Below are positions 1 to 64,000 of a DNA stretch of 64,000 nucleotides, piece by piece. The position numbers were made by a program, and so were the translations under genes. How positions within the stretch are numbered: the stretch's first letter is position 1; each line of letters starts with the position of its first letter. The stretch is from positions 1-64,000 of the forward strand of contig NZ_BBCJ01000026.1 in NCBI RefSeq assembly GCF_001311985.1. The letters run 5' to 3'. The notes under the pieces are model-generated. The model ran no database searches, had not been told where the DNA came from, and saw nothing but the letters and a program-made list of their open reading frames with translations. This DNA comes from Geotalea toluenoxydans JCM 15764. GTDB lineage: Bacteria > Desulfobacterota > Desulfuromonadia > Geobacterales > Geobacteraceae.

Positions 1-186
1 TCCGACAGACTCCTAGAAAAATGCCTTCCTTTTCGTGCTGGAGAATTTTGTCCGGCAGGGCTTTATCCCTTGAATTTGTTTCGCGTCAGGTATAGAAAAA
101 GAGAACTATATCTGGAAATGAGCCGGTTTCCGCCTTGCGGCCTAAACGCAATGGAGCAGGGAATTCCTTCCGGCAATGGAGTAGCA

Positions 187-2159
187 ATGGGAAAAGCTTT
201 CAAGCCCTCCGGAAAAAAGCAGGAATCGGCCAATAAAGGTGTTTCTTCGTCAAGTGCCGACCTGGACCAGATCAACCTTTGGCATGAGCCGTTCGTTCAT
301 GTCATGCTCATTGTTGTCGCCGGCTTCGTTGTCTATTTCAACACTATCACCTCTCCCTTCCTGTTTGACGACATAACCTACCTCGTCACGAACCCGGCGA
401 TTAAGGAATTCAGCTTTTTCACCGACAGTGATCGGTTGTTCAGTCTGGGCATTCTTCCCGATGTTAAAAACAATTTTCTCCTGAGGCCGGTTTCCTATTT
501 TACCTACGCCTTGAACTACGCAGTCCATGGCCTCGATGTAAGGGGCTACCATCTCACCAATCTGATCATTCACATCGTCAACGGGCTACTGGTCTACCTG
601 ATGGTTTCATTAGCCTTACATACCCCGGCAATGCTGACAGATGACGAGAAGGAAAATTCTGCACAGGCTGTATCTCATACGTGGTTTCCGCTTTTCAGCG
701 CCTTGTTCTTTGTCTGCCATCCCCTGCAAACACAGGCCGTAACCTATATCATTCAAAGATTTACGTCACTTGTAGTCCTTTTTTATCTGGGATCTCTGGT
801 GCTGTATGCGAAAAGCAGGTTGGCCAGGACCGCGACATCTCAATGGGTGTGGTATGTTCTTGCGCTTCTCTCCGCAGTCATTGCAATGAATACCAAGGAA
901 AATGCCTTCACCCTCCCCTTGGCGATAATTCTCTTCGAACTGATGTTTTTCTCCGGCCACATGGGCAGAAGGCTTGTCCGCTTGATTCCTTTCCTGCTGA
1001 CAATGTTGATTATACCTGTCCGTCTCGCCCAACTGTCTTCCATGGCAAAACCTGTGGAGGCAGATGTCCTTGTCGACTCCATAAACCTGGTCAACTTCAG
1101 CGGGGTTTCTTCATGGCATTATCTGATAACCCAGTTCGGTGTCATCGCCACCTACCTGCGGCTGCTTGTTCTGCCCATCGGCCAGAATTTCGATTACGAC
1201 TACCATCTGCAGACACACTTCTTCAGCCTTGGGGTGATGCTTCCTCTCTTCCTGCTTCTTCTCATCATGGGCACAGGCGTCTATCTTTACTGTCGGTCAT
1301 GGGGTCCAGATCGTCCGCAAACTCCATTGTACAAGCTGGCTGCCTTCGGTATCTTCTGGTTTTTTCTTACCCTGTCAGTGGAATCAAGTATCGTTCCCAT
1401 AGATGACCTGATCTTCGAGCACCGGGTATACCTCCCCTCAGTAGGTTTTTTCCTCTCGGCATTGGCACTGGCAGCCATTATCTACCGCCGCCTGGCCAAT
1501 CGATTCATTTTTACAAGCACGATGGCGAATGGCTTACTTGCTGTCATTCTTATAAGCTTGTCAATCGCAGGTATTGTCAGAAATTCGGTCTGGCAGGATG
1601 AGGTGAGCTTTTGGGGGGATATCACCGACAAGAGCCCCAACAAGGCCAGGGCTCACTATGGATTAGGAGCCGCCCTGGTGCAGCAGGCAGCCCTTGAGAA
1701 CAAGATCGATTTCGGCACGTCCAGGAACGTCGGTCGGGAAAAAATGGAAGCAGGGATCAAGGAGTTACGCACGGCGATCAGGCTCCGGCCCGATTATATA
1801 TTGGCCCATGTCTGCCTAGGGAAAACCCTCTCCGATCTAAAGCAGTTCGATGAGGCAACCACCGAGCTGTTGACGGCAGCGCGATTAAATCCGAACAGTC
1901 CCCTGCCACATATCTTTCTCGGGGAATCATATGAAAACAGGGGGGAGTTTGCAAAAGCCAGAAATGAGTATACCACTGCTATAGCAGCTGATCCGTCTCA
2001 TCCGAGGCTCATTTGCGCCTGGGAAAGCTTCATGCCAAGGAAGGCAACCTGCCGGATGCCATTGCTGAACTGGAAAAATCATATCTTGCATACCCGGACG
2101 AGACGACGCAAAAGCAGATTAATGACCTGAAAGCCAAACTGATGCCGGCTGGAAAGTAA
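187..2159 (+). CDS. Polytopic membrane protein with C-terminal TPR repeats (TMTC/GT-C-like)
   Basis: The N-terminal two thirds is strongly hydrophobic with about ten membrane segments, beginning near residue 27. The first extracytoplasmic loop starts with FLFDDITY, an acidic pair placed as in GT-C fold glycosyltransferases. The last third holds TPR-type helical pairs (HYGLGAALVQQAA, AHVCLGKTL, PHIFLGESYENRG). I chose ATG 187 because GGAG at 178-181 lies just upstream; in-frame starts at 70 or 118 are possible. The original frame stops at 2130, but after about 2003 the next frame continues a perfect TPR (AHLRLGKLHAKEGNLPDA) and stops at 2159, so one base is probably missing. Substrate is unknown; protein O-glycosylation is only an analogy to TMTC proteins. 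Confidence 0.7.
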
Positions 2160-2279
2160 AACTCCCTCCCTCAATCTGCGCTTGTTCACAGTTGCCTTAT
2201 GGAAAGCTGCCTTTTTCGCCCGAGTCTTCATTTAACCATTGCCGACGGCGGGACAAGATGTTATTTTGAAACAGTTTCT

Positions 2280-2310
2280 GCACCACAGGGACCCCCTGTG
2301 GTTTTTTTTG
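2280..2310 (+). terminator. Rho-independent terminator after the TPR membrane protein
   Basis: CCACAGGG (2283-2290) pairs with CCCTGTGG (2294-2301) around a 3-base loop and is followed by eight T residues. It lies between the TPR protein and the ABC-F gene, so the two are probably separate transcripts. Confidence 0.75.
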
Positions 2311-2361
2311 CCGCCGCATCAAAGCGGTCAGTTCATGAATAAAAAGGGAGTTTTGTAACAG

Positions 2362-3999
2362 ATGATAACGGCGACAAATATCACACTGGGTTACGGCAAA
2401 CGCGTCCTTTTCAAGGATGTGAACATCAAGTTTACCCCGGGTAATTGCTATGGCCTGATCGGCGCAAACGGCGCCGGCAAATCCACCTTTCTCAAGATAC
2501 TTTCCGGTGAGATTTCCCCGGATAAGGGAGAGGTCAGCATCGGCCCCCGCGAGCGGATGGCAGTGCTGCGTCAGGATCAGTTCGCCTTCGATGAGGAAAC
2601 GGTGTTCAACACGGTCATCATGGGACATGGGCGGCTTTACAAGGTAATGGCCGAGCGGGAGGCTATCTATGCCAAACCTGATTTCAGTGAGGCTGACGGG
2701 GTTCGTTCGGCTGAACTGGAGGCGGAATTTGCCGAGATGAATGGCTATGAGGCCGAATCAGAAGCGGCGGTGCTGCTCAATGGTCTTGGCATTCCTGAAG
2801 AACTGCGACAGAGGCGGATGAAGGAGCTGGAGGGTGGGGACAAGGTGCGGGTGCTGCTGGCCCAGGCCCTGTTCGGCAACCCGGATGTGTTGCTGCTGGA
2901 CGAACCTACCAACAATCTGGATCTCAAGTCCATCACCTGGCTGGAGGACTTCCTTTCCCGCTTTGCCAACACGGTGATCGTCGTTTCCCACGACCGCCAC
3001 TTCCTGAACCAGGTCTGTACTCACACTGCCGATATCGACTTCAGCCGCATCCAGGTATATGTGGGCAATTACGATTTCTGGTACCACGCCAGCCAGCTCA
3101 ATCTGAAGCAGAAGCAGAACGAGAACCGCAAGGTCTCGGAGAAGGCCGAAGAATTGAAGGCATTCATCCAGCGCTTTTCTTCCAATGCCTCCAAGGCAAA
3201 GCAGGCCACCTCCAGAAAGAAACTCCTGGACAAGCTGACCCTGGAGGATATGCCGGTTTCAAGCCGAAAGTATCCCCACATCATGTTCAAGCCCGAGCGC
3301 CCGTGCGGTGACATCATTCTTGAGGTCAAGGGGCTGACCAAGGTGGTGGACGGGGTGAAGGTGCTGGACGACTTTGACCTGATCGTGCGCAAAGGGGACA
3401 AGATTGCCTTTGTCGGCGGCAATGGCCTGGCCCGCACCACGCTGTTCCAGATCCTGGCCGGTGAAATGGAACCGGACAGCGGCTCTTTCCGCTGGGGGGT
3501 GACGATCAGTCATGCCTATTTCCCCAAGGAGCACAGCGCCTATTTCGACAACGACCTCACCCTCATCCAATGGCTCGGTCAGTATTCACCCCCTACCGAG
3601 GGGGAGACCTTTGCCCGGGGCTTTTTGGGCAGGATGCTCTTCTCCGGTGATGAAGCGACCAAAAAGACCAGTGTCCTTTCCGGAGGCGAAAAGGTCCGCT
3701 GCATGCTGGCCCGCATGATGCTGACCGGGGCCAACGTCCTGATTCTGGACGAACCGACCAACCACCTGGACCTGGAATCGATTACCGCCCTCAACGACGG
3801 TCTCATTGCCTATGGCGACGTCATACTTTTTGCCTCCCACGACCATGAGTTCGTCTCTACCGTGGCTAACCGCATTATAGAGCTTACTCCCGGCGGTGTC
3901 ATCGATCGTGTCATGGGTTTTGACGACTATCTTGAGAGCGCAGAGGTGGCGGCGGAGCGGGACGGGCTTTATCACGGCCATGCCGACCTTACCCTGTGA
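2362..3999 (+). CDS. ABC-F family ATPase (YkpA/YbiT type)
   Basis: 545 residues with two ABC nucleotide-binding domains and no membrane segment, the ABC-F layout; such proteins act on ribosomes in translation or antibiotic protection. Domain 1 has Walker A GANGAGKST (about residues 34-42), a weak signature (LEGGDKVRVLLAQ), Walker B LLLDEPTNNLDL and switch His SHDRH. A charged linker of about 80 residues follows. Domain 2 has LSGGEKVRCMLARMML and LILDEPTNHLDLESI with SHDHEF, but its Walker A is GGNGLARTTL, with Arg at the usual Lys position. As I recall, the YkpA/YbiT subgroup has a degenerate second P-loop. GGGAG precedes ATG 2362. The gene is intact. Confidence 0.9.
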   Translation: MITATNITLGYGKRVLFKDVNIKFTPGNCYGLIGANGAGKSTFLKILSGEISPDKGEVSIGPRERMAVLRQDQFAFDEETVFNTVIMGHGRLYKVMAEREAIYAKPDFSEADGVRSAELEAEFAEMNGYEAESEAAVLLNGLGIPEELRQRRMKELEGGDKVRVLLAQALFGNPDVLLLDEPTNNLDLKSITWLEDFLSRFANTVIVVSHDRHFLNQVCTHTADIDFSRIQVYVGNYDFWYHASQLNLKQKQNENRKVSEKAEELKAFIQRFSSNASKAKQATSRKKLLDKLTLEDMPVSSRKYPHIMFKPERPCGDIILEVKGLTKVVDGVKVLDDFDLIVRKGDKIAFVGGNGLARTTLFQILAGEMEPDSGSFRWGVTISHAYFPKEHSAYFDNDLTLIQWLGQYSPPTEGETFARGFLGRMLFSGDEATKKTSVLSGGEKVRCMLARMMLTGANVLILDEPTNHLDLESITALNDGLIAYGDVILFASHDHEFVSTVANRIIELTPGGVIDRVMGFDDYLESAEVAAERDGLYHGHADLTL

Positions 4000-4025
4000 G
4001 CAATGAAGAACGAAAGGAAAGAACA

Positions 4026-4475
4026 ATGAATGAGCTGGATCAGGCGCTGGAAGCATTGCGCCAGAACATGGATGACCCCAAAAGCCAATCGAAATTTTAT
4101 GATCTCTTCCTCAACGCCAGCTTTCATATCCCGACCTTGCAGGAGAAAATGGAAGGCGCCGATGAGGGGGGTGCCGAAGGGCAGGCACTGCCGCTGGTGA
4201 TGGAGTCTGAGGGTAATGACTATCTCATGCTCTTCGACAGCAAAGAGAGGCTACTTGCCTGGACCGGGGAGGACGTGGCCAGCGTCGAGGTGCCGGGGCA
4301 TGTGCTGGCAGCCACTTCCCAGCCACCCCTGCACTGGGCACTGAACGTCGGCACCGAATTCTCCAAGCAGTTTCTACCCGATGAAATCGCCTGGCTGCGG
4401 GAGGTGGTTGAGCGATGCAATGCCGCAGCTGCCGGGGAAGCAGAAGGCCAGGGGATAGAAAATCCTGACACTTGA
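4026..4475 (+). CDS. SseB-like N-terminal domain protein
   Basis: 149 residues starting MNELDQALEAL, acidic, without signal peptide or membrane segment. The layout (short N-terminal helix, a strand-rich middle with LMLFDSKERLLAW, and a C-terminal helix with PDEIAWLREVVER) resembles the SseB N-terminal domain, whose biochemical role is poorly defined. Start 4026 is preferred because AGGAAAG lies just upstream; a GTG at 3996 overlapping the ABC-F stop is less likely. It sits 26 bases after the ABC-F gene and is probably co-transcribed with it, ending at a hairpin terminator. The family assignment is moderate. Confidence 0.6.
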   Translation: MNELDQALEALRQNMDDPKSQSKFYDLFLNASFHIPTLQEKMEGADEGGAEGQALPLVMESEGNDYLMLFDSKERLLAWTGEDVASVEVPGHVLAATSQPPLHWALNVGTEFSKQFLPDEIAWLREVVERCNAAAAGEAEGQGIENPDT

Positions 4476-4503
4476 TCTCCGGCTGTTCCCTTTGTTAAAT
4501 GTT

Positions 4504-4536
4504 AAAAAGCCCCGGCTACTGCCGAGGCTTTTTTGT
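4504..4536 (+). terminator. Rho-independent terminator
   Basis: AAAAAGCC and CGGC pair with GCCG and GGCTTTTTT around a TACT loop, giving a stem with A-rich 5' and T-rich 3' flanks. It can serve the SseB-like gene on + and possibly pilT, which ends at 4561 on -. Confidence 0.75.
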
Positions 4537-4560
4537 GGCCATTTCTGGTCAGCCAAATAA

Positions 4561-5629
4561 CTATTGCTGTGGTCGGTCGGGCAGGTACTGTTCGAACTGT
4601 TTCTTATCGGCGGAGCACCGATAGGCCTCTTCGGGGGAGACCTTCTTCGTCTTCAGCAGGTCGAGGATGTGCTGGTCCATGAGCTGCATGCCGTCTTTCT
4701 TCGCCGTTTGCATGATGGAAGGTATCTGGAAGGTTTTTCCTTCGCGGATCAGGTTGCCGATGGCCGGCGTTCCCATCATGATTTCCAGGGCGGCCGATCT
4801 ACCCTTGCCGTCGGCATTGCGCAGGAGCTGCTGGCTGATAACCCCCTTGAGCGACTCTGACAACATGGCCCGTACCTGCTCCTGGGCGTCCTTGGGAAAG
4901 ACGTCGATGATCCGGTCAACGGTCTTGGCCGCGGAACTGGTGTGGAGGGTACCGAAGACCAGGTGACCGGTCTCGGCGGCGCTCATGGCCAGGCTGATGG
5001 TTTCAAGGTCGCGCATCTCACCCACCAGGATCACATCCGGGTCTTCGCGCAGGGCGGCGCGCAGGGCGGCGGCAAAACTTTCCGAGTGTTCGCCGATCTG
5101 CCGCTGGTTGAACAGGGACAATTTGTTCTCGTGAATGAATTCCAGCGGGTCTTCCAGGGTAAGGATATGCTCGCGCCGGGTGGAGTTTATCAGGTCGATC
5201 ATGGCTGCCAGGGTGGTGGATTTCCCGGAGCCGGTGGGACCGGTGACGAGAACCAGCCCCTTTTTCAAAGCGGTCAGCTTCCGCACCCTTCGGGAAGATT
5301 CAACTGGTCTGCCGTCAGAATTTTGCTGGGGATGATGCGGAAGACGGCGGCTATGCCCCGATGCTGCATGAGCATGTTACCGCGGAAGCGGGCTATGCCG
5401 GGTACCGAATAGGCGAAGTCAGATCCTTACGCTTTTCGAAATCGGCAATCTGGGTCTCGGAGAGGATCTCATAGAGGATGGACCTAAGATCTTCATGCCC
5501 GAGGCTTTTGAAGTTGAGACGCTCCATTTCACCATTGAGGCGGAAAATGGGGGGGGAGCCGGTGGACAAATGAAGGTCTGATGCCCCCTGCTCGTTCATC
5601 ATCTTGAAAAGTGCGTCAATACGTGCCAT
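4561..5629 (-). CDS. pilT: Type IV pilus retraction ATPase PilT
   Basis: Hexameric cytoplasmic ATPase that depolymerises type IV pili. The N-terminal PAS-like part begins MARIDALFKMMNEQGASDLH. The motor domain shows Walker A GPTGSGKST, an Asp box (LEDPLEFIH), Walker B DVILVGEMRD and a His box (GHLVFGTLHT), followed by the typical C-terminal LIREGKTFQIPSIMQT. Two one-base losses break it: near 5425 (GATCTGGACTTC would restore FAYSVPGIARFRGN) and near 5285 (GGGG expected before TGCGG). With both bases restored the protein is about 356 residues, normal for PilT. It lies 20 bases downstream of the PilB/GspE-like gene and probably shares its transcript. Confidence 0.9.
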
Positions 5630-5648
5630 AGGTCATGCTCCATCCATC

Positions 5649-7299
5649 TTAATATATTATCGAGACCGCATATTCCTCAGGGGAAATCTCGCCGGCAACC
5701 AGCAATTCAAGAGCTTCTTCACCGATGCCCCGATAGCCTCTGCCGCTCAGGTGCTTGACAATCTCAGCGCTATCCCGGGCGTTCAAAAGCTTCGAGCATC
5801 GAACTGTCAAAGGCAATCAGCCCCATCAGATATTTCCGTCCGGCGTAGCGGTATGTTCGCAGGCCGGGCAACCTTTGGCCTATAGCAGTCGGCAATGGGT
5901 ACTTCGATGCGCAAAGCGGCAGTTTCCTCACGCGAGGGAGCGTAACTTTCCTTGCAATGGGGACAAAGTGTGACGAGTCCTTTGAGGGATATGACACCTT
6001 TGAGAAAGGTGGGAATAAAGTAATTCTTCTGCCAGTAATGGATGAGGTTTTTGAAGGTGACCGGGACATCGCCGAAGGAAACACCGGCCATGACCAGTTT
6101 GCCGTGCATGGCTGCCTTGCCGGCGGCAATGAAAGCATAGGCGTCAGTGGCATCTTCGATGACGATGATATCGGGGTCATGGTCGAAGGTGGCCATGATT
6201 ACGGCGCTTAGTTCGTTAATGTTTCTCGATACAGGGATGCGGGGAAACTTTTTCCTTCCCCTGCCCACGTTGTTGCCGAGGATAAGTACTGTTTGCCCTT
6301 GGGTATTCCTTTCATCAAGGTAAAGGTCCATCAGGCGGCACCTTTCATCTGCATCCCGCATGGAGAAAAGAAGCAGGCCCTTGTCAATGGCGGCGAGATT
6401 GCGGTATTCGGCTTCCTTTTCACTACTGAGGCCAATTTCGGACAGGGTGCTGGGGAAGGTGGATGAGAGATGGAGCTTGATGGTTACATAATCTCCTCCC
6501 TCGCCCCTGAGCATGCACACTTGGTAGTGGAGGGTCCTTCCCTTGAGACGGAAGGCGAGCACTCCCCTGGCGGAGGTCTCGTGAAGACCGTTCATCTTTG
6601 CCATCCGACGTATATGAAGAATCAGTTCAGGGTAGTAACCAGGCTCGAATGCTCCTAATTCCTTGGTCACGCCTGCCGCCCGCCCGGTGACGAGGACGGA
6701 ATCTCCTACCGGCTGCAGCGAAACTGACGATAGTCTGTTCTTGACGATGGACAGCAGCAGGTAGTCGAGCAGCTTTGCCCCACTCAGATCAGCATTGATA
6801 TTGTCGATGATTTGGGGGGGGAAAAGACTGGAAGAAAAACCAAATGAGGCCGGGACGATTTCAGCGCCATAAAACAGCTCCTGCATTTCCCTGATTTCCC
6901 TGATCAGGCCAACGGAGACAGTGACCAGACAACCGGTTGTGCTCTCCACGGCCTGATGGCGTCCTGGTTCAACGGATCGGCAATGGCAATGCTCAGATCG
7001 TCGCCACTCAGGAAGAGCGGCATCAGGTTGTAGCGGCGGGCAAGTTCGGCCGGTACGCACTCAACCGCTTCCCGACCAATGTTTTCCTTCTTCAGTCGCA
7101 CGTAAGGGATGTTCAGCTGATTGGACAGTGCCCAGTCGATGTCTTCCTGAGTGACGATGCCGAGCTTTATCAGCGCCTCGCCGATGCGGATGCCGGAGGT
7201 TTGCTGTTCTTCAAGAGCCGCCTGCAACTCCTGTTCGGTGATGATCTGGGAGTGAAGCAGGATAGATCCCAGCGAACCCTCTTTGACAAGTTTATCCAT
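5649..7299 (-). CDS. PilB/GspE-family protein with degenerate ATPase site
   Basis: Residues 1-110 match the GspE/PilB N-terminal domain (SLGSILLHSQIITEQELQ, ARRYNLMPLF). The C-terminal part keeps the family's zinc motif, CPHCKE and then CPACEHTGYAGR once the frame is restored, and ends ISPEEYAVSIIY. In between, the P-loop region reads LILGNNVGRGRKKFP, without GxxGxGK(S/T). The Walker B region is DPDIIVIEDATD instead of the usual IGE(I/M)RD, and the His box is altered (GKLVMAGVSFGD). It is therefore probably unable to hydrolyse ATP normally. Frame breaks near 6930, 5870 and 5845 each look like loss of one G; another near 5795 is of different phase. It lies upstream of pilT, so a role in pilus or secretion assembly is inferred. 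Confidence 0.7.
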
Positions 7300-7486
7300 A
7301 CACTACCTCCCTGGTCACAATGCTTATCGACATTGGCAGCAGATTTATTAGGAATGAAATGCAGACCCTTTACTTTCTTCCTTCGCCTGTGTTAGCCTCT
7401 CCGGTCTGCAGGAAGAAAGCTTCCTGTCAAAAATCAGGCTCCGTGGTACGCGAAGCTGTTGCGACCATGGGACCACAGGAGATAAC

Positions 7487-8493
7487 ATGCAAAAAAAGCA
7501 CTCGCCCTTCTTTCCGGCGGCCTTGATTCCACACTGGCCGTCAAGGTCATGCTCGAGCAGGGCATAGCCGTGGAAGCCCTCAATTTTACTTCCCCTTTCT
7601 GCACCTGTACCGGTAAGAATGCCGGCTGCAAATCAGAGGCCGTTCGGGTTGCCGAGGAGTTCGGCATTCCCATCAAGGTAATGCACAAGGGGCTTGATTA
7701 CCTGGAGATCGTCGGCAACCCCAGGCACGGTTACGGCAAGGGCATGAATCCCTGCATCGATTGTCGCATTTTCCTTCTCACCAAGGCCAGGGAATACATG
7801 AAGGAAAGCGGAGCCCATTTCGTCATTACCGGCGAGGTGCTGGGGCAGCGTCCAATGAGTCAGCGCCGCGACACTCTTCGTGTGATAGAAAGGGAGAGCG
7901 GCCTCGAAGGACTTCTGCTTCGACCCCTGTCAGCAAAACACTTTGATCCGACCATTCCGGAAAAGGAAGGCTGGGTGGACAGGGACCGGCTTCTGGCGAT
8001 CCAGGGCCGTTCGCGAAAGGAGCAGATGCAGCTGGCTGAGGAGCTGGATGTGAAAAACTATCCCTGCCCGGCCGGTGGCTGTCTGCTCACGGAAGTTTCC
8101 TTTGTTCCCAAGGTTAAGGATGTCTTCGATCATTCCGATTCCCTAAACCTGAGAGATTTCCGATTGATCAAACTTGGGCGGCATTTCCGCATTGGCGACA
8201 GGACCAAAGTTATTGTCGGTCGTGACGAGGCGGAAAACAATCTGCTCGAATCGGCCGTGCAGGCGGGGGAGGCAACACTGCGTTGGGAAGAGGGGAGCAG
8301 CCCGTTAACCGTGGTCATGGGCAAGCAGGATGAAGCGCTGCTTGAAAAAGCGGCCAAGATCCTTCTGCGTTACACCAAGGCGGAACCGGACACGGAATGT
8401 ATCATAAAAGCGATCGTTGACGGAAGTGAAAAGCAGCTGAAGGTAAAGAAGGACTTCTCCGAAGCGATTGTCGAAGGATTAAGGATCGGCTAG
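7487..8493 (+). CDS. PP-loop tRNA thiolation-type protein (MnmA/ThiI-like)
   Basis: The N-terminal PP-loop ATP-pyrophosphatase motif SGGLDST appears once a lost A in the A-run at 7491-7497 is restored (A8 to A7). ATG 7487 with AGGAG at 7478 is the clear start. The domain contains several Cys pairs: CTCTGKNAGC (around residue 45), CIDC (around 90) and CPAGGC (around 190), plausible for persulfide transfer or a cluster. The C-terminal 100 residues (FRLIKLGRHFRIG, TKVIVGRDEAEN) resemble the NFACT-R/DUF814 domain. Relatives are annotated as tRNA 2-thiouridylase-like proteins; the exact tRNA target is unknown. Restored length is about 335 residues. Confidence 0.7.
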
Positions 8494-8519
8494 TCCTGCC
8501 CTTGTGTTTTTGTTTACCA

Positions 8520-9489
8520 TCATTTCTGTTCCGCCTGGCTGTCTGCTTCAGGCTGAGCTTGTTCTTCGGTAGCCGGCGGAATATTCTGCCGGCTATCTTC
8601 TTCCATGTTCATGTTCGGCTGAGCTCCGTTGACGGCACCCTCCCCGTCAGTCGTGGGTTCGACCGTACTCTCCTCTTCATTTTTAGCGCTGCTGATGTTG
8701 GGCAGCAGCACCTCTTCCTTCTTTATACTCTCATCAACCTTTTTCTGCAGTCGGCCGATATTGGGCGATTCTGCCAGAGCCTGCCGGTATTCAGCTTGTG
8801 ACAGTACTCCTTTGTTCAGCAACAGACGCAGGATCATGTTGGAACGTTTCAGCACCTTGCCCATGTTCCGGTAAGGGTTGTAAGCCACCCGTGGTCCGGG
8901 CAGCATTGCCGCGAATATGGCACATTCACGTGGTGTCAAGCTGACGCTGGCTTGCCGAAGTAATAGTGTGCACCATGACCAATGCCATAGACCATCGGTC
9001 CAAGTTCGACCAGGTTCAGATAAAGCTCGATGATTCTTCCCTTGGTCAACTCCTGCTCCATGCGCCTGGCGAGCACCACTTCCTTGACTTTTCTGGAAAT
9101 GGTTTTCTCCCGGGAGAGGAACAGATTTTTAGCCACCTGCTGGGTTATGGTGGAGGCACCCCTGGCGAAAGTCTTTTTCTCCAGGTCATATTTGATGGCA
9201 TTCTTGATCGCCTTGACGTCAATACCTTCGTGCTTGTAAAAATTGGCATCTTCAGCCAAAATCACCGCCCACTTCATTTCCGGCGGAATGCCGCGCCGGA
9301 GGTCCAGTACCTGTTCTTCGGACCCACGACAAAAGGGTGATAGTTGCCGTGCCAGTCCCTGACCTGGATGGTCATGCTCGCCCTGCGCTTCTGCAGATCG
9401 GAAACGGAAGGCAGAAGCATCAGGGATACGCCGATATAGGCGGCGTAAAGAATGGCCAGTCCTGCCAGGATCACAAATATTTTTTTCAT
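8520..9489 (-). CDS. mtgA: Monofunctional peptidoglycan transglycosylase
   Basis: GT51 glycosyltransferase that polymerises lipid II at the membrane. One N-terminal membrane anchor (residues 3-25) is followed by the conserved motifs EDANFYKHEGID (catalytic Glu), RGASTITQQVAKNLFLS, RKVKEVVLARRME and KGRIIELYLNLVELG. No transpeptidase domain follows, so it is monofunctional. Breaks near 9319 and 8945 are each consistent with loss of one C from CCC. After the GT51 domain comes an unusual tail of about 100 residues rich in Glu, Gln, Pro and Asn, ending QAEADSQAEQK-like sequence. The start codon overlaps the pdxA stop (ATGA), suggesting translational coupling. Confidence 0.85.
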
Positions 9490-10501
9490 GCTTTTCTCGT
9501 CTGCCTGACAACTGCCATTTCTGCAGCCATTTTTATTGCGGCAACCATACTCTCTTCCGAGGCAATCCCTTTACCGGCGAGATTGTAGGCCGTGCCGTGA
9601 TCGACCGAGGTCCGGATGATAGGGAGCCCGAGGGTCACATTGACACCGTCATCGAAGTGGAGCAGCTTCAGCGGAATCAGCCCCTGGTCGTGATACATGC
9701 AGATGACGGCGTCATAATCGCCTTTCACGGCCAGATGGAAGAGGGTATCTGCCGACAGGGGCCCTGTTGCGTCGATGCCTTCTGACCTGGCTGCCTCCAC
9801 TGCAGGCTGTATGATGTCTCGGTCTTCATTGCCGAACATGCCACCTTCACCGCAATGGGGGTTGAGGGCCAGCACGGCCAGACGGGGCCGCGGGGTAAAG
9901 TAACGTGCCAGGTCCCCATTTGTGGTGCGGATGGTGGCGAGGACCTTGTCGAAAGTTACCAAGCGCGGCACATCAGCCAAGGCTTCATGGATGGTTACCA
10001 AAGTTACCCTCAAGCGGCTGCCTGCCAGCATCATGACGAAATCGTCGGTTCCGGTCAATTCCGCCAGCAGTTCCGTGTGGCCAGGGTAGTGATGCCCGGC
10101 GGCGTTCATGGCTTCCTTGTTGATGGGCGCGGTTGCATGGCGTCCACCTCGCTATCAAGGCAGAGCCTGGCGGCTTCGGTGATATAGCGGAAAACAGCGT
10201 CGCCCCCGGCTGCTGTTGGTTTGCCGTACTCCATATCTTGTGGGGCAAGATCCGAGAGTGGCTTCAGGTATAGCTCGCCCGCTGCCGGATCGCGATCCGG
10301 CATCTCTTCGATGGTTGTAATTCTAAGATCCGCTGCCAGTAGATCAATGGCTCGTTGAAGCACAGACCGGTCGCCAATGATCACCGGCCTGCAGCTGGCG
10401 AGTATCTCCGGTCTGGCCATGGACTTGACAATGATCTCCGGTCCAATGCCGGCCGGATCTCCCATGGTAATGGCTATAGCTGGTTTGGCATCAATCCCCA
10501 T
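9486..10501 (-). CDS. pdxA: 4-hydroxythreonine-4-phosphate dehydrogenase
   Basis: NAD-dependent step of pyridoxal phosphate synthesis in the DXP-dependent route. The N-terminus AIAITMGDPAGIGPEI is the family hallmark. The C-terminal part has the metal and substrate motifs HHYPGHTELLAELT, ALNPHCGEGGMFG, CMYHDQGLIPLKLLHF and RTSVDHGTAYNLAGKG. The frame breaks near 10128, where ATGGCAACC is expected (TAPINKEA follows), so one G is probably missing. Restored length of about 338 residues is normal. It overlaps mtgA by four bases; the pairing of vitamin B6 and cell wall genes has no obvious functional meaning here. Confidence 0.9.
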
Positions 10502-10761
10502 CGATATCTCCTGTCAAAGGCATTCATCAAGGCCATATGCTTGTACAGGGACATAAATAGTACATCCCCCCGCCAAAGTCACTAGCTTATTTATCACCAA
10601 TGGCGGAATTTGGAAGACGCCCTTCAATGCCAATGCTCGTTTTATCGGAACGAACGAAACGAATTGGTCTGCGAGCGCAAAGACAATGTTTGAGTGACTG
10701 TTGAACTTATAACTTCTTTCCTATGCAGGTTTAGGGAATCGGCAGATGAAGTGAGGATGGC

Positions 10762-10881
10762 ATGACTGCTTCAAACCTTGGTGGGGGGGCTTACAGTGTT
10801 CAACCAAGCGGTGGCGGCAAGATCACGCCACTTGCCGGAAAACCAGGCCACATTGATATGGGACCTATTGTCAGTGCGTAA
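10762..10881 (+). CDS. Possible 39-residue small protein
   Basis: An uninterrupted small ORF begins MTASNLGGGAYSVQPS and ends GHIDMGPIVSA, preceded by a weak purine-rich GTGAGG. It is Gly-, Ser- and Pro-rich, without hydrophobic segment or Cys. It converges with, and overlaps by 11 bases, the end of the DUF3467-like gene on the other strand. The upstream stretch 10502-10761 shows no recognisable gene. I do not recognise a family; it could be chance or the tail of a longer disrupted gene. Confidence 0.3.
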   Translation: MTASNLGGGAYSVQPSGGGKITPLAGKPGHIDMGPIVSA

Positions 10882-11257
10882 ATCTGGATTTGTCTGAAAT
10901 GGGAGCTGAGTTGAGCGCTGTCTTGGCATTTTCTATAGCTTCCATTTCCTTGAGCTTCTCCCCCAGCCAGAAATGAATTTCTTTTGCTGTCTGATGGCTG
11001 AGCACCACTCCCGAAGAAATGAACCTGACGAAACTGCGCGGCAGATCAGCGGGTTCAACTGCTGATTCCCGGCCAATGCTCCCGTTGGCTGCGAGCTCAT
11101 GGCTGATGGAGTTTGGCAGTGGCTGCCGCTCAAGATAGAAATTGACGACCAGCTCTCCTCTTGGGGTGACTCCGCCATGGGCCCCATTCACATATACCGG
11201 GTTGTATGAGTCATCGAAGATATATTTGAATTTCAGTTCATTCTTCTTGTCGGACAT
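10871..11257 (-). CDS. Small soluble protein, DUF3467-like layout
   Basis: 128 residues, no signal or membrane segment. The order of elements resembles DUF3467 proteins: an early NPVYVNGAHGGVTPRGELVVNFYLE (strand-rich, given here only as landmarks at residues 18-42), then SFVRFISSGVVLS and a C-terminal helix with HQTAKEIHFWLGEKLKEMEA. DUF3467 proteins have no established function. ATG 11257 has GGAGAA about 8 bases upstream. It is divergent from the YkgJ-type gene and appears intact. The family link is my judgement from pattern only. Confidence 0.6.
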   Translation of the reverse strand: MSDKKNELKFKYIFDDSYNPVYVNGAHGGVTPRGELVVNFYLERQPLPNSISHELAANGSIGRESAVEPADLPRSFVRFISSGVVLSHQTAKEIHFWLGEKLKEMEAIENAKTALNSAPISDKSRFTH

Positions 11258-11400
11258 CTGCGTATTCTCCTTGGGAAATATGATTATGCTCAGGTTTTAG
11301 CAGAATATGCCTCATTTTGAAAACAAAAACAGTGCCTGCATGTACCGCTTGACCATGATTGGACGATGAGGTTATCCTTTATGCCGGGAGAGGAGCAATA

Positions 11401-11927
11401 ATGAAAAGTTTAGGCAACTACCGTGCCCTGCTGGCCAAAGTCGATGAAATGACCGCAGGCATAAGCACTGCACATGCTGCGCATATCACGTGTCACAGGG
11501 GGTGTGACAGCTGTTGTCGTCATCTGTCCCTTTCCTTGGTGGAGGGGGTTGCTTGGCCGAAGCTCTGAGTTCACTGCCGGAGGATAAGGCATGCTTTCTG
11601 CGGGCAAAGGCAAAAGCCGCAACAGCAGATGGACCTTGCCCGCTTCTTGATAATGGAGAATGTGCACTCTACGTCCATCGTCCCATTATCTGCCGGACCC
11701 ACGGGCTGCCGATCCTGATAGACGAGGGTGATGGGCAGCGCATTGATTTTTGTCCCCTGAATTTCAGGAATGTGCAGACACTCCCCGGCGATGCGGTCGT
11801 TGCTCTCGAACGGCTCAATACCATTCTTGCAGCGGTCAACAAGTTCTTTGTCACTGAGTATCATGCTGCCGGCACTTCCGGTAAGGACCGCCTCTCCATT
11901 GCCGAGGCATTGCTACTGGAAGTTTGA
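11401..11927 (+). CDS. YkgJ-family Cys cluster protein (zinc/iron-chelating domain)
   Basis: Contains the family's cysteine pattern: CHRGCDSCC near residues 30-38, then CPLLDNGECALYVHRPIICR and a final CPLNF. Such proteins bind Zn or an Fe-S cluster and have no firmly known reaction. GGAG sits just upstream of ATG 11401. The frame breaks near 11553; adding one T (GCTTTGG) gives VEGVALAEALSSLPEDK and joins the two halves. Restored length is about 175 residues. It is transcribed alone toward the atp operon, and two terminator hairpins separate the convergent units. Confidence 0.8.
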
Positions 11928-11946
11928 AGGGATGGTGGCTTTGAAT

Positions 11947-11981
11947 GACAAAAAGGCATGTGAAGCACATGCCTTTTTGTC
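11947..11981 (+). terminator. Bidirectional terminator hairpin 1
   Basis: A perfect 16-bp stem (11947-11962 with 11966-11981) closes a 3-base AAG loop. It has an A-run on the left and a T-run on the right, so it can stop transcripts from either side. It lies just after the YkgJ-type gene. Confidence 0.8.
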
Positions 11982-11990
11982 ATCATGATG

Positions 11991-12017
11991 AAAAAGAGCG
12001 GCAAAGCCGCTCTTTTT
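11991..12017 (-). terminator. Bidirectional terminator hairpin 2, end of atp operon
   Basis: A perfect 12-bp stem of AAAAAGAGCGGC with GCCGCTCTTTTT closes a 3-base loop, 7 bases beyond the restored atpC stop. On the minus strand it ends in five T residues and is the natural terminator of the atp operon. Confidence 0.8.
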
Positions 12018-12023
12018 GTGTAT

Positions 12024-12439
12024 CTACCTTCTGCCGCCTTTACCGGCAACCTGAACCCTGATCAGGCACGCTCAAGGGCTGCCTCATAAACCCTGAAGCT
12101 TTTGTCTTCAGGATTGAGCTTTTTCAATGCTTCTTCAGCGCGGCCCAGTGCTAATTTCGCCCGCTCCAGGTCAATTTCATCGGCCTTTTCGGCGGTTTCC
12201 ACAAGCACGGTCACCTTGTCATTTTCCACTTCAAAGTAGCCCCAGTTAAGGGCCAGATGAGAAATGACGCCGTCCTTTTTGTAGGAGAGCTCGCCGATCT
12301 TGAGGGAGGTGAGGAAAGGAGCGTGACCGGGCAGTACGCCGAATTCGCCAAGCGCGCCGGTGGCCGTAATTTCGTCTACCTCTTCGGTGAGTACCTTTTT
12401 GTAAGGTGTTACCAGTTCTACTTTCAATTTTTCAGCCAT
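12024..12439 (-). CDS. atpC: F1Fo ATP synthase epsilon subunit
   Basis: Central stalk subunit that couples and regulates F1. The N-terminal beta sandwich shows LKVELVTPYKKVL and GEFGVLPGHAPFLTSL; the C-terminal helical hairpin shows LERAKLALGRAEEALKKL. The apparent stop at 12062 comes from a lost C (GCCCTG read as GCCTG). Restoring it adds LIRVQVAGKGGRR and a stop at 12024, giving 138 residues, the normal size. Last gene of the minus-strand atp operon, 41 bases after atpD. Confidence 0.9.
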
Positions 12440-12480
12440 CTATCGTTATCCTTTTTTCAGGAGTCGTTACGGCAAAACAA

Positions 12481-13925
<1,445 letters not shown>

Positions 13926-13946
13926 CTATTTTGTATGCGTTAAGCT

Positions 13947-14810
13947 TTATCCTTTTATTGATTCAGCGCCGGAAATAATCTCCATCAGTTCGGTAGTAAT
14001 AGCGGCCTGACGGGCGCGGTTATACTGGAGTGTCAGTTTACCGATCATTTCGTTGGCGTTTTTCGATGCACTGTCCATGGCTGTCATTCTGGCCCCATGC
14101 TCGGAGGCCACTGACTCTAGGAGAGACTTGAATATCTGGACTTCAATGTGTTTCGGCAGCAACTCACTGAGGAGTTCGGACTTGGAGGGCTCGTAAATAT
14201 ATTCGGGTGCGTACTCTTCGTCTGCTGCTTCAGGTGGTGTTACAGGCAGAAGCTGTTCCAGTGTTATATCCTGGGACATGACGCTACGGAAAGCATTATA
14301 AATGATAAAGACTTCGTCGAATTCCTCGTCCAGATAACCCTGGATTACTTCCTGGGCCAGCAGGGCAGCTGTCTGATAGTTGAGGTTGGAGAAAACTGTG
14401 CCGAAATTCTTGAGGATCTTCTGCCGGTTTTTCAGGAATTCATAACCCTTGCGACCGATGGTCATGATGGAGAGATCGGTGAATTCAGCACCCCGTTCCC
14501 TGACGAAACGCTCTGCAGCTTTGCAGAGGTTTGCATTGAAGCCACCGCACAGTCCACGGTCGGATGTGACGACGATCAGCAATGCTTTTCCGGTGGTACG
14601 TTTAATCATCAGCGGACTGGAGTCCGCGTCCTGATTCCTGGACAGCCTGCCCAGCACTTCGCCAAGCTTCGCCGCGTAGGGACGGGCAGCTACGACATTT
14701 TCCTGGGCGCGGCGCAGCTTTGCAGCGGAGACCATTTTCATGGCCTTTGTTATTTGTCCCGTATTTTTGACCGAGACAATGCGCTTTTTTATACTTTTAA
14801 GACTCGCCAT
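13947..14810 (-). CDS. atpG: F1Fo ATP synthase gamma subunit
   Basis: Rotor shaft of F1. 287 residues, intact. The N-terminal helix [20 protein letters not shown] and the C-terminal helix [20 protein letters not shown] are the conserved coiled-coil ends of gamma. The middle Rossmann-like part contains [16 protein letters not shown]. It is 54 bases upstream of atpD and 18 bases downstream of atpA. Confidence 0.95.
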
Positions 14811-14828
14811 GCGAAGATACCGTCCTTA

Positions 14829-16335
<1,507 letters not shown>

Positions 16336-16344
16336 AGAAACGTC

Positions 16345-16888
16345 TCACCCCTTCTGTAATATATCCTGAATTTTCGCTAACTGCGTTTTTATGCTTCCGT
16401 CAAATACCTTGTCACCGATCTTTGTCACAACTCCGCCAATCAAAGAAGGATCGACCTCTACTTTGAGCACGACCTTTTTTTCCCGTGGCCTTGGTCAGGG
16501 AGTTTTTGATTTCGTCGATCTGGCTCTGCTCGAGTGGCAAGCCCGAAGTCAACGTCGGCCGGATGACGCCGGAAAGGTCATCGGCAAAGCTGTTGAAGCT
16601 CTCAACAATCTGCGGCAGGAAAGGAAGTCTGTTCCTGTCAAGCAGCAGTTGGAGAAAATTGGCGACATTGTTGGAAAGCTCGAGCTTGGTCATGATCTCT
16701 TTGAGGATTTCCTTTTTTGCTTCGATGCCGTAAGCAGGGTTACTGAAAACAGCAGTCAGGCTTGTGCTCCCGGCCAACACTCCGGTGAACTGGCTCAACT
16801 CGCCACTGAACTTATCGACATTGCCTTCTTCGGCGCCAATTTGAACCAGTGCCTTGGCATAACGTTTTGCGATCGCATTAGTACTCAA
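16345..16888 (-). CDS. atpH: F1Fo ATP synthase delta subunit
   Basis: Peripheral stalk subunit joining the F1 crown to the b subunits. N-terminal [14 protein letters not shown] and mid-region [18 protein letters not shown] are typical. The start is TTG at 16888, whose TTGA overlaps the atpF stop, implying coupled translation. The C-terminus is out of frame after an A-run near 16478 (seven A where six fit); corrected, it reads [22 protein letters not shown] and ends at 16345. Restored length is about 180 residues. Confidence 0.9.
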
Positions 16889-17500
16889 TGTAGCGTCACC
16901 ACCTTGGAGATATAGTTACCAACCAGCTTGTCCTGGTCACCTTTGTTGATATTTTCCTTGAGTTTCTTCTCGCAATCTCAACAGCCAGACGTGCAGCTTC
17001 TTCCCTGAGCTCGGCCTTGGCCTTCAGGACTTCCTGCTGTGCCGTCTGTTCGGCCTGTTCCTTGATCTTCTGGGCAGCGGCCTTGGCTTCGGCAATAATG
17101 CGTGCCTTTTCCAGCTCCCCCTCCTGCTTCATTGCTGCGGAAATATCTTCAATTTCCCTGTTGGCCTTTTCCAGTTTCTCACTGTACTCGGCAAACTTCT
17201 TTTCGGCCTGTTCTTTCGCCTCGACTGCTCCTTGAGCATCTTTTCAATGCCGGTACGACGGTCTGCCAGGGCTCCTTTTACGTTCGCCTTCTTCAGTGCC
17301 CAGGCCAACAGTGCAAAGAGGGCGGCAAAGTCAAGGCAGCGCCAGGCGAAGTCTTTCATCTGTTTGCCGGTGTCCACTTGGTGTGCGCCTTCGCCTCCTT
17401 CCGAGGCGAAGCCTAAGGCAGCAAGGGCGACCAATAAGACACAGACCGCCAGGGTAACTTTTGCAGGTGTAGGTGCTATGTATTTGCGCATGCTTCTCAT
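16885..17500 (-). CDS. atpF: F1Fo ATP synthase b subunit
   Basis: Membrane anchor of the peripheral stalk. Two hydrophobic stretches occur: an N-terminal signal-like segment (residues 15-32) and [17 protein letters not shown] (about 58-74), followed by a long charged coiled coil ([21 protein letters not shown] after repair). Breaks near 17229 and 16972 are each explained by loss of one G. Restored length of about 205 residues is longer than E. coli b because of the extra N-terminal hydrophobic segment. It pairs with the b' subunit encoded directly upstream. Confidence 0.85.
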
Positions 17501-17926
17501 CTAAATACTCCTTCCAAGAACTTTTTCGCAGATTTCAGAAGAAAGGGACAGCGCTTGCTCTTTAAGGAGTTGTCTGGCATCGGCTGATTCTTTTGCTACC
17601 TTGCTTTTGATTGCGGAAAGGGTATCGGCCGCATCTTTTCTTGCTTTATCGATAATAGCAACTTCTTCAACCTGAGCTTCTTTGCGCAGGCCGGACCGCT
17701 CGTCCGTGGCGCGAGCCTTGATCTCACGCATGCGGCTCTCATAGAGGGCGTGTTTTTCCTGGACTTCTTTGTCAACGGACGCTGACTTCTCTTTTGCGCC
17801 GCTGATTTCGGCATTTCTTTGGGCAAGCACCTTCCTGATCGGCTTGAAGAGGAAGATGTTGAGAACAAGCATCAGGAGCAGAAAATTGACAAGCTGGAAA
17901 ACGAAGGAAAAGTCTAGATTAATCAC
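17501..17926 (-). CDS. F1Fo ATP synthase b' subunit
   Basis: 141 residues: one N-terminal membrane helix (FVFQLVNFLLLMLVLNIFLF) and then a continuous charged coiled coil. This is the layout of b/b' stalk subunits. It abuts atpF, so the peripheral stalk is probably a b-b' heterodimer as in other bacteria that carry duplicated b genes. First gene of the atp operon; the 160 bases upstream to parB hold no other gene. A possible TTGACT -35 lies on the minus strand near 18040, but I see no convincing -10. Confidence 0.9.
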   Translation of the reverse strand: MINLDFSFVFQLVNFLLLMLVLNIFLFKPIRKVLAQRNAEISGAKEKSASVDKEVQEKHALYESRMREIKARATDERSGLRKEAQVEEVAIIDKARKDAADTLSAIKSKVAKESADARQLLKEQALSLSSEICEKVLGRSI

Positions 17927-18088
17927 CCAACCACCTCTTACTGTGTTGTGAATTTAAGTTAAGTTATTTTTATTTACGATATCTTGGAGTACTCAGGAGG
18001 TAAAGCACGTGATAGCTATCATACCACCGGTGAGAAGTCAAGTTATTTGTCTGAAAAAACCTTGTAGTTTTTCTGAATCAGGATGGTT

Positions 18089-18924
18089 TTAGAGGTTAAG
18101 CAGTTCGATGAGGCGGATCAGCTCCTTCTGGTCATGGTAACTGATCTCGATTTTTCCTCCCTTGCCGCTTGGACGGAGGTTGATTTTGGTTTTGAAGTGG
18201 CGCTGCATCCGCTCGGTGAGATCAACCAGGTGTGGATCTGCTTGCTTTTTAGGTTTGGCCTGCTTGTTGGCTTCATATCCTTGACCAACGATTCGGTGGC
18301 TCGCACAGTTAATTTTTTTCTTACTACCGTCTCGCGAGCTTCTTTCATCTGTTCTGCAGTATCGAGCGTCAGCAGCGCCCGGGCATGGCCCATGGAAAGT
18401 CGATCTTCAATGACATCGAGCTTTATTTCGGCGGGTAATTTCAGAAGCCTGATGGCATTAGCTACGGTGGAGCGGTCTTTTCCAACCCTTTTCGCGAGCT
18501 CCTCCTGGGAAAGATTGAATCGTTCCAGCAGAGAGTGGTATGCCTCAGCTTCTTCGACGGCATTGAGGTCTTCACGCTGGATATTTTCAATCAGAGCCAT
18601 TTCAAGGGCAGTATCCTCGGAGACATCCTGAATGACCACCGGAACCTCGCGAAGTCCGGCTTTCTGCGCGGCGCGCCAACGTCTTTCACCAGCAATCAGC
18701 TCGTAATGACTTCCTTTGGCTACAACGACCAATGGCTGAATAATTCCCTTTTCGCGGATGGATGCAGCCAATTCCTCAAGCTTGTCATGGGCGAAAGATT
18801 TGCGAGGCTGATCTTTGTTGGGGCGGATTTCTTCTATGGGGCAACTGAAAAAGCGCCGTCCCTCTTCCTCGACTACGGGAAGAAGTGCGGCCATTCCTTT
18901 GCCCAGGCCGGTTTTTTTAACCAT
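18089..18924 (-). CDS. parB: Chromosome partitioning protein ParB
   Basis: ParB/Spo0J CTPase clamp and parS-binding protein. The N-terminus contains KKTGLGKGMAALLP, then the box II-type GERRWRAAQKAGL and the NIQREDLNAVEEA segment, then the helix-turn-helix LSQEELAKRVGKDRSTVANAIRLL. The C-terminal dimerisation part is out of frame after about 18271 (one base lost, AAGGCC expected). Repaired, it reads ISYHDQKELIRLIELLNL and stops at 18089. It overlaps the end of parA by 8 bases. Confidence 0.9.
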
Positions 18925-19689
18925 GCTGCACCTCCCGGCTGATTATTTCCTTGGCAAGATCCATATAGCTGGTTGCTCCACGGGATGTTATATCGTAAAG
19001 AATGATCGGTTTGCCATGGCTGGGAGCTTCGGAAAGTCTGACGTTGCGTGGGACAACGGTTGTGAATGTTTCTTTCTTGAAGTGATTCCTTATTTCCTCG
19101 CTTACCTGGTGAGAAAGATTGTTTCTGGCATCGAACATGGTAAGAAGGATTCCTTCAATCCTGAGAGAAGGGTTTAGCCCCTTCTGAACCAGGGTTATGG
19201 TTTTCAATATGTGCGATAGCCCTTCCATGGCGTAAAACTCACACTGCAGAGGTATCAGCACTGATTCGGCCGCGGTCATCGAGTTGACGGTCAGTAATCC
19301 CAGGGAAGGGGGCAGTCGATGAGTATGTAATCATAGGCTTGGACAAGGGGGGCAAGGGCGTGTTTCAGCTTCAATTCCCTGCCGATGATAGAGACAAGCT
19401 CCAGTTCGGCTCCGGCAAGCTCGCCGTTTGCCGGGAGTATGTCCAGGAATGGGAAACTGGTCTTGAGGATGGCTTTGTCCGGCTCAACATCATCAATAAG
19501 CACATCGTAGATTGTTGCTTCCAGATTGCTTTTGTCGATGCCTACACCACTTCCGGCATTTCCCTGGGGGTCCATGTCTACGAGCAGAGTCCGTTTTTCA
19601 GCCACTGCCAGTGAAGCGGCGAGATTGACAGACGTTGTCGTTTTGCCCACGCCACCTTTTTGATTGGCTATGCAGATTATCTTTCCCAT
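18917..19689 (-). CDS. parA: Chromosome partitioning ATPase ParA/Soj
   Basis: Deviant Walker-type ATPase that segregates ParB-parS complexes. Walker A is QKGGVGKTTTSVNLA at residues 9-23, followed by LVDMDPQGNAGSGVGI. The frame breaks near 19303, where a C-run of six is expected (DCPPSLGLLTVNS), losing one C. The C-terminal half (LIPLQCEFYAMEGLSH, TMFDARNNLSHQV) is normal. ATG 19689 is used; an upstream TTG is less likely. Restored length is about 257 residues. parA-parB-atp on one strand is a common arrangement in bacteria. Confidence 0.92.
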
Positions 19690-19891
19690 ATGGTATTGTT
19701 CCAAATAATTGTTAGGTAGACTGTCGACTCATTCAAGGAGGAGGATTCCGCTCGGAGCGGAAGAAAACTAACACATCAGCGCCTATATGGAAAGTTTTTT
19801 TTAAAGATCGGCGGGTTGCCTGCCCCATAGCCGTGTTGCTTCCCTTAATGTGCACGGTATACTTGCTGGAAATATTGCGCAGGGGGGCACC

Positions 19892-21107
19892 ATGTCTCGC
19901 TTTGGTTCTCTGAGTATCAATACGAAGTTCAATCTGATCATGTCCTGCCTGCTGATCGTGTTGTTCCTGTCAGCGTCCCTCCTCATCTATCAGCGGCAAC
20001 GGTCACTGATTCTGAAAGTGGCCGTTGACAATGCACGCAACATTGCCAAGCAGATCATCGAGACAAGGGATTACATCTCGTCCGTGGAGCATGGTGAACC
20101 TGAGCAAAATTATGCCTTGGTGCCCCAGGTAGTCGCTACGCAGATCGCCGCAAGGATGACCAGGGACACCAAGTTCTATGTCCGCCAGGTGTCATTACGT
20201 TACCGCAACCCTGGAAATCGGCCGGATGACTATGAGACCGAACAGCTGCAGAAATTCTCAGGCAAGGTCGTCAGGGAGAATTATCGGGTTGTCAGGGCTG
20301 GCGGGGAGGAGTCGTTTCGCTACATGCAATCAATGATTGCGAAAAATCCTGTCTGACCTGTCACGGTAGTTATGAAACCGCCCCTCAATTTATCCGGAAA
20401 CGTTTTCCTCGCGGTCATTATTCGTACAACTATAAACTTGGAGAGGTTATAGGCGCAGTTTCAGTAACCATTCCCATGTCCGAACTTTATCGCGATATCG
20501 GCACCAACCTTAAGTTGGACCTCATATACCGGGCGATCGTTTTCTTTATCATCATTGTGATTATGGCTGCTCTGCTCAAACGCATCATCATTCGTCCCAT
20601 CAGGATGCTCTCTGAAAGCATAACCACTGTTACCAGAACCGATACGTTTACGCCGCTGCCAAAGGCCTCAAATGATGAAATCGGTGATTTGATTGGGGCA
20701 TTTAACGACATGATGGATGAATTGGGCCGTAAAACGGCGCAGAGCCGTGAGTCTGAACAGCGGTACAGAGAATTTATCGAAGTAGCCAGGTCTGCCGTCA
20801 TAACATTCATGACCGATGCAAGATTGTAATTACCAATCAGAAGGCCGAGGAACTATTGGGTTCAAGCAGGTTGGAACTCCTTGGAGAGAACATATTCAAC
20901 TTCTTCCTGGAAGGTGAGCGGCTGAAACAGGAGGTTAATCTTTATCTGGAGGAGATCAGGAAAGGCAAACGATCGGCCGCCACAACTCTTCATGTGGTGC
21001 GCAGTGTTGCAGGAGGCGAGCACAGGGTGGAGGTGGCTCTCTCTGCAACTCAGACGGATTCACAACCTATGATCACTGCAATTCTGCGGGATGGGGAGGG
21101 ACGGTAA
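19892..21107 (+). CDS. Membrane sensor with CxxCH heme motif, HAMP and PAS, no output domain
   Basis: Residues 1-30 contain one membrane segment. A periplasmic DUF3365-like domain follows and includes SCLTCHGSYETAP, a CxxCH c-type heme motif that becomes readable when the A-run near 20345 is restored (A6 to A5). A second membrane segment (AIVFFIIIVIMAALL) leads to HAMP (RPIRMLSESI, NDEIGDLIGAFNDMM) and PAS (TNQKAEELLGSSRLELLGENIF). A further break near 20821 is a lost G. The protein ends at AILRDGEGR with no kinase, GGDEF or MCP domain, and the next gene ends 16 bases on. AGGGGGG precedes ATG 19892. Ligand and partner are unknown. Confidence 0.75.
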
Positions 21108-21122
21108 GGGGTGTCGCAGGGC

Positions 21123-21839
21123 TCAAAGCGGCGGCAGATGGAGAAAGCTGAGAAGTCTGGCCATTGATGAGTTTACTACCTGCGTCTCGGTAATGCCTGC
21201 TTTGGCCAATAGGAGGAGGGCATCGTCGAAAACGCCTACTCCCTGGGCGATATGGGCATCGCTACCGACAACGAGGGATGCACCATAGCGGGCGATAAGC
21301 CCCACAAGCTTTTCGCAGTTGGGCCGGCTTCCTTCACGGCTGATTCCCAGGGAAGCGTTGTTGATTTCCAGAGCTGTTCCCGTATCCAAGGCTGCCTTTA
21401 CAATTTTTTCGTAATCGAGTGGAAACAACGGGTTTCCCGGATGGGAAATGGCATGTATCCGCGGGTTGGACATGGCATTTATGACAGCCTCGGTATTGCG
21501 CTCGATCCCTTGGCCATCGAATCCGCAGCCTTCGTGCAGCCCCGTCATTACAAAATCAAGGCGCTCCTGGTAACGGTCAGGCAGATCGATATCTCCGTGC
21601 TCATTGAGGATGTTGGCTTCAGTGCCGCAGAGAATGCGAACTCCTGCTATTTCCCGGGGAATGAAACGAATGGCGCCGAAATGGTAAAGATGGGGGCCAC
21701 CGGGCATTGCCGGGCCGTGATCAGTCAGAGCGATAGCCTTCAAACCTTTGCGTGCTGCAGCCTCTGCCAGCTCGTTCACCGTAGAATATGCGTGACCTGA
21801 AGCTATGGTATGGGTATGCATGTCGGCTATCAGTTCCAT
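21123..21839 (-). CDS. PHP-domain phosphoesterase (YcdX/HisK-like)
   Basis: PHP metal-dependent hydrolase fold. The metal ligand motifs are visible: DMHTHTIASGHA at the N-terminus, ALTDHGPAM, GTEANIL, TGLHEG, ISHPGNP and GSDAHIAQGVG near the C-terminus. The set matches trinuclear YcdX-type phosphatases. Substrate is not evident from context. ATG 21839 (MELIADMHTH) fits the family start; an upstream in-frame start at 21875 adds 12 unlikely residues. It converges on the PAS sensor. Confidence 0.85.
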   Translation of the reverse strand: MELIADMHTHTIASGHAYSTVNELAEAAARKGLKAIALTDHGPAMPGGPHLYHFGAIRFIPREIAGVRILCGTEANILNEHGDIDLPDRYQERLDFVMTGLHEGCGFDGQGIERNTEAVINAMSNPRIHAISHPGNPLFPLDYEKIVKAALDTGTALEINNASLGISREGSRPNCEKLVGLIARYGASLVVGSDAHIAQGVGVFDDALLLLAKAGITETQVVNSSMARLLSFLHLPPL

Positions 21840-21942
21840 GGTTGAGACTATTTCACACTCCCCTGGGAAAGTCAAGTAAGACTAATAGTTTAGAGCTGTT
21901 ACAGAATCCTTGAGCCCTCAGCCGAGCAAAATGAATACATAA

Positions 21943-21972
21943 AAAAGGGTGCACCTGTTGGTGCACCCTTTT
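21943..21972 (-). terminator. Terminator after atpE
   Basis: A perfect 13-bp stem (21943-21955 with 21960-21972) closes a 4-base loop, with A and T runs on both sides. On the minus strand it follows atpE by about 20 bases and ends the hemL/atpB-atpE side of transcription. Confidence 0.85.
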
Positions 21973-21993
21973 GTTAACCCTGCTGAGACGAAA

Positions 21994-22269
21994 TTACTTC
22001 GCGACAGTTTTTGCCAGTTCGAGAGCGATATCCTTGTAGGGGTTGGCGAAGAGGATGATCAGACAGACAACAAGGGCGTAGATGGCAAGAGATTCGATCA
22101 TGGCCAGACCGATCATCATGGTGGTGAGGATCTTACCGGAAGCGCCGGGGTTCCTGGAAACGCCTTCAACAGCACTTTTGACTGCCAGACCCTGACCGAT
22201 ACCGGTTCCGAGGGTTCCAAGTGCCATACCGATACCTGCTGCGAGAACACACATTGTAAAAAAACTCAT
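21994..22269 (-). CDS. atpE: F1Fo ATP synthase c subunit
   Basis: Ring-forming proteolipid, 91 residues, two membrane helices joined by a polar loop (SRNPGASGK). Helix 1 has the Gly-rich packing motif GTGIGQGLA. Helix 2 has the ion-binding carboxylate Glu59 in AMIESLAIYAL. Gln26, Glu59, Ser60 and Tyr64 match the Na+-coordinating positions known from Ilyobacter c (Q32, E65, S66, Y70), while Leu61 replaces Thr67. Coupling ion cannot be decided from this alone. It is encoded away from the F1 genes, downstream of atpB. Confidence 0.95.
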   Translation of the reverse strand: MSFFTMCVLAAGIGMALGTLGTGIGQGLAVKSAVEGVSRNPGASGKILTTMMIGLAMIESLAIYALVVCLIILFANPYKDIALELAKTVAK

Positions 22270-22341
22270 TTTTCCTTCTCCTTTGTTTTGAATATTTCCT
22301 AAATAGTATAGGAAAAAGCTTTATGGTTGGTAACAGTACAA

Positions 22342-23029
22342 TTAATGGCCTTCTTCCAGGGATCCCTGGATATAGATCATTGCCAGCAGCATGAAGACGA
22401 AGGCTGGATGAAAGACACCAGCACCCCCATCAGCATCATCGGCAAGGGGACCAGAAATGGAGCGAGGCCGAAGAAGATCATCAGTACGAGCTCGTGGCCA
22501 TTCATATTGCCGAACAGACGAAGGGTAAGCGAGATTACTCGGCTGAAGTGTCCGATGACCTCGATGAAAAACATCATTGGCGCCAGCCAAAGAATCGGCC
22601 CGAGGAAGTGTTTGATGTACTTCACACCATGTTCCTTGATACCGACGATGTGTGTGGTGACGAAGACAATAACGGCACATGCCGCAGTGGTGTTGATGTT
22701 TGCTGTCGGCGGAAAGAATCCCGGGATGAGCCCAATGAGGTTGGACACCAGAATAAACAGGGCGAGTGTTGCAATCAACGGGAAGAAGGGTTTGCCATGC
22801 TCTCCCATTGTTTCAACAACCATGTTTTCGATTCCACCGATGATTACTTCCATGAAATTCTGCATCTTGCCAGGTACAGATTTCAGGCCTTTTGTCGCCA
22901 GTATGGAAACGATCAGCAGAAGGGCTATGATCAGCCAGGTGTAGGCGATGGCATCGGCGCCGCCTTCGGATATGCCAGCGGGGTCAGAAGATGTCTGAAA
23001 AACTGCAGAAAAAGAAACGGATGAACCAT
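22342..23029 (-). CDS. atpB: F1Fo ATP synthase a subunit
   Basis: Membrane stator that forms the ion half-channels. The segment [21 protein letters not shown] carries the essential Arg in helix 4 (TLRLFGN). The N-terminus [18 protein letters not shown] is recovered from ATG 23029 by restoring a lost C near 22990. The C-terminus ([17 protein letters not shown]) is recovered by restoring a lost G near 22398, giving a stop at 22342. Restored length is about 229 residues. Together with atpI, atpZ and atpE it forms the separate Fo locus. Confidence 0.92.
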
Positions 23030-23034
23030 TGATG

Positions 23035-23418
23035 CTAGCCTCCTTTGAGGGACAGATATATGGATAATGCAATTATATTGACAACAAGTACCGACAGGCC
23101 GATCAGAAGGCCGAAGATATGGACTTTTGCATATATAACCAGAAGCAATACTGCGACCGCCAGAAGGGCCAGTCTCACAACGTAGCGCAATATGGCAAAA
23201 CGGGGCGCCACCTCAGCCTGCAGCAGCAGAGCCCTCTGCAGAATGTTGCGCAACCAGTAAAAATTGACGACCGACAGCAGGCCGCCTGCCAAGATGCCTG
23301 CGGAAAAACGGGGTGAGGTAAATGAAGATGCGATCAGCGACAGCAGGATGGTCAAGGCGATGCTGGCGCGGGAAAGAAGGGTAAAGAAATTATTTTCGCT
23401 TATCTTCACCCTCGTCAT
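23035..23418 (-). CDS. atpI: ATP synthase subunit I-like membrane protein
   Basis: 127 residues with four predicted membrane helices ([66 protein letters not shown]). Small four-helix proteins of this type lie before atpB in many operons and assist c-ring assembly or ion supply. It starts inside the end of atpZ, a 29-base overlap, and ends 5 bases before atpB. Assignment relies on length, topology and position. Confidence 0.75.
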
Positions 23419-23650
23419 CTTTTTTTATTTCTCTTCCGGCTATTATAAATATATTACGGAACCCTGCGACAATGCCGAAAAACAGAAAAATGAAGAAGAA
23501 CCAGGGCCTCGTATCAAGCCATTTGTCAAGTGTCCAGCCTATGTAGACGCCAAGAGCGATTGCAACCGCCATGGAAATTCCCATGGTGGATATCATTCCA
23601 AGAGTCTTGATCAGCCTTTTTTTTTTCCTCATCCATATTGCATGCGCCAT
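23390..23650 (-). CDS. atpZ: AtpZ/AtpI-family small membrane protein
   Basis: 86 residues, two membrane helices: GMISTMGISMAVAIALGVYIGW and PWFFFIFLFFGIVAGF, with GWTLDKWLDTRPW between them. This helix-LDxWLxTxPWF-helix pattern is that of AtpZ proteins, proposed Mg2+/Ca2+ transport or assembly partners of Fo. A charged Lys/Glu tail follows. It is the first gene of the atpZ-I-B-E group, about 100 bases downstream of hemL. Confidence 0.8.
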   Translation of the reverse strand: MAHAIWMRKKKRLIKTLGMISTMGISMAVAIALGVYIGWTLDKWLDTRPWFFFIFLFFGIVAGFRNIFIIAGREIKKDDEGEDKRK

Positions 23651-23750
23651 TTTTCAGGGCTACTTCAAAACAAGGCTTGATAGCACATTAAAGGCGAGCT
23701 TGTCAACCATATTGCAACATGTTGTCACCAGTGGACGTGTTTTATAGATT

Positions 23751-25034
23751 CTACAGTGCCTTGAAAGATTTTTCAGCGGCAGCAATGGTTCGATCCAGGT
23801 CTTCGGTGGCATGGGCTATGGAGACGAAGGCAGTTTCATACTGTGAAGGAGCCAGGTATATACCCTCCCCAAGCATGAGACGGAAATATTTGGCAAAAGC
23901 TTCGGTGTTGCATTTGGCTGCAGTTGTCCAGTCGTAGACAGGGTCTTTGGAGAAAAAAGCGCAGAACATGCTGCCTACTCTGGTTGAATAAATGGGGAAG
24001 CCGGCTTTCTCAGCTGCCCTGGCAATACCCGCGGCAACGTAGGAACTTTTTTCTTCGAGCTTTCGGTAAAAGCCTTCTGCCTGCAGAAGCTTCAGCGTTT
24101 CAATTCCTGCTGTCATTGCCAAAGGATTTCCCGAGAGTGTTCCCGCTTGATAAACCCCTCCAGAGGGAGAAAGCAGTGTCATGATTTCCTTCTTGCCTCC
24201 GAAAGCGCCGACCGGCAACCCGCCACCAATTATTTTGCCAAGTGTCGTCATGTCCGGCGTAACACCGTAGACTTCTTGCGCTCCACCGTAAGCAACCCTG
24301 AACCCGGACATTACTTCATCAAAGATGAGGACGATTCCTTCCTGGGTACACAGGGTGCGCAGACCTTCAAGAAAACCTTCCCGGGGAGGTACTGTACCCA
24401 TATTGCCTGCAACAGGCTCGACGATGATACATGCGACTTGGCCTTTGTTCTCTGCAATAAGAGTCTTCACCGATTCCAGGCTGTTATAGTCAGCAGTGAG
24501 GGTGTGTCGAGCAAAGTCCTGTGGCACGCCAGGAGAATCCGGCACCCCGAAAGTTGCGGCACCGGAGCCTGCCTTGACCAGGAGTGAGTCGGAATGGCCA
24601 TGGTAACATCCTGAGAATTTGAGGATCTTGTCCCGACCGGTGTATCCTCGGGCCAGTCGTATTGCGCTCATAGTGGCTTCGGTGCCGGAACTGACCATTC
24701 TCACCATTTCAATTGAAGGAACAGCATTAATCACCATTTCTGCGAGAGTGATCTCAAGTTCGGTGGGGGCGCCGAAGCTGCAGCCGCTATCTACTGCAGC
24801 TTTGACAGCGGAGGCTACTTGAGGATGACAGTGCCCGAGAATCATGGGCCCCCAGGAGCCTACAAAGTCGATGAACTGGTTGTCATCCACATCTTCTATC
24901 TTGCAGCCGGAGGCCTTTTTAATGAACAAAGGATCTATGCCAACAGACTTGAAGGCTCGAACAGGGCTGTTTACCCCGCCGGGAATGGAGTTCTGCGCTT
25001 GTTTAAAAAGGTTGGCCGATCGGCTGAAATTCAT
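23751..25034 (-). CDS. hemL: Glutamate-1-semialdehyde 2,1-aminomutase
   Basis: PLP enzyme of the C5 route to 5-aminolevulinate, the precursor of heme, siroheme and cobamides. 427 residues, intact. N-terminal [17 protein letters not shown], the cofactor-site segment [20 protein letters not shown], and the PLP lysine in [18 protein letters not shown] are all conserved. Abundant cytochromes in this type of organism make a housekeeping role likely. It is upstream of atpZ on the same strand and may share a transcript. Confidence 0.96.
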
Positions 25035-25178
25035 GAATTAATCCCCTAACATATTAATTTTAATGCCTTATCGCTGTGGTTCGTATCATGAAAAACTGCA
25101 TGCTGTCAAGGGAATTAATCACCCGTTTCAGTGGCCTTGTGGGGCAAAAAAGGATGGCTTACAGTCCCATTTTTTTCC

Positions 25179-25229
25179 TTGACAAAGAATGTTAAATGAC
25201 TTAAATTCCGCGTGCTGTATACAGTATAC
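25179..25229 (+). promoter_or_regulatory. Candidate nuo promoter with tandem GTATAC palindromes
   Basis: TTGACA at 25179-25184 and TAAATT at 25202-25207 are spaced 17 bases, a plausible sigma-70 promoter. At the expected start of transcription lie two palindromic GTATAC units (25217-25222 and 25224-25229) separated by one A; the first is part of the perfect palindrome CTGTATACAG. The leader to nuoA would be about 115 bases. The palindromes could be an operator; no regulator is identified. Confidence 0.5.
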
Positions 25230-25328
25230 TATTTAAAGCCATGTACAGCTAAGCATGAAGCCAGTCCGCAGTATATGTGGCGCTGATAGGCTAATGAAAA
25301 AAACATCAGTTCAGGAGGATGGATAAAA

Positions 25329-25685
25329 ATGCTTGGTGCCTATCTACCGATTATTCTATTGGTCGCTGTTGCAGTGGCTTTTGGTCTGGGTTCAATCATC
25401 TTTTCATCGCTTATCGGACCCAAAAAACCATCCGAAGTCAAGTTGTCGCCGTATGAATGTGGCGTGGAACCGGTCGGCAGTGCCAGGGAGCGGTTCTCCA
25501 TCAAATTCTATATTATTGCGATGCTGTTTATCCTTTTCGATATAGAGGCTGTGTTCCTTTATCCATGGGCAGTTCTCTTTAAAAGACTCGGTATGTTCGG
25601 CCTTATGGAAATGGGCGTATTCATAGTCATTCTTTTTGTCGGTTATATTTATGTCTGGAAAAAAGGAGCCTTGGAATGGGAGTAG
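25329..25685 (+). CDS. nuoA: NADH-quinone oxidoreductase subunit A
   Basis: 118 residues with three membrane helices. The loop motif [21 protein letters not shown] (conserved ECG with Cys) and [22 protein letters not shown] identify NuoA. It starts the 15-kb nuo operon; AGGAGGAT precedes ATG 25329 at good spacing. It overlaps nuoB by 10 bases. Confidence 0.96.
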
Positions 25686-26187
25686 AGCAACCATTGGGAG
25701 ATAATATTGTAACAGCTTCCTTGGACGGACTTGTCAACTGGGCAAGAAAAACCTCCATTTGGCCGATGACCTTTGGTCTTGCTTGTTGCGCAATCGAAAT
25801 GATGGCTACAGGTGCGGCAAAGCATGACCTTGACCGCTTTGGTATTATATTTCGCGCATCACCGAGGCAGGCTGACTGCATTATCATAGCGGGTACGGTG
25901 ACCAAGAAGATGCTGCCTGTCATCAAAACTGTATATGAGCAGATGCCCGAGCCGAAATGGGTGATTGCTATGGGTGCCTGCGCCTGCTCCGGTGGGGTAT
26001 TCGATACATATAGCGTCGTGCAAGGTATTGATGAGCTTTGCCGGTAGATGTCTATGTTCCTGGCTGTCCTCCACGCCCTGAAGCACTCCTTTACGGTATT
26101 ATGAAGCTTCAGGACAAGATCGGCAAAGAGCGGAATTCTTTTGGCTCTGCGATCGGGCTTGGTGACAGGCTGGAGCCGGCCGCTTAG
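25676..26187 (+). CDS. nuoB: NADH-quinone oxidoreductase subunit B
   Basis: Carries cluster N2, the last Fe-S centre before quinone. The paired Cys [11 protein letters not shown], the GACACSGG motif and, after frame repair, [18 protein letters not shown] are present. The break near 26034 is a lost G (GATGAGGCT expected), after which the frame runs to a stop at 26187. Restored length is about 170 residues. The start lies inside the nuoA end. Confidence 0.95.
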
Positions 26188-26217
26188 TGTAATTATCATA
26201 ATACCAAAGGAAAAGGT

Positions 26218-26712
26218 ATGGCTGATATGGCAGAAAATAATCGTGCAGTAATCAAGCTAAAAGAAAAATTTGCTTCCTCAATAATCGACATCAAGGAATT
26301 CAGGGGTGAAGTGACAGTCACGGTAAAGAAAGAAGATATCGTGTCCATCTGTTCTTTTCTTAAAGAACAGCAGCGCTACAACCTGCTCACTGACATCACC
26401 GCAGTTGATTATCTTGGTAGTGATCCAAGGTTTATGGTTGTCTACAATCTGTATTCTATTCCCAATAAGGATAGAATCCGTATCAAGGCTCCCGTCTCCG
26501 ATAGCGACTGTACAATAGACACCGTGTACGGCGTCTGGAAAACAGCTAATTGGCTTGAGAGGGAGGTATACGACCTGATGGGTATCGTCTTTAATAATCA
26601 TCCTGATCTTCGCCGAATTCTCATGACTGACGACTGGGTCGGACATCCGCTACGCAAGGACTACCCTCTGCAGGGACCTGACCGGGAACCCTATAAAGGT
26701 CGGTTGTCCTAA
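26218..26712 (+). CDS. nuoC: NADH-quinone oxidoreductase subunit C
   Basis: 30-kDa-type peripheral arm subunit, 164 residues, intact. The conserved segment ANWLEREVYDLMGIVFNNHPDLRRILM and WVGHPLRKDYPLQG are the family signature. NuoC and NuoD are separate here, unlike the fused NuoCD of E. coli. A purine-rich AAAGG precedes ATG 26218. Confidence 0.96.
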   Translation: MADMAENNRAVIKLKEKFASSIIDIKEFRGEVTVTVKKEDIVSICSFLKEQQRYNLLTDITAVDYLGSDPRFMVVYNLYSIPNKDRIRIKAPVSDSDCTIDTVYGVWKTANWLEREVYDLMGIVFNNHPDLRRILMTDDWVGHPLRKDYPLQGPDREPYKGRLS

Positions 26713-26753
26713 TTGGAATAAAATCAGTATCTATCTCAAAATAGAGGCGAACA

Positions 26754-27925
26754 ATGGCTAGTAAAGAGATAATGACGGTAAATATGGGTCCGCAGCATCC
26801 AAGTACGCACGGGGTGTTGCGGCTGGTTATCGAGCTGGACGGGGAAATCGTAGAAAAGGTCACCCCTCATATAGGCTATCTCCATCGTGGTGTTGAAAAA
26901 CTCTCTGAGCACCGCACATATCACCAGACGATTCCTCTAACTGACAGGCTGGATTATCTGGCACCGTTGAGCAATAACCTGGGCTATGTCCTTGCCGTTG
27001 AGAAATTGCTCGGCATAGAAGTTCCGGAGAGAGCGCAAACCATCAGGGTTATTCTGGCCGAACTGACCAGGCTCAAGTCTCACCTGGTCTGGATTGCAAC
27101 ACACGCTTTGGATATCGGCGCCATGACTGTGTTTATCTATGCCTTCCGCGAACGTGAAAAGGTCATGGATCTTTATGAGAAAATATCCGGTGCCCGGATG
27201 ACAGCCAGCTATTTCCGCGTGGGTGGCCTGTCCAGAGAAGTATATGAAGGCTTCGAAAAAGACGTCCAGGAAATCGTCGATACCTTTCCCGGGCATTTCG
27301 ACACCTATGAGGGGCTGCTGACAAAGAACACCATCTGGTTGCAGAGAACAGTGGGTAACGGAGTCATTTCGGCCGAAGATGCAATTGATTATGGAATCAC
27401 TGGACCTGCTTTAAGAGGTTCGGGTGTTGATTGGGATCTGCGTAGGGATAATCCATACAGCGGCTATGAAAAATACAAGTTTGAGGTGCCTGTCGGTCAA
27501 AACTGTGACACCTTTGACCGATACAAAGTTCGCCTGGTGGAAATGCGAGAGGCGGTTAAGATAGTCAAGCAGGCTCTGGACTCCCTTAAGCCCGGTCCTA
27601 TCCTGCTGACGCACCTCAGGTTTGCTACCCCCCCAAGGAAGACGTTTATAACACTATTGAGGGACTCATTCATCACTTCAAAATCGCCAGCGAGGGGTTT
27701 CCCGTTCCTGAAGGTGAGGTATATCAATCGGTTGAAGCACCAAAAGGTGAGCTTGGATACTACATTGTCAGTGACGGTGGCACAAAACCTTACAGAATGA
27801 GGATTCGTCCGCCTTCATTCGTCAACCTGCAGGCTATCGAGAAAATGGCAAAGGGCTCAATGATTGCCGATCTTGTCGCAGTCATCGGAACCCTCGATAT
27901 AGTCCTTGGTGAAATCGACAGGTAA
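26754..27925 (+). CDS. nuoD: NADH-quinone oxidoreductase subunit D
   Basis: 49-kDa subunit forming the quinone pocket with NuoB. N-terminal [15 protein letters not shown] contains the quinone-pocket His; [16 protein letters not shown] follows. The break near 27604 is a lost G (ATCCTGGCTGAC), after which the frame reads [14 protein letters not shown] and continues to [13 protein letters not shown] at 27925. Restored length is about 390 residues, slightly below the usual 400. Confidence 0.95.
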
Positions 27926-27952
27926 CTCCAACTAATAAAGGAGATGGAGTAC

Positions 27953-28459
27953 ATGAGTAACGCTCCAGCCGAAGAACTACAAGCAGAAGAAATAGACCTG
28001 AGTGCAGCAAACCAGGTGATCGATAAATTCCTGACCCTGCCGGGTAATCTGATGCCGGTTTTGCAAGGCATTCAGGAAGAATATGGGTATGTGCCGAAGC
28101 CGACTATTGATCTGGTCGCTGAAAGGCTGAATGTCTATCCGAGTCAGATCTATGGCGTTCTCACTTTCTACGCTCAGTTTCATCTGAAGCCGCGCGGCAG
28201 ATTCATCATCAGGGTCTGTGTGGGAACTGCCTGCCATGTCCAGGGTGCTGAGCGAATAGTCGATACCTTCTTCGATAAACTCCATATCGGTCATGCAGAG
28301 ACGACCTCTGATCTTCGCTTCACTTTTGAGAAGGTCGCCTGCTTGGGTGCATGCGGCATGGCGCCTTTGGCAATGGTCAATGACGATACTTTTGGCAAGA
28401 TGACTGTTCAAAAAGTCGAAGAGATCATCGCGGACTACAGCCAGAGGCCGATGAAATAG
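27953..28459 (+). CDS. nuoE: NADH-quinone oxidoreductase subunit E
   Basis: 24-kDa thioredoxin-like subunit holding the [2Fe-2S] centre N1a. The four ligands appear in CVGTACHVQG and CLGACGMAPLAMV. The N-terminal helical part has LMPVLQGIQEEYGYVP. ATG 27953 is preferred to ATG 27944 because AAAGGAG ends directly before 27944 and gives proper spacing only to the second ATG. Length about 168 residues. Confidence 0.94.
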   Translation: MSNAPAEELQAEEIDLSAANQVIDKFLTLPGNLMPVLQGIQEEYGYVPKPTIDLVAERLNVYPSQIYGVLTFYAQFHLKPRGRFIIRVCVGTACHVQGAERIVDTFFDKLHIGHAETTSDLRFTFEKVACLGACGMAPLAMVNDDTFGKMTVQKVEEIIADYSQRPMK

Positions 28460-28493
28460 TAGCTCTATAATTTCCAGTAGGGGATCATTTTTT

Positions 28494-30275
28494 ATGAGCG
28501 AAAATGAAGCAATAAAGATTCTGATCTGTCAAGGTACTGGTGGTATCTCAGCCGGCGCAAAAAAGGTAGAGCAGGAATTTACAAAGCTGATAGAGGAAAA
28601 GGGGATCAATGCCGTCATTGGCAAGCGTTGCGATGTCATCAAGACAGGATGCCGTGGCCTCTGTGCCAATGATGTTCTCGTTGACGTCATAACCCCCGAG
28701 CTGGGCCGGGTCACATATGACTTCGTCGTTCCTGAGGATGTCGCAGCCATTCTTGATGAACATATTGTCAAGAGTACCCCGATCGAAAAGAAGAAAGCGA
28801 AGCCATATTACAATACATTCGTCGACCAGCAGATGCGAGTCGTCATGTCCGGGTGTGGCCAGATTGACCCGGACAGCCTGCAGGCGTATCTTGAAGAAGA
28901 TGGTTTCAAAGCCATCGAGAAGTGCGTCAAGAACATGAAGCCCGCTGAAGTAATCGACGAAGTTAAGAAATCCGGACTCCGTGGCCGTGGGGGTGGTGGC
29001 TTCCCAACAGGCATGAAATGGTCTTTCTGTGCAGCTTCCCCCGGAGACAAGAAATATCTTATCTGTAACGCCGATGAGGGTGACCCCGGTGCGTTCATGG
29101 ACCGTTCCGTACTGGAAGGTGATCCATTCTGTATCATTGAAGGTATGATGATTGCCGCCTATGCCATCGGCTGCTACTACGGGTATGTATATGTCCGGGC
29201 CGAGTATCCTCTGGCCATCCAGCGTCTTCAGCACGCCATCGATATCTGCTATGAGAAAGGCTGGCTCGGCAAGAACATTCAGGGTTGGGGCTTCGACTTC
29301 GACATGCGCATCAAAATGGGTGCAGGTGCTTTTGTTTGTGGTGAAGAGACTGCCCTGATGGCCTCCATTGAAGGCGAGCGCGGCATGCCCCGGCCACGTC
29401 CGCCGTTCCCAGCGGTTAAAGGCCTCTGGGGCAAACCGACTAACATCAATAACGTTGAGACTTTTGCCAACGTTCGCCATATCATCAACAGGGGAGCAGA
29501 CTGGTATGCCTCCCTGGGTACTGAGACCACCAAGGGGACAAAGATTTTTGCCGTTACCGGTAAGGTGAAGCACACGGGCCTGGTTGAGGTTCCTGCCGGC
29601 ATGTCAGTGCGCCAGGTTATCTACGATGTCTGCGGTGGTATAGCCAATAACAGAAAATTCAAGGCTGTCCAAGCCGGGGGGCCATCCGGCGGTTGTATCC
29701 CTGCCGAGGTTCTTGATACTCCTGTAGATTACGATTCACTTATCAAAGCCGGCGCCATGATGGGTTCAGGTGGTCTGGTCGTCATGGACGAAACCACGTG
29801 TATGGTTGATGTGGCCCGCTTCTTCCTGTCCTTTACCAGGATGGAGTCTTGCGGTAAGTGTGTCCCCTGCCGTATTGGCCTGAAAGCCATGCTTGATATC
29901 CTCGAAAGTATAACGGAAGGGCGTGGCAAGCCAGCGGATATCGACACTCTACTGGAGATGGGAGCCACCATAAAAAAGGCTTCCCTATGCGGCCTGGGGC
30001 AGACTGCACCCAATCCGATTCTGTCCACAATCAAGTATTTTCGCCACGAGTACGAGGCCCATATCAATGACAAGCGGTGCCCCTCCAACTGCTGCAAGGA
30101 ATTGCTCCTTTGGCAGGTTGTCGAGGAAAAATGCGTCAAGTGTGGTGCTTGTCTCAAAGCCTGTCCTTCCAATGCAATCATCTGGGAGAAAGGTCAAATT
30201 GCTTACCTGGATAAGGAAAAGTGCACCAAATGCAAGTCCTGCTATGACGCATGCCGTTTCATGGCCATTGAGTAG
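28494..30275 (+). CDS. nuoF: NADH-quinone oxidoreductase subunit F with extra ferredoxin domains
   Basis: 593 residues, much longer than the ~430 of standard NuoF, intact. Residues 1-110 are a thioredoxin-like ferredoxin domain; its Cys set is incomplete (ICQGTGGISAG, where a second Cys is usual, then TGCRGLCAND). The core has the NADH/FMN Gly-rich loop GRGGGGFPTGMKW, CNADEGDPGAFMDRS and the N3 cluster ESCGKCVPCRIG. The C-terminus adds two [4Fe-4S] ferredoxin motifs, CVKCGACLKACP and CTKCKSCYDACR. The layout matches HydB/HndC-type subunits, so electron donors other than NADH are conceivable. Confidence 0.93.
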   Translation: MSENEAIKILICQGTGGISAGAKKVEQEFTKLIEEKGINAVIGKRCDVIKTGCRGLCANDVLVDVITPELGRVTYDFVVPEDVAAILDEHIVKSTPIEKKKAKPYYNTFVDQQMRVVMSGCGQIDPDSLQAYLEEDGFKAIEKCVKNMKPAEVIDEVKKSGLRGRGGGGFPTGMKWSFCAASPGDKKYLICNADEGDPGAFMDRSVLEGDPFCIIEGMMIAAYAIGCYYGYVYVRAEYPLAIQRLQHAIDICYEKGWLGKNIQGWGFDFDMRIKMGAGAFVCGEETALMASIEGERGMPRPRPPFPAVKGLWGKPTNINNVETFANVRHIINRGADWYASLGTETTKGTKIFAVTGKVKHTGLVEVPAGMSVRQVIYDVCGGIANNRKFKAVQAGGPSGGCIPAEVLDTPVDYDSLIKAGAMMGSGGLVVMDETTCMVDVARFFLSFTRMESCGKCVPCRIGLKAMLDILESITEGRGKPADIDTLLEMGATIKKASLCGLGQTAPNPILSTIKYFRHEYEAHINDKRCPSNCCKELLLWQVVEEKCVKCGACLKACPSNAIIWEKGQIAYLDKEKCTKCKSCYDACRFMAIE

Positions 30276-30317
30276 CTGATCATCAAGTATACATCCGAGG
30301 GAGAACAGAGGGTCGAG

Positions 30318-32803
30318 ATGGTTAATCTTACAATCGATGATAAAAAGGTAACTGTACCTAAAGACGCTACCATTTATGATGCGGCCAAGGCAGCCGGTAT
30401 AAGAATTCCCATTCTTTGTCACGATAAGAAACTACATCCGTTTGGCGGCTGTCGGATGTGTCTTGTCGAAGTAGAGCAGATGAAAGGTCGTCTCATACCT
30501 GCTTGTACCACACCGGTTACCGAAGGTATGACTGTCAGGACGACGACGCCGGAGATCGTCAAAGCCAGAAAACTTGTATTGGAGCTTCTCCTCCTCAAAC
30601 ATCCTGTTGACTGCCCGGTTTGCGATGCAGCCGGTGATTGCGATCTGCAGAACCTGACCTATGAATACCAAGTAAATACCAATCAGTTCACCGACGAAAA
30701 ATTCAATCACAAGATAGACTACGAGAATCCGCTCATCGAGCGGGATATGAACCGTTGCATCCATTGCGGTAAATGTGCACGTATCTGTGACGAAATAGTT
30801 TCTTTCGGTGCCTATACATTTATAAACCGCGGGATTGAGGCCAAGATGGGCACCGAATTCGACGGCCCTCTTAACTGCGAGTTTTGCGGATCATGCGTGT
30901 CTGTTTGTCCGGTAGGGGCTCTCGTCTCTCGTCCCTTCAAATTCAAGGCTCGTTGGTGTCCTTAAACAAGGTTAAATCAGTCTGTTCATACTGCGGCACC
31001 GGCTGTCAGCTCACATTGGGAGTGAAGGATAATAAGGTCCTGACCACTGTCTATGATGAAAACCAGGGGTTCCATAACGGCCAGCTCTGCACCAGGGGGC
31101 GCTTCGGTTATCAGTTTGTCAACAGTGACAAGCGTCTTGCTACTCCGCTGATCAGAAGAAACGGCAAACTTGAGCCGGCAAGTTGGGACGAGGCATTGAC
31201 TGCCGTTGCAGAGGGGCTGAAATCAGCAGAGGCTTCAGGAAGCGATGCTGTGGCAGGTTTGATCACGCCGCGCCTTACCAACGAGGAACTTTATCTGGTA
31301 AGGAAGCTCTATAAAGATGTTCTTGGTTCAGAAAATTTTGACCATTCTGCAGGCTATGCCCATAGCGCCCTGAGTGCCGGAGCATTCGAAAGTCTCGGCT
31401 TTGCTGCTTCTCCTTCAACGGTTACCGATATCCAAAAGAGCGACCTTATTCTGGTCGTCAAGACCGATGCTTATGAAACCCATCCGGTGCTCGGTTTTGA
31501 GATCAATCTCGGCGTCAAGCGGAACGGCGTTGACCTGCGCATCATCTCGGACAAGAAGGGTAAACTTTCCAGACTCCCCAAGGCAAAAACTTATGTGTAC
31601 AAGCCTGGCAACGAGGTATTTCTTGTAAACGCACTGGCTAAGGCGATAGTCGATAATAATCTGGTTGACGCCACAGCAACAGGCATTGCCGGTCTTGAAG
31701 ATTGCAAAAAGTCATTGGAATCCTATACCCCCGTTCAGGCTGCCGAAGTGTGCGGCATACCCGCAGAGGAAATAGTCGCCCTTGCCACAGATTATGCCAA
31801 GGCTGACAAGGCGCTGATTATTCTTCCTCTTGGCCTTGGCTACCCGGGACATGACAAGGCACTTGCCCAGGCACTCATAAATCTCGCCCTTGTTGCTGGA
31901 AAGATTGGCAAGGAAGGCTCGGGTGTTCTGATAATGGGCGAGAAAAACAACAGTCAGGGTGCTGTTGACATGGGTATCTATCCCGCAGGCAAGGGAAAAG
32001 GTGCCTCCGCCATCATCGATGCCTGCTCTGCTGGTACTATCAAAGCACTTTATGTAATAGGTGAAAACCCTGTCGTCTCTTATCCGAACCGAAAGAAAAT
32101 AACCGATGCACTCGACAAGGTCGGATTTCTCGTGGTGCAGGACCTTTTTCTAACCGAAACCGCCGAGAAAGCCAATGTTGTTCTGCCCGCCTGTTCCTTT
32201 GCCGAAAAGGAGGGAACCTTCACCAGCGTCGGCAGGATTGTTCAGCATGTTCAAAAAGCCATCAAGCCGGTTGGCCAGAGCCGCAGCGACTTTGATATAC
32301 TGAATGGCTTGAGCGGTCTGTTGGGAGGCGCTACTTTCAGTGACCCCGGAAAGGTCTTTGCTGAAATCGCCGGGGCAGTTAACGGCTACGCCGGTCTGTC
32401 ATACGATAAGCTTGGCCAGGAGGGTGCACTTATTCCCGTTACAACCAGGCCAAAATTTGTACCGGCTCCGGCTCGACAAAGCACAGCTGAGGCCGGCAAG
32501 TATGCGCTGGTTACAGGAAGCGCTCTCTACCATTGCGGTACGATGTCCCGTTTTGGCGAGGGTCCAATGCATGTCTGTCCCGAGGGTTACGCAGAACTCA
32601 GTAGAGAGGACGCTGCTGCACTGAAAATTGAAGAGAACGACCTGGTAAAGGTCGCCTCTGCAGGGGCTGAAATCCAGCTCAAGGCAAAGATCAGCATGCG
32701 GATGCCGAAAGGGGTGGTCTTTGCTCCCTACCACTTCAATGAACAGTCGATCAATACCATAACCGATGGCAATCCAGTTACCTGGGTAGCTATCCGCAAA
32801 TAA
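30318..32803 (+). CDS. nuoG: NADH-quinone oxidoreductase subunit G
   Basis: Large Fe-S subunit. The N-terminus has a [2Fe-2S] plant-ferredoxin-like domain (GGCRMCLVEVE), the His-Cys cluster HPVDCPVCDAAGDCDLQ and two [4Fe-4S] motifs (CIHCGKCARICDE, CEFCGSCVSVCP). After a one-base break near 30952 the second part starts CSYCGTGCQLTLG and continues as a molybdopterin oxidoreductase-like domain to residue ~828. No molybdenum role is expected in complex I. The two parts are one gene. Confidence 0.92.
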
Positions 32804-32851
32804 TTCTGTAACTTAAAAAGCTAATTTTACTAAAGAGGGGAAGACAATCAG

Positions 32852-33897
32852 ATGGATACGCTAATCTTAGGACTGCCAGTTGCGTACTACATAGCAATGA
32901 TTGCCAAAGTGCTCGTAGCCTTTGTCTTTGTGTTATTGACGGTTGCATATGCCACTTACGCTGAAAGAAAAATCATCGGCCATATGCAGGTGCGTCTTGG
33001 TCCCATGAGGACCGGCTGGCACGGACTGCTCCAGCCCATTGCCGATGGGTTGAAGCTTTTCTTCAAGGAAGAGATCATTCCGGCGCAATCTAGCAAGTTT
33101 GCCTTCCTTTTGGCTCCTCTTGTAGCTCTTATCCCGGCATTTATCGCATTTGCAGTTATTCCTTTCGGGGAGACGATAGAGGTTGCCGGTTATAAAGTTC
33201 CCCTGCAGATTGCTGCCGTCTATGACCCTGCTGGTGACAGAATCCTCGATGTCAACGTGGGTGTGCTCTATATCCTTGGTATGGCTTCCCTGGGCGTTTA
33301 CGGGGTCGTTCTGGCAGGATGGTCGTCAAACAGTAAATACTCTCTGCTGGGAGGACTCAGGGCTTCAGCGCAAATGGTGTCTTATGAACTGGCTGCAGGA
33401 CTGGCAATCGTTGCCGTCTTCATGCTCTCCGAGTCACTTTCTCTGCAGAAGATAGTTGCAGATCAAGCAGGTTTTGCCTGGTATGCTTTCAAACAGCCGC
33501 TTGCCTTCGTTATCTTTTTTATCTGCTCTCTTGCTGAAATCAACCGTACCCCATTCGACCTTCCCGAGGCTGAAACTGAGCTTGTCTCCGGATTTATCAC
33601 CGAGTATTCAAGCATGAAATATGCAATGTTCTTCATGCTGAATATGCCAACATGGTAACTGTCTGCGCCGTTACGACCACCCTGTTTTTGGGCGGCTGGC
33701 ACGGTCCTGCGTTTCTTCCGGGCTGGGTATGGTTCATTGCCAAGGTCTACTTCCTGATTTTCGTCTGCATGTGGATCAGGGCAACCTACCCCCGATATCG
33801 TTATGACCAGCTTATGAGGCTCGGCTGGAAGGTGTTCCTGCCCTTGACTCTGCTCAATGTAGTGGTTACAGGAATTGTAGTTACGCTTTTAAAATAG
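32852..33897 (+). CDS. nuoH: NADH-quinone oxidoreductase subunit H
   Basis: Membrane subunit contacting the quinone chamber. [19 protein letters not shown] and the E-channel segment [22 protein letters not shown] are diagnostic. The break near 33643 is a lost G (ATGGCTGAATATGCC expected, MAEYANM), after which the protein continues with [15 protein letters not shown] to 33897. Restored length is about 348 residues, eight membrane helices. Confidence 0.95.
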
Positions 33898-33925
33898 AAT
33901 CAAATTTACAGGCGAGGTATCACCC

Positions 33926-34324
33926 ATGATAATGCCGTTGCTTAAAGGTTTAGGGATCACACTAAGTCATCTTTTCAAGAAGCCGGTTACTCTTCAATAT
34001 CCTGACGAAAGGCCGGAGGTAGCTCCTACATTCAGAGGCCTTCATGCCCTTAATATTTCCCATGACAAGGCGAAATGTGTTGCCTGCTACCTTTGTCCCA
34101 CTGTCTGCCCGGCTAAGTGCATCAAAGTAGAAGCGGGTGAAGATGAAAATCACAATAAGTACGCTGCTGAGTATGAGATCGACATGCTGCGTTGCATATT
34201 CTGTGGCTTCTGTGTTGAGGCATGTCCTGTGGATGCAGTGCGCATGACCGAGGCTTTTGAACTTGCCAACTATACACGGGCTGATTTTGTTTTTTCAAAA
34301 GAAAGACTTTTAGAAAAGAAATAA
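33926..34324 (+). CDS. nuoI: NADH-quinone oxidoreductase subunit I
   Basis: Ferredoxin-type subunit with clusters N6a and N6b. Ligands: CVACYLCPTVCP and CIFCGFCVEACP. 132 residues, shorter than the ~180 of the E. coli protein, with less sequence after the second motif. It lies 28 bases after nuoH and 11 bases before nuoJ. Intact. Confidence 0.95.
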   Translation: MIMPLLKGLGITLSHLFKKPVTLQYPDERPEVAPTFRGLHALNISHDKAKCVACYLCPTVCPAKCIKVEAGEDENHNKYAAEYEIDMLRCIFCGFCVEACPVDAVRMTEAFELANYTRADFVFSKERLLEKK

Positions 34325-34335
34325 AGGAGCAGTCA

Positions 34336-34842
34336 ATGCTAGAGTCGTTATTCTTCCTCATAGTGGCAGCGGTGGCTGTCATATCCAGCATTCTGGTGAT
34401 TACCTGCAGAAACCCGATAAACAGTGCTCTATCACTGGTAATGACCTTTTTCTGCCTTGCCACCTTCTATGTGATGCTTGATGCTCCCTTTATGGCGGCC
34501 ATACAGGTTATTGTCTACGCCGGTGCCATCATGGTTCTGATTGTCTTTGTCATAATGCTTCTCAATATCAGAACTGAAACAGGCAGGAAAACCACTCATG
34601 CAGTCTTGGCTGGCAGTATAGTAGGCCTCCTTATCCTGTTTCAGACCTGCTACTTCCTCACGAAAGGTTCTATGACCGGCTTAAAAGGTGCAATGGATAC
34701 AGCACTAATCGAGAAAGTAGGACATGTTGAATTAATCGGCAAGGCACTTTACACGGACTTCCTGCTGCCTTTTGAGATAACTTCTCTGCTTCTGCTTGTT
34801 GCTATTATCGGGGCAGTCATCCTATCTAAAAGAAAAATCTAA
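34336..34842 (+). CDS. nuoJ: NADH-quinone oxidoreductase subunit J
   Basis: 168 residues, five membrane helices. The conserved region [26 protein letters not shown] around the pi-bulge helix is present (positions about 56-80). GGAGCAGTC precedes ATG 34336. Intact. Confidence 0.94.
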
Positions 34843-34861
34843 AATTATCGGGGTGAAGACA

Positions 34862-35164
34862 ATGCTGGCCTTAAACAATTATCTCATCATAAGCGCAATT
34901 CTGTTCTCAATAGGCACCATAGGAGTACTTGTCAGAAGAAACGCCATCGTTATTTTCATGTGCGTGGAGATGATGCTGAATGCGGTGAATCTTACCTTTA
35001 TTGCCTTCTCCAAATACCTTGGCAACATTGACGGCCAGATTTTCGTCTTTTTCGTCATGACTGTTGCCGCTGCCGAGGCGGCAGTCGGTCTTGCTCTGAT
35101 GATAGCCTTCTTTAAAAACAGGGAATCCATCGACGTTGAAGACGTCAACATCATGAAATGGTAA
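34862..35164 (+). CDS. nuoK: NADH-quinone oxidoreductase subunit K
   Basis: 100 residues, three membrane helices with the buried glutamates in [13 protein letters not shown] and [18 protein letters not shown] 34862 ([12 protein letters not shown]) gives the usual family length; an in-frame upstream start inside nuoJ is not needed. GGGGTGAAG is a suitable ribosome site. Confidence 0.95.
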
Positions 35165-35209
35165 TAACTTCGGCAAATTTCAGGAATTTATCAGATAAAG
35201 GAGTCAGGA

Positions 35210-37215
35210 ATGTTTGAATACGTATGGTTGATCCCACTGTTCCCACTCATCGGGGTGGTAATCAACGGCCTATTCGGCAAATCAATAAAGAATGAGAAGA
35301 TTATAGGCGGGATCGGATCGGCAATGGTCTTTGGTTCTTTCCTGGTTTCCTGCAGCATACTGTTCAAACTGCTGTCTCTACCCAGTGAAGAGCGCCTTTA
35401 TGAGCTAAACGTCTTTACCTGGATGCAATCGGGTAATTTCAAAGCAGATATCGGTTTCCTGATTGACCCCCTGTCGGCTCTGATGATCATGGTCGTCACC
35501 GGCGTCGGCTTTCTCATCCATTTATATTCCATCGGCTACATGCATGGTGAGGAAGGCTTTTACCGTTACTTCACCTATCTCAATCTCTTCACCTTTTCAA
35601 TGCTTCTTCTTGTCCTCGGCAACAACCTGCTGCTGATGTTCGTAGGTTGGGAAGGCGTTGGTCTTTGCTCTTACCTGCTCATCGGGTACTATTTCCACAA
35701 AAAATCCGCTGGGGATGCAGGGAAAAAAGCTTTTGTGATGAACAGGGTCGGGGACTTCGGCTTCCTGCTGGGGGTGTTCACATTGTTCTGGTTTTTAGGC
35801 CAGAACCATAATATCTGGACCATCAACTTTGTGGAATTGGGTAAGGCGTCCCACCTGCTGCCGGTAGGCGGCATCGTTACCATTATTACTCTCTGCTTTT
35901 TCCTTGGCGCCACAGGGAAATCTGCCCAAATACCTCTTTACACCTGGCTGCCTGATGCCATGGAAGGCCCTACGCCGGTATCTGCCCTCATCCATGCTGC
36001 TACAATGGTTACCGCCGGTGTTTATATGATCGGCCGCATGAACTTCATCTTCATCAAAGCTCCTGAAACCATGCTGGTAATTGCCTGTATCGGTGCAGCC
36101 ACCGCGATTTTCGCTGCAACCATCGGCACTGCCCAGAACGACATCAAAAGGGTTCTTGCATATTCTACAGTTTCCCAGCTGGGCTTCATGTTTCTGGCAA
36201 TGGGGGTTGGTGCATTCGCAGCCGGGGTATTTCACCTCATGACCCATGCATTCTTCAAGGCCTGTCTATTCCTTGGTTCAGGCTCGGTTATTCACTCCAT
36301 GCATCACGCTTTACATCATGCACACTCCCACGATGACGCCCAGGACATGCGCAACATGGGTGGGCTGAAATCAAAAATGCCGATCACTTTTATCACCTTT
36401 CTTGTTTCTACCATTGCCATAGCAGGTATCCCCGGCTTCTCAGGCTTTTTCTCGAAGGACGAGATTCTTTGGCAGGCATTCGCTAACCCGTTTCATGGCA
36501 GCCTCAACTATGTTCTTTGGGGAACAGGGGCAATAGCCGCAGGCTTCACTGCATTTTACATGTTCCGACTGGTTTTTATGACCTTCTTCGGCGAGTGTCG
36601 CATTACTGCCAAGCAAAAGATCATCTCCACGAGTCGCCTTTTGTCATCACCCTTCCTCTGATGGTTTTGGGCACGCTTGCTGTGATTGGCGGTTATGTGG
36701 GTATCCCGAAACTGATCGGCGACGTTCTTGGAGGCATACCCAATTACTTCGAGCACTACCTTGAGCCGGTCTTCAAAATTTCGGAAGAGTTTGCCAAGGA
36801 ACATGTACATGCTGCAGCCCATCACAGCCACGCCCTGGAGTGGGGTCTAATGGGTACCTCTGTATTGATTGCCGTTATTGGTATCAGCATAGCTTACGCT
36901 CTCTATATAATCTCGCCGTCGATACCGGCCAAATTTACGGCTGCCTTTCCCGGTCTGCACAAGGCAGTTTATAACAAATGGTACATAGACGAGCTTTATG
37001 ACTTCCTTTTTGTCAATCCCTGCAAGTCCCTCGGCCACTTTCTCTGGAAAGGATTCGATGTGCTGGTGGTAGACGGGATTGTCAATGGCGTGGCCAAGGT
37101 GACCATGGGATTCAGCGGTGTTCTCAGACATGTTCAGTCAGGCTTTGTGCACAATTACGCCTTGACCATGGCACTGGGTATGGTTGTGATCGTCGGTTTC
37201 TACCTATTCCGTTAA
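35210..37215 (+). CDS. nuoL: NADH-quinone oxidoreductase subunit L
   Basis: Antiporter-like proton-pumping subunit. Conserved GWEGVGLCSYLLIGYYF, TAGVYMIGRMNFIF, LAYSTVSQLGFMF and HAFFKACLFLGSGSVIH are present. The break near 36605 is a lost A in an A-run (AAGCAAAAAGAT); repaired it runs KDHLHESPFVITLPL and on to a His-rich stretch (HVHAAAHHSHAL) and the C-terminal lateral helix, ending at 37215. Restored length is about 669 residues. Confidence 0.94.
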
Positions 37216-37260
37216 GAATTAATTCAGATAATTTTTGCCAGATTTAAAGGAGCAGAGTAA

Positions 37261-38845
37261 ATGAACCAGATGCCTGCGTTACTGAGCATAATAACTTTCC
37301 TGCCGCTGTTGGGGGTTTTACTCCTGCTGTTCGTCAACAAGAACAGCCACGCAGTCGCGAGAGGTATCGCCCTTGGCGTTTCTCTGATAGTTTTCCTAGT
37401 TTCTATTCCGTTGATTACCGGTTTTCAGAACACCGCCGAGTTCCAGTTTGTTGAAAAAGTGCCCTGGATAGCAGCCGGCCCGTTCCAGATGAGCTACCAC
37501 ATAGGCATCGACGGCATCAGCCTGTGGCTTGTCATTCTTACCACCTTCATCATGCCTCTTGCCATTCTTTCGACATGGACCGCAGTCGAAGAAAAGGTGA
37601 AAGAGTATATGATTTGCCTGCTTCTTCTTGAAGTCGGCATGCTTGGTGCCTTCATCGCCATCGACCTCTTCCTCTTCTATATCTTCTGGGAAGTAATGCT
37701 GATCCCAATGTATTTCATTATCGGTATCTGGGGTGGCAAGAACAAGATATATGCCGCTGTGAAGTTCTTCATTTATACCATGGTTGGTTCACTGCTCATG
37801 CTGGTGGCATTGATAGCCTTTACTTCAAGGCCGGTGGCGGAGATTTCAACCTTCTCAAGTTTTATCAGCTTTCATTGGATCCGGTAACCCAGACCTGGAT
37901 GTTTCTGGCTTTTGCCCTGGCCTTTGCTATCAAGGTGCCGATGTTTCCGCTGCATACCTGGTTGCCTGATGCCCATACTGAAGCTCCAACGGCTGGTTCG
38001 GTAATACTGGCGGCTGTGCTTTTGAAGATGGTACCTACGGTTTCGTTCGTTTCGCCATTCCGCTCTTTCCTCTGGCAACCGATCAGTTTACTCCGCTTAT
38101 CGCGACTCTGTCCGTTATCGGTATAATTTATGCCGCTCTGGTGGCGATGGTGCAAGAGGACGTCAAGAAGTTGGTCGCTTATTCATCTGTTGCCCATCTT
38201 GGCTTCGTCATGCTCGGTGTCTTCGCATTAAATGAGCAGGGCATTGCCGGAGGTATGCTGCAGATGCTCAATCACGGCGTTTCCACCGGCGCACTGTTCC
38301 TTATCGTTGGTTTCATTTATGAGCGCCGGCACACCAGGCTTATTACAGATTTCGGCGGCCTCTCCAAACAGATGCCGGTATTCGCTACCATCTTCATGAT
38401 TGTTACTCTCTCTTCCATCGGCCTTCCGGGGACCAACGGCTTTGTCGGCGAATTCCTTGTTCTGATCGGATCTTTCGAGAGCAGTATCAGATGGTACTCG
38501 GTGATTGCTACCAGCGGAGTCATACTCTCCGCCGTATACATGCTGTGGATGTTCCAACGCGTAATGTTCGGAGAACTCAACAATCCGAAAAACCAGGTTC
38601 TCAAGGACCTGAATGCACGGGAAATTGCAATCATGCTCCCGCTACTGGTACTTATCTTCTTCATGGGAGTTTACCCACGCCCGTTCCTCGACAAAATGAG
38701 CCCTTCCATTGTGAACCTGGTTCAGCATGTCAAGACAAAGCAGGCTGCTGCAAATCCACAATTAACTGTTTCCCAACCGGTGCAGGCAATTCCTGCCGTC
38801 CCGGTTGCAGATCCACACGCAGCAACCCCAGCAGAAGTGAAATAG
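37261..38845 (+). CDS. nuoM: NADH-quinone oxidoreductase subunit M
   Basis: Antiporter-like pumping subunit. [52 protein letters not shown] and [14 protein letters not shown] are typical. Two breaks occur: a lost T near 37826 ([12 protein letters not shown] expected) and a lost G near 38031 ([15 protein letters not shown] expected). The C-terminus carries an Ala/Pro-rich tail of about 35 residues. Restored length is about 528 residues. Confidence 0.94.
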
Positions 38846-38878
38846 ACACAGTTTAGAATAGTTACCGGAGGAAATTAG

Positions 38879-40341
38879 ATGGAAACAATCCCTATGCCAG
38901 CCATAAACTTCGCTGCGGTGATGCCAGAGACAATACTTTCGGTATTTGCCATGGTGCTTCTGCTGGTCAATGTCTTTGTCCCTGGCAAACAGAAGGCTTA
39001 TCTTGCTTACCTGAGTTTAATAGGTATTATCGTTGCCGGAGTCAGCGTATTCAATGCTTGGGATGCACCGCTCTCGCTCCAGGAGGGCTTTAGCGGTTCA
39101 GTATTACAGGATAACTTCTCTCTGTTTTTCAAAGCCATTTTCCTTGTCTCCGCAGCCTTGACGTTGCTTATCAGTGACCAGTACCTTGAGCGGGAAAACT
39201 GCAACCATGGGGAAATTTACCCCCTCATACTGCTGGCAACGGCAGGTATGATGCTGATGGCATCGGGAACTGATCTCATGACCATCTTCCTGGGCCTTGA
39301 AGTTTTGTCCGTCGCCCTTTATGTTCTTGCCGGATTCAACAGGGAGAATGTGAAATCAAATGAAGCAGGTTTGAAGTACTTCCTGCTCGGCGCTTTTTCC
39401 ACCGGTTTCCTTCTTTACGGAATGGCTCTTACCTATGGCGCCACTGGGTCAACCAAGATTGCAAATATCGCCTCATACGTGAGCCAGAATGGTGCGGTTA
39501 CAGCGAACCCGCTGTTCCTCGTTGGCATGCTGCTGATTGCTGTCGGATTTTCCTTCAAAATTGCTGCTGCGCCATTCCACATGTGGACGCCTGATGTATA
39601 TGAAGGCGCTCCCACACCAATTACAGCATTTATGTCCGCAGGCCCCAAGGCTGCAGGTTTCGCAGCATTCATCCGTGTCATGGTGTTTGCTTTCCCGACC
39701 CTGAAAGCGGATTGGTCGGATCTGCTATGGATTCTTGCTGTGCTGACTATGACTATCGGTAACATCATTGCTCTCAAGCAGGACAATATAAAAAGGGTCC
39801 TTGCCTATTCTTCGATTGCACATGCCGGATATGCCCTGGTTGGTTTCGCTGCCGGTAACGCAGAGGGTGCTGCAGGTATTTTGTTCTACATGCTTTCATA
39901 CGCATTTATGAATATCGGGGCATTTGCATCATCATCCTCATAGGGAAAAAAGGCGAGGCAAACAGCAATGTTACAGATTTCGCAGGTCTTGGTTTCAGAA
40001 GACCAGTGCTTGCAGTGCTGATGGCCATTTTCCTCTTTTCCCTTGCCGGCATTCCTCCCATGGTAGGATTTGTCGGTAAATTCTACCTTTTCTCCGCTGC
40101 CATCAAGTCCGGTTATATCTGGCTTGCCATCATCGGTGTCCTCAACAGTGCCGCCTCCGTATACTATTATCTGCGGGTGATGGTTTTCATGTACATGAAA
40201 GACCCCGTTGAGGAATTCGACTGGGTTAAGGTAACACCTGCTATTGCCTTGTGTCTTGTTATCTCGGTGGCCGGGGTAATGATACCGGGTGTTGTTCCCG
40301 GTTATTTGCTGCAGCTGGCCCAGAAGGCAGTCCTCTTTTAA
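38879..40341 (+). CDS. nuoN: NADH-quinone oxidoreductase subunit N
   Basis: Third antiporter-like subunit and last gene of the operon. LGLEVLSVALYVLAGFN, FKIAAAPFHMWTPDVYEGAPTP and AYSSIAHAGYALVGF are diagnostic. The break near 39925 is a lost C (GCCATCATCATCCTC); repaired it continues LIGKKGEANSNVTDFAGLG to 40341. Restored length is about 488 residues. A terminator follows 23 bases later. Confidence 0.94.
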
Positions 40342-40363
40342 AAGTTAGTTTCACCGTATTATG

Positions 40364-40396
40364 AAGCCCCTCCAGGAATCAGGAGGGGCTTTTTTT
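40364..40396 (+). terminator. Terminator of the nuo operon
   Basis: AAGCCCCTCC (40364-40373) pairs with GGAGGGGCTT (40382-40391) around an 8-base loop, followed by a T-run. It ends the nuoA-N transcript and isolates the efflux operon. Confidence 0.85.
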
Positions 40397-40501
40397 ATGG
40401 TCGTCCCTTCACCCCATCACCAGCCAGCTTGTCCGGGCACCTGGACAAAACAGGAAATTCAATCCACTTTTGCTATTGGAATTTCGAAGGCTATAATTAG
40501 C

Positions 40502-40530
40502 TTGACAATACTGTGACGGTAATATATATA
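40502..40530 (+). promoter_or_regulatory. Sigma-70 promoter of the efflux operon
   Basis: TTGACA (40502-40507) and TATATA (40525-40530) are separated by 17 bases, near consensus. The leader to the TTG start at 40575 is about 38 bases and AT-rich. The promoter looks strong and constitutive; no repressor site is obvious. Confidence 0.65.
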
Positions 40531-40574
40531 AAAAATGCTATATATTGTTGTAACAATTTTACTGGGAGGCTCCC

Positions 40575-41912
40575 TTGCAAATAATATATTTTGCACTTTG
40601 CCTGCTACTGTCATTTCCCCTGATGTGTTTTGCCGAACCCAAAATCTCTCCGCGACAAGCCATTTTAATAGCCTTGGAGAAGAACCATCAGCTGCAGGCA
40701 ACTGCCCATGAAGTAACTGCAGCCGAAGAAGAGGTCAATATCAACCGCAGCAGGTATTTACCAAGGGTTTCACTTGAGGAAAGTGCGGCGGTTTCAAATT
40801 CTCCTACTCGTGTATTCATGATGAAGTTGGACCAGGGGAAATTTGCCTCCAGTGACTTTGATACAGCCAATCTCAACAAACCCGACTCCTATCATGATTT
40901 CAAGACGGCGCTGACCCTTGAACAGCCACTGTTCGATCTATCCCTGTTAAAATCCACGTCAATGGCAAAAACGGCAGCAGAAAGTCAAAAATTTGCCGCC
41001 GATCAGAGGCGACAGGATGTGGCGGTGAAGGTTTATTCGGCGTGGCTTGCGGTCCGACGTGCTAAGGCCTATGCCACCATAGCTGAACAAGCTATGGCAG
41101 AAGCAAAGGAACACCTGCGGCTGGCGGGGGCAAGGGTTGGCGTAGGGACAGGTCTTAAGTCGGAGGGATTAAGGGCAAAAACATTTCTTTTTGATGTGGA
41201 ACAGCAACTGATCACGGCAAACAACGATTTGAAGCTGGCAAAGATGCAGCTAGCAATGGTTCTCGGGGGTACTCCAGGGGAAGAGATGGATATTGTCGAT
41301 GATCTGTCGGTTGTCGAGATGACCTCGACCATCAGTGAACTGCAACTATTGGCTGTCGAGAATCGTAAAGACCTGCAGGCAGTGAATAAAGAAACCCAAA
41401 AAGCAGCAACTGCGATTGAACTGGCGCGCGCAGCCTACCTTCCCACTTTATACGCCAGCGCCTCTTATCAATTAAATGATTACAGCGTCCCGTTTGGTCG
41501 GGATAACGACTCATGGCAGGCGGGGGTGACATTGCGCTGGGAATTTTTCTCAGGGCTGAAAACCCGTAATGAAGTCAATAAATTCAAGTCGCTTGAGCGA
41601 GCCTCCCAGGAATATCAAAAGGATTATGCCAATTCCATTGCCTACCAGGTAAGCGAAAATGTTCTTCGCCATGGAGAAGCCGGGAAAAGGCTTGAATTGG
41701 CGCGGCAGGCAGTGATTGATGCGGAAGAAAGTGTTCGCCTGATCAGCAAGCGATTTCAAAATTCCCTGTCCCCCATGGTCGAGTTGCTGGATGCGCAGAC
41801 GTCTCTGAACAGGGCTCGCGCGGTACAGGTTGAAATGGAAAATGGGCAGGCACTTGCTTTGGCGCGGATCTGGCAGTCAGCGGGGATTTTCCTCAAGGAG
41901 GTTCTTAAATGA
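40575..41912 (+). CDS. TolC-family outer membrane efflux protein
   Basis: 445 residues. Signal peptide with core YFALCLLLSFPLMCFA, then two repeats of long alpha-helical hairpins typical of TolC proteins (SPRQAILIALEKNHQLQ early, NRSRYLPRVSLEES; second repeat AVENRKDLQAVNKETQ, ARAAYLPTLYASASYQL). It forms the outer membrane channel of a tripartite pump. The start is TTG with GGGAGG upstream at good spacing. Its stop overlaps the next start (ATGA), so it is coupled to the fusion protein gene. Confidence 0.88.
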   Translation: MQIIYFALCLLLSFPLMCFAEPKISPRQAILIALEKNHQLQATAHEVTAAEEEVNINRSRYLPRVSLEESAAVSNSPTRVFMMKLDQGKFASSDFDTANLNKPDSYHDFKTALTLEQPLFDLSLLKSTSMAKTAAESQKFAADQRRQDVAVKVYSAWLAVRRAKAYATIAEQAMAEAKEHLRLAGARVGVGTGLKSEGLRAKTFLFDVEQQLITANNDLKLAKMQLAMVLGGTPGEEMDIVDDLSVVEMTSTISELQLLAVENRKDLQAVNKETQKAATAIELARAAYLPTLYASASYQLNDYSVPFGRDNDSWQAGVTLRWEFFSGLKTRNEVNKFKSLERASQEYQKDYANSIAYQVSENVLRHGEAGKRLELARQAVIDAEESVRLISKRFQNSLSPMVELLDAQTSLNRARAVQVEMENGQALALARIWQSAGIFLKEVLK

Positions 41913-43039
41913 GGTTATGGAAAACAGGTCGGCTTGCAGTATATGTCGTACTGGTGTTGCTGCTGAATTCAGCATGCAGCAGGTCGAAAGAAGGGACAAA
42001 AGAAGCTCCGGGCCCGATTGTCTCCGAAATAACCGTCGAAAAAATTGTTACAGAGATGGTTCCCGAGCAGGTTGAGGCAGTGGGCTCCATCCGCTCGAGA
42101 AACTCTGCCCAGATCGCAGCACGCATAGCAGGGACTGTGACCTCAATGAAGGTGAGGGAAGGGGACAGTGTCGGCAAGGGTGCGCTACTTATGACTCTGG
42201 CCTCTGCTGAAACTACCGCAGGGGCAGCCGGTGCAAGGGCTGCTGTTGAACAGGCGAGCCATGGGGTGGAAGAAGCCAGATCGAGAAAGCAGTTTGCCGA
42301 TGTGACGTTCGAAAGGTACCAGAAATTGTTGCAAGAAGAGGCGGTAACCCGCCAGGAGTATGACGGCAGGCTGTCGGAAAAGGAGGTTGCCGCGAGGTCT
42401 TTGGCAAAGGCTGAAGCTGCACTTGCCGCAGCCAGGGAAGGGGCACGGGGGGCATCCAGCCTGGCCGGATACGGGAAAATATATGCGCCGATCAGCGGCG
42501 TTATTGTAACCAGACTGGTTGATGTGGGGGTGACGGTGTTTCCCGGCACGCCACTTTTTACCTTGGAAGAGCAGGGCGCCTATCGACTTGAGGTTGCTGC
42601 CCCGGAATCGCTGCTGGGTAAGGTAAAGGTCGGTGGCCGGGTCCCTGTAAGTCTGGAGGGGGAGCCGACTGCAAAAACAGGGGTAGTGGAAGAAGTTGTC
42701 CCCGCAGTGGATAGGGCAACGCGGACATTCATCGTCAAAATTGCTTTAACCGATAAAGGGCTGCGTTCCGGTTCATACGGGAGTGCCAATTTCCAGATGG
42801 GAAATCGCCAGGGACTTTTGCTGGTCAAAAAAGCCGTGGTAACCCAAGGCGCGCTGACGTCGGTCTGGGTTGTGGGACAGGATGGTATCGTTCGCATGAG
42901 GATAGTAAAGACAGGAAAAACAGTGGGAGACAAGGTGGAGATCCTGGCTGGACTGGCAATCGGTGAGGCGGTGGTCACGGCGGGGATGGAGAAAGTTGTG
43001 GAGGGGGCAAGGGTTGAAGAGAAATCCCGTCAGCAATAA
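41909..43039 (+). CDS. RND efflux periplasmic adaptor lipoprotein
   Basis: 376 residues. Lipobox LLNSACS near residues 18-24 predicts an outer-leaflet inner-membrane lipoprotein. The biotinyl-lipoyl part (QIAARIAGTVTSMKVREGDSVGKGALL), a short coiled coil and the returning half (GKIYAPISGVIVTRLVDVGVTV) identify an AcrA/HlyD-type adaptor. It links the RND pump to the TolC channel. The gene is intact and 55 bases upstream of the pump gene. Confidence 0.9.
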   Translation: MRLWKTGRLAVYVVLVLLLNSACSRSKEGTKEAPGPIVSEITVEKIVTEMVPEQVEAVGSIRSRNSAQIAARIAGTVTSMKVREGDSVGKGALLMTLASAETTAGAAGARAAVEQASHGVEEARSRKQFADVTFERYQKLLQEEAVTRQEYDGRLSEKEVAARSLAKAEAALAAAREGARGASSLAGYGKIYAPISGVIVTRLVDVGVTVFPGTPLFTLEEQGAYRLEVAAPESLLGKVKVGGRVPVSLEGEPTAKTGVVEEVVPAVDRATRTFIVKIALTDKGLRSGSYGSANFQMGNRQGLLLVKKAVVTQGALTSVWVVGQDGIVRMRIVKTGKTVGDKVEILAGLAIGEAVVTAGMEKVVEGARVEEKSRQQ

Positions 43040-43093
43040 ATTGCAAACATTCAATGGTCGAGCGAATTTCCAGGTTGTAAAGGGAGCATATTG

Positions 43094-46000
43094 ATGAGCG
43101 GACTTGGCTTTGCCGGCAGAATCGCCCGCGCCTTTATCGATTCGAAGCTGACGCCTTTGATTGTCGGTGCATCTTTGCTGCTGGGGCTTTATGCGGTTCT
43201 GGTTACCCCACGGGAGGAAGAGCCGCAGATCGTCGTGCCGATGATTGACATTTACCTGCCATGCCCGGTGCAACACCGCGGGAGGTGGAAGAGCGGGTCG
43301 TCAAGCCGATGGAAGCCAAGATGTGGGAAATCAAAGGGGTGGAATACATATACTCCGCCAGCAGGCCGGGCTTGGGCATTGTCACAGTCAGGTACAAAGT
43401 TGGCGAGGATATGGAAAACTCCCTAGTGAAACTGTACAACAAGGTGATGAGCAGCAAAGCTGCACTACCGCCTGGCGCAGGGGAACCGCAGGTGGCGCCT
43501 AAATCCATCGATGACGTACCTATCCTGACCCTTACCCTTTGGTCGGAACGCTATGATCATTACACCTTGCGCCGGGTCGCAAGGGAATTGTGCGATGAAC
43601 TGAAAAAGTCGGAGAACGTGGCGGAAAGCGACATAAAAGGGGGACAGGCCAGGCAGATAAAGGGTGCGGCTTGACCCGGGCAAGCTGGCCGCCCTCGGGT
43701 TGTCGCCGCTGCAGGTGATGGGGGCACTGCAGAAAGAGAACAGCGCGGTGCGCTCGGGCGCATTCTCAGGTATGAGCAAGGATTACCTGGTGGAGACAGG
43801 CACTTTCCTCGCTGGAGCAGATACGGTAAGGCGGATCGTTGTTGCCGCCAAAGCCGGCAGACCGGTCTATGTGGAAGATGTGGCAACGGTGGAGGATGGC
43901 CCGGAAGAAGCAAAGGACTACGTCTTCCATGGCCTGGGGCGATCAGCAGAGGGTGTGGAGAAGGCCAACAGAGCTGCCAGTTATCCGGCGGTCACTCTTT
44001 CCTTTGCCAAGCGCAAGGGGGCCAATGCCACCTGGGTTGCCGAAGACCTTGTAAAGAAGACGGAACTTCTCAAGGGAAAACTGATTCCTTCGGACGTGCA
44101 TGTTACTGTAACGCGGAATTACGGCGAGACGGCCAGGGAAAAGAATAATGAGCTGCTGTTCCATATGTTCCTGGCAGCATTTTCGGTAACCATTCTCATT
44201 GCGGTCTTCATGGGCTGGCGTGCAGGCGCCGTGGCCGCGATAGCCATACCTGTGACGCTGGCGCTGACCATGCTCATCTTCAACCAGATCGGTTATACAC
44301 TCAATCGCATCACCCTCTTTGCCTTGATATTTTCCATTGGTATTCTGGTGGATGACGCCATCGTTGTGGTGGAAAATATCCACCGCTACTTCACCACCAC
44401 CAGGTTTGCCCCGTTGGAAGCATCCATCAAGGCGGTTGACGAGATCGGCAACCCGACCATACTGGCGACTTTTGCCGTCATCGCCTCCATTTTGCCCATG
44501 GGCTTTGTCGGCGGTCTCATGGGGCCGTACATGCGCCCGATACCTGTCGGGGCAAGCATGGCCATGTTGTTTTCGCTGCTCATCGCCTTCATCGTAACCC
44601 CATATTTTGCCTACCGATTCATGAAGGGAGAATCCCACTTCGGCAGCGAGGAAGAGGTAAAGGAATCGCGTCTTACCCTTTTCTATCGACGGTTCATGGG
44701 AGACCTTCTCCATAAGAAAACGGTGCGCTACGTTTTTCTGACTGGCGTAGTAGTGCTGCTGCTTGCTTCCTGTTCGCTGATATATTTCAAGCTGGTTACC
44801 GTCAAGATGCTGCCCTTCGACAACAAGAACGAGCTGCAGGTGATCGTTGATGCTCCCGACGGCACGGCACTAGAGGAAACCGCCCGCATGCTGGCAGAGA
44901 TGGGGGATGCTTTACGCAATGTGCCGGAAGTGGTGGATTTCCAGACTTATGTCGGGGTCAGTTCCCCTTTCAACTTCAATGGCCTGGTTCGCCATTATTA
45001 CCTGCGCAAAGGTTCCAATGTGGGGGATATTCAGGTCAACCTGGTGCATAAATCCAAGCGAAGCGAGCAGTCCCATGATATTGCCAAAAAGATCAGGCCG
45101 GTTCTGAAAACAATAGCTGACCGCTATTCGGCAAGGTTGAAGGTGGCCGAAATCCCGCCGGGGCCGCCGGTTCTCTCAACATTGGTGGCTGAGGTATACG
45201 GACCGGATCAGGAGACGCGGCTGACGATTGCAGCCAGGTGAAGGAGATATTCCGGAAAACTGCCGGCGTGGTTGATACCGACTGGTACGTGGAGGATGAC
45301 CAGGCGAAGATAAGTTTCCAGGTTGACAAGGAGAAAGCTGCATTATCGGGCATTGCCACCGAAGACGTGGCAAAGACTCTGCAGATTGCACTGGATGGCA
45401 TGAATGCGGGCATCGCTCACCTGCCGAACGAAAAGGAGCCGGTGGGGATCAACCTGAGGCTGCCAGTTGAGCGGCGCAGTTCCATTGCTGACCTGTCGTT
45501 CATCCATATTGCAGGCACACATGGCAATGTGCCCCTGACTGAGCTGATCCGGGTGAAGAAAGGGGCAGAGGACAAATCCCTCTACCGGAAGAACCTGAAG
45601 AATGTGGTCTATGTTACCGGTGACGTGGCGGGGGTGGTGGAGGCGCCGGTGTATGCCATCTTGAAGATGCAGAAAGAAATAGATAAGATAGCCCTTCCGG
45701 GAGGGTACAAGATAGAGCAGCGGGCGGCAAGCCAGCCCTGGAGCGAGATCCGTCCAGGCCTCAAGTGGGACGGGGAGTGGCACATCACCTATGAAGTCTT
45801 CCGCGACCTTGGGTTGGCCTTTGCCGCGGTGATGGTCCTGATCTATGTGCTGGTCGTTGCCTGGTTCAAGGATTTTACCACCCCTCTGGTTATCATGGCC
45901 CCCATTCCGCTGACCCTGATCGGCATTTTGCCGGGTCATGCCATCATGGGCGCCTTCTTTACTGCTACCAGCATGATCGGCTTCATTGCCTGGCGGGAAT

Positions 46001-46301
46001 CATCGTCAGGAACTCGATCATTCTCATCGATTTCGCCGAACTGAGACGGCGCGAGGGTATGGCCCTCGATGAGGCAATTATAGATGCGGGAGCCGTCCGC
46101 TTCCGGCCGATGCTGCTCACCGCAGCAGCTGTTGTTATCGGCAGCTTCGTCATTGTTTTCGATCCTATTTTCCAAGGGCTGGCCCTGGCCATGATGTGCG
46201 GCGAAATTGCATCTACCGCCCTGTCCCGGGTGACCATACCCGTCCTGTATTTCCTGGTTCAGTCCTGGAAGGAAAAACGGCAGCAGAAATCTGCAGCCTG
46301 A
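43094..46301 (+). CDS. RND-family efflux pump inner membrane subunit
   Basis: About 1070 residues after repair. N-terminal [23 protein letters not shown]-type sequence (residues 36-58), the proton-relay Asp pair in [19 protein letters not shown], and TM clusters on both halves fit AcrB-like transporters. Four frame breaks at about 43262, 43663, 45235 and 45988 are explained by single-base changes (the second looks like one extra G); they re-join motifs such as [26 protein letters not shown]. Substrate cannot be told: I see no clear heavy-metal Met motif. Last gene of the pump operon, with C_GCAxxG 27 bases behind. Confidence 0.87.
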
Positions 46302-46328
46302 AATATCACAAAAAATCTGGAGGAATTG

Positions 46329-46766
46329 ATGTTTTGGTCAAAGCAAAAAAAAGATGAGATTGAGGTTGAAGGGGTGGTGGGCAAGGTGGCTGCAGAAGCT
46401 GAAGGTCTGTTCCGTTCCGGGAAAATGCATTGCGCCGAAGCTGTACTGGCGGCAATCCGAAGCAACTTCGCTCCGCAAATTCCTGAGGCGGTGGTGCGGA
46501 TGGCCTCAGGCTTTGGCGGTGGTTCCGGCTCCGGTTGCGTCTGCGGAGCCGTTGCCGGGGGAACCATTGCCCTTGCCCTTGTTCTGCAGGAGGATAAGAA
46601 GCAGATAAGCTCCCTGACAAAAGAGCTGCACAAGTGGTTCAAGGAACAGTACGGAGCGACCTGCTGCAAGGTGATAACACAAAAGGATAAAGGGGGCTGC
46701 CCTCTTCTTACCGGCAATGTGGCCGGCAAAGTGGCGGAAATGCTAAAGGTCACACAGGAAAAATAA
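46329..46766 (+). CDS. C_GCAxxG_C_C family redox-type protein
   Basis: 145 residues with the family pattern: an early Cys (KMHCAEAVL), then ASGFGGGSGSGCVCGAVAGG, then TCCKVI and GGCPLL. Members are small proteins with conserved Cys, often beside redox genes; function is not established, Fe-S or thiol chemistry is likely. ATG 46329 is used (a TTG three bases before is possible); GGAGG precedes it. It directly follows the RND pump gene and may be co-transcribed. Confidence 0.8.
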   Translation: MFWSKQKKDEIEVEGVVGKVAAEAEGLFRSGKMHCAEAVLAAIRSNFAPQIPEAVVRMASGFGGGSGSGCVCGAVAGGTIALALVLQEDKKQISSLTKELHKWFKEQYGATCCKVITQKDKGGCPLLTGNVAGKVAEMLKVTQEK

Positions 46767-46802
46767 TGTGCGGCAATTAAAAGAAGAAAAAGGAGTATAG
46801 AA

Positions 46803-47015
46803 ATGTATATCGATAGAATGCTCAGGCTGATTGCCGGATTTTTCGTCATGTTGTCAGTGGCAATGGCCCATCTTCATAGCATAAACTGGCTCTGGTTCAC
46901 CGCCTTTATCGGTCTCAATCTTTTTCAATCGGCCTTTACCAATTGGTGCCCGATGATGACTATTCTGGCGAAGGCCGGGGTGCCCAAGCTGCCACCCAGC
47001 TGTGGCTGTAAATGA
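46803..47015 (+). CDS. DUF2892 inner membrane protein
   Basis: 70 residues with two membrane helices ([15 protein letters not shown] and [17 protein letters not shown]) followed by [15 protein letters not shown] and a Cys-rich end SCGCK. This matches DUF2892, the membrane part found fused or adjacent to rhodaneses (YgaP type). AAGGAG precedes the ATG. Its stop overlaps the next start (ATGA). Confidence 0.85.
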
Positions 47016-47841
47016 AAGGGCGAATCACCGTTCTCTGCGACAATGGCGTCGGTCCACTGGCAGGTACTCTCGGGGAACACGGCTTTGCTGCCTGATCGAA
47101 ACGGCTTCGGGCTCGTTGCTTTTCGATACCGGGCAGGGAGCGACACTGCTCCATAACGCCCAGCGCATGCAGCGGGATCTGAGGAGCGTGGACAAGGTTG
47201 CCATATCCCATGGCCATTATGACCATACGGGCGGTCTTTGGCCATTGCTCCAGTGGTGCGGACCGAAAAGGGTCTACGGTCATGAGGGTATCTTTGCCGG
47301 TCGCTATACGCTGCGGGACGGGGAAAAGGGGCGCTCCATCGGCATGCCTTACAGCAGGGAGTTTCTGGAAGGGCAGGGGGCATCGTTTGATTTAAGTGCC
47401 TCCTTCAGGGAGATTGCGCCTGATATCTTTCTGACCGGAGAAGTCCCGCGAAAGCAGGCCTTTGAGCAGGGTGACACGGGACTGTTCTGCGATGCAGCGG
47501 GTTGCATCCCGGATCAGGTCCCGGACGACCAGTCACTGGTGCTGAAAACGGGCAAGGGGCTGGTGCTGGTGTTGGGCTGCTGCCATTCGGGAATGATAAA
47601 CACCCTGGAACTGGTCAGGGAACGAACAGGCGAGACCCGAATATGTGCGGTGATCGGCGGCAATCACCTGGGGTTCTCTTCACAGGCCCAGCTCAATGGG
47701 ACGGTGAAAATGCTCGGGACCTACGGGATCGAGAAGATATGCGGCAGCCATTGTGCCGGTTTTGCTGCATCAACCCGGCTGATGAAGGAATTTCCCGGAA
47801 AATTCCATCCGGCGCAGGTGGGATATACACTGGAAGTGTAA
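47012..47841 (+). CDS. MBL-fold metallohydrolase (COG1237 type)
   Basis: Metallo-beta-lactamase fold. Metal motif [11 protein letters not shown], then [20 protein letters not shown] and GSHCAGF, which fit the COG1237 subgroup named after a methanopterin-pathway enzyme; the real substrate here is unknown. ATG 47012 gives [20 protein letters not shown], but the frame breaks near 47086 (one base lost) before [17 protein letters not shown]. Restored length is about 277 residues. It overlaps DUF2892 by four bases. Confidence 0.82.
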
Positions 47842-47863
47842 TGAAAAACGAGGAGCTATCGGC

Positions 47864-48241
47864 ATGAGATTAACAGCAGTTGCATGTGCAATCGTGATCG
47901 TGTGGGCAACACTGGCCTTTGCCGCAGGAGAGAAGAACATCAGCTCGCGGGAGGCAAAAGGGCTGCTGAGTAAAGGGAAAAATGTTTTTCTCCTTGATGT
48001 GCGGACTCCGGACGAGTATCGCCAGGCCCATCTTCGGGGTGCGGTACTGATTCCGGTCAATGAGATAGAGCGGCGCCTTCGCGAGGTGCCGAAGAACAGG
48101 CCGGTGGTAGTTTATTGCGCTGTCGGTTCACGTTCGGGCATGGTTGCAGGATATCTGGCCGGCAAGGGGTACAGTGAGGTCTACAACATGAGCGACGGTA
48201 TCGTCGGCTGGTATCGGAGCGGATTTTCCATCGAGCATTGA
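47864..48241 (+). CDS. Exported rhodanese-like sulfurtransferase
   Basis: 125 residues. An N-terminal signal peptide (AVACAIVIVWATLAFAAG) predicts export to the periplasm. The rhodanese fold shows LLDVRTPDEYRQAHLRGAVLIPV and the active-site loop VVYCAVGSRSG with catalytic Cys. Typical single-domain length. GAGGAG lies upstream of ATG 47864. It is placed between the MBL hydrolase and the ArsR regulator, implying sulfane-sulfur handling. Confidence 0.88.
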   Translation: MRLTAVACAIVIVWATLAFAAGEKNISSREAKGLLSKGKNVFLLDVRTPDEYRQAHLRGAVLIPVNEIERRLREVPKNRPVVVYCAVGSRSGMVAGYLAGKGYSEVYNMSDGIVGWYRSGFSIEH

Positions 48242-48269
48242 AAATTGAGCTTCAAATCTTGAGGATGCG

Positions 48270-48575
48270 ATGACCGTAGAAGAACAGGCGCTGTTGATCA
48301 GAATACTTGGTCACCCGGTACGGCTCAGGATCGTGGCCGAACTGGCGGACCGGTGCGTCTGCGTCAAGGAAATGTGGCAGCACCTTTGTTTGCCCCAGGC
48401 AGTCGTGTCCCAGCATCTGAAGGTTCTGAAGGAGAGCGGAATAGTCACTGCCCGAAGGGAAGGAACAAGGGTCTGCTACTCATTGCAGGCTGAACTGATG
48501 GCGGAGCTGGTTACTGTCTTTTCGCCACGAAAGGTGCCAGCTCCGTGTGCATCCGGTCCGTCAGGGCGGCAATGA
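48270..48575 (+). CDS. ArsR-family transcriptional regulator
   Basis: 101 residues, winged helix. HPVRLRIVAELADRCVCVKEM includes a CVC motif (Cys29, Cys31) in the position of the ArsR metal-site helix; more Cys at about 40 and 69. Recognition helix region is PQAVVSQHLKVLKESGIV. It could sense a thiophilic metal(loid) or persulfide and probably controls the preceding cassette. Its end overlaps the convergent MCP gene by 65 bases, unusual enough that the last residues (RKVPAPCASGPSGRQ) may not be conserved. Confidence 0.8.
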   Translation: MTVEEQALLIRILGHPVRLRIVAELADRCVCVKEMWQHLCLPQAVVSQHLKVLKESGIVTARREGTRVCYSLQAELMAELVTVFSPRKVPAPCASGPSGRQ

Positions 48576-50208
48576 CCTTTATCTTTTTCATCATGTCCTC
48601 GGCCAGCATGCTGTTTGCTTCATTGAGCAGTCCGGCCTCTGTCACGTAATTCAACAGGACATCCCCCATCATGATCTGCTGTACAGCCGTTTCCTTGAGC
48701 TGCTTTACCCGATCGTTATCTTCCATGACGCTTTTCAGATAGAGGCGGTTGCCCCGTGACTGTTCCTGAGTCGAGTTTGAGATAAGAGCGGAAAAGGAGC
48801 GCATCTTGTCAAGGGCCCTTACGATCAGCCCGATTCCCCGTTTTTGCTCATGGATGGCGCCGGTAAATTGTTTGACCCGGTCCAGATTTTTTTCAGCCTC
48901 TTCCGTAATCATTTTGCTGGCGGCAGCCTGCTCGACGGTGGATGTGGCAATTTTCTGCACCATCTGCGATGCTTCCGCCGTCCCCTGGGCAATCTTTTCC
49001 AAGGCCGTGTTGGCAATGGCAGAAATCTTCACCCCATCCCTGATCCTGTCTTTCTCCTGGGAAATGGTTCTCTGCACCTCAGCGGTTTCCTTCTGAATAC
49101 TGGTTACCAGTTCCTGGATTTCCTTTGCCGAAAGGGAGGTTCTCTTGGCCAGGGACCTTACCTCTTCGGCGACCACACTGAAAGATTTGCCCTGTTCCCC
49201 GGCCTGGGCAGCAATTATGGATGCATTGAGGGAGAGGAGATTGGTCTGATCAACCACTTCCTTGATGACATTGAGAAATTCGCCAACCCTTGCCGAATGC
49301 ACCGAAAGCCGGTTGATGGCGGCAAATGAGTCGGCGTTGGTCTTTTCTATCTCCCTCATGGCTTTGAGGGTGGCGGCCATGGATTGCATGCCTTCCGTGG
49401 CTTTTTTCCGCATGTCTTCAGCGCACTCGCTGGTCCTTTGTGCATTGTCCCGGACATTGTTGTTAACGGCGCTTATCTCACTGATGGAACTGGAGGTCTG
49501 CTCGGTGGAAAGAGCCAGTGCCTCCACGTTGGTAGCCGTTTCATTTATGCTTGAGGCCATCTCCTCGATGGAGGCGGAAGTCTCCAGCACCGATGCCGTA
49601 AAGTCCTTGATATTGCCGGCGATCATATCGGTTGTCGCACTCATTTCGGCTGTGATGGACGCCCGCTCGTCCGTCCTCCGGGAAATATCCTCGATCTCCA
49701 GCAACAGATCATTGAAGAAGCCGTTCATGTCACGGACTGCCTGCAGGGTTTCCTTTTCCTTGGCGACCTGCTTTTCACCGCTTTGAACGATCTCCTTGGA
49801 CTGATCGCCTATTCCACGGTGATAGGAATTGATGTCCAGGGAAAGCGCGGCAACATTTTCCACCATCTTCAGCACTTTGCCGAGAAGGAGATCATGGCAC
49901 TCCAGGAGCAATTTCAGCTCGTCTCCCCCCTTACCTATTCTTTCCATTTCCTCTTGCCCGGCAATGGCACTAAGCGTGCGCCACTGGTTCTCCACATGGA
50001 TCTTCATCACCTGCTTGATAATGTAATAGCAGAACGTCCCCACGGCAATACCGGCCAACATGCAGCCGATGACGTACATGGGGGTGAATGCCCTTTTGCC
50101 GAAGAAAAGCCAGGAATAAAACGGAAAAATGATCCCCATGAACAGGCCGAAGCAGAGCATGAAGATGCAGGTGCTTTTCATCGAGGAAAGGTATTTTTTA
50201 AAGAACAT
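48511..50208 (-). CDS. Methyl-accepting chemotaxis protein without periplasmic domain
   Basis: 565 residues. Two membrane helices lie close together (residues about 13-35 and 43-65) with only a short loop between, so there is no periplasmic ligand domain. A long helical region follows, with the signalling hairpin tip AAQAGEQGKSFSVVAEEVRSLAKRTSLSAKEI. The C-terminus extends about 150 residues beyond with further coiled coil and ends TELAPFVAKRQ. It would send signals to CheA from cytoplasmic or membrane cues. Convergent with arsR, divergent from the histidine kinase. Confidence 0.9.
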   Translation of the reverse strand: MFFKKYLSSMKSTCIFMLCFGLFMGIIFPFYSWLFFGKRAFTPMYVIGCMLAGIAVGTFCYYIIKQVMKIHVENQWRTLSAIAGQEEMERIGKGGDELKLLLECHDLLLGKVLKMVENVAALSLDINSYHRGIGDQSKEIVQSGEKQVAKEKETLQAVRDMNGFFNDLLLEIEDISRRTDERASITAEMSATTDMIAGNIKDFTASVLETSASIEEMASSINETATNVEALALSTEQTSSSISEISAVNNNVRDNAQRTSECAEDMRKKATEGMQSMAATLKAMREIEKTNADSFAAINRLSVHSARVGEFLNVIKEVVDQTNLLSLNASIIAAQAGEQGKSFSVVAEEVRSLAKRTSLSAKEIQELVTSIQKETAEVQRTISQEKDRIRDGVKISAIANTALEKIAQGTAEASQMVQKIATSTVEQAAASKMITEEAEKNLDRVKQFTGAIHEQKRGIGLIVRALDKMRSFSALISNSTQEQSRGNRLYLKSVMEDNDRVKQLKETAVQQIMMGDVLLNYVTEAGLLNEANSMLAEDMMKKIKVIAALTDRMHTELAPFVAKRQ

Positions 50209-50386
50209 AAATGCCCACCATGTAAGGGTTTTTTTATATCAAAAGCAAGAATGATACCTATCATGGGGAAGAATAGCTGTCAAACGAAATAGCGTTCTTT
50301 GCCATTGGAGAATGGCAGGTCTTGAACTGGCGGCAGTCCGCTATTAATTATTCAAGCTCTCCCCGCAAATCCCGATAAGCATAATC

Positions 50387-51437
50387 ATGCAAAAGACGGT
50401 AGCACACCAAAAAACGGCACCGGACATGGCCTCGATCGCAGAAAGCATCATCGCCAGCCAGAGCACCGGCATCATCTATCTGGACGGCGACGGCAGGATA
50501 GCCCTGATCAATGCCAGGGCAGAGGCAATGTTGCATACTTCTGCCGGTGATGTCACAGGCAAAAGGGTGGACATGTTGCCACTACGGACACCTGTCTACA
50601 GGGTACTGAGCGAAAACTGCCGTGAGATGCCGGTGGAGGTGAGTGTCAACGGTGCCGTATTGACCGCCAGATCAGCGGAAGTGCGAATTCCCTCCGGAGA
50701 GTTGTCGGGAGAAATATACGAACTGTTTGATGTGACAGAAGAAAAGAAGGAAAAGAGGCATCGGGAAGAAATCGTCGCATGATGACCCATGACCTGAAAT
50801 CTCCCCTGACCGTACTGATGGGCTATGTACAGGCCTTGAGAAACGAAGATGGGGCAAAGGTGCATGTCTCGCTGCTGCCGTGTCTGGATGAAATGGACCG
50901 AAGCTCTCTGAAACTACTGGCCATGATCGAGGACGTGCTGGATGCATACCGTCTGGAAGTGGGGCTGCTGCAGACCACGTGCAGCTGGTGCGATCTTTCC
51001 GCCATACTGGAGGCGTGCTGCATGATATGGCCCGTGAGGCTTCGTCACGGGGGGTACGGTTAACCCACGATATCGAAAGTGGTATTCCTGCGATGAACGT
51101 GGATGGTAATCAGCTTTCCCGTGTCTTTGCCAATCTCATCGGCAATGCGGTCAAATTCACCCCCCGCAAGGGTCAGGTGACGGTCAATGCATGGCTGGGG
51201 GATGAAAAGCTGCATGTATCGGTAACGGACACAGGGATAGGCATTCCCCAGAAAGACCTGCCCCGTATCTTCAATAAGTATTTTCGTTCAAAAGGCGCCA
51301 ATGGCTTCAGGGGGACAGGTCTTGGCCTGACCATCAGCAAGGCCATCGTCGAGGCCCATGGCGGGGCCATCGCCGTCGAGAGTGCCGTTGGCGAAGGGAG
51401 CTGCTTTACCATCGTCATTCCTTGCAGCGCTGCCTAA
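50387..51437 (+). CDS. PAS-domain histidine kinase
   Basis: Soluble sensor kinase of about 350 residues after repair. PAS: SIIASQSTGIIYLDGDGRIALINARAEAML. HisKA H-box: MMTHDLKSPLTVLMGYVQAL. ATPase: N-box NLIGNAVKFTPR, G1 VTDTGIGIP, F/G2 GFRGTGLGLTISKAIVEAHGG. Two lost bases break it: near 50778 (VAMMTHDLK expected) and near 51011 (EGVLHDMAREAS expected). No membrane segment, so it senses a cytoplasmic cue. The ribosome site before ATG 50387 is poor; ATG 50426 is an alternative. Confidence 0.85.
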
Positions 51438-51494
51438 AGTTTTTCACTGTGGGCGCCGAATATAAGAATCATCGACTACTATTTTGGAGGAAAC

Positions 51495-51903
51495 ATGTCT
51501 CTCATCACCTGGAATCAAAGCCTCAGTGTCAATGTAAAGCAGTTCGACGAGCAGCACAAAAAAATTGATCGACCTCATCAACAAGCTTCATGACGCCATG
51601 AAAGCGGGCAAGGGAAAGGATGTGCTGGGGGAGATCCTGCAATCACTGGTGGATTACACAAAACAACATTTTGCCGCAGAGGAGTCATTGCTGCAGAAGC
51701 ACGGCTACGGTGACTACGAAAAACACAAAAAAGAGCACAACCTGCTGGTAATGCAGGTGGCTGATATCCAGAAAAAGCTTAAGGAAGGAAACCCGGTGTT
51801 GACCCAGACGGTGATGACATTCCTCAAGGACTGGCTTTCCAACCACATCCAGAGAGAGGACCAAAAATACGGTCCCTTCCTTAATGACAAGGGGCTTTCC
51901 TGA
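51495..51903 (+). CDS. Bacteriohemerythrin
   Basis: Di-iron O2-binding four-helix protein of about 135 residues. Ligand motifs: LSVNVKQFDEQHKKLIDLIN, HFAAEESLLQKHGYGDYEKHKKEH and SNHIQREDQKYGPFL. Near 51565 the A-run has one A too many, which shifts the start from the rest; with six A the gene is continuous. GGAGG lies before ATG 51495. It lies between a PAS kinase and the CheY-CheX genes, consistent with oxygen-linked behaviour. Confidence 0.92.
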
Positions 51904-51980
51904 CGGTAATCGGAGCAGACTCTAATATTTCAAAAAATTGACAGGCACCCTGAGGGGTACCAGGCAGAGGAGGATGGGTT

Positions 51981-52343
51981 ATGGCAAATGTATTGATTGT
52001 GGACGATTCTTCAACAATGAGGAAAATTATTTCCCGTTCGTTGCGGCAGGCAGGTCTGGTCGTCGATGACATTTTCGAGGCGGGCGACGGCATCGAAGGA
52101 CTCAGCGTGCTGGGAGAGAAAAAGGTCGATCTGATTCTCTCCGACATCAACATGCCCAACATGGACGGCCTCGAGTTCATCAAGCAGGTGCGGGCAAGCG
52201 GCAAGCAAATACCGATTGTCATGATCACCACCGAGGGGGGAGAGGATGTGCTGAAAGATGCCATGTCCAGCGGCGCCAGCGACAGCATCAAGAAGCCGTT
52301 CACTCCGGAACAGCTCAATGAAAAATTGGGAGGGCTGCTGTGA
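51981..52343 (+). CDS. CheY-like single-domain response regulator
   Basis: 120 residues: LIVDDSSTMRKII (acid pocket), phosphoacceptor Asp in LILSDINMPNMDGLEF, Thr in VMITTEGG, Lys in IKKPFTPEQL. All activation residues of CheY are present. The linked CheX-type gene suggests this CheY is dephosphorylated by it. AGAGGAGG precedes the ATG. The stop overlaps the next start. Confidence 0.93.
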   Translation: MANVLIVDDSSTMRKIISRSLRQAGLVVDDIFEAGDGIEGLSVLGEKKVDLILSDINMPNMDGLEFIKQVRASGKQIPIVMITTEGGEDVLKDAMSSGASDSIKKPFTPEQLNEKLGGLL

Positions 52344-52849
52344 TGACACTCAATAGCGCTGTTTCCAAGGCAGTCAACATGCAGGAAGAAGACCTGGCAG
52401 GGTATGTCATCCATGCCACCAAGGAAGTGTTCAATACCATGGTCATGCTTGACCTGGAGGATTCTTACCCTCTGCGGGAGCCGGTTACCACCTTCCATTG
52501 CAGCGTAACCGGCATGGTCGGCCTGGCCGGCACCTATACCGGCATCCTTTCCATCCATTGCCCGAAGGCCTTTGCCTTGCGCATCACCTCCAACATGCTG
52601 GGGATGGATGTGGCGGATGTGGGAGAGGATGTGAACGATGCCCTGGGAGAGATTGCCAACATGCTGGGGGGGTATGTGAAGCAGATCCTTTCCAAGGGGG
52701 GACTTGACATCAATCTTTCCATTCCGACCGTTATTTCGGGTGAAGAGTATACAGTCAATTCCATGTCCGATGATAATTGTGTCATCATTCCCTTCACCAA
52801 CGAAGGAGAGCGGTTTCTGGTGGCGTTGAAGCTGCGCAAGGAAGGTTAA
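52343..52849 (+). CDS. CheX-type chemotaxis phosphatase-like protein
   Basis: 168 residues. The helix DALGEIANMLGGYVKQ carries the D-x3-E-x2-N phosphatase motif of the CheC/CheX/FliY family, and the flanking strand HCSVTGMVGLAGTYTGILSIHC is typical of CheX. One such motif is present, as in CheX. ATG 52343 shares a base with the cheY stop; a GTG at 52340 is possible. It should act on CheY-P from the preceding gene. Confidence 0.85.
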   Translation: MTLNSAVSKAVNMQEEDLAGYVIHATKEVFNTMVMLDLEDSYPLREPVTTFHCSVTGMVGLAGTYTGILSIHCPKAFALRITSNMLGMDVADVGEDVNDALGEIANMLGGYVKQILSKGGLDINLSIPTVISGEEYTVNSMSDDNCVIIPFTNEGERFLVALKLRKEG

Positions 52850-52862
52850 GGCAGGATCTACT

Positions 52863-53893
52863 ATGGCAGGATTCGAAAAATTACAGGAGATGCTCGATGC
52901 CGCACTGAAGCAGGCGGGGGAAGAGAGCAGCATGCTCCTCGGGGTGACCCTCTCCTCTGGCGATTCCGACATCATAAACACCAACCGCAAAAGTTACTTC
53001 GCCGATATGGACGACGCAGTTTTTGTTGTTGCGGTCGAATCCAAGGAGGAATATCAGGGTTACTTTTACCTGCTCTTTTCCCTTGGCGATGCCATCGTCA
53101 TGAGCAGCATCCTTTTAGGCATTCCGGCTCCCCGCATTGCGGAAAAACGCAGGCTGTGCATCATGGAGGCAGACGACATCGATGCTTTCGGTGAAATTGC
53201 CAACCAGATCATCGGCTCGTTCAACTCTGTTTTTCAGCCGAAATTGCCCCAGAAGGTACACCTGAAACTGCTGCCCCCGCCAAAAAAATATATTCCGGAG
53301 ATAGATCAGCTCACGGATGCCGAGCCGCTGCCCGATAGTGACTATCTTATGTATCGGGCGCCCCTTGAGATAGAAGGACAGGAGATGCACTATCTGGATA
53401 TCATGGTGCCTCCGGAACTGGCCAATCTCTTTGATCCGCAACCGGAAGAAAAAGCGGCGGCAGCTTCGCCGGAGGCCGCCACCAAGCAGAAGCCGGCGAA
53501 GCCGATGCCGAAAGCGCTCCCCGTACCCAGTCCATCCTTATTCTTAGTGAGGATGTCGACGAGCGGCAGACGGTCAGGGAGTACCTGACCGCCACCGGCT
53601 TTGACCTGGTGGATGCCCCTCTGGGCGCCGATCTCCATGAGCTGCTCAAGGAAACCGAGGTCAGGGTGGCGGTAATCGAGGTGAATGAAACGGGAGAACG
53701 TGACCTGGCGGTATGCAACAGGGTGTGTGCCCAGAGCAGCAAGGCTTCCCTCCCCATCATCATGTGTGCCGGGCAATGGACCAGGACTGCGGTGCTCAAG
53801 GCACTTACCTACGGGGCCAGCGACATCCTCATGAAGCCTTTCGATGCCGATGAACTGATGGCCAAGGTACAAAAGTACCTGCATGCCGCGTGA
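52863..53893 (+). CDS. CheC/CheX-like domain fused to a pseudo-receiver domain
   Basis: About 343 residues after repair. Residues 1-190: CheC-like domain with DAFGEIANQIIGSFNSVF (D-x3-E-x2-N). A low-complexity Ala/Pro/Lys linker follows (EEKAAAASPEAATKQKPAK). The C-terminal 115 residues are a receiver-like domain: ILILSEDVDERQ, then AVIEVNETGE where the phosphoacceptor Asp would be (Glu instead), IIMCAGQW and LMKPFDADEL with the conserved Lys. The break near 53530 is one lost base in the linker. Adjacent to CheY and CheX, 13 bases downstream. Confidence 0.75.
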
Positions 53894-54057
53894 AACGCGT
53901 CAATAAATATTCAGCAATCATTGTTTTTTTTGACCCCTTGTCTCTGCCATTTATCTTAAGCCCCTCCAGGCCTGCTGCCAGCAAGCATTTCGCTGACGGC
54001 ACGCCTTTTGCCATAGTTGGCTGTCGATCATTCTCCAATACCGGATAACCACTACCG

Positions 54058-56182
54058 ATGAAATTTGCCGGTCCCTTCAAGCATACTGGGCTGCCCCTTG
54101 CCCTTTATTTCTGCCGCTGCCTGGCCGGGGCGGGCCTGCTCATCCTTTGCCTCTTGGATGCAGCCGAGGCAACGGCCCAAGAACTCGCCCGCTTGCAACG
54201 GGTGGAGGTCGGTCAACAGGTTTCGTCGACCCGTCTTGACCTGAAGCTCGATCAAGCAACAACTTACACTGTGGCGGAGTCGGCGAACAGGATCCGCCTC
54301 ACCCTCAAGGACACCGACGGACCTCTCTTCAGAAAATTAAATACCTATATCGATTCCCATATCTCCGGCATCCGCTTCTCCCAGAGGGGCAAAGACCTGC
54401 AGATAACCATCGGCACCAGGGACGCCGCTCCCTGCCTGCGCATCATGGATCTGGCTGAAGGAATTCTGACTGTCAATGTGGGCAAGGAGAAGGGACCGGC
54501 TGTACCGGCCATCGTTCCGGGGAGGGAACTGATACTGCATGGGACGGCCAGGCTAGTGACCGACTTCGATCCACCGCTCAAGGCCGAGATACCCTTTGTT
54601 CCCACCGACGGCTCAGCTGCAGAAGGTGGCTGTTGATGGGGAGGTAAAACTATTCCAGCGCGGGGAGAGTTTTCTCTATAAGGAGATGGGGGCTGAGGCA
54701 GCAGAGATCTTCGCCTGGTTTACCGGCAGAGACACTCCTCTGCGGCCGCTGGCCTGCTATCGCCTGGGGGAGTCCCTTTACCTGCTCGGCAAATATGACG
54801 CAGCCCTCAAGGCTTTCAGGGAGGGAGAGCAGCGCTGGCCCGCCTATATGGCTTTCAATCCTGCCACGACCTTTTACTTTGCCGACAGCATCGCCAGGAT
54901 GGGAAACCTTGCCGATGGGCGCAAGATGCTGGCCCGCCTCATCGCCCAACTGGCGGAAAAGACTTACGCGCCGCTTCTGCTTGATCGACTGGCGGACATT
55001 CTGGCCCGGAACGGCCGGGATAAAGAGGCTGTCGCCATATTCGGAACGATTGCCGAAGGTTTTCCGGAAACCGAGGCCGCTTATCACGCTCTGTTGAAAC
55101 TTGCCGACAGACGCCTGTTTTCCGTAAGCGCCGATACCTACCAGCCACTGGCAGAGCAATACCGGTCCATCCACAGAGCCGCAGGCGCTGTTTCCCTCAG
55201 GGACGATGCCAATTTCAAGGCGGCATTGATCGAATCCCTGTATGGCCAGGCAGGTAAGGCACTGGCAGCGGTCATTCAATATGAAAAGCAATATCCGCAG
55301 GGAACTTTTGTGACCATTGCCCATAGCATGCGCCAGGAACTGCTGCTGCGTGTATATCTTGAAATGTACAGGGCAAAGAACTATCCGGGCTTGGTCGACC
55401 TGGCCCAGCAGAATCGCGACTATCTTGCCCGCTGTTTCAGCGATGAAATGTTCATCCACCGCCTTGCCGAGGCCTTTTCCCATTTGCAGAAGCCGGCGGG
55501 AAAGGTGGAGCTGTTCAATCATCTTGCCGAGCGTGACTGGACGGAAGGGGCGGCCCCCTTTATTTACGGGCAGATTGTCGATACGTCCATGGCCATGGGC
55601 AATCTGGCCATGGCAGACCTGACGGCCGCCAATTTCCTGCGTCGGTTCCCAAACCACTCGGATTACCGGCACATGCTGGAGCATCGGGGAGAAATCGCCT
55701 TTCTGAAGAAAAACCTGCCGGGGGTGGTGGCGGAACTTTCCTGGCTGACAAAGCCGAAGGAAAAGGCTGCCCAGCTGAACAGTTATTATTACCTGGGCAA
55801 GGCACTTACGGCGCAGAAGGATTACAAAAGGGGAGAGAGGGTGCTGGGGCAATATGTCGATGGCCTGTCCCAATCGAAAGCCTCTTCCACATTTGCCGGT
55901 GATGCCTATTTCACCCTCGGCACCGCCCGCAGAGGAATGGGGGACCATCGGGGGGCGATGGCCGCCTATGTTGCCGGTCTTGAAGTAGCTGGCGGCGGAA
56001 TGAAGGAACAGTTCCTGTTTGCCATGGGAGAGCTGGAGCTGCAGATGAAAAACTATGGGGAGGCCAAGGGCCACTGGAACAGGATACTCAAGGAAGGAAC
56101 GGACCCGGTTTGGCGCCGCATGGCCGAGCAGGGACTGGGCGACCTGCAATGGAAGGAAAAAATGGAGACATTAACCCGGTAA
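54058..56182 (+). CDS. Exported AMIN-like and TPR protein upstream of the flagellar operon
   Basis: About 708 residues after repair. Residues 1-42 hold a signal peptide or anchor (LAGAGLLILCLLDAAEATA). Residues 43-150 (VEVGQQVSSTRLDLKLDQA, NRIRLTLKDTDG, ISGIRFSQRGKDLQI) look like an AMIN beta-domain used for envelope localisation. The rest is a chain of TPR-like helices (GESLYLLGKYDAALKAFREG, YLGKALTAQKDYKRGERVLG, MGELELQMKNYGEAKGHW). One base lost near 54612 divides it. It ends 142 bases before flgB. It may scaffold the motor or cell wall; no direct evidence. Confidence 0.7.
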
Positions 56183-56279
56183 GTCAAATTAATGACATTG
56201 GTCAAAATAGAAAGTGCTGATTTTGGGAACCAGGGGTTACGGTGTGGGTAAACTGCTTGTAATTATTGGATAAAATGTC

Positions 56280-56295
56280 TGGTATGGGTTTTGCT
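56280..56295 (+). promoter_or_regulatory. Sigma-54 type promoter of the flgB operon
   Basis: TGGTATGGGTTTTGCT keeps the invariant GG (-24) and GC (-12) with correct spacing and matches the consensus TGGCAC-N5-TTGCW at 9 of 11 fixed positions (T, T instead of C, C at the fourth and sixth). Transcription would start near 56306, 18 bases before the flgB ATG, with AAAGGAG in between. Flagellar class II genes in this lineage are commonly RpoN-dependent. Confidence 0.65.
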
Positions 56296-56323
56296 CAGTC
56301 AGCTGTTGGGAAAGGAGTCTGTT

Positions 56324-56746
56324 ATGCCTGTAGATGGAATATTTAGTTCCACCGTGGATATTTTGGGTAAATCCCTCGACTTGAGGGCGAAAAATCATAA
56401 TCACATTTCGGCCAATGTTGCCAATGCCGAAACTCCCGGTTACATGCCGACCCGGCTCTCCTTCGAATCGGAACTGAAGGACGCGGTCAAGGGTAATGGG
56501 ATTAGCAAGGGCGCCGTCACCCACCCGCGTCACATACCCCTCAAAGGCAAGGGGGGATCTGTCGAGGATGTGACCGGGACGGTGGTCGAGACCCCGGCCA
56601 AATCGGTGGGGGTGGACAATAACGCCGTCGAGCTGGAAAACGAGATGGGCAAAATGGCGGAGAACCAGATCATGTACAACGCCAGCGTACAACTCCTGGG
56701 TAAAAAGTTCGAAGGACTCAAGTACGCGATAAAAGGGGGTAACTGA
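56324..56746 (+). CDS. flgB: Flagellar basal-body rod protein FlgB
   Basis: Proximal rod subunit, 140 residues. N-terminal helix with LDLRAKNHNHISANVANAETPGYMP (rod protein signature ANVANAxTPGY) and C-terminal helix ENQIMYNASVQLLGKKFEGLKYAI. ATG 56324 (MPVDGIFSS) is well placed after AAAGGAG. First gene after the sigma-54 promoter; its stop overlaps the flgC start. Confidence 0.95.
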   Translation: MPVDGIFSSTVDILGKSLDLRAKNHNHISANVANAETPGYMPTRLSFESELKDAVKGNGISKGAVTHPRHIPLKGKGGSVEDVTGTVVETPAKSVGVDNNAVELENEMGKMAENQIMYNASVQLLGKKFEGLKYAIKGGN

Positions 56747-57186
56747 TGGATTTTTTCACCTCGATGGACATAAGTGCCTCGGCCCTTACCGCCGAAAGAA
56801 CACGCATGAATCTCATCTCCAGCAACCTGGCCAATGCCGGGTCCACCAGGACTGCCGAGGGGGGACCCTACAAGCGCAAGGATGCCGTTTTTGCCGCTGA
56901 ACCAGTTGTCGAACCGTTCAGCTCGGTGCTGAAGAAGGCGGGAGGGAGTATGGAGCCGAAGCAGGTGGGAGTGGTGCAGATCACCGAGGACCAGACGCCG
57001 CCACGCCTGCAGTACGATCCGACCCATCCCGATGCCGATGCCAAGGGTTATGTGGCCCTGCCCAATGTCAACGTGGTGGAAGAAATGGCCGATATGATTG
57101 CCGCCACCCGCACCTATGAAGCAAACGTCACTGCAGCCCAGGCAGCGAAGAGCATGGCGTTGAAAACCCTGGAGCTCGGCCGATGA
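56746..57186 (+). CDS. flgC: Flagellar basal-body rod protein FlgC
   Basis: 146 residues. FFTSMDISASALTAERTRMNLISSNLANAGSTRT and the C-terminal GYVALPNVNVVEEMADMIAATRTYEANV are diagnostic of FlgC (only landmarks given; residues 3-35 and 103-128). The start shares a base with the flgB stop. Intact. Confidence 0.96.
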   Translation: MDFFTSMDISASALTAERTRMNLISSNLANAGSTRTAEGGPYKRKDAVFAAEPVVEPFSSVLKKAGGSMEPKQVGVVQITEDQTPPRLQYDPTHPDADAKGYVALPNVNVVEEMADMIAATRTYEANVTAAQAAKSMALKTLELGR

Positions 57187-57304
57187 TTTACGCTGAAAAA
57201 CATTCATCTGCGGCGTTGCCTTCATTACTTTGCTGCTCGTAACTTGGCGCCTTGCACCTGGATATTTTCGAGCATGAATCATAAACAATTTTACGGAGGA
57301 AAAG

Positions 57305-57613
57305 ATGGTTATCAAAGCGATCGAGAGTGGTACCGGGATTGAGCATGCCTTTCCCTCGCCGGTGGCAAAGGAAACAGCCGGCGCGGCGCCTGCCGAGAGC
57401 TTCAGCAAGTATCTGGGGGAAATGGTCGGCAAGGTAAACGACATGCAGCTGTCGGCCGATAAATCCATCCAAAGCTTGGCCACAGGCGAAGCCACAGGCC
57501 TGCACGAGGTAATGCTGGCCGTGGAAAAGGCGAGCATTTCTTTCCAGTTTCTCAATCAGGTGCGCAACAAGGCAGTAGAAGCCTATCAGGAAGTCATGAG
57601 GATGCCGGTTTAA
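57305..57613 (+). CDS. fliE: Flagellar hook-basal body complex protein FliE
   Basis: 102 residues. The C-terminal signature LHEVMLAVEKASISFQFLNQVRNKAVEAYQEVMRM (residues 66-100) matches FliE, which joins the MS ring to the rod. GGAGGA precedes the ATG. The 118 bases between flgC and fliE have no gene and no strong terminator. Confidence 0.95.
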   Translation: MVIKAIESGTGIEHAFPSPVAKETAGAAPAESFSKYLGEMVGKVNDMQLSADKSIQSLATGEATGLHEVMLAVEKASISFQFLNQVRNKAVEAYQEVMRMPV

Positions 57614-57661
57614 CAGCCTGATATTCGTCGTAGATGCATTGTCAGTTGATACGGAGTTCCT

Positions 57662-59228
57662 ATGCCGGAAGGTTTGAAAAAACTGCTTGATCCTTTCCTG
57701 TCTCTGCCCACGTCCAAACGCCTGATTGTGGCCGGGGTGGCGGCTTGTTCGCTCTTGGCCTTCGCTGCTCTTATTTTTGTCGCCAACAGGACCGATTACC
57801 GCCCGCTGTTTGCCAACCTTACAACCGAAGATGCCGGTGAGATCGTCAAGAAACTGAAGGATCAGAAGGTTGCCTACCAGATTTCGGCGGACGGCAAAGC
57901 CATTCTCGTCCCATCTGACAAGGTGTATGAACTGCGTCTTTCCCTGGCCGGCGAAGGGCTGCCCCAGGGGGGAGGAATAGGTTTCGAGATCTTCGACCGG
58001 AAGAATTTCGGCATGACCGAATTTGTCCAGAAGCTCAATTATCAGCGTGCCCTGCAGGGTGAACTCTCCCGGACCATTGCCCAGTTGGCAGGTGTGGAGC
58101 AGGCAAGGGTCCACCTGGTTATTCCGGAAAAATCCCTGTTCAAGGACAGCGAAAAGCCCCCCACTGCCTCTGTGGTTCTGAAGATGAAATCAAACCGCAC
58201 CCTGCGTGAAAATGAAGTACAGGGGGTGGTGCACCTGGTCTCCTCCGCCATCGAGGGGATGGATACGGAGAACGTCACCGTTCTTGACAGCCGCGGCAAG
58301 GTCCTGAGCAGGACCGGCCCTTCCGATGCTACCGGCAAACTGACCAGCACCATGCAGGAGACCCAGCGCAATTACGAAAAAAACCTGGAAGAGCGTCTGC
58401 AGTCGCTTCTGGACAAAGTCGTGGGGAGCGGCAGATCTGTAGCCCGGGTCTCGGCTACCTTCGATTTCAAGCAGGTGGAGAAATACGAAGAGAAATACGA
58501 TCCGGAAACGGCAGCGGTACGCAGCGAACAACGGAGTGAGGAAAAGGCGGGAGCACCAACATTGCTGCCGGTGTTCCGGGGGTGCAAACAAATATGGGCA
58601 GGACCCCTCCGGGGTCAGGCACCACCGGTGGCGGTTCCAAGAGTGACGAAACCCTCAATTACGAAGTCAGCCGTACCACCGCCCGCATCATCGAACCGGT
58701 CGGCAGCTTGACCAAGGTGTCGGTGGCCATTCTTGTGGACGGCAAGTATGAAGCCCCGGCAGCTGCTAAAGCGGGTGCTGCCAAGGCCAAGTACCAGCCG
58801 CGCACTCCCGATGAATTGCAGAAAATCGAGTCACTGGTTAAAAGCTCCGTCGCTTCAATGCCGAACGGGGCGATCAGGTGACGGTTGCCAATATTCCGTT
58901 TCAGGAAACCGGCGATATGGGAAGTGCCCAGGATGCCTGGTGGAATGCGCCGATCGTCATGACCCTGCTGAAGAACCTGCTCATTGCCGGCGGTTTCTTC
59001 GCCATCATTTTCTTTGTCATCAAGCCGCTGATGCGGATGTTGCCCCATAGACCTCCTTCCTTCCAGCCTGTGCAGGAAGATTTGGAGATGATCCAGTTGA
59101 ACGAGGCCCACAAGCAGGAAATGGCCCTGCAGACACTGAACCAGCTAGAGTTGATCGAAAAGGTGAAGCAGGACCCCTATCAGGTTGCCCAGATTCTCCA
59201 GAACTGGCTGGTACACAAAGAACAGTAG
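57662..59228 (+). CDS. fliF: Flagellar MS-ring protein FliF
   Basis: About 523 residues after repair. First membrane helix VAGVAACSLLAFAALIFVA, then the ring-building motifs TDYRPLFANLTTEDAGEIV and PSDKVYELRLSLAGEGLP, FVQKLNYQRALQGELSRTI and VHLVIPEKSLF. Second membrane helix LLIAGGFFAIIFFVIKPL before the FliG-binding tail. Breaks near 58567 (a lost C) and 58852 (a lost G) rejoin GVPGVQTNMGRTPP and FNAERGDQVTVANIPF. Secreted into the inner membrane to form the MS ring. Confidence 0.94.
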
Positions 59229-59241
59229 TTGAGGATGTTTC

Positions 59242-60233
59242 ATGACCGGATCGGATAAAGCCGCCATCCTGCTCCTCTACCTTGGCCCGGACGCAACGAG
59301 CAAGATATTCGAGCACATGGATGATGTGGACATAAAGAAGATAAGCCAGAGCATGGCCCGTCTCGGTCACGTGCCGCGCGACGTCATTCAGGGCGTGGTG
59401 ACGGAATTCACGGATATCACCAATCCCGAAACCGGTTTTTTTCCCAGGGGGAGGAATTCGTCAAGAAGATCCTGGAAAAGGCCCTAGGCGTGCAAAAGGC
59501 CGAAAGCCTCCTTCAGGAGCTACGCACCTCAAGTATCGGCGATATGGTGGACATTCTCGCCACCATGGATTCGAAGACCATCGCCAACTTTTTTTCCCAG
59601 GAGCACCCACAGACCATTGCCGTCATCCTGGCCAAGCTCAAGCCGAAGCAGACCAGTGAAATTGTCGGGCTCCTGCCCCAGGAGCTTCAGGCCGAGGTGG
59701 TGATCCGCATCGCCGAGGTTGACCAGGTATCGCCGGAAATCCTGGCCGAAATCGACGAGGTTATCCGCAAGGAGCTGACGGCCCTTGGCGGCGTGCAACG
59801 GTTCAAGGTCGGCGGCGTGGAGAAGGTGGTGGACATGTTCTCCTATCTGGATCGGAGCAAGGAGAAAAAGATCCTCGACCGTCTGGATGCGCTCAATCCG
59901 CCCCTGGCCGAAGTTATCCGCAAGCATCTCTTCACCTTCGAGGACATCTTCAAGCTGGACGACCGGGCCATCCAGTCGATCATGCGGGAGGTGAGCAACG
60001 ATACCCTGACCCTGGCCATGAAAACCTCCCCGGACGACGTCAAGGACAAGATCTTCCGCAACATCTCGTCCCGTGCCGCCGAGATGATCAAGGAGGACCT
60101 GGAGGTGATGGGGCCGGTTCGCCTTTCCGACGTGGAAAAGGCCCAGTCGGAGATCATCAAGGTGGTAAGGAAAATGGAGGAAGACGGCAAGGTGGTCATC
60201 GCCGGCCGCGGAGGCGACGATGTCCTCGTCTAA
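59242..60233 (+). CDS. fliG: Flagellar motor switch protein FliG
   Basis: About 331 residues after repair. N-terminal GSDKAAILLLYLGPDA, middle EHPQTIAVILAKLKP (EHPQ motif), C-terminal torque domain RAIQSIMREVSNDTLTLAMK and RAAEMIKEDLEVMGPVRLSDVE. The break near 59442 is a lost T in a T-run (FFSQGEEFVKKILEKAL expected). FliG links the MS ring to stator torque. It overlaps fliH. Confidence 0.95.
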
Positions 60234-61014
60234 GATCATCAAATCCATCGACGATGCCGGCTTCATGGGTTTCCACTTCCGTGAGTTAAAGGGGAGTGCT
60301 GACGAGCCCCCTGCTGCAGACAACCATAATGCTCCTTTCACTCCGGTAATACCGGGGGCCGGGGCTGCTGCGGACAAAGAGGAAGTGGCAGGGAACGCTG
60401 AAGAGGATACGGCCGGCGCAGTAGAAGAAAAGATTGTTGTCGGCATTCCCGAGGAAGAGGCCGACCGGCGCGAACAGGCGGCATACAATGAGGGGCTTCG
60501 TGAAGGCAAACGCCAGGCGGAAGAGTCTTTGGCCAAGGTAAGCGAGGCGCTGGCCAAGGCACTACTCAGTACCGGAGGCCTCCGGCAGAAGGTGATGCAG
60601 GAGAGCGAGGAAGACCTGCTTAAGCTGGCCATTGTCATTGCCCGCAAGATCATCCTTCAGGAAATATCCATCGACCGCAGAATCCTGGTCAATATTGTGA
60701 AGGCTGCAGTCAGCAATGTCTCGGACGGTGATGAGGTAGTGGTAAGGCTCAGTCCGTCGGATTATGAAATAGTTGCCGACCATAGGGAATTTCTGCCGCC
60801 TGCCAACGAGAAAAGAAGGATCACCCTGAAAGCCGATGAAACCATACCCGGTGGGGGCTGTCTGGTGGAGACTTCCATGGGGGCCATAGATGCCAGGATA
60901 GAAGCCCAGCTGGATGAGATATTCCGTCGCTTCATGGAGGATCGCAGTGTGACGGCACTTGAAGCCGACACGATGGAAACGGAGGGAAAGACGGATGCTG
61001 GCGAAGAAGATTGA
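60220..61014 (+). CDS. fliH: Flagellar assembly protein FliH
   Basis: 264 residues, regulator of the export ATPase FliI. An acidic, Ala-rich N-terminal half with coiled coil (REGKRQAEESLAKVSEALAKA) is followed by the conserved C-terminal domain (DLLKLAIVIARKIILQEISID, VVRLSPSDYEIV, GGCLVETSMGAIDARIEAQLDEI). ATG 60220 lies within the fliG end, a 14-base overlap. Intact; overlaps fliI by 20 bases. Confidence 0.9.
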   Translation: MSSSKIIKSIDDAGFMGFHFRELKGSADEPPAADNHNAPFTPVIPGAGAAADKEEVAGNAEEDTAGAVEEKIVVGIPEEEADRREQAAYNEGLREGKRQAEESLAKVSEALAKALLSTGGLRQKVMQESEEDLLKLAIVIARKIILQEISIDRRILVNIVKAAVSNVSDGDEVVVRLSPSDYEIVADHREFLPPANEKRRITLKADETIPGGGCLVETSMGAIDARIEAQLDEIFRRFMEDRSVTALEADTMETEGKTDAGEED

Positions 61015-62322
61015 CCTCAGCCGCTTTCTGCCGGCAGTGGAATCGGCGCGGCCCATCAAGCTGCACGGCAAGGTTACCCAGGTGGTGGGGCTGGTCATCG
61101 AAGGTTTCTGTCCTGAGACTGCCGTCGGTACTCTCTGCGAGATAAACTCACAGGGGAGTGAATCCATTCCGGCGGAGGTTGTCGGCTTCAGGGAGAACAA
61201 AACCCTGCTCATGCCCTCGGGGAATTGCGAGGCGTGGGTCTTGGCAGTCTCATCTCGGTGCGCCGCGAAAAAGCCTCCCTGGGGGTCGGACCGGCTCTCT
61301 TGGGCAGGGTCATCGACGGGCTCGGGGCACCCATCGACGACCGCGGCCCGATTATCACCGGTGAAGAATATCCCATCTACGCCACTCCGGTAAACCCCAT
61401 GAAGCGGCGTCCGATCCGCCAACCGCTCGATCTGGCATCAGGGCCATCAACGGTCTGCTCACCTGCGGCGAAGGGCAGCGGGTGGGGATCATGGCCGGCT
61501 CCGGGGTGGGTAAATCCACCCTGCTCGGCATGATTGCCCGCTATACGGAAGCCGACGTAAACGTCATTGCCCTCATTGGCGAGCGGGGGAGAGAGCTGCG
61601 CGAATTCATCGAAAAAGACCTGCAGGCGGAAGGTTGAAAAAGTCGGTGGTTGTTGTTGCCACTTCCGATCAGCCCCCCTGGTGCGCATGCGCGGCGCCTA
61701 CATCGCCACCACCATTGCCGAATATTTCCAGGCCCAGGGGAAAAAGGTCCTGCTGATGATGGACTCGGCCACCCGCTTTGCCATGGCCATGCGCGAGGTG
61801 GGGCTGGCCATCGGCGAGCCGCCGACGACCAAAGGCTACACGCCGTCGGTTTTCGCCGCCCTGCCCAAGCTTCTGGAGCGTACCGGCAACTTCCAGAACG
61901 GGAGTATCACCGGACTCTATACGGTGCTGGTGGAGGGGGACGACTTCAACGAACCGATCTCCGATGCCATGCGCAGTATCCTCGACGGCCATATCGTCCT
62001 TTCCCGGGAACTGGCCGCGAGAAACATCTATCCACCCATCGATGTCCTCAACAGCGCCAGCAGGGTGATGATGGATGTGACCGCCAAAAACCACCAGAAG
62101 CTGGCCGGCAATTTCAAAGGGGTCCTGGCCACCTACCGCCAGGCGGAGGATCTGATCAATATCGGCGCCTACAAACCGGGGAGCAATCCGGGTATAGACT
62201 ATGCCCTGGCAAAGATAGAACACATGAACGCCTACCTGAAGCAGGATATAAAAGATGGTGTCGGGGTCGAGAATGCAGTTATGGAGCTGGAAGCCATATT
62301 CGACGATACCATGGCTCTGTGA
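60995..62322 (+). CDS. fliI: Flagellum-specific export ATPase FliI
   Basis: About 443 residues after repair. Walker [29 protein letters not shown], Walker [19 protein letters not shown], and [16 protein letters not shown], all typical of the F1-beta-like export ATPase. Four lost bases split it at about 61219 (G), 61431 (G), 61636 (G) and 61681 (one C of seven). ATG 60995 ([12 protein letters not shown]) lies inside fliH. It energises type III flagellar export with FliH and FliJ. Confidence 0.94.
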
Positions 62323-62362
62323 AAGGCCGGTCCTTTTTCTGTCGGGCCAAGTGAGGTAGATC

Positions 62363-62809
62363 ATGACCAAGAAAGGGTTTCAGCTGGATCAGGTGCTTAA
62401 TTTCCGTAAGGAAATGGAAAAGATGCGCAAAATCGACTTTGCTGCGGCCAAATATGAGCTGGATGGGGCAAATGAGCAGTTGGCCAGGGCCGAAAGCGCC
62501 ATGAGACGCCTTTCAGAAGAGCTGAGGGAAAAACAGATAGACGGTATTTCCGCTAATGATCTGCAGCTCTATGCCAATTTCAGCCGCAAAAAGAGAGAGC
62601 AGATTATCGACCAGCGCCAGGAAGTTGTGGCCCTGGAAAGAAAAGTGGTTGAAAAGCGCGAGACGCTGCTGACTGCGGCCAAGGATAAAAAGGTGCTGGA
62701 AGCGTTCAAGGAGCGGAAGGTCCAGGCCCTGAAGAGGGACGCGGCCGAACGGGAGCTGCATTTCCTTGATGAGATTTCCATCCAGAAAAAAGGTCATGGC
62801 AAAAGATGA
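62363..62809 (+). CDS. fliJ: Flagellar export protein FliJ
   Basis: 148 residues, almost entirely a charged coiled coil, which is the FliJ pattern. Starts FQLDQVLNFRKEMEKMRKIDF and contains LQLYANFSRKKREQII and VEKRETLLTAAKDKKVLEAFKERK. FliJ is the central stalk-like partner of FliI. GAGGTAG upstream; its stop overlaps the next start by four bases. Confidence 0.88.
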   Translation: MTKKGFQLDQVLNFRKEMEKMRKIDFAAAKYELDGANEQLARAESAMRRLSEELREKQIDGISANDLQLYANFSRKKREQIIDQRQEVVALERKVVEKRETLLTAAKDKKVLEAFKERKVQALKRDAAERELHFLDEISIQKKGHGKR

Positions 62810-63320
62810 AAAAAATACTGCTAATCATCCCGCTGGTGGCCTTTGTCATGCTCTGGCATACGGAGATGGAGCCTTCCGCTCTGCAGCGGGTCGCCTTGGC
62901 CCAGAGTCCCGTAGCCGCTACTGTTTCCCCGAAAACTGACCGGGATGAGGCTGCGCCCTGGAAAAGCAGCGGCAGCAGCTGTTGGAAAAAGAGGCGGCCC
63001 TCAAAGCCAAGGAAGAGGAACTGAAAAAACTCTCCGCCAGCCTGGACAGCCGCATTAATGAATTGAATGTGGCGAGGAAGTCCATGGAGGGTTCACTGCA
63101 GACGCGGAAAAAAGAGGAAAACGAGCGTTACAGGAAGATGATCAAGATTTACAAGGCCCTGAAGCCTGAAGAGGCGGGAAGACTGATGGACAAGCTGGAG
63201 GAACCGCTGGTCATCGAGATGCTCAACCAGATGGACCAAAAGACGGCGGTCAAGCTGATTCCCTATCTCAATCAGCCCAGGGTCATCAAGTGGACCAGGG
63301 ACAACCTGGTCGGCAGATAA
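62806..63320 (+). CDS. MotE-like (MgtE N-domain type) flagellar protein
   Basis: About 171 residues after repair. N-terminal membrane anchor (ILLIIPLVAFVMLW), a coiled coil (EKEAALKAKEEELKKLSASL), then a C-terminal all-helical domain IYKALKPEEAGRLMDKLEEP and MDQKTAVKLIPYLNQPRV that resembles the MgtE N-terminal domain found in MotE-type proteins. Such proteins stabilise the motor in some bacteria. One base is lost near 62960. Overlaps fliJ by four bases (ATGA). Confidence 0.75.
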
Positions 63321-63357
63321 AAGTTTGCACCGGTTTGAACGGTGCCATTCCAGAATA

Positions 63358-63368
63358 AAGGAGGTGAG
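63358..63368 (+). promoter_or_regulatory. fliK: Near-perfect Shine-Dalgarno site of fliK
   Basis: AAAGGAGGTGA pairs almost completely with the 16S rRNA 3' end and lies 3 bases before ATG 63372. It decides the fliK start against an in-frame ORF beginning at 63342. Confidence 0.7.
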
Positions 63369-63371
63369 AAA

Positions 63372-64000
63372 ATGGACAACATGCAAGTAGTACTACCGTC
63401 CCAAGGGGCAGCACTTATTCCCCTCGTGACACCTGTTTCAATTGGCAAAGCGGCCGCCGTCAACCGTGCTTCCCTGGATGCCGGCCCAACCTTTGCCGAA
63501 CTTCTCGGTAACATAGCTATGGAACCTGCAGCGGATGTGCTCAAAGGGGAAGAACCAAGGGCCGCCGCCGTGCCGGAATCGGCATCTGCCGGCAATGCAG
63601 AGCCGGTAAAAAAAGGGGATGAGGCAGAAGTCTCACCCGCGGCCCTTGAAGGGGACCAGCTCCCTCTGGCGGTTCAACAGGCGGCCATTGCCGTTGGGGC
63701 AATTCCGATACAGCCCCGGGAGCAAAACCAGAACCGGGCTCAGACCGAAACACCTCAACTTCAGGTTCAGACCGGGAAACAATTACCATCGGAGGTGCAG
63801 GTACCGGTTATCGTAGTCAAACTCCCCGAGCGCAGGTGCAGGTACCGCCACAGCCGCTGAGTCAGGCACAGAAAGAGCCGATCCCAGAGGTAAAAACGGA
63901 ACCTTTCCATGGGGAGGCCATGATGAAGACTGCTGAAACGGCAGCATTCATGCCACAGCAGAAACAGGGGGAGACGGAGCAGCCGTCGGAGAACCGGCAG
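63372..64000 (+). CDS. fliK: Flagellar hook-length control protein FliK, N-terminal part
   Basis: Gln/Ala/Pro/Glu-rich low-complexity protein without membrane segments, in the FliK slot after fliJ and motE. It begins MDNMQVVLPSQGAALIPLV. The N-terminal half of FliK is variable, so the call rests on position and composition. The frame breaks near 63805; the second frame (PQPLSQAQKEPIPEVK, then GEAMMKTAETAAFMPQQK) is open to the window edge. The C-terminal conserved domain lies outside the window. Confidence 0.65.

Follow-up and report, generated by a model that had tools for sequence, protein, structure and literature searches.

A predicted FliY-type phosphatase domain joined to a pseudo-receiver in the flagellar gene cluster of Geotalea toluenoxydans

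The locus and its reading frame

The window (the whole stretch of DNA that was analysed, 64,000 nucleotides of Geotalea toluenoxydans JCM 15764, contig NZ_BBCJ01000026.1) comes from a draft genome that is 84% complete and in 77 contigs. On its forward strand, a cheY gene encoding a protein with the canonical Asp acceptor (51981..52343; Pfam/NCBIfam) and a gene for the CheX phosphatase proper (52340..52849; Pfam CheX, 94.5 bits), with no second CheX match in this 84%-complete genome, are followed by a gene for two fused domains. Its parts, all on the same strand, are an N-terminal FliY/CheC-superfamily domain of about 192 amino acids (the N domain; 52863..53438), recognised from its ORF, a weak Pfam CheX score and fold and profile matches to 4hyn; a linker (53439..53530), disordered in the model of an orthologue; and a pseudo-receiver domain (53531..53893, stop codon included, in the frame of 53609), recognised from a Pfam Response_reg match and from the receiver fold of the orthologue model. 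The gene order is conserved as cheY-cheX-[fusion gene]-AMIN-TPR-flgB-flgC-fliF. In 80 named loci, the upstream neighbours found were cheY in 75 and cheX in 78 (at least one cheX lying some 5.6 kb away), and the downstream ones AMIN and TPR in 80, flgB and flgC in 75, and fliF in 73, with the contigs of some loci (for example, L158 and L170) too short to hold every neighbour. A bacteriohemerythrin gene (51565-51903) sits between a histidine kinase gene and cheY in the window and has a match in just 5 of the 80 named loci.

The original prediction placed both domains in a single ORF at 52863-53893, a description that fits the relatives but not this assembly, in which the two halves lie in different frames. 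According to the ORF list of the window, the CheC-superfamily ORF runs from 52863 to 53588, with its tail beyond the frame break out of frame, and the receiver half reads in the frame of 53609. Alignment with the genome G003, which is 97.1% identical over 14 kb, puts the break near 53486, where the window is one G shorter. The N domain was found in 45 of the 58 genomes searched, the window's own included, and both domains share a single ORF of 333–368 residues in all 44 of the other genomes; a programmed frameshift was ruled out, since 44 of 44 relatives need none. Of the 16 indels that separate the window from G003 over the 14 kb, 14 shift the frame, and several of these lie within genes that G003 has intact (histidine kinase, AMIN-TPR and FliF); the frame break in the fusion gene is therefore likely to be an assembly error. 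The rival view, that a real frameshift has broken the window's gene and left a pseudogene, would account for the two domains being in different frames here, but it is improbable in light of these same indels and of the N half and the receiver half each still being 98% identical to G003. The Ala/Pro/Lys linker that had also been described proved to be mostly out-of-frame translation: it is rich in Lys and Pro because the residues past the frame break come from the wrong frame (KQKPAKPMPKALPVPSPS is out-of-frame), whereas the orthologous linker (L054) reads AATKAEAGDADTESAPRTQ and orthologous linkers are rich in Ala, Glu and Asp.

The indels relative to G003 span positions 46305-60296 of the window and are mostly a single missing base, and they account for the split appearance of the histidine kinase, AMIN-TPR and FliF genes. 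By eye, the likely RND efflux pump (43091-46044) and FliI (60959-62322) genes are also broken into several ORFs.

A receiver domain without the phosphorylation site

Translation in the frame of 53609 gives, for the receiver half, ...VRVAVIEVNETGE... and ...PIIMCAGQWTR...LMKPF. It matches Pfam Response_reg (PF00072) with 46 bits against a cut-off of 30.2 (E = 6.8e-12), and receiver structures match the AlphaFold model of orthologue L096 with Z of about 16. The canonical set of PF00072 residues is incomplete: the acceptor Asp and the conserved Thr are absent, and the first acidic position is Ser in the window. As originally predicted, the codon opposite the acceptor Asp (53678..53680) encodes Glu, Ala stands at the position of the conserved Thr (53768..53770), and the conserved Lys (53834..53836) is kept. 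The acidic pocket, said to be intact, retains an acidic residue (Glu) at one position but has Ser at the other. The domain thus scores as a receiver and lacks the phosphotransfer residues, which is how the available text of a recent review defines a pseudo-receiver (PMC12632262). Two residues after the Lys (K+2), the window has Phe, a residue that biases CheY toward inactive forms according to the available text of the same review (Bourret et al. 2025, PMC12632262).

These features extend across the family. We collected 100 distinct members (80 named loci and 44 relatives, minus 24 identical sequences) and aligned them together with six longer distant proteins using L-INS-i. The acceptor column holds Gly in 74 members, Ser in 10, Thr in 5, Glu in 4, Phe, Tyr and Cys in 2 each, and Ala in 1, with Val in five and Ile in one of the distant proteins; Asp occurs there in 0 of the 106 aligned sequences, so that no homologue with an acceptor Asp was found among them. 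Across the 100 members, the conserved-Thr column is Ala in 97 and Ser in 3, the Y/F switch position (three before the Lys) is Ile in 85 and Val in 15, the second acidic position is Asp in 93, Glu in 4, Asn in 2 and Ala in 1, and the Lys itself is kept in 77. As a control, upstream CheY-like ORFs were recovered from 61 of the 80 loci, and all 61 carry the acceptor Asp and the Thr; the filter that recovered them selected for an acidic pair close to the start and Lys-Pro close to the end, so that the control is independent for the acceptor and Thr columns alone. Judged by these alignments, the receiver half is a pseudo-receiver across the whole fusion family, and the core of the original prediction, a receiver unable to be phosphorylated in the usual way and joined to a CheC-family domain, is borne out. 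The acceptor Glu is found in L053 (genome G002), L054 (G003), L096 (Geotalea sp. SG265), L097 (Geobacter sp. MAG) and the window, all from the window's genus, and it maps to one change on a quick tree that carried a long-branch warning. As the column reads, this Glu is best explained as drift within a site that was already dead.

The register at the acceptor site rests on several methods in agreement, with some dissent. BLASTP against the neighbouring CheY places the Glu opposite the acceptor Asp with no gap at the site, as do the HMMER alignments that reach it, made with solved receivers including ArcA and PleD D1. Both L-INS-i alignments put the Glu in the acceptor column without a gap there, the site is ungapped in those family-profile alignments against the PDB that were displayed, and in the L096 model the Glu is residue 272, the final residue of strand b3 (265-272). 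Dissent came from MAFFT --auto with the 61 CheY controls, which gapped the acceptor site in 80 of 80 rows, and from hhalign, which also placed a gap there. In a crude pairwise alignment, 21 of the 80 rows extended to the site, with G 7, L 4, D 3, E 2 and five others.

The receiver half is maintained by purifying selection, most strongly around helix 4, as indicated by low dN/dS together with low entropy in that region. Between G003 and L096, dN/dS is about 0.06 for the N domain, 0.10 for the receiver half and 0.34 for the linker, and the receiver half stays at about 0.02–0.11 in all eight pairs compared (this pair and seven more). Mean entropy, computed over 60 of the 80 named sequences for the elements of the L096 model, is 0.41 bits for helix 4, lower than for any other element of the receiver half, 0.83 for b4, 1.08 for helix 3 and 1.13 for b5, and reaches 2.26 for helix 1, 1.73 for helix 5 and 2.75 for the linker. 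An invariant Trp-Thr-Arg (WTR; 53777..53785) closes the b4-a4 loop and opens helix 4, three residues after the Thr position in the alignment. All 106 sequences carry it; the same columns are Gly-Gly-Glu in 61 of 61 upstream CheY proteins. Members with Gly, Ser, Thr, Ala, Cys, Phe or Tyr at the acceptor retain both WTR and the phosphatase signature of the N domain, and members with a non-Glu acceptor have mostly the same gene neighbours. This pattern suggests a possible docking face around helix 4, although b5, at 1.13 bits, is conserved to about the same degree as helix 3, at 1.08.

Among solved structures, the first-listed PDB match of a 60-row profile of the receiver half was PleD, with its best stretch in D2 (E = 6.8e-12), itself a pseudo-receiver that shows no acceptor Asp in that alignment, and this first match shifts with the query, to H. 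pylori CheY with a 19-row profile and to ArcA with the window's domain alone. PleD D2 differs from the receiver half in serving as an adaptor in a diguanylate cyclase, and the alignment matches just the Arg of WTR.

The N-terminal domain and its flagellar context

The N half had been described as CheC-like. The superfamily is correct, but both fold and profile place the domain closer to FliY than to CheC or CheX. Its Pfam CheX score (PF13690) is 18.3 bits, under the cut-off of 27, and the NCBIfam FliY models fall far under their cut-offs (NF006272, 13.4 of 219 bits; NF005995, 12.2 of 218). The AlphaFold model of L096, which took 60 of the 80 named sequences as input, has a mean pLDDT of 89.6, with linker residues 197-218 disordered (pLDDT < 50), and a pTM of 0.59, so that it does not predict the domain arrangement. 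The best structural match of its N domain is Thermotoga maritima FliY (4hyn; Z = 21.7, 2.4 Å over 183 residues), with FliM middle domains at Z = 16.9–19.9 and CheC at 16.8. Foldseek likewise ranks FliY first (E = 2.9e-12), with CheC at 1.5e-10 and CheX at 1.1e-7 (rank 16), and a profile of 22 N domains has FliY 4hyn as its sole credible match in the PDB (E = 0.0057). Fold matches are nonetheless insufficient as proof of what the N domain does. FliM has the same fold as CheC-type phosphatases, yet it is not known to act as a phosphatase; its middle domain carries a FliG-binding GGxG motif, and it also has a SpoA domain. Neither half of the window protein has a Pfam match to SpoA, and in the region of the FliG-binding motif it has ILLGIPAPR against ILGGVGVPN in its own FliM, so that by eye the FliM-type motif is absent.

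The signature of CheC, CheX and FliY, (D/S)-x3-E-x2-N, sits on the active helix. In the fusion it reads D-x3-E-x2-N (DAFGEIAN in the window, 53181..53204) and occurs in all 44 relatives and all 100 distinct members, and a longer stretch, E-x2-N-Q-x2-G-S, aligns between the N domain and FliY 4hyn. A Pro 20–24 residues after the signature is absent in 3 of the 44 relatives, and columns 9 and 12, which lie opposite the first active site of FliY as we read the alignment, vary in the family. The fusion therefore resembles the FliY of T. maritima and Bacillus subtilis, a CheC-type phosphatase domain with a SpoA/FliN domain, in its N domain (best structural and only credible profile match) and in its flagellar gene cluster, but it has a pseudo-receiver where SpoA stands, does not conserve the first active site and misses the NCBIfam cut-off. 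With CheX and CheC it shares the superfamily and the signature, but it scores under the Pfam CheX cut-off, has a fold nearer to FliY and lies directly downstream of a genuine cheX.

The fusion gene is linked to the flagellum. A search with the N domain (query P0002) in 141 genomes of the order found both the domain and FliM in 113 and neither in 23; the five exceptions (N domain alone in G390; FliM alone in G021, G367, G379 and G418) are all less than 90% complete. Among the 103 good genomes there was no exception, with both in 85 and neither in 18. Fisher's test gives p = 2.6e-21 for the 141 genomes and 1.8e-20 for the 103, uncorrected for relatedness and with positives listed in full but a few negatives assigned by elimination. 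The genera g15, g17, g19, g22 and g220 mix both states, and gene and FliM co-vary within them save in G390 and G379 (both g17). Where present, the N domain occurs as one copy per genome, a second row for G003 being an out-of-frame overlap. Such co-occurrence is expected for any gene of a flagellar cluster and does not by itself indicate binding to the switch. The window's genome also encodes a short SpoA protein resembling FliN and an ordinary FliM, whose first residues, MEKILTKEEIEALL, are like the peptide by which FliM binds CheY.

Outside the order, at least six of 297 genomes of the phylum hold relatives among the matches listed (L182-L187; best E < 1e-20). These are ORFs of 610–647 residues with two FliY/CheX-like domains and one WTR pseudo-receiver; cheY and two copies of cheX adjoin in five of the six, and flgB-flgC lies within the same 18 kb in three. 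In four of the six, a sigma54-type regulator gene was seen by eye on the opposite strand. A search of viral contigs with the window's N domain found no relative.

Proposed function and its alternatives

We propose that the fusion is a flagellum-dedicated predicted CheY-P phosphatase of Geobacter-like bacteria in which a pseudo-receiver, in place of the SpoA domain of FliY, forms a putative phosphorylation-independent docking module, a reading to which we give an even chance. Given the intact active-site motif, one per N domain, the FliY-type domain would most likely dephosphorylate CheY-P. A flexible linker would tether it to the pseudo-receiver. This domain, unable to take a phosphoryl group, would instead be available for docking at all times, by way of the conserved helix 4 region that starts with Trp-Thr-Arg. 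Because the pseudo-receiver occupies the place of FliY's rotor-binding SpoA domain, its likeliest role would be to keep the enzyme at either the motor switch or the chemosensory machinery, which is the weakest step of the proposal. A stricter version, in which the protein is a variant FliY whose SpoA was replaced by a dead receiver and whose WTR face permanently parks the CheY-P phosphatase at the motor switch, is less likely than not. With a true CheX encoded next door, a second phosphatase may be redundant.

According to the original prediction, the Glu may mimic phospho-Asp, and the receiver could be locked on and permanently engage a target or the CheC domain. Glu does occupy the acceptor position in the window's genus, the Lys is retained, and Glu is described as imitating phosphorylation in some response regulators in the available text of PMC12632262. 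However, it is found in only 4 of 100 members, from one origin, against 74 with Gly, and on this count the phosphomimic was rejected as the mechanism. Moreover, no member keeps the Thr that it would engage (Ala or Ser throughout the 100) or an aromatic residue at the Y/F switch position (always Ile or Val), and K+2 is Phe in the window, so that we regard this explanation as highly improbable. An auto-inhibitory arrangement, in which the pseudo-receiver would cover the CheC-type active site as an internal pseudo-substrate until displaced by CheY-P or a motor protein, is consistent with a receiver-like domain flexibly tethered to a domain that probably has a receiver as substrate, and with the two halves being conserved together; the model offers no fixed interface (pTM 0.59), which is weak evidence against it, and we consider it unlikely.

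No likelier is the view that the CheC-type domain is catalytically idle and binds CheY or the rotor without hydrolysis, in an assembly or phosphate-independent scaffold role. The adjacent CheX already provides a phosphatase, FliM middle domains match the fold nearly as well as FliY (Z up to 19.9), and FliY proteins without phosphatase active sites, coexisting with FliN, are reported for Campylobacter and Helicobacter in the available text of PMC6946799. Yet all 100 members keep the signature D-x3-E-x2-N unchanged, as expected if the site is used.

The docking proposal can be set beside other fusions and pseudo-receivers. Like the CheV-type and CheA-Y fusions, the protein joins a receiver to a chemotaxis domain. 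The receivers of CheV-type and CheA-Y proteins are thought to be phosphorylated, whereas that of the fusion has no acceptor Asp. FrzS of Myxococcus xanthus docks to SgmX independently of phosphorylation via an a3-b4-a4 face (PMC12632262, available text), and this face, compared by its description, overlaps the most conserved region of the fusion's receiver half. Unlike the fusion, FrzS has a coiled-coil partner domain and acts with type IV pili, docking to SgmX (PMC11580455, available text).

The switching of bacterial pseudo-receivers is called a mystery in the available text of a recent review (PMC12632262), in which the terms CheC and CheX are absent; CheC, CheX and FliY are likewise absent from the main text of a survey of aspartate-less receivers (PMC4395418). 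Surveys of Geobacter chemotaxis count a few cheX and cheC genes per genome, and their available text makes no mention of the fusion (PMC2577667, PMC8396549). We found no description of it in the literature consulted. The family offers a clean pseudo-receiver case: it occurs once per genome where present, its operon is conserved, it goes strictly with the flagellum, its three-residue motif does not vary, and swimming can be scored as a countable phenotype. It would add another CheY-P phosphatase layout beside FliY, CheC, CheX and CheZ and, if the docking proposal is true, a receiver would have ceased to carry the signal and become the fixed anchor of the very enzyme that erases it.

Docking of the pseudo-receiver to the adjacent TPR protein, by analogy with FrzS and SgmX, was considered and rejected: by eye, the AMIN-TPR protein has a signal-like hydrophobic N terminus, so that it probably lies outside the cytoplasm. 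The gene for this protein occupies 54058-56182 in the window and is one ORF of 712 residues in G003.
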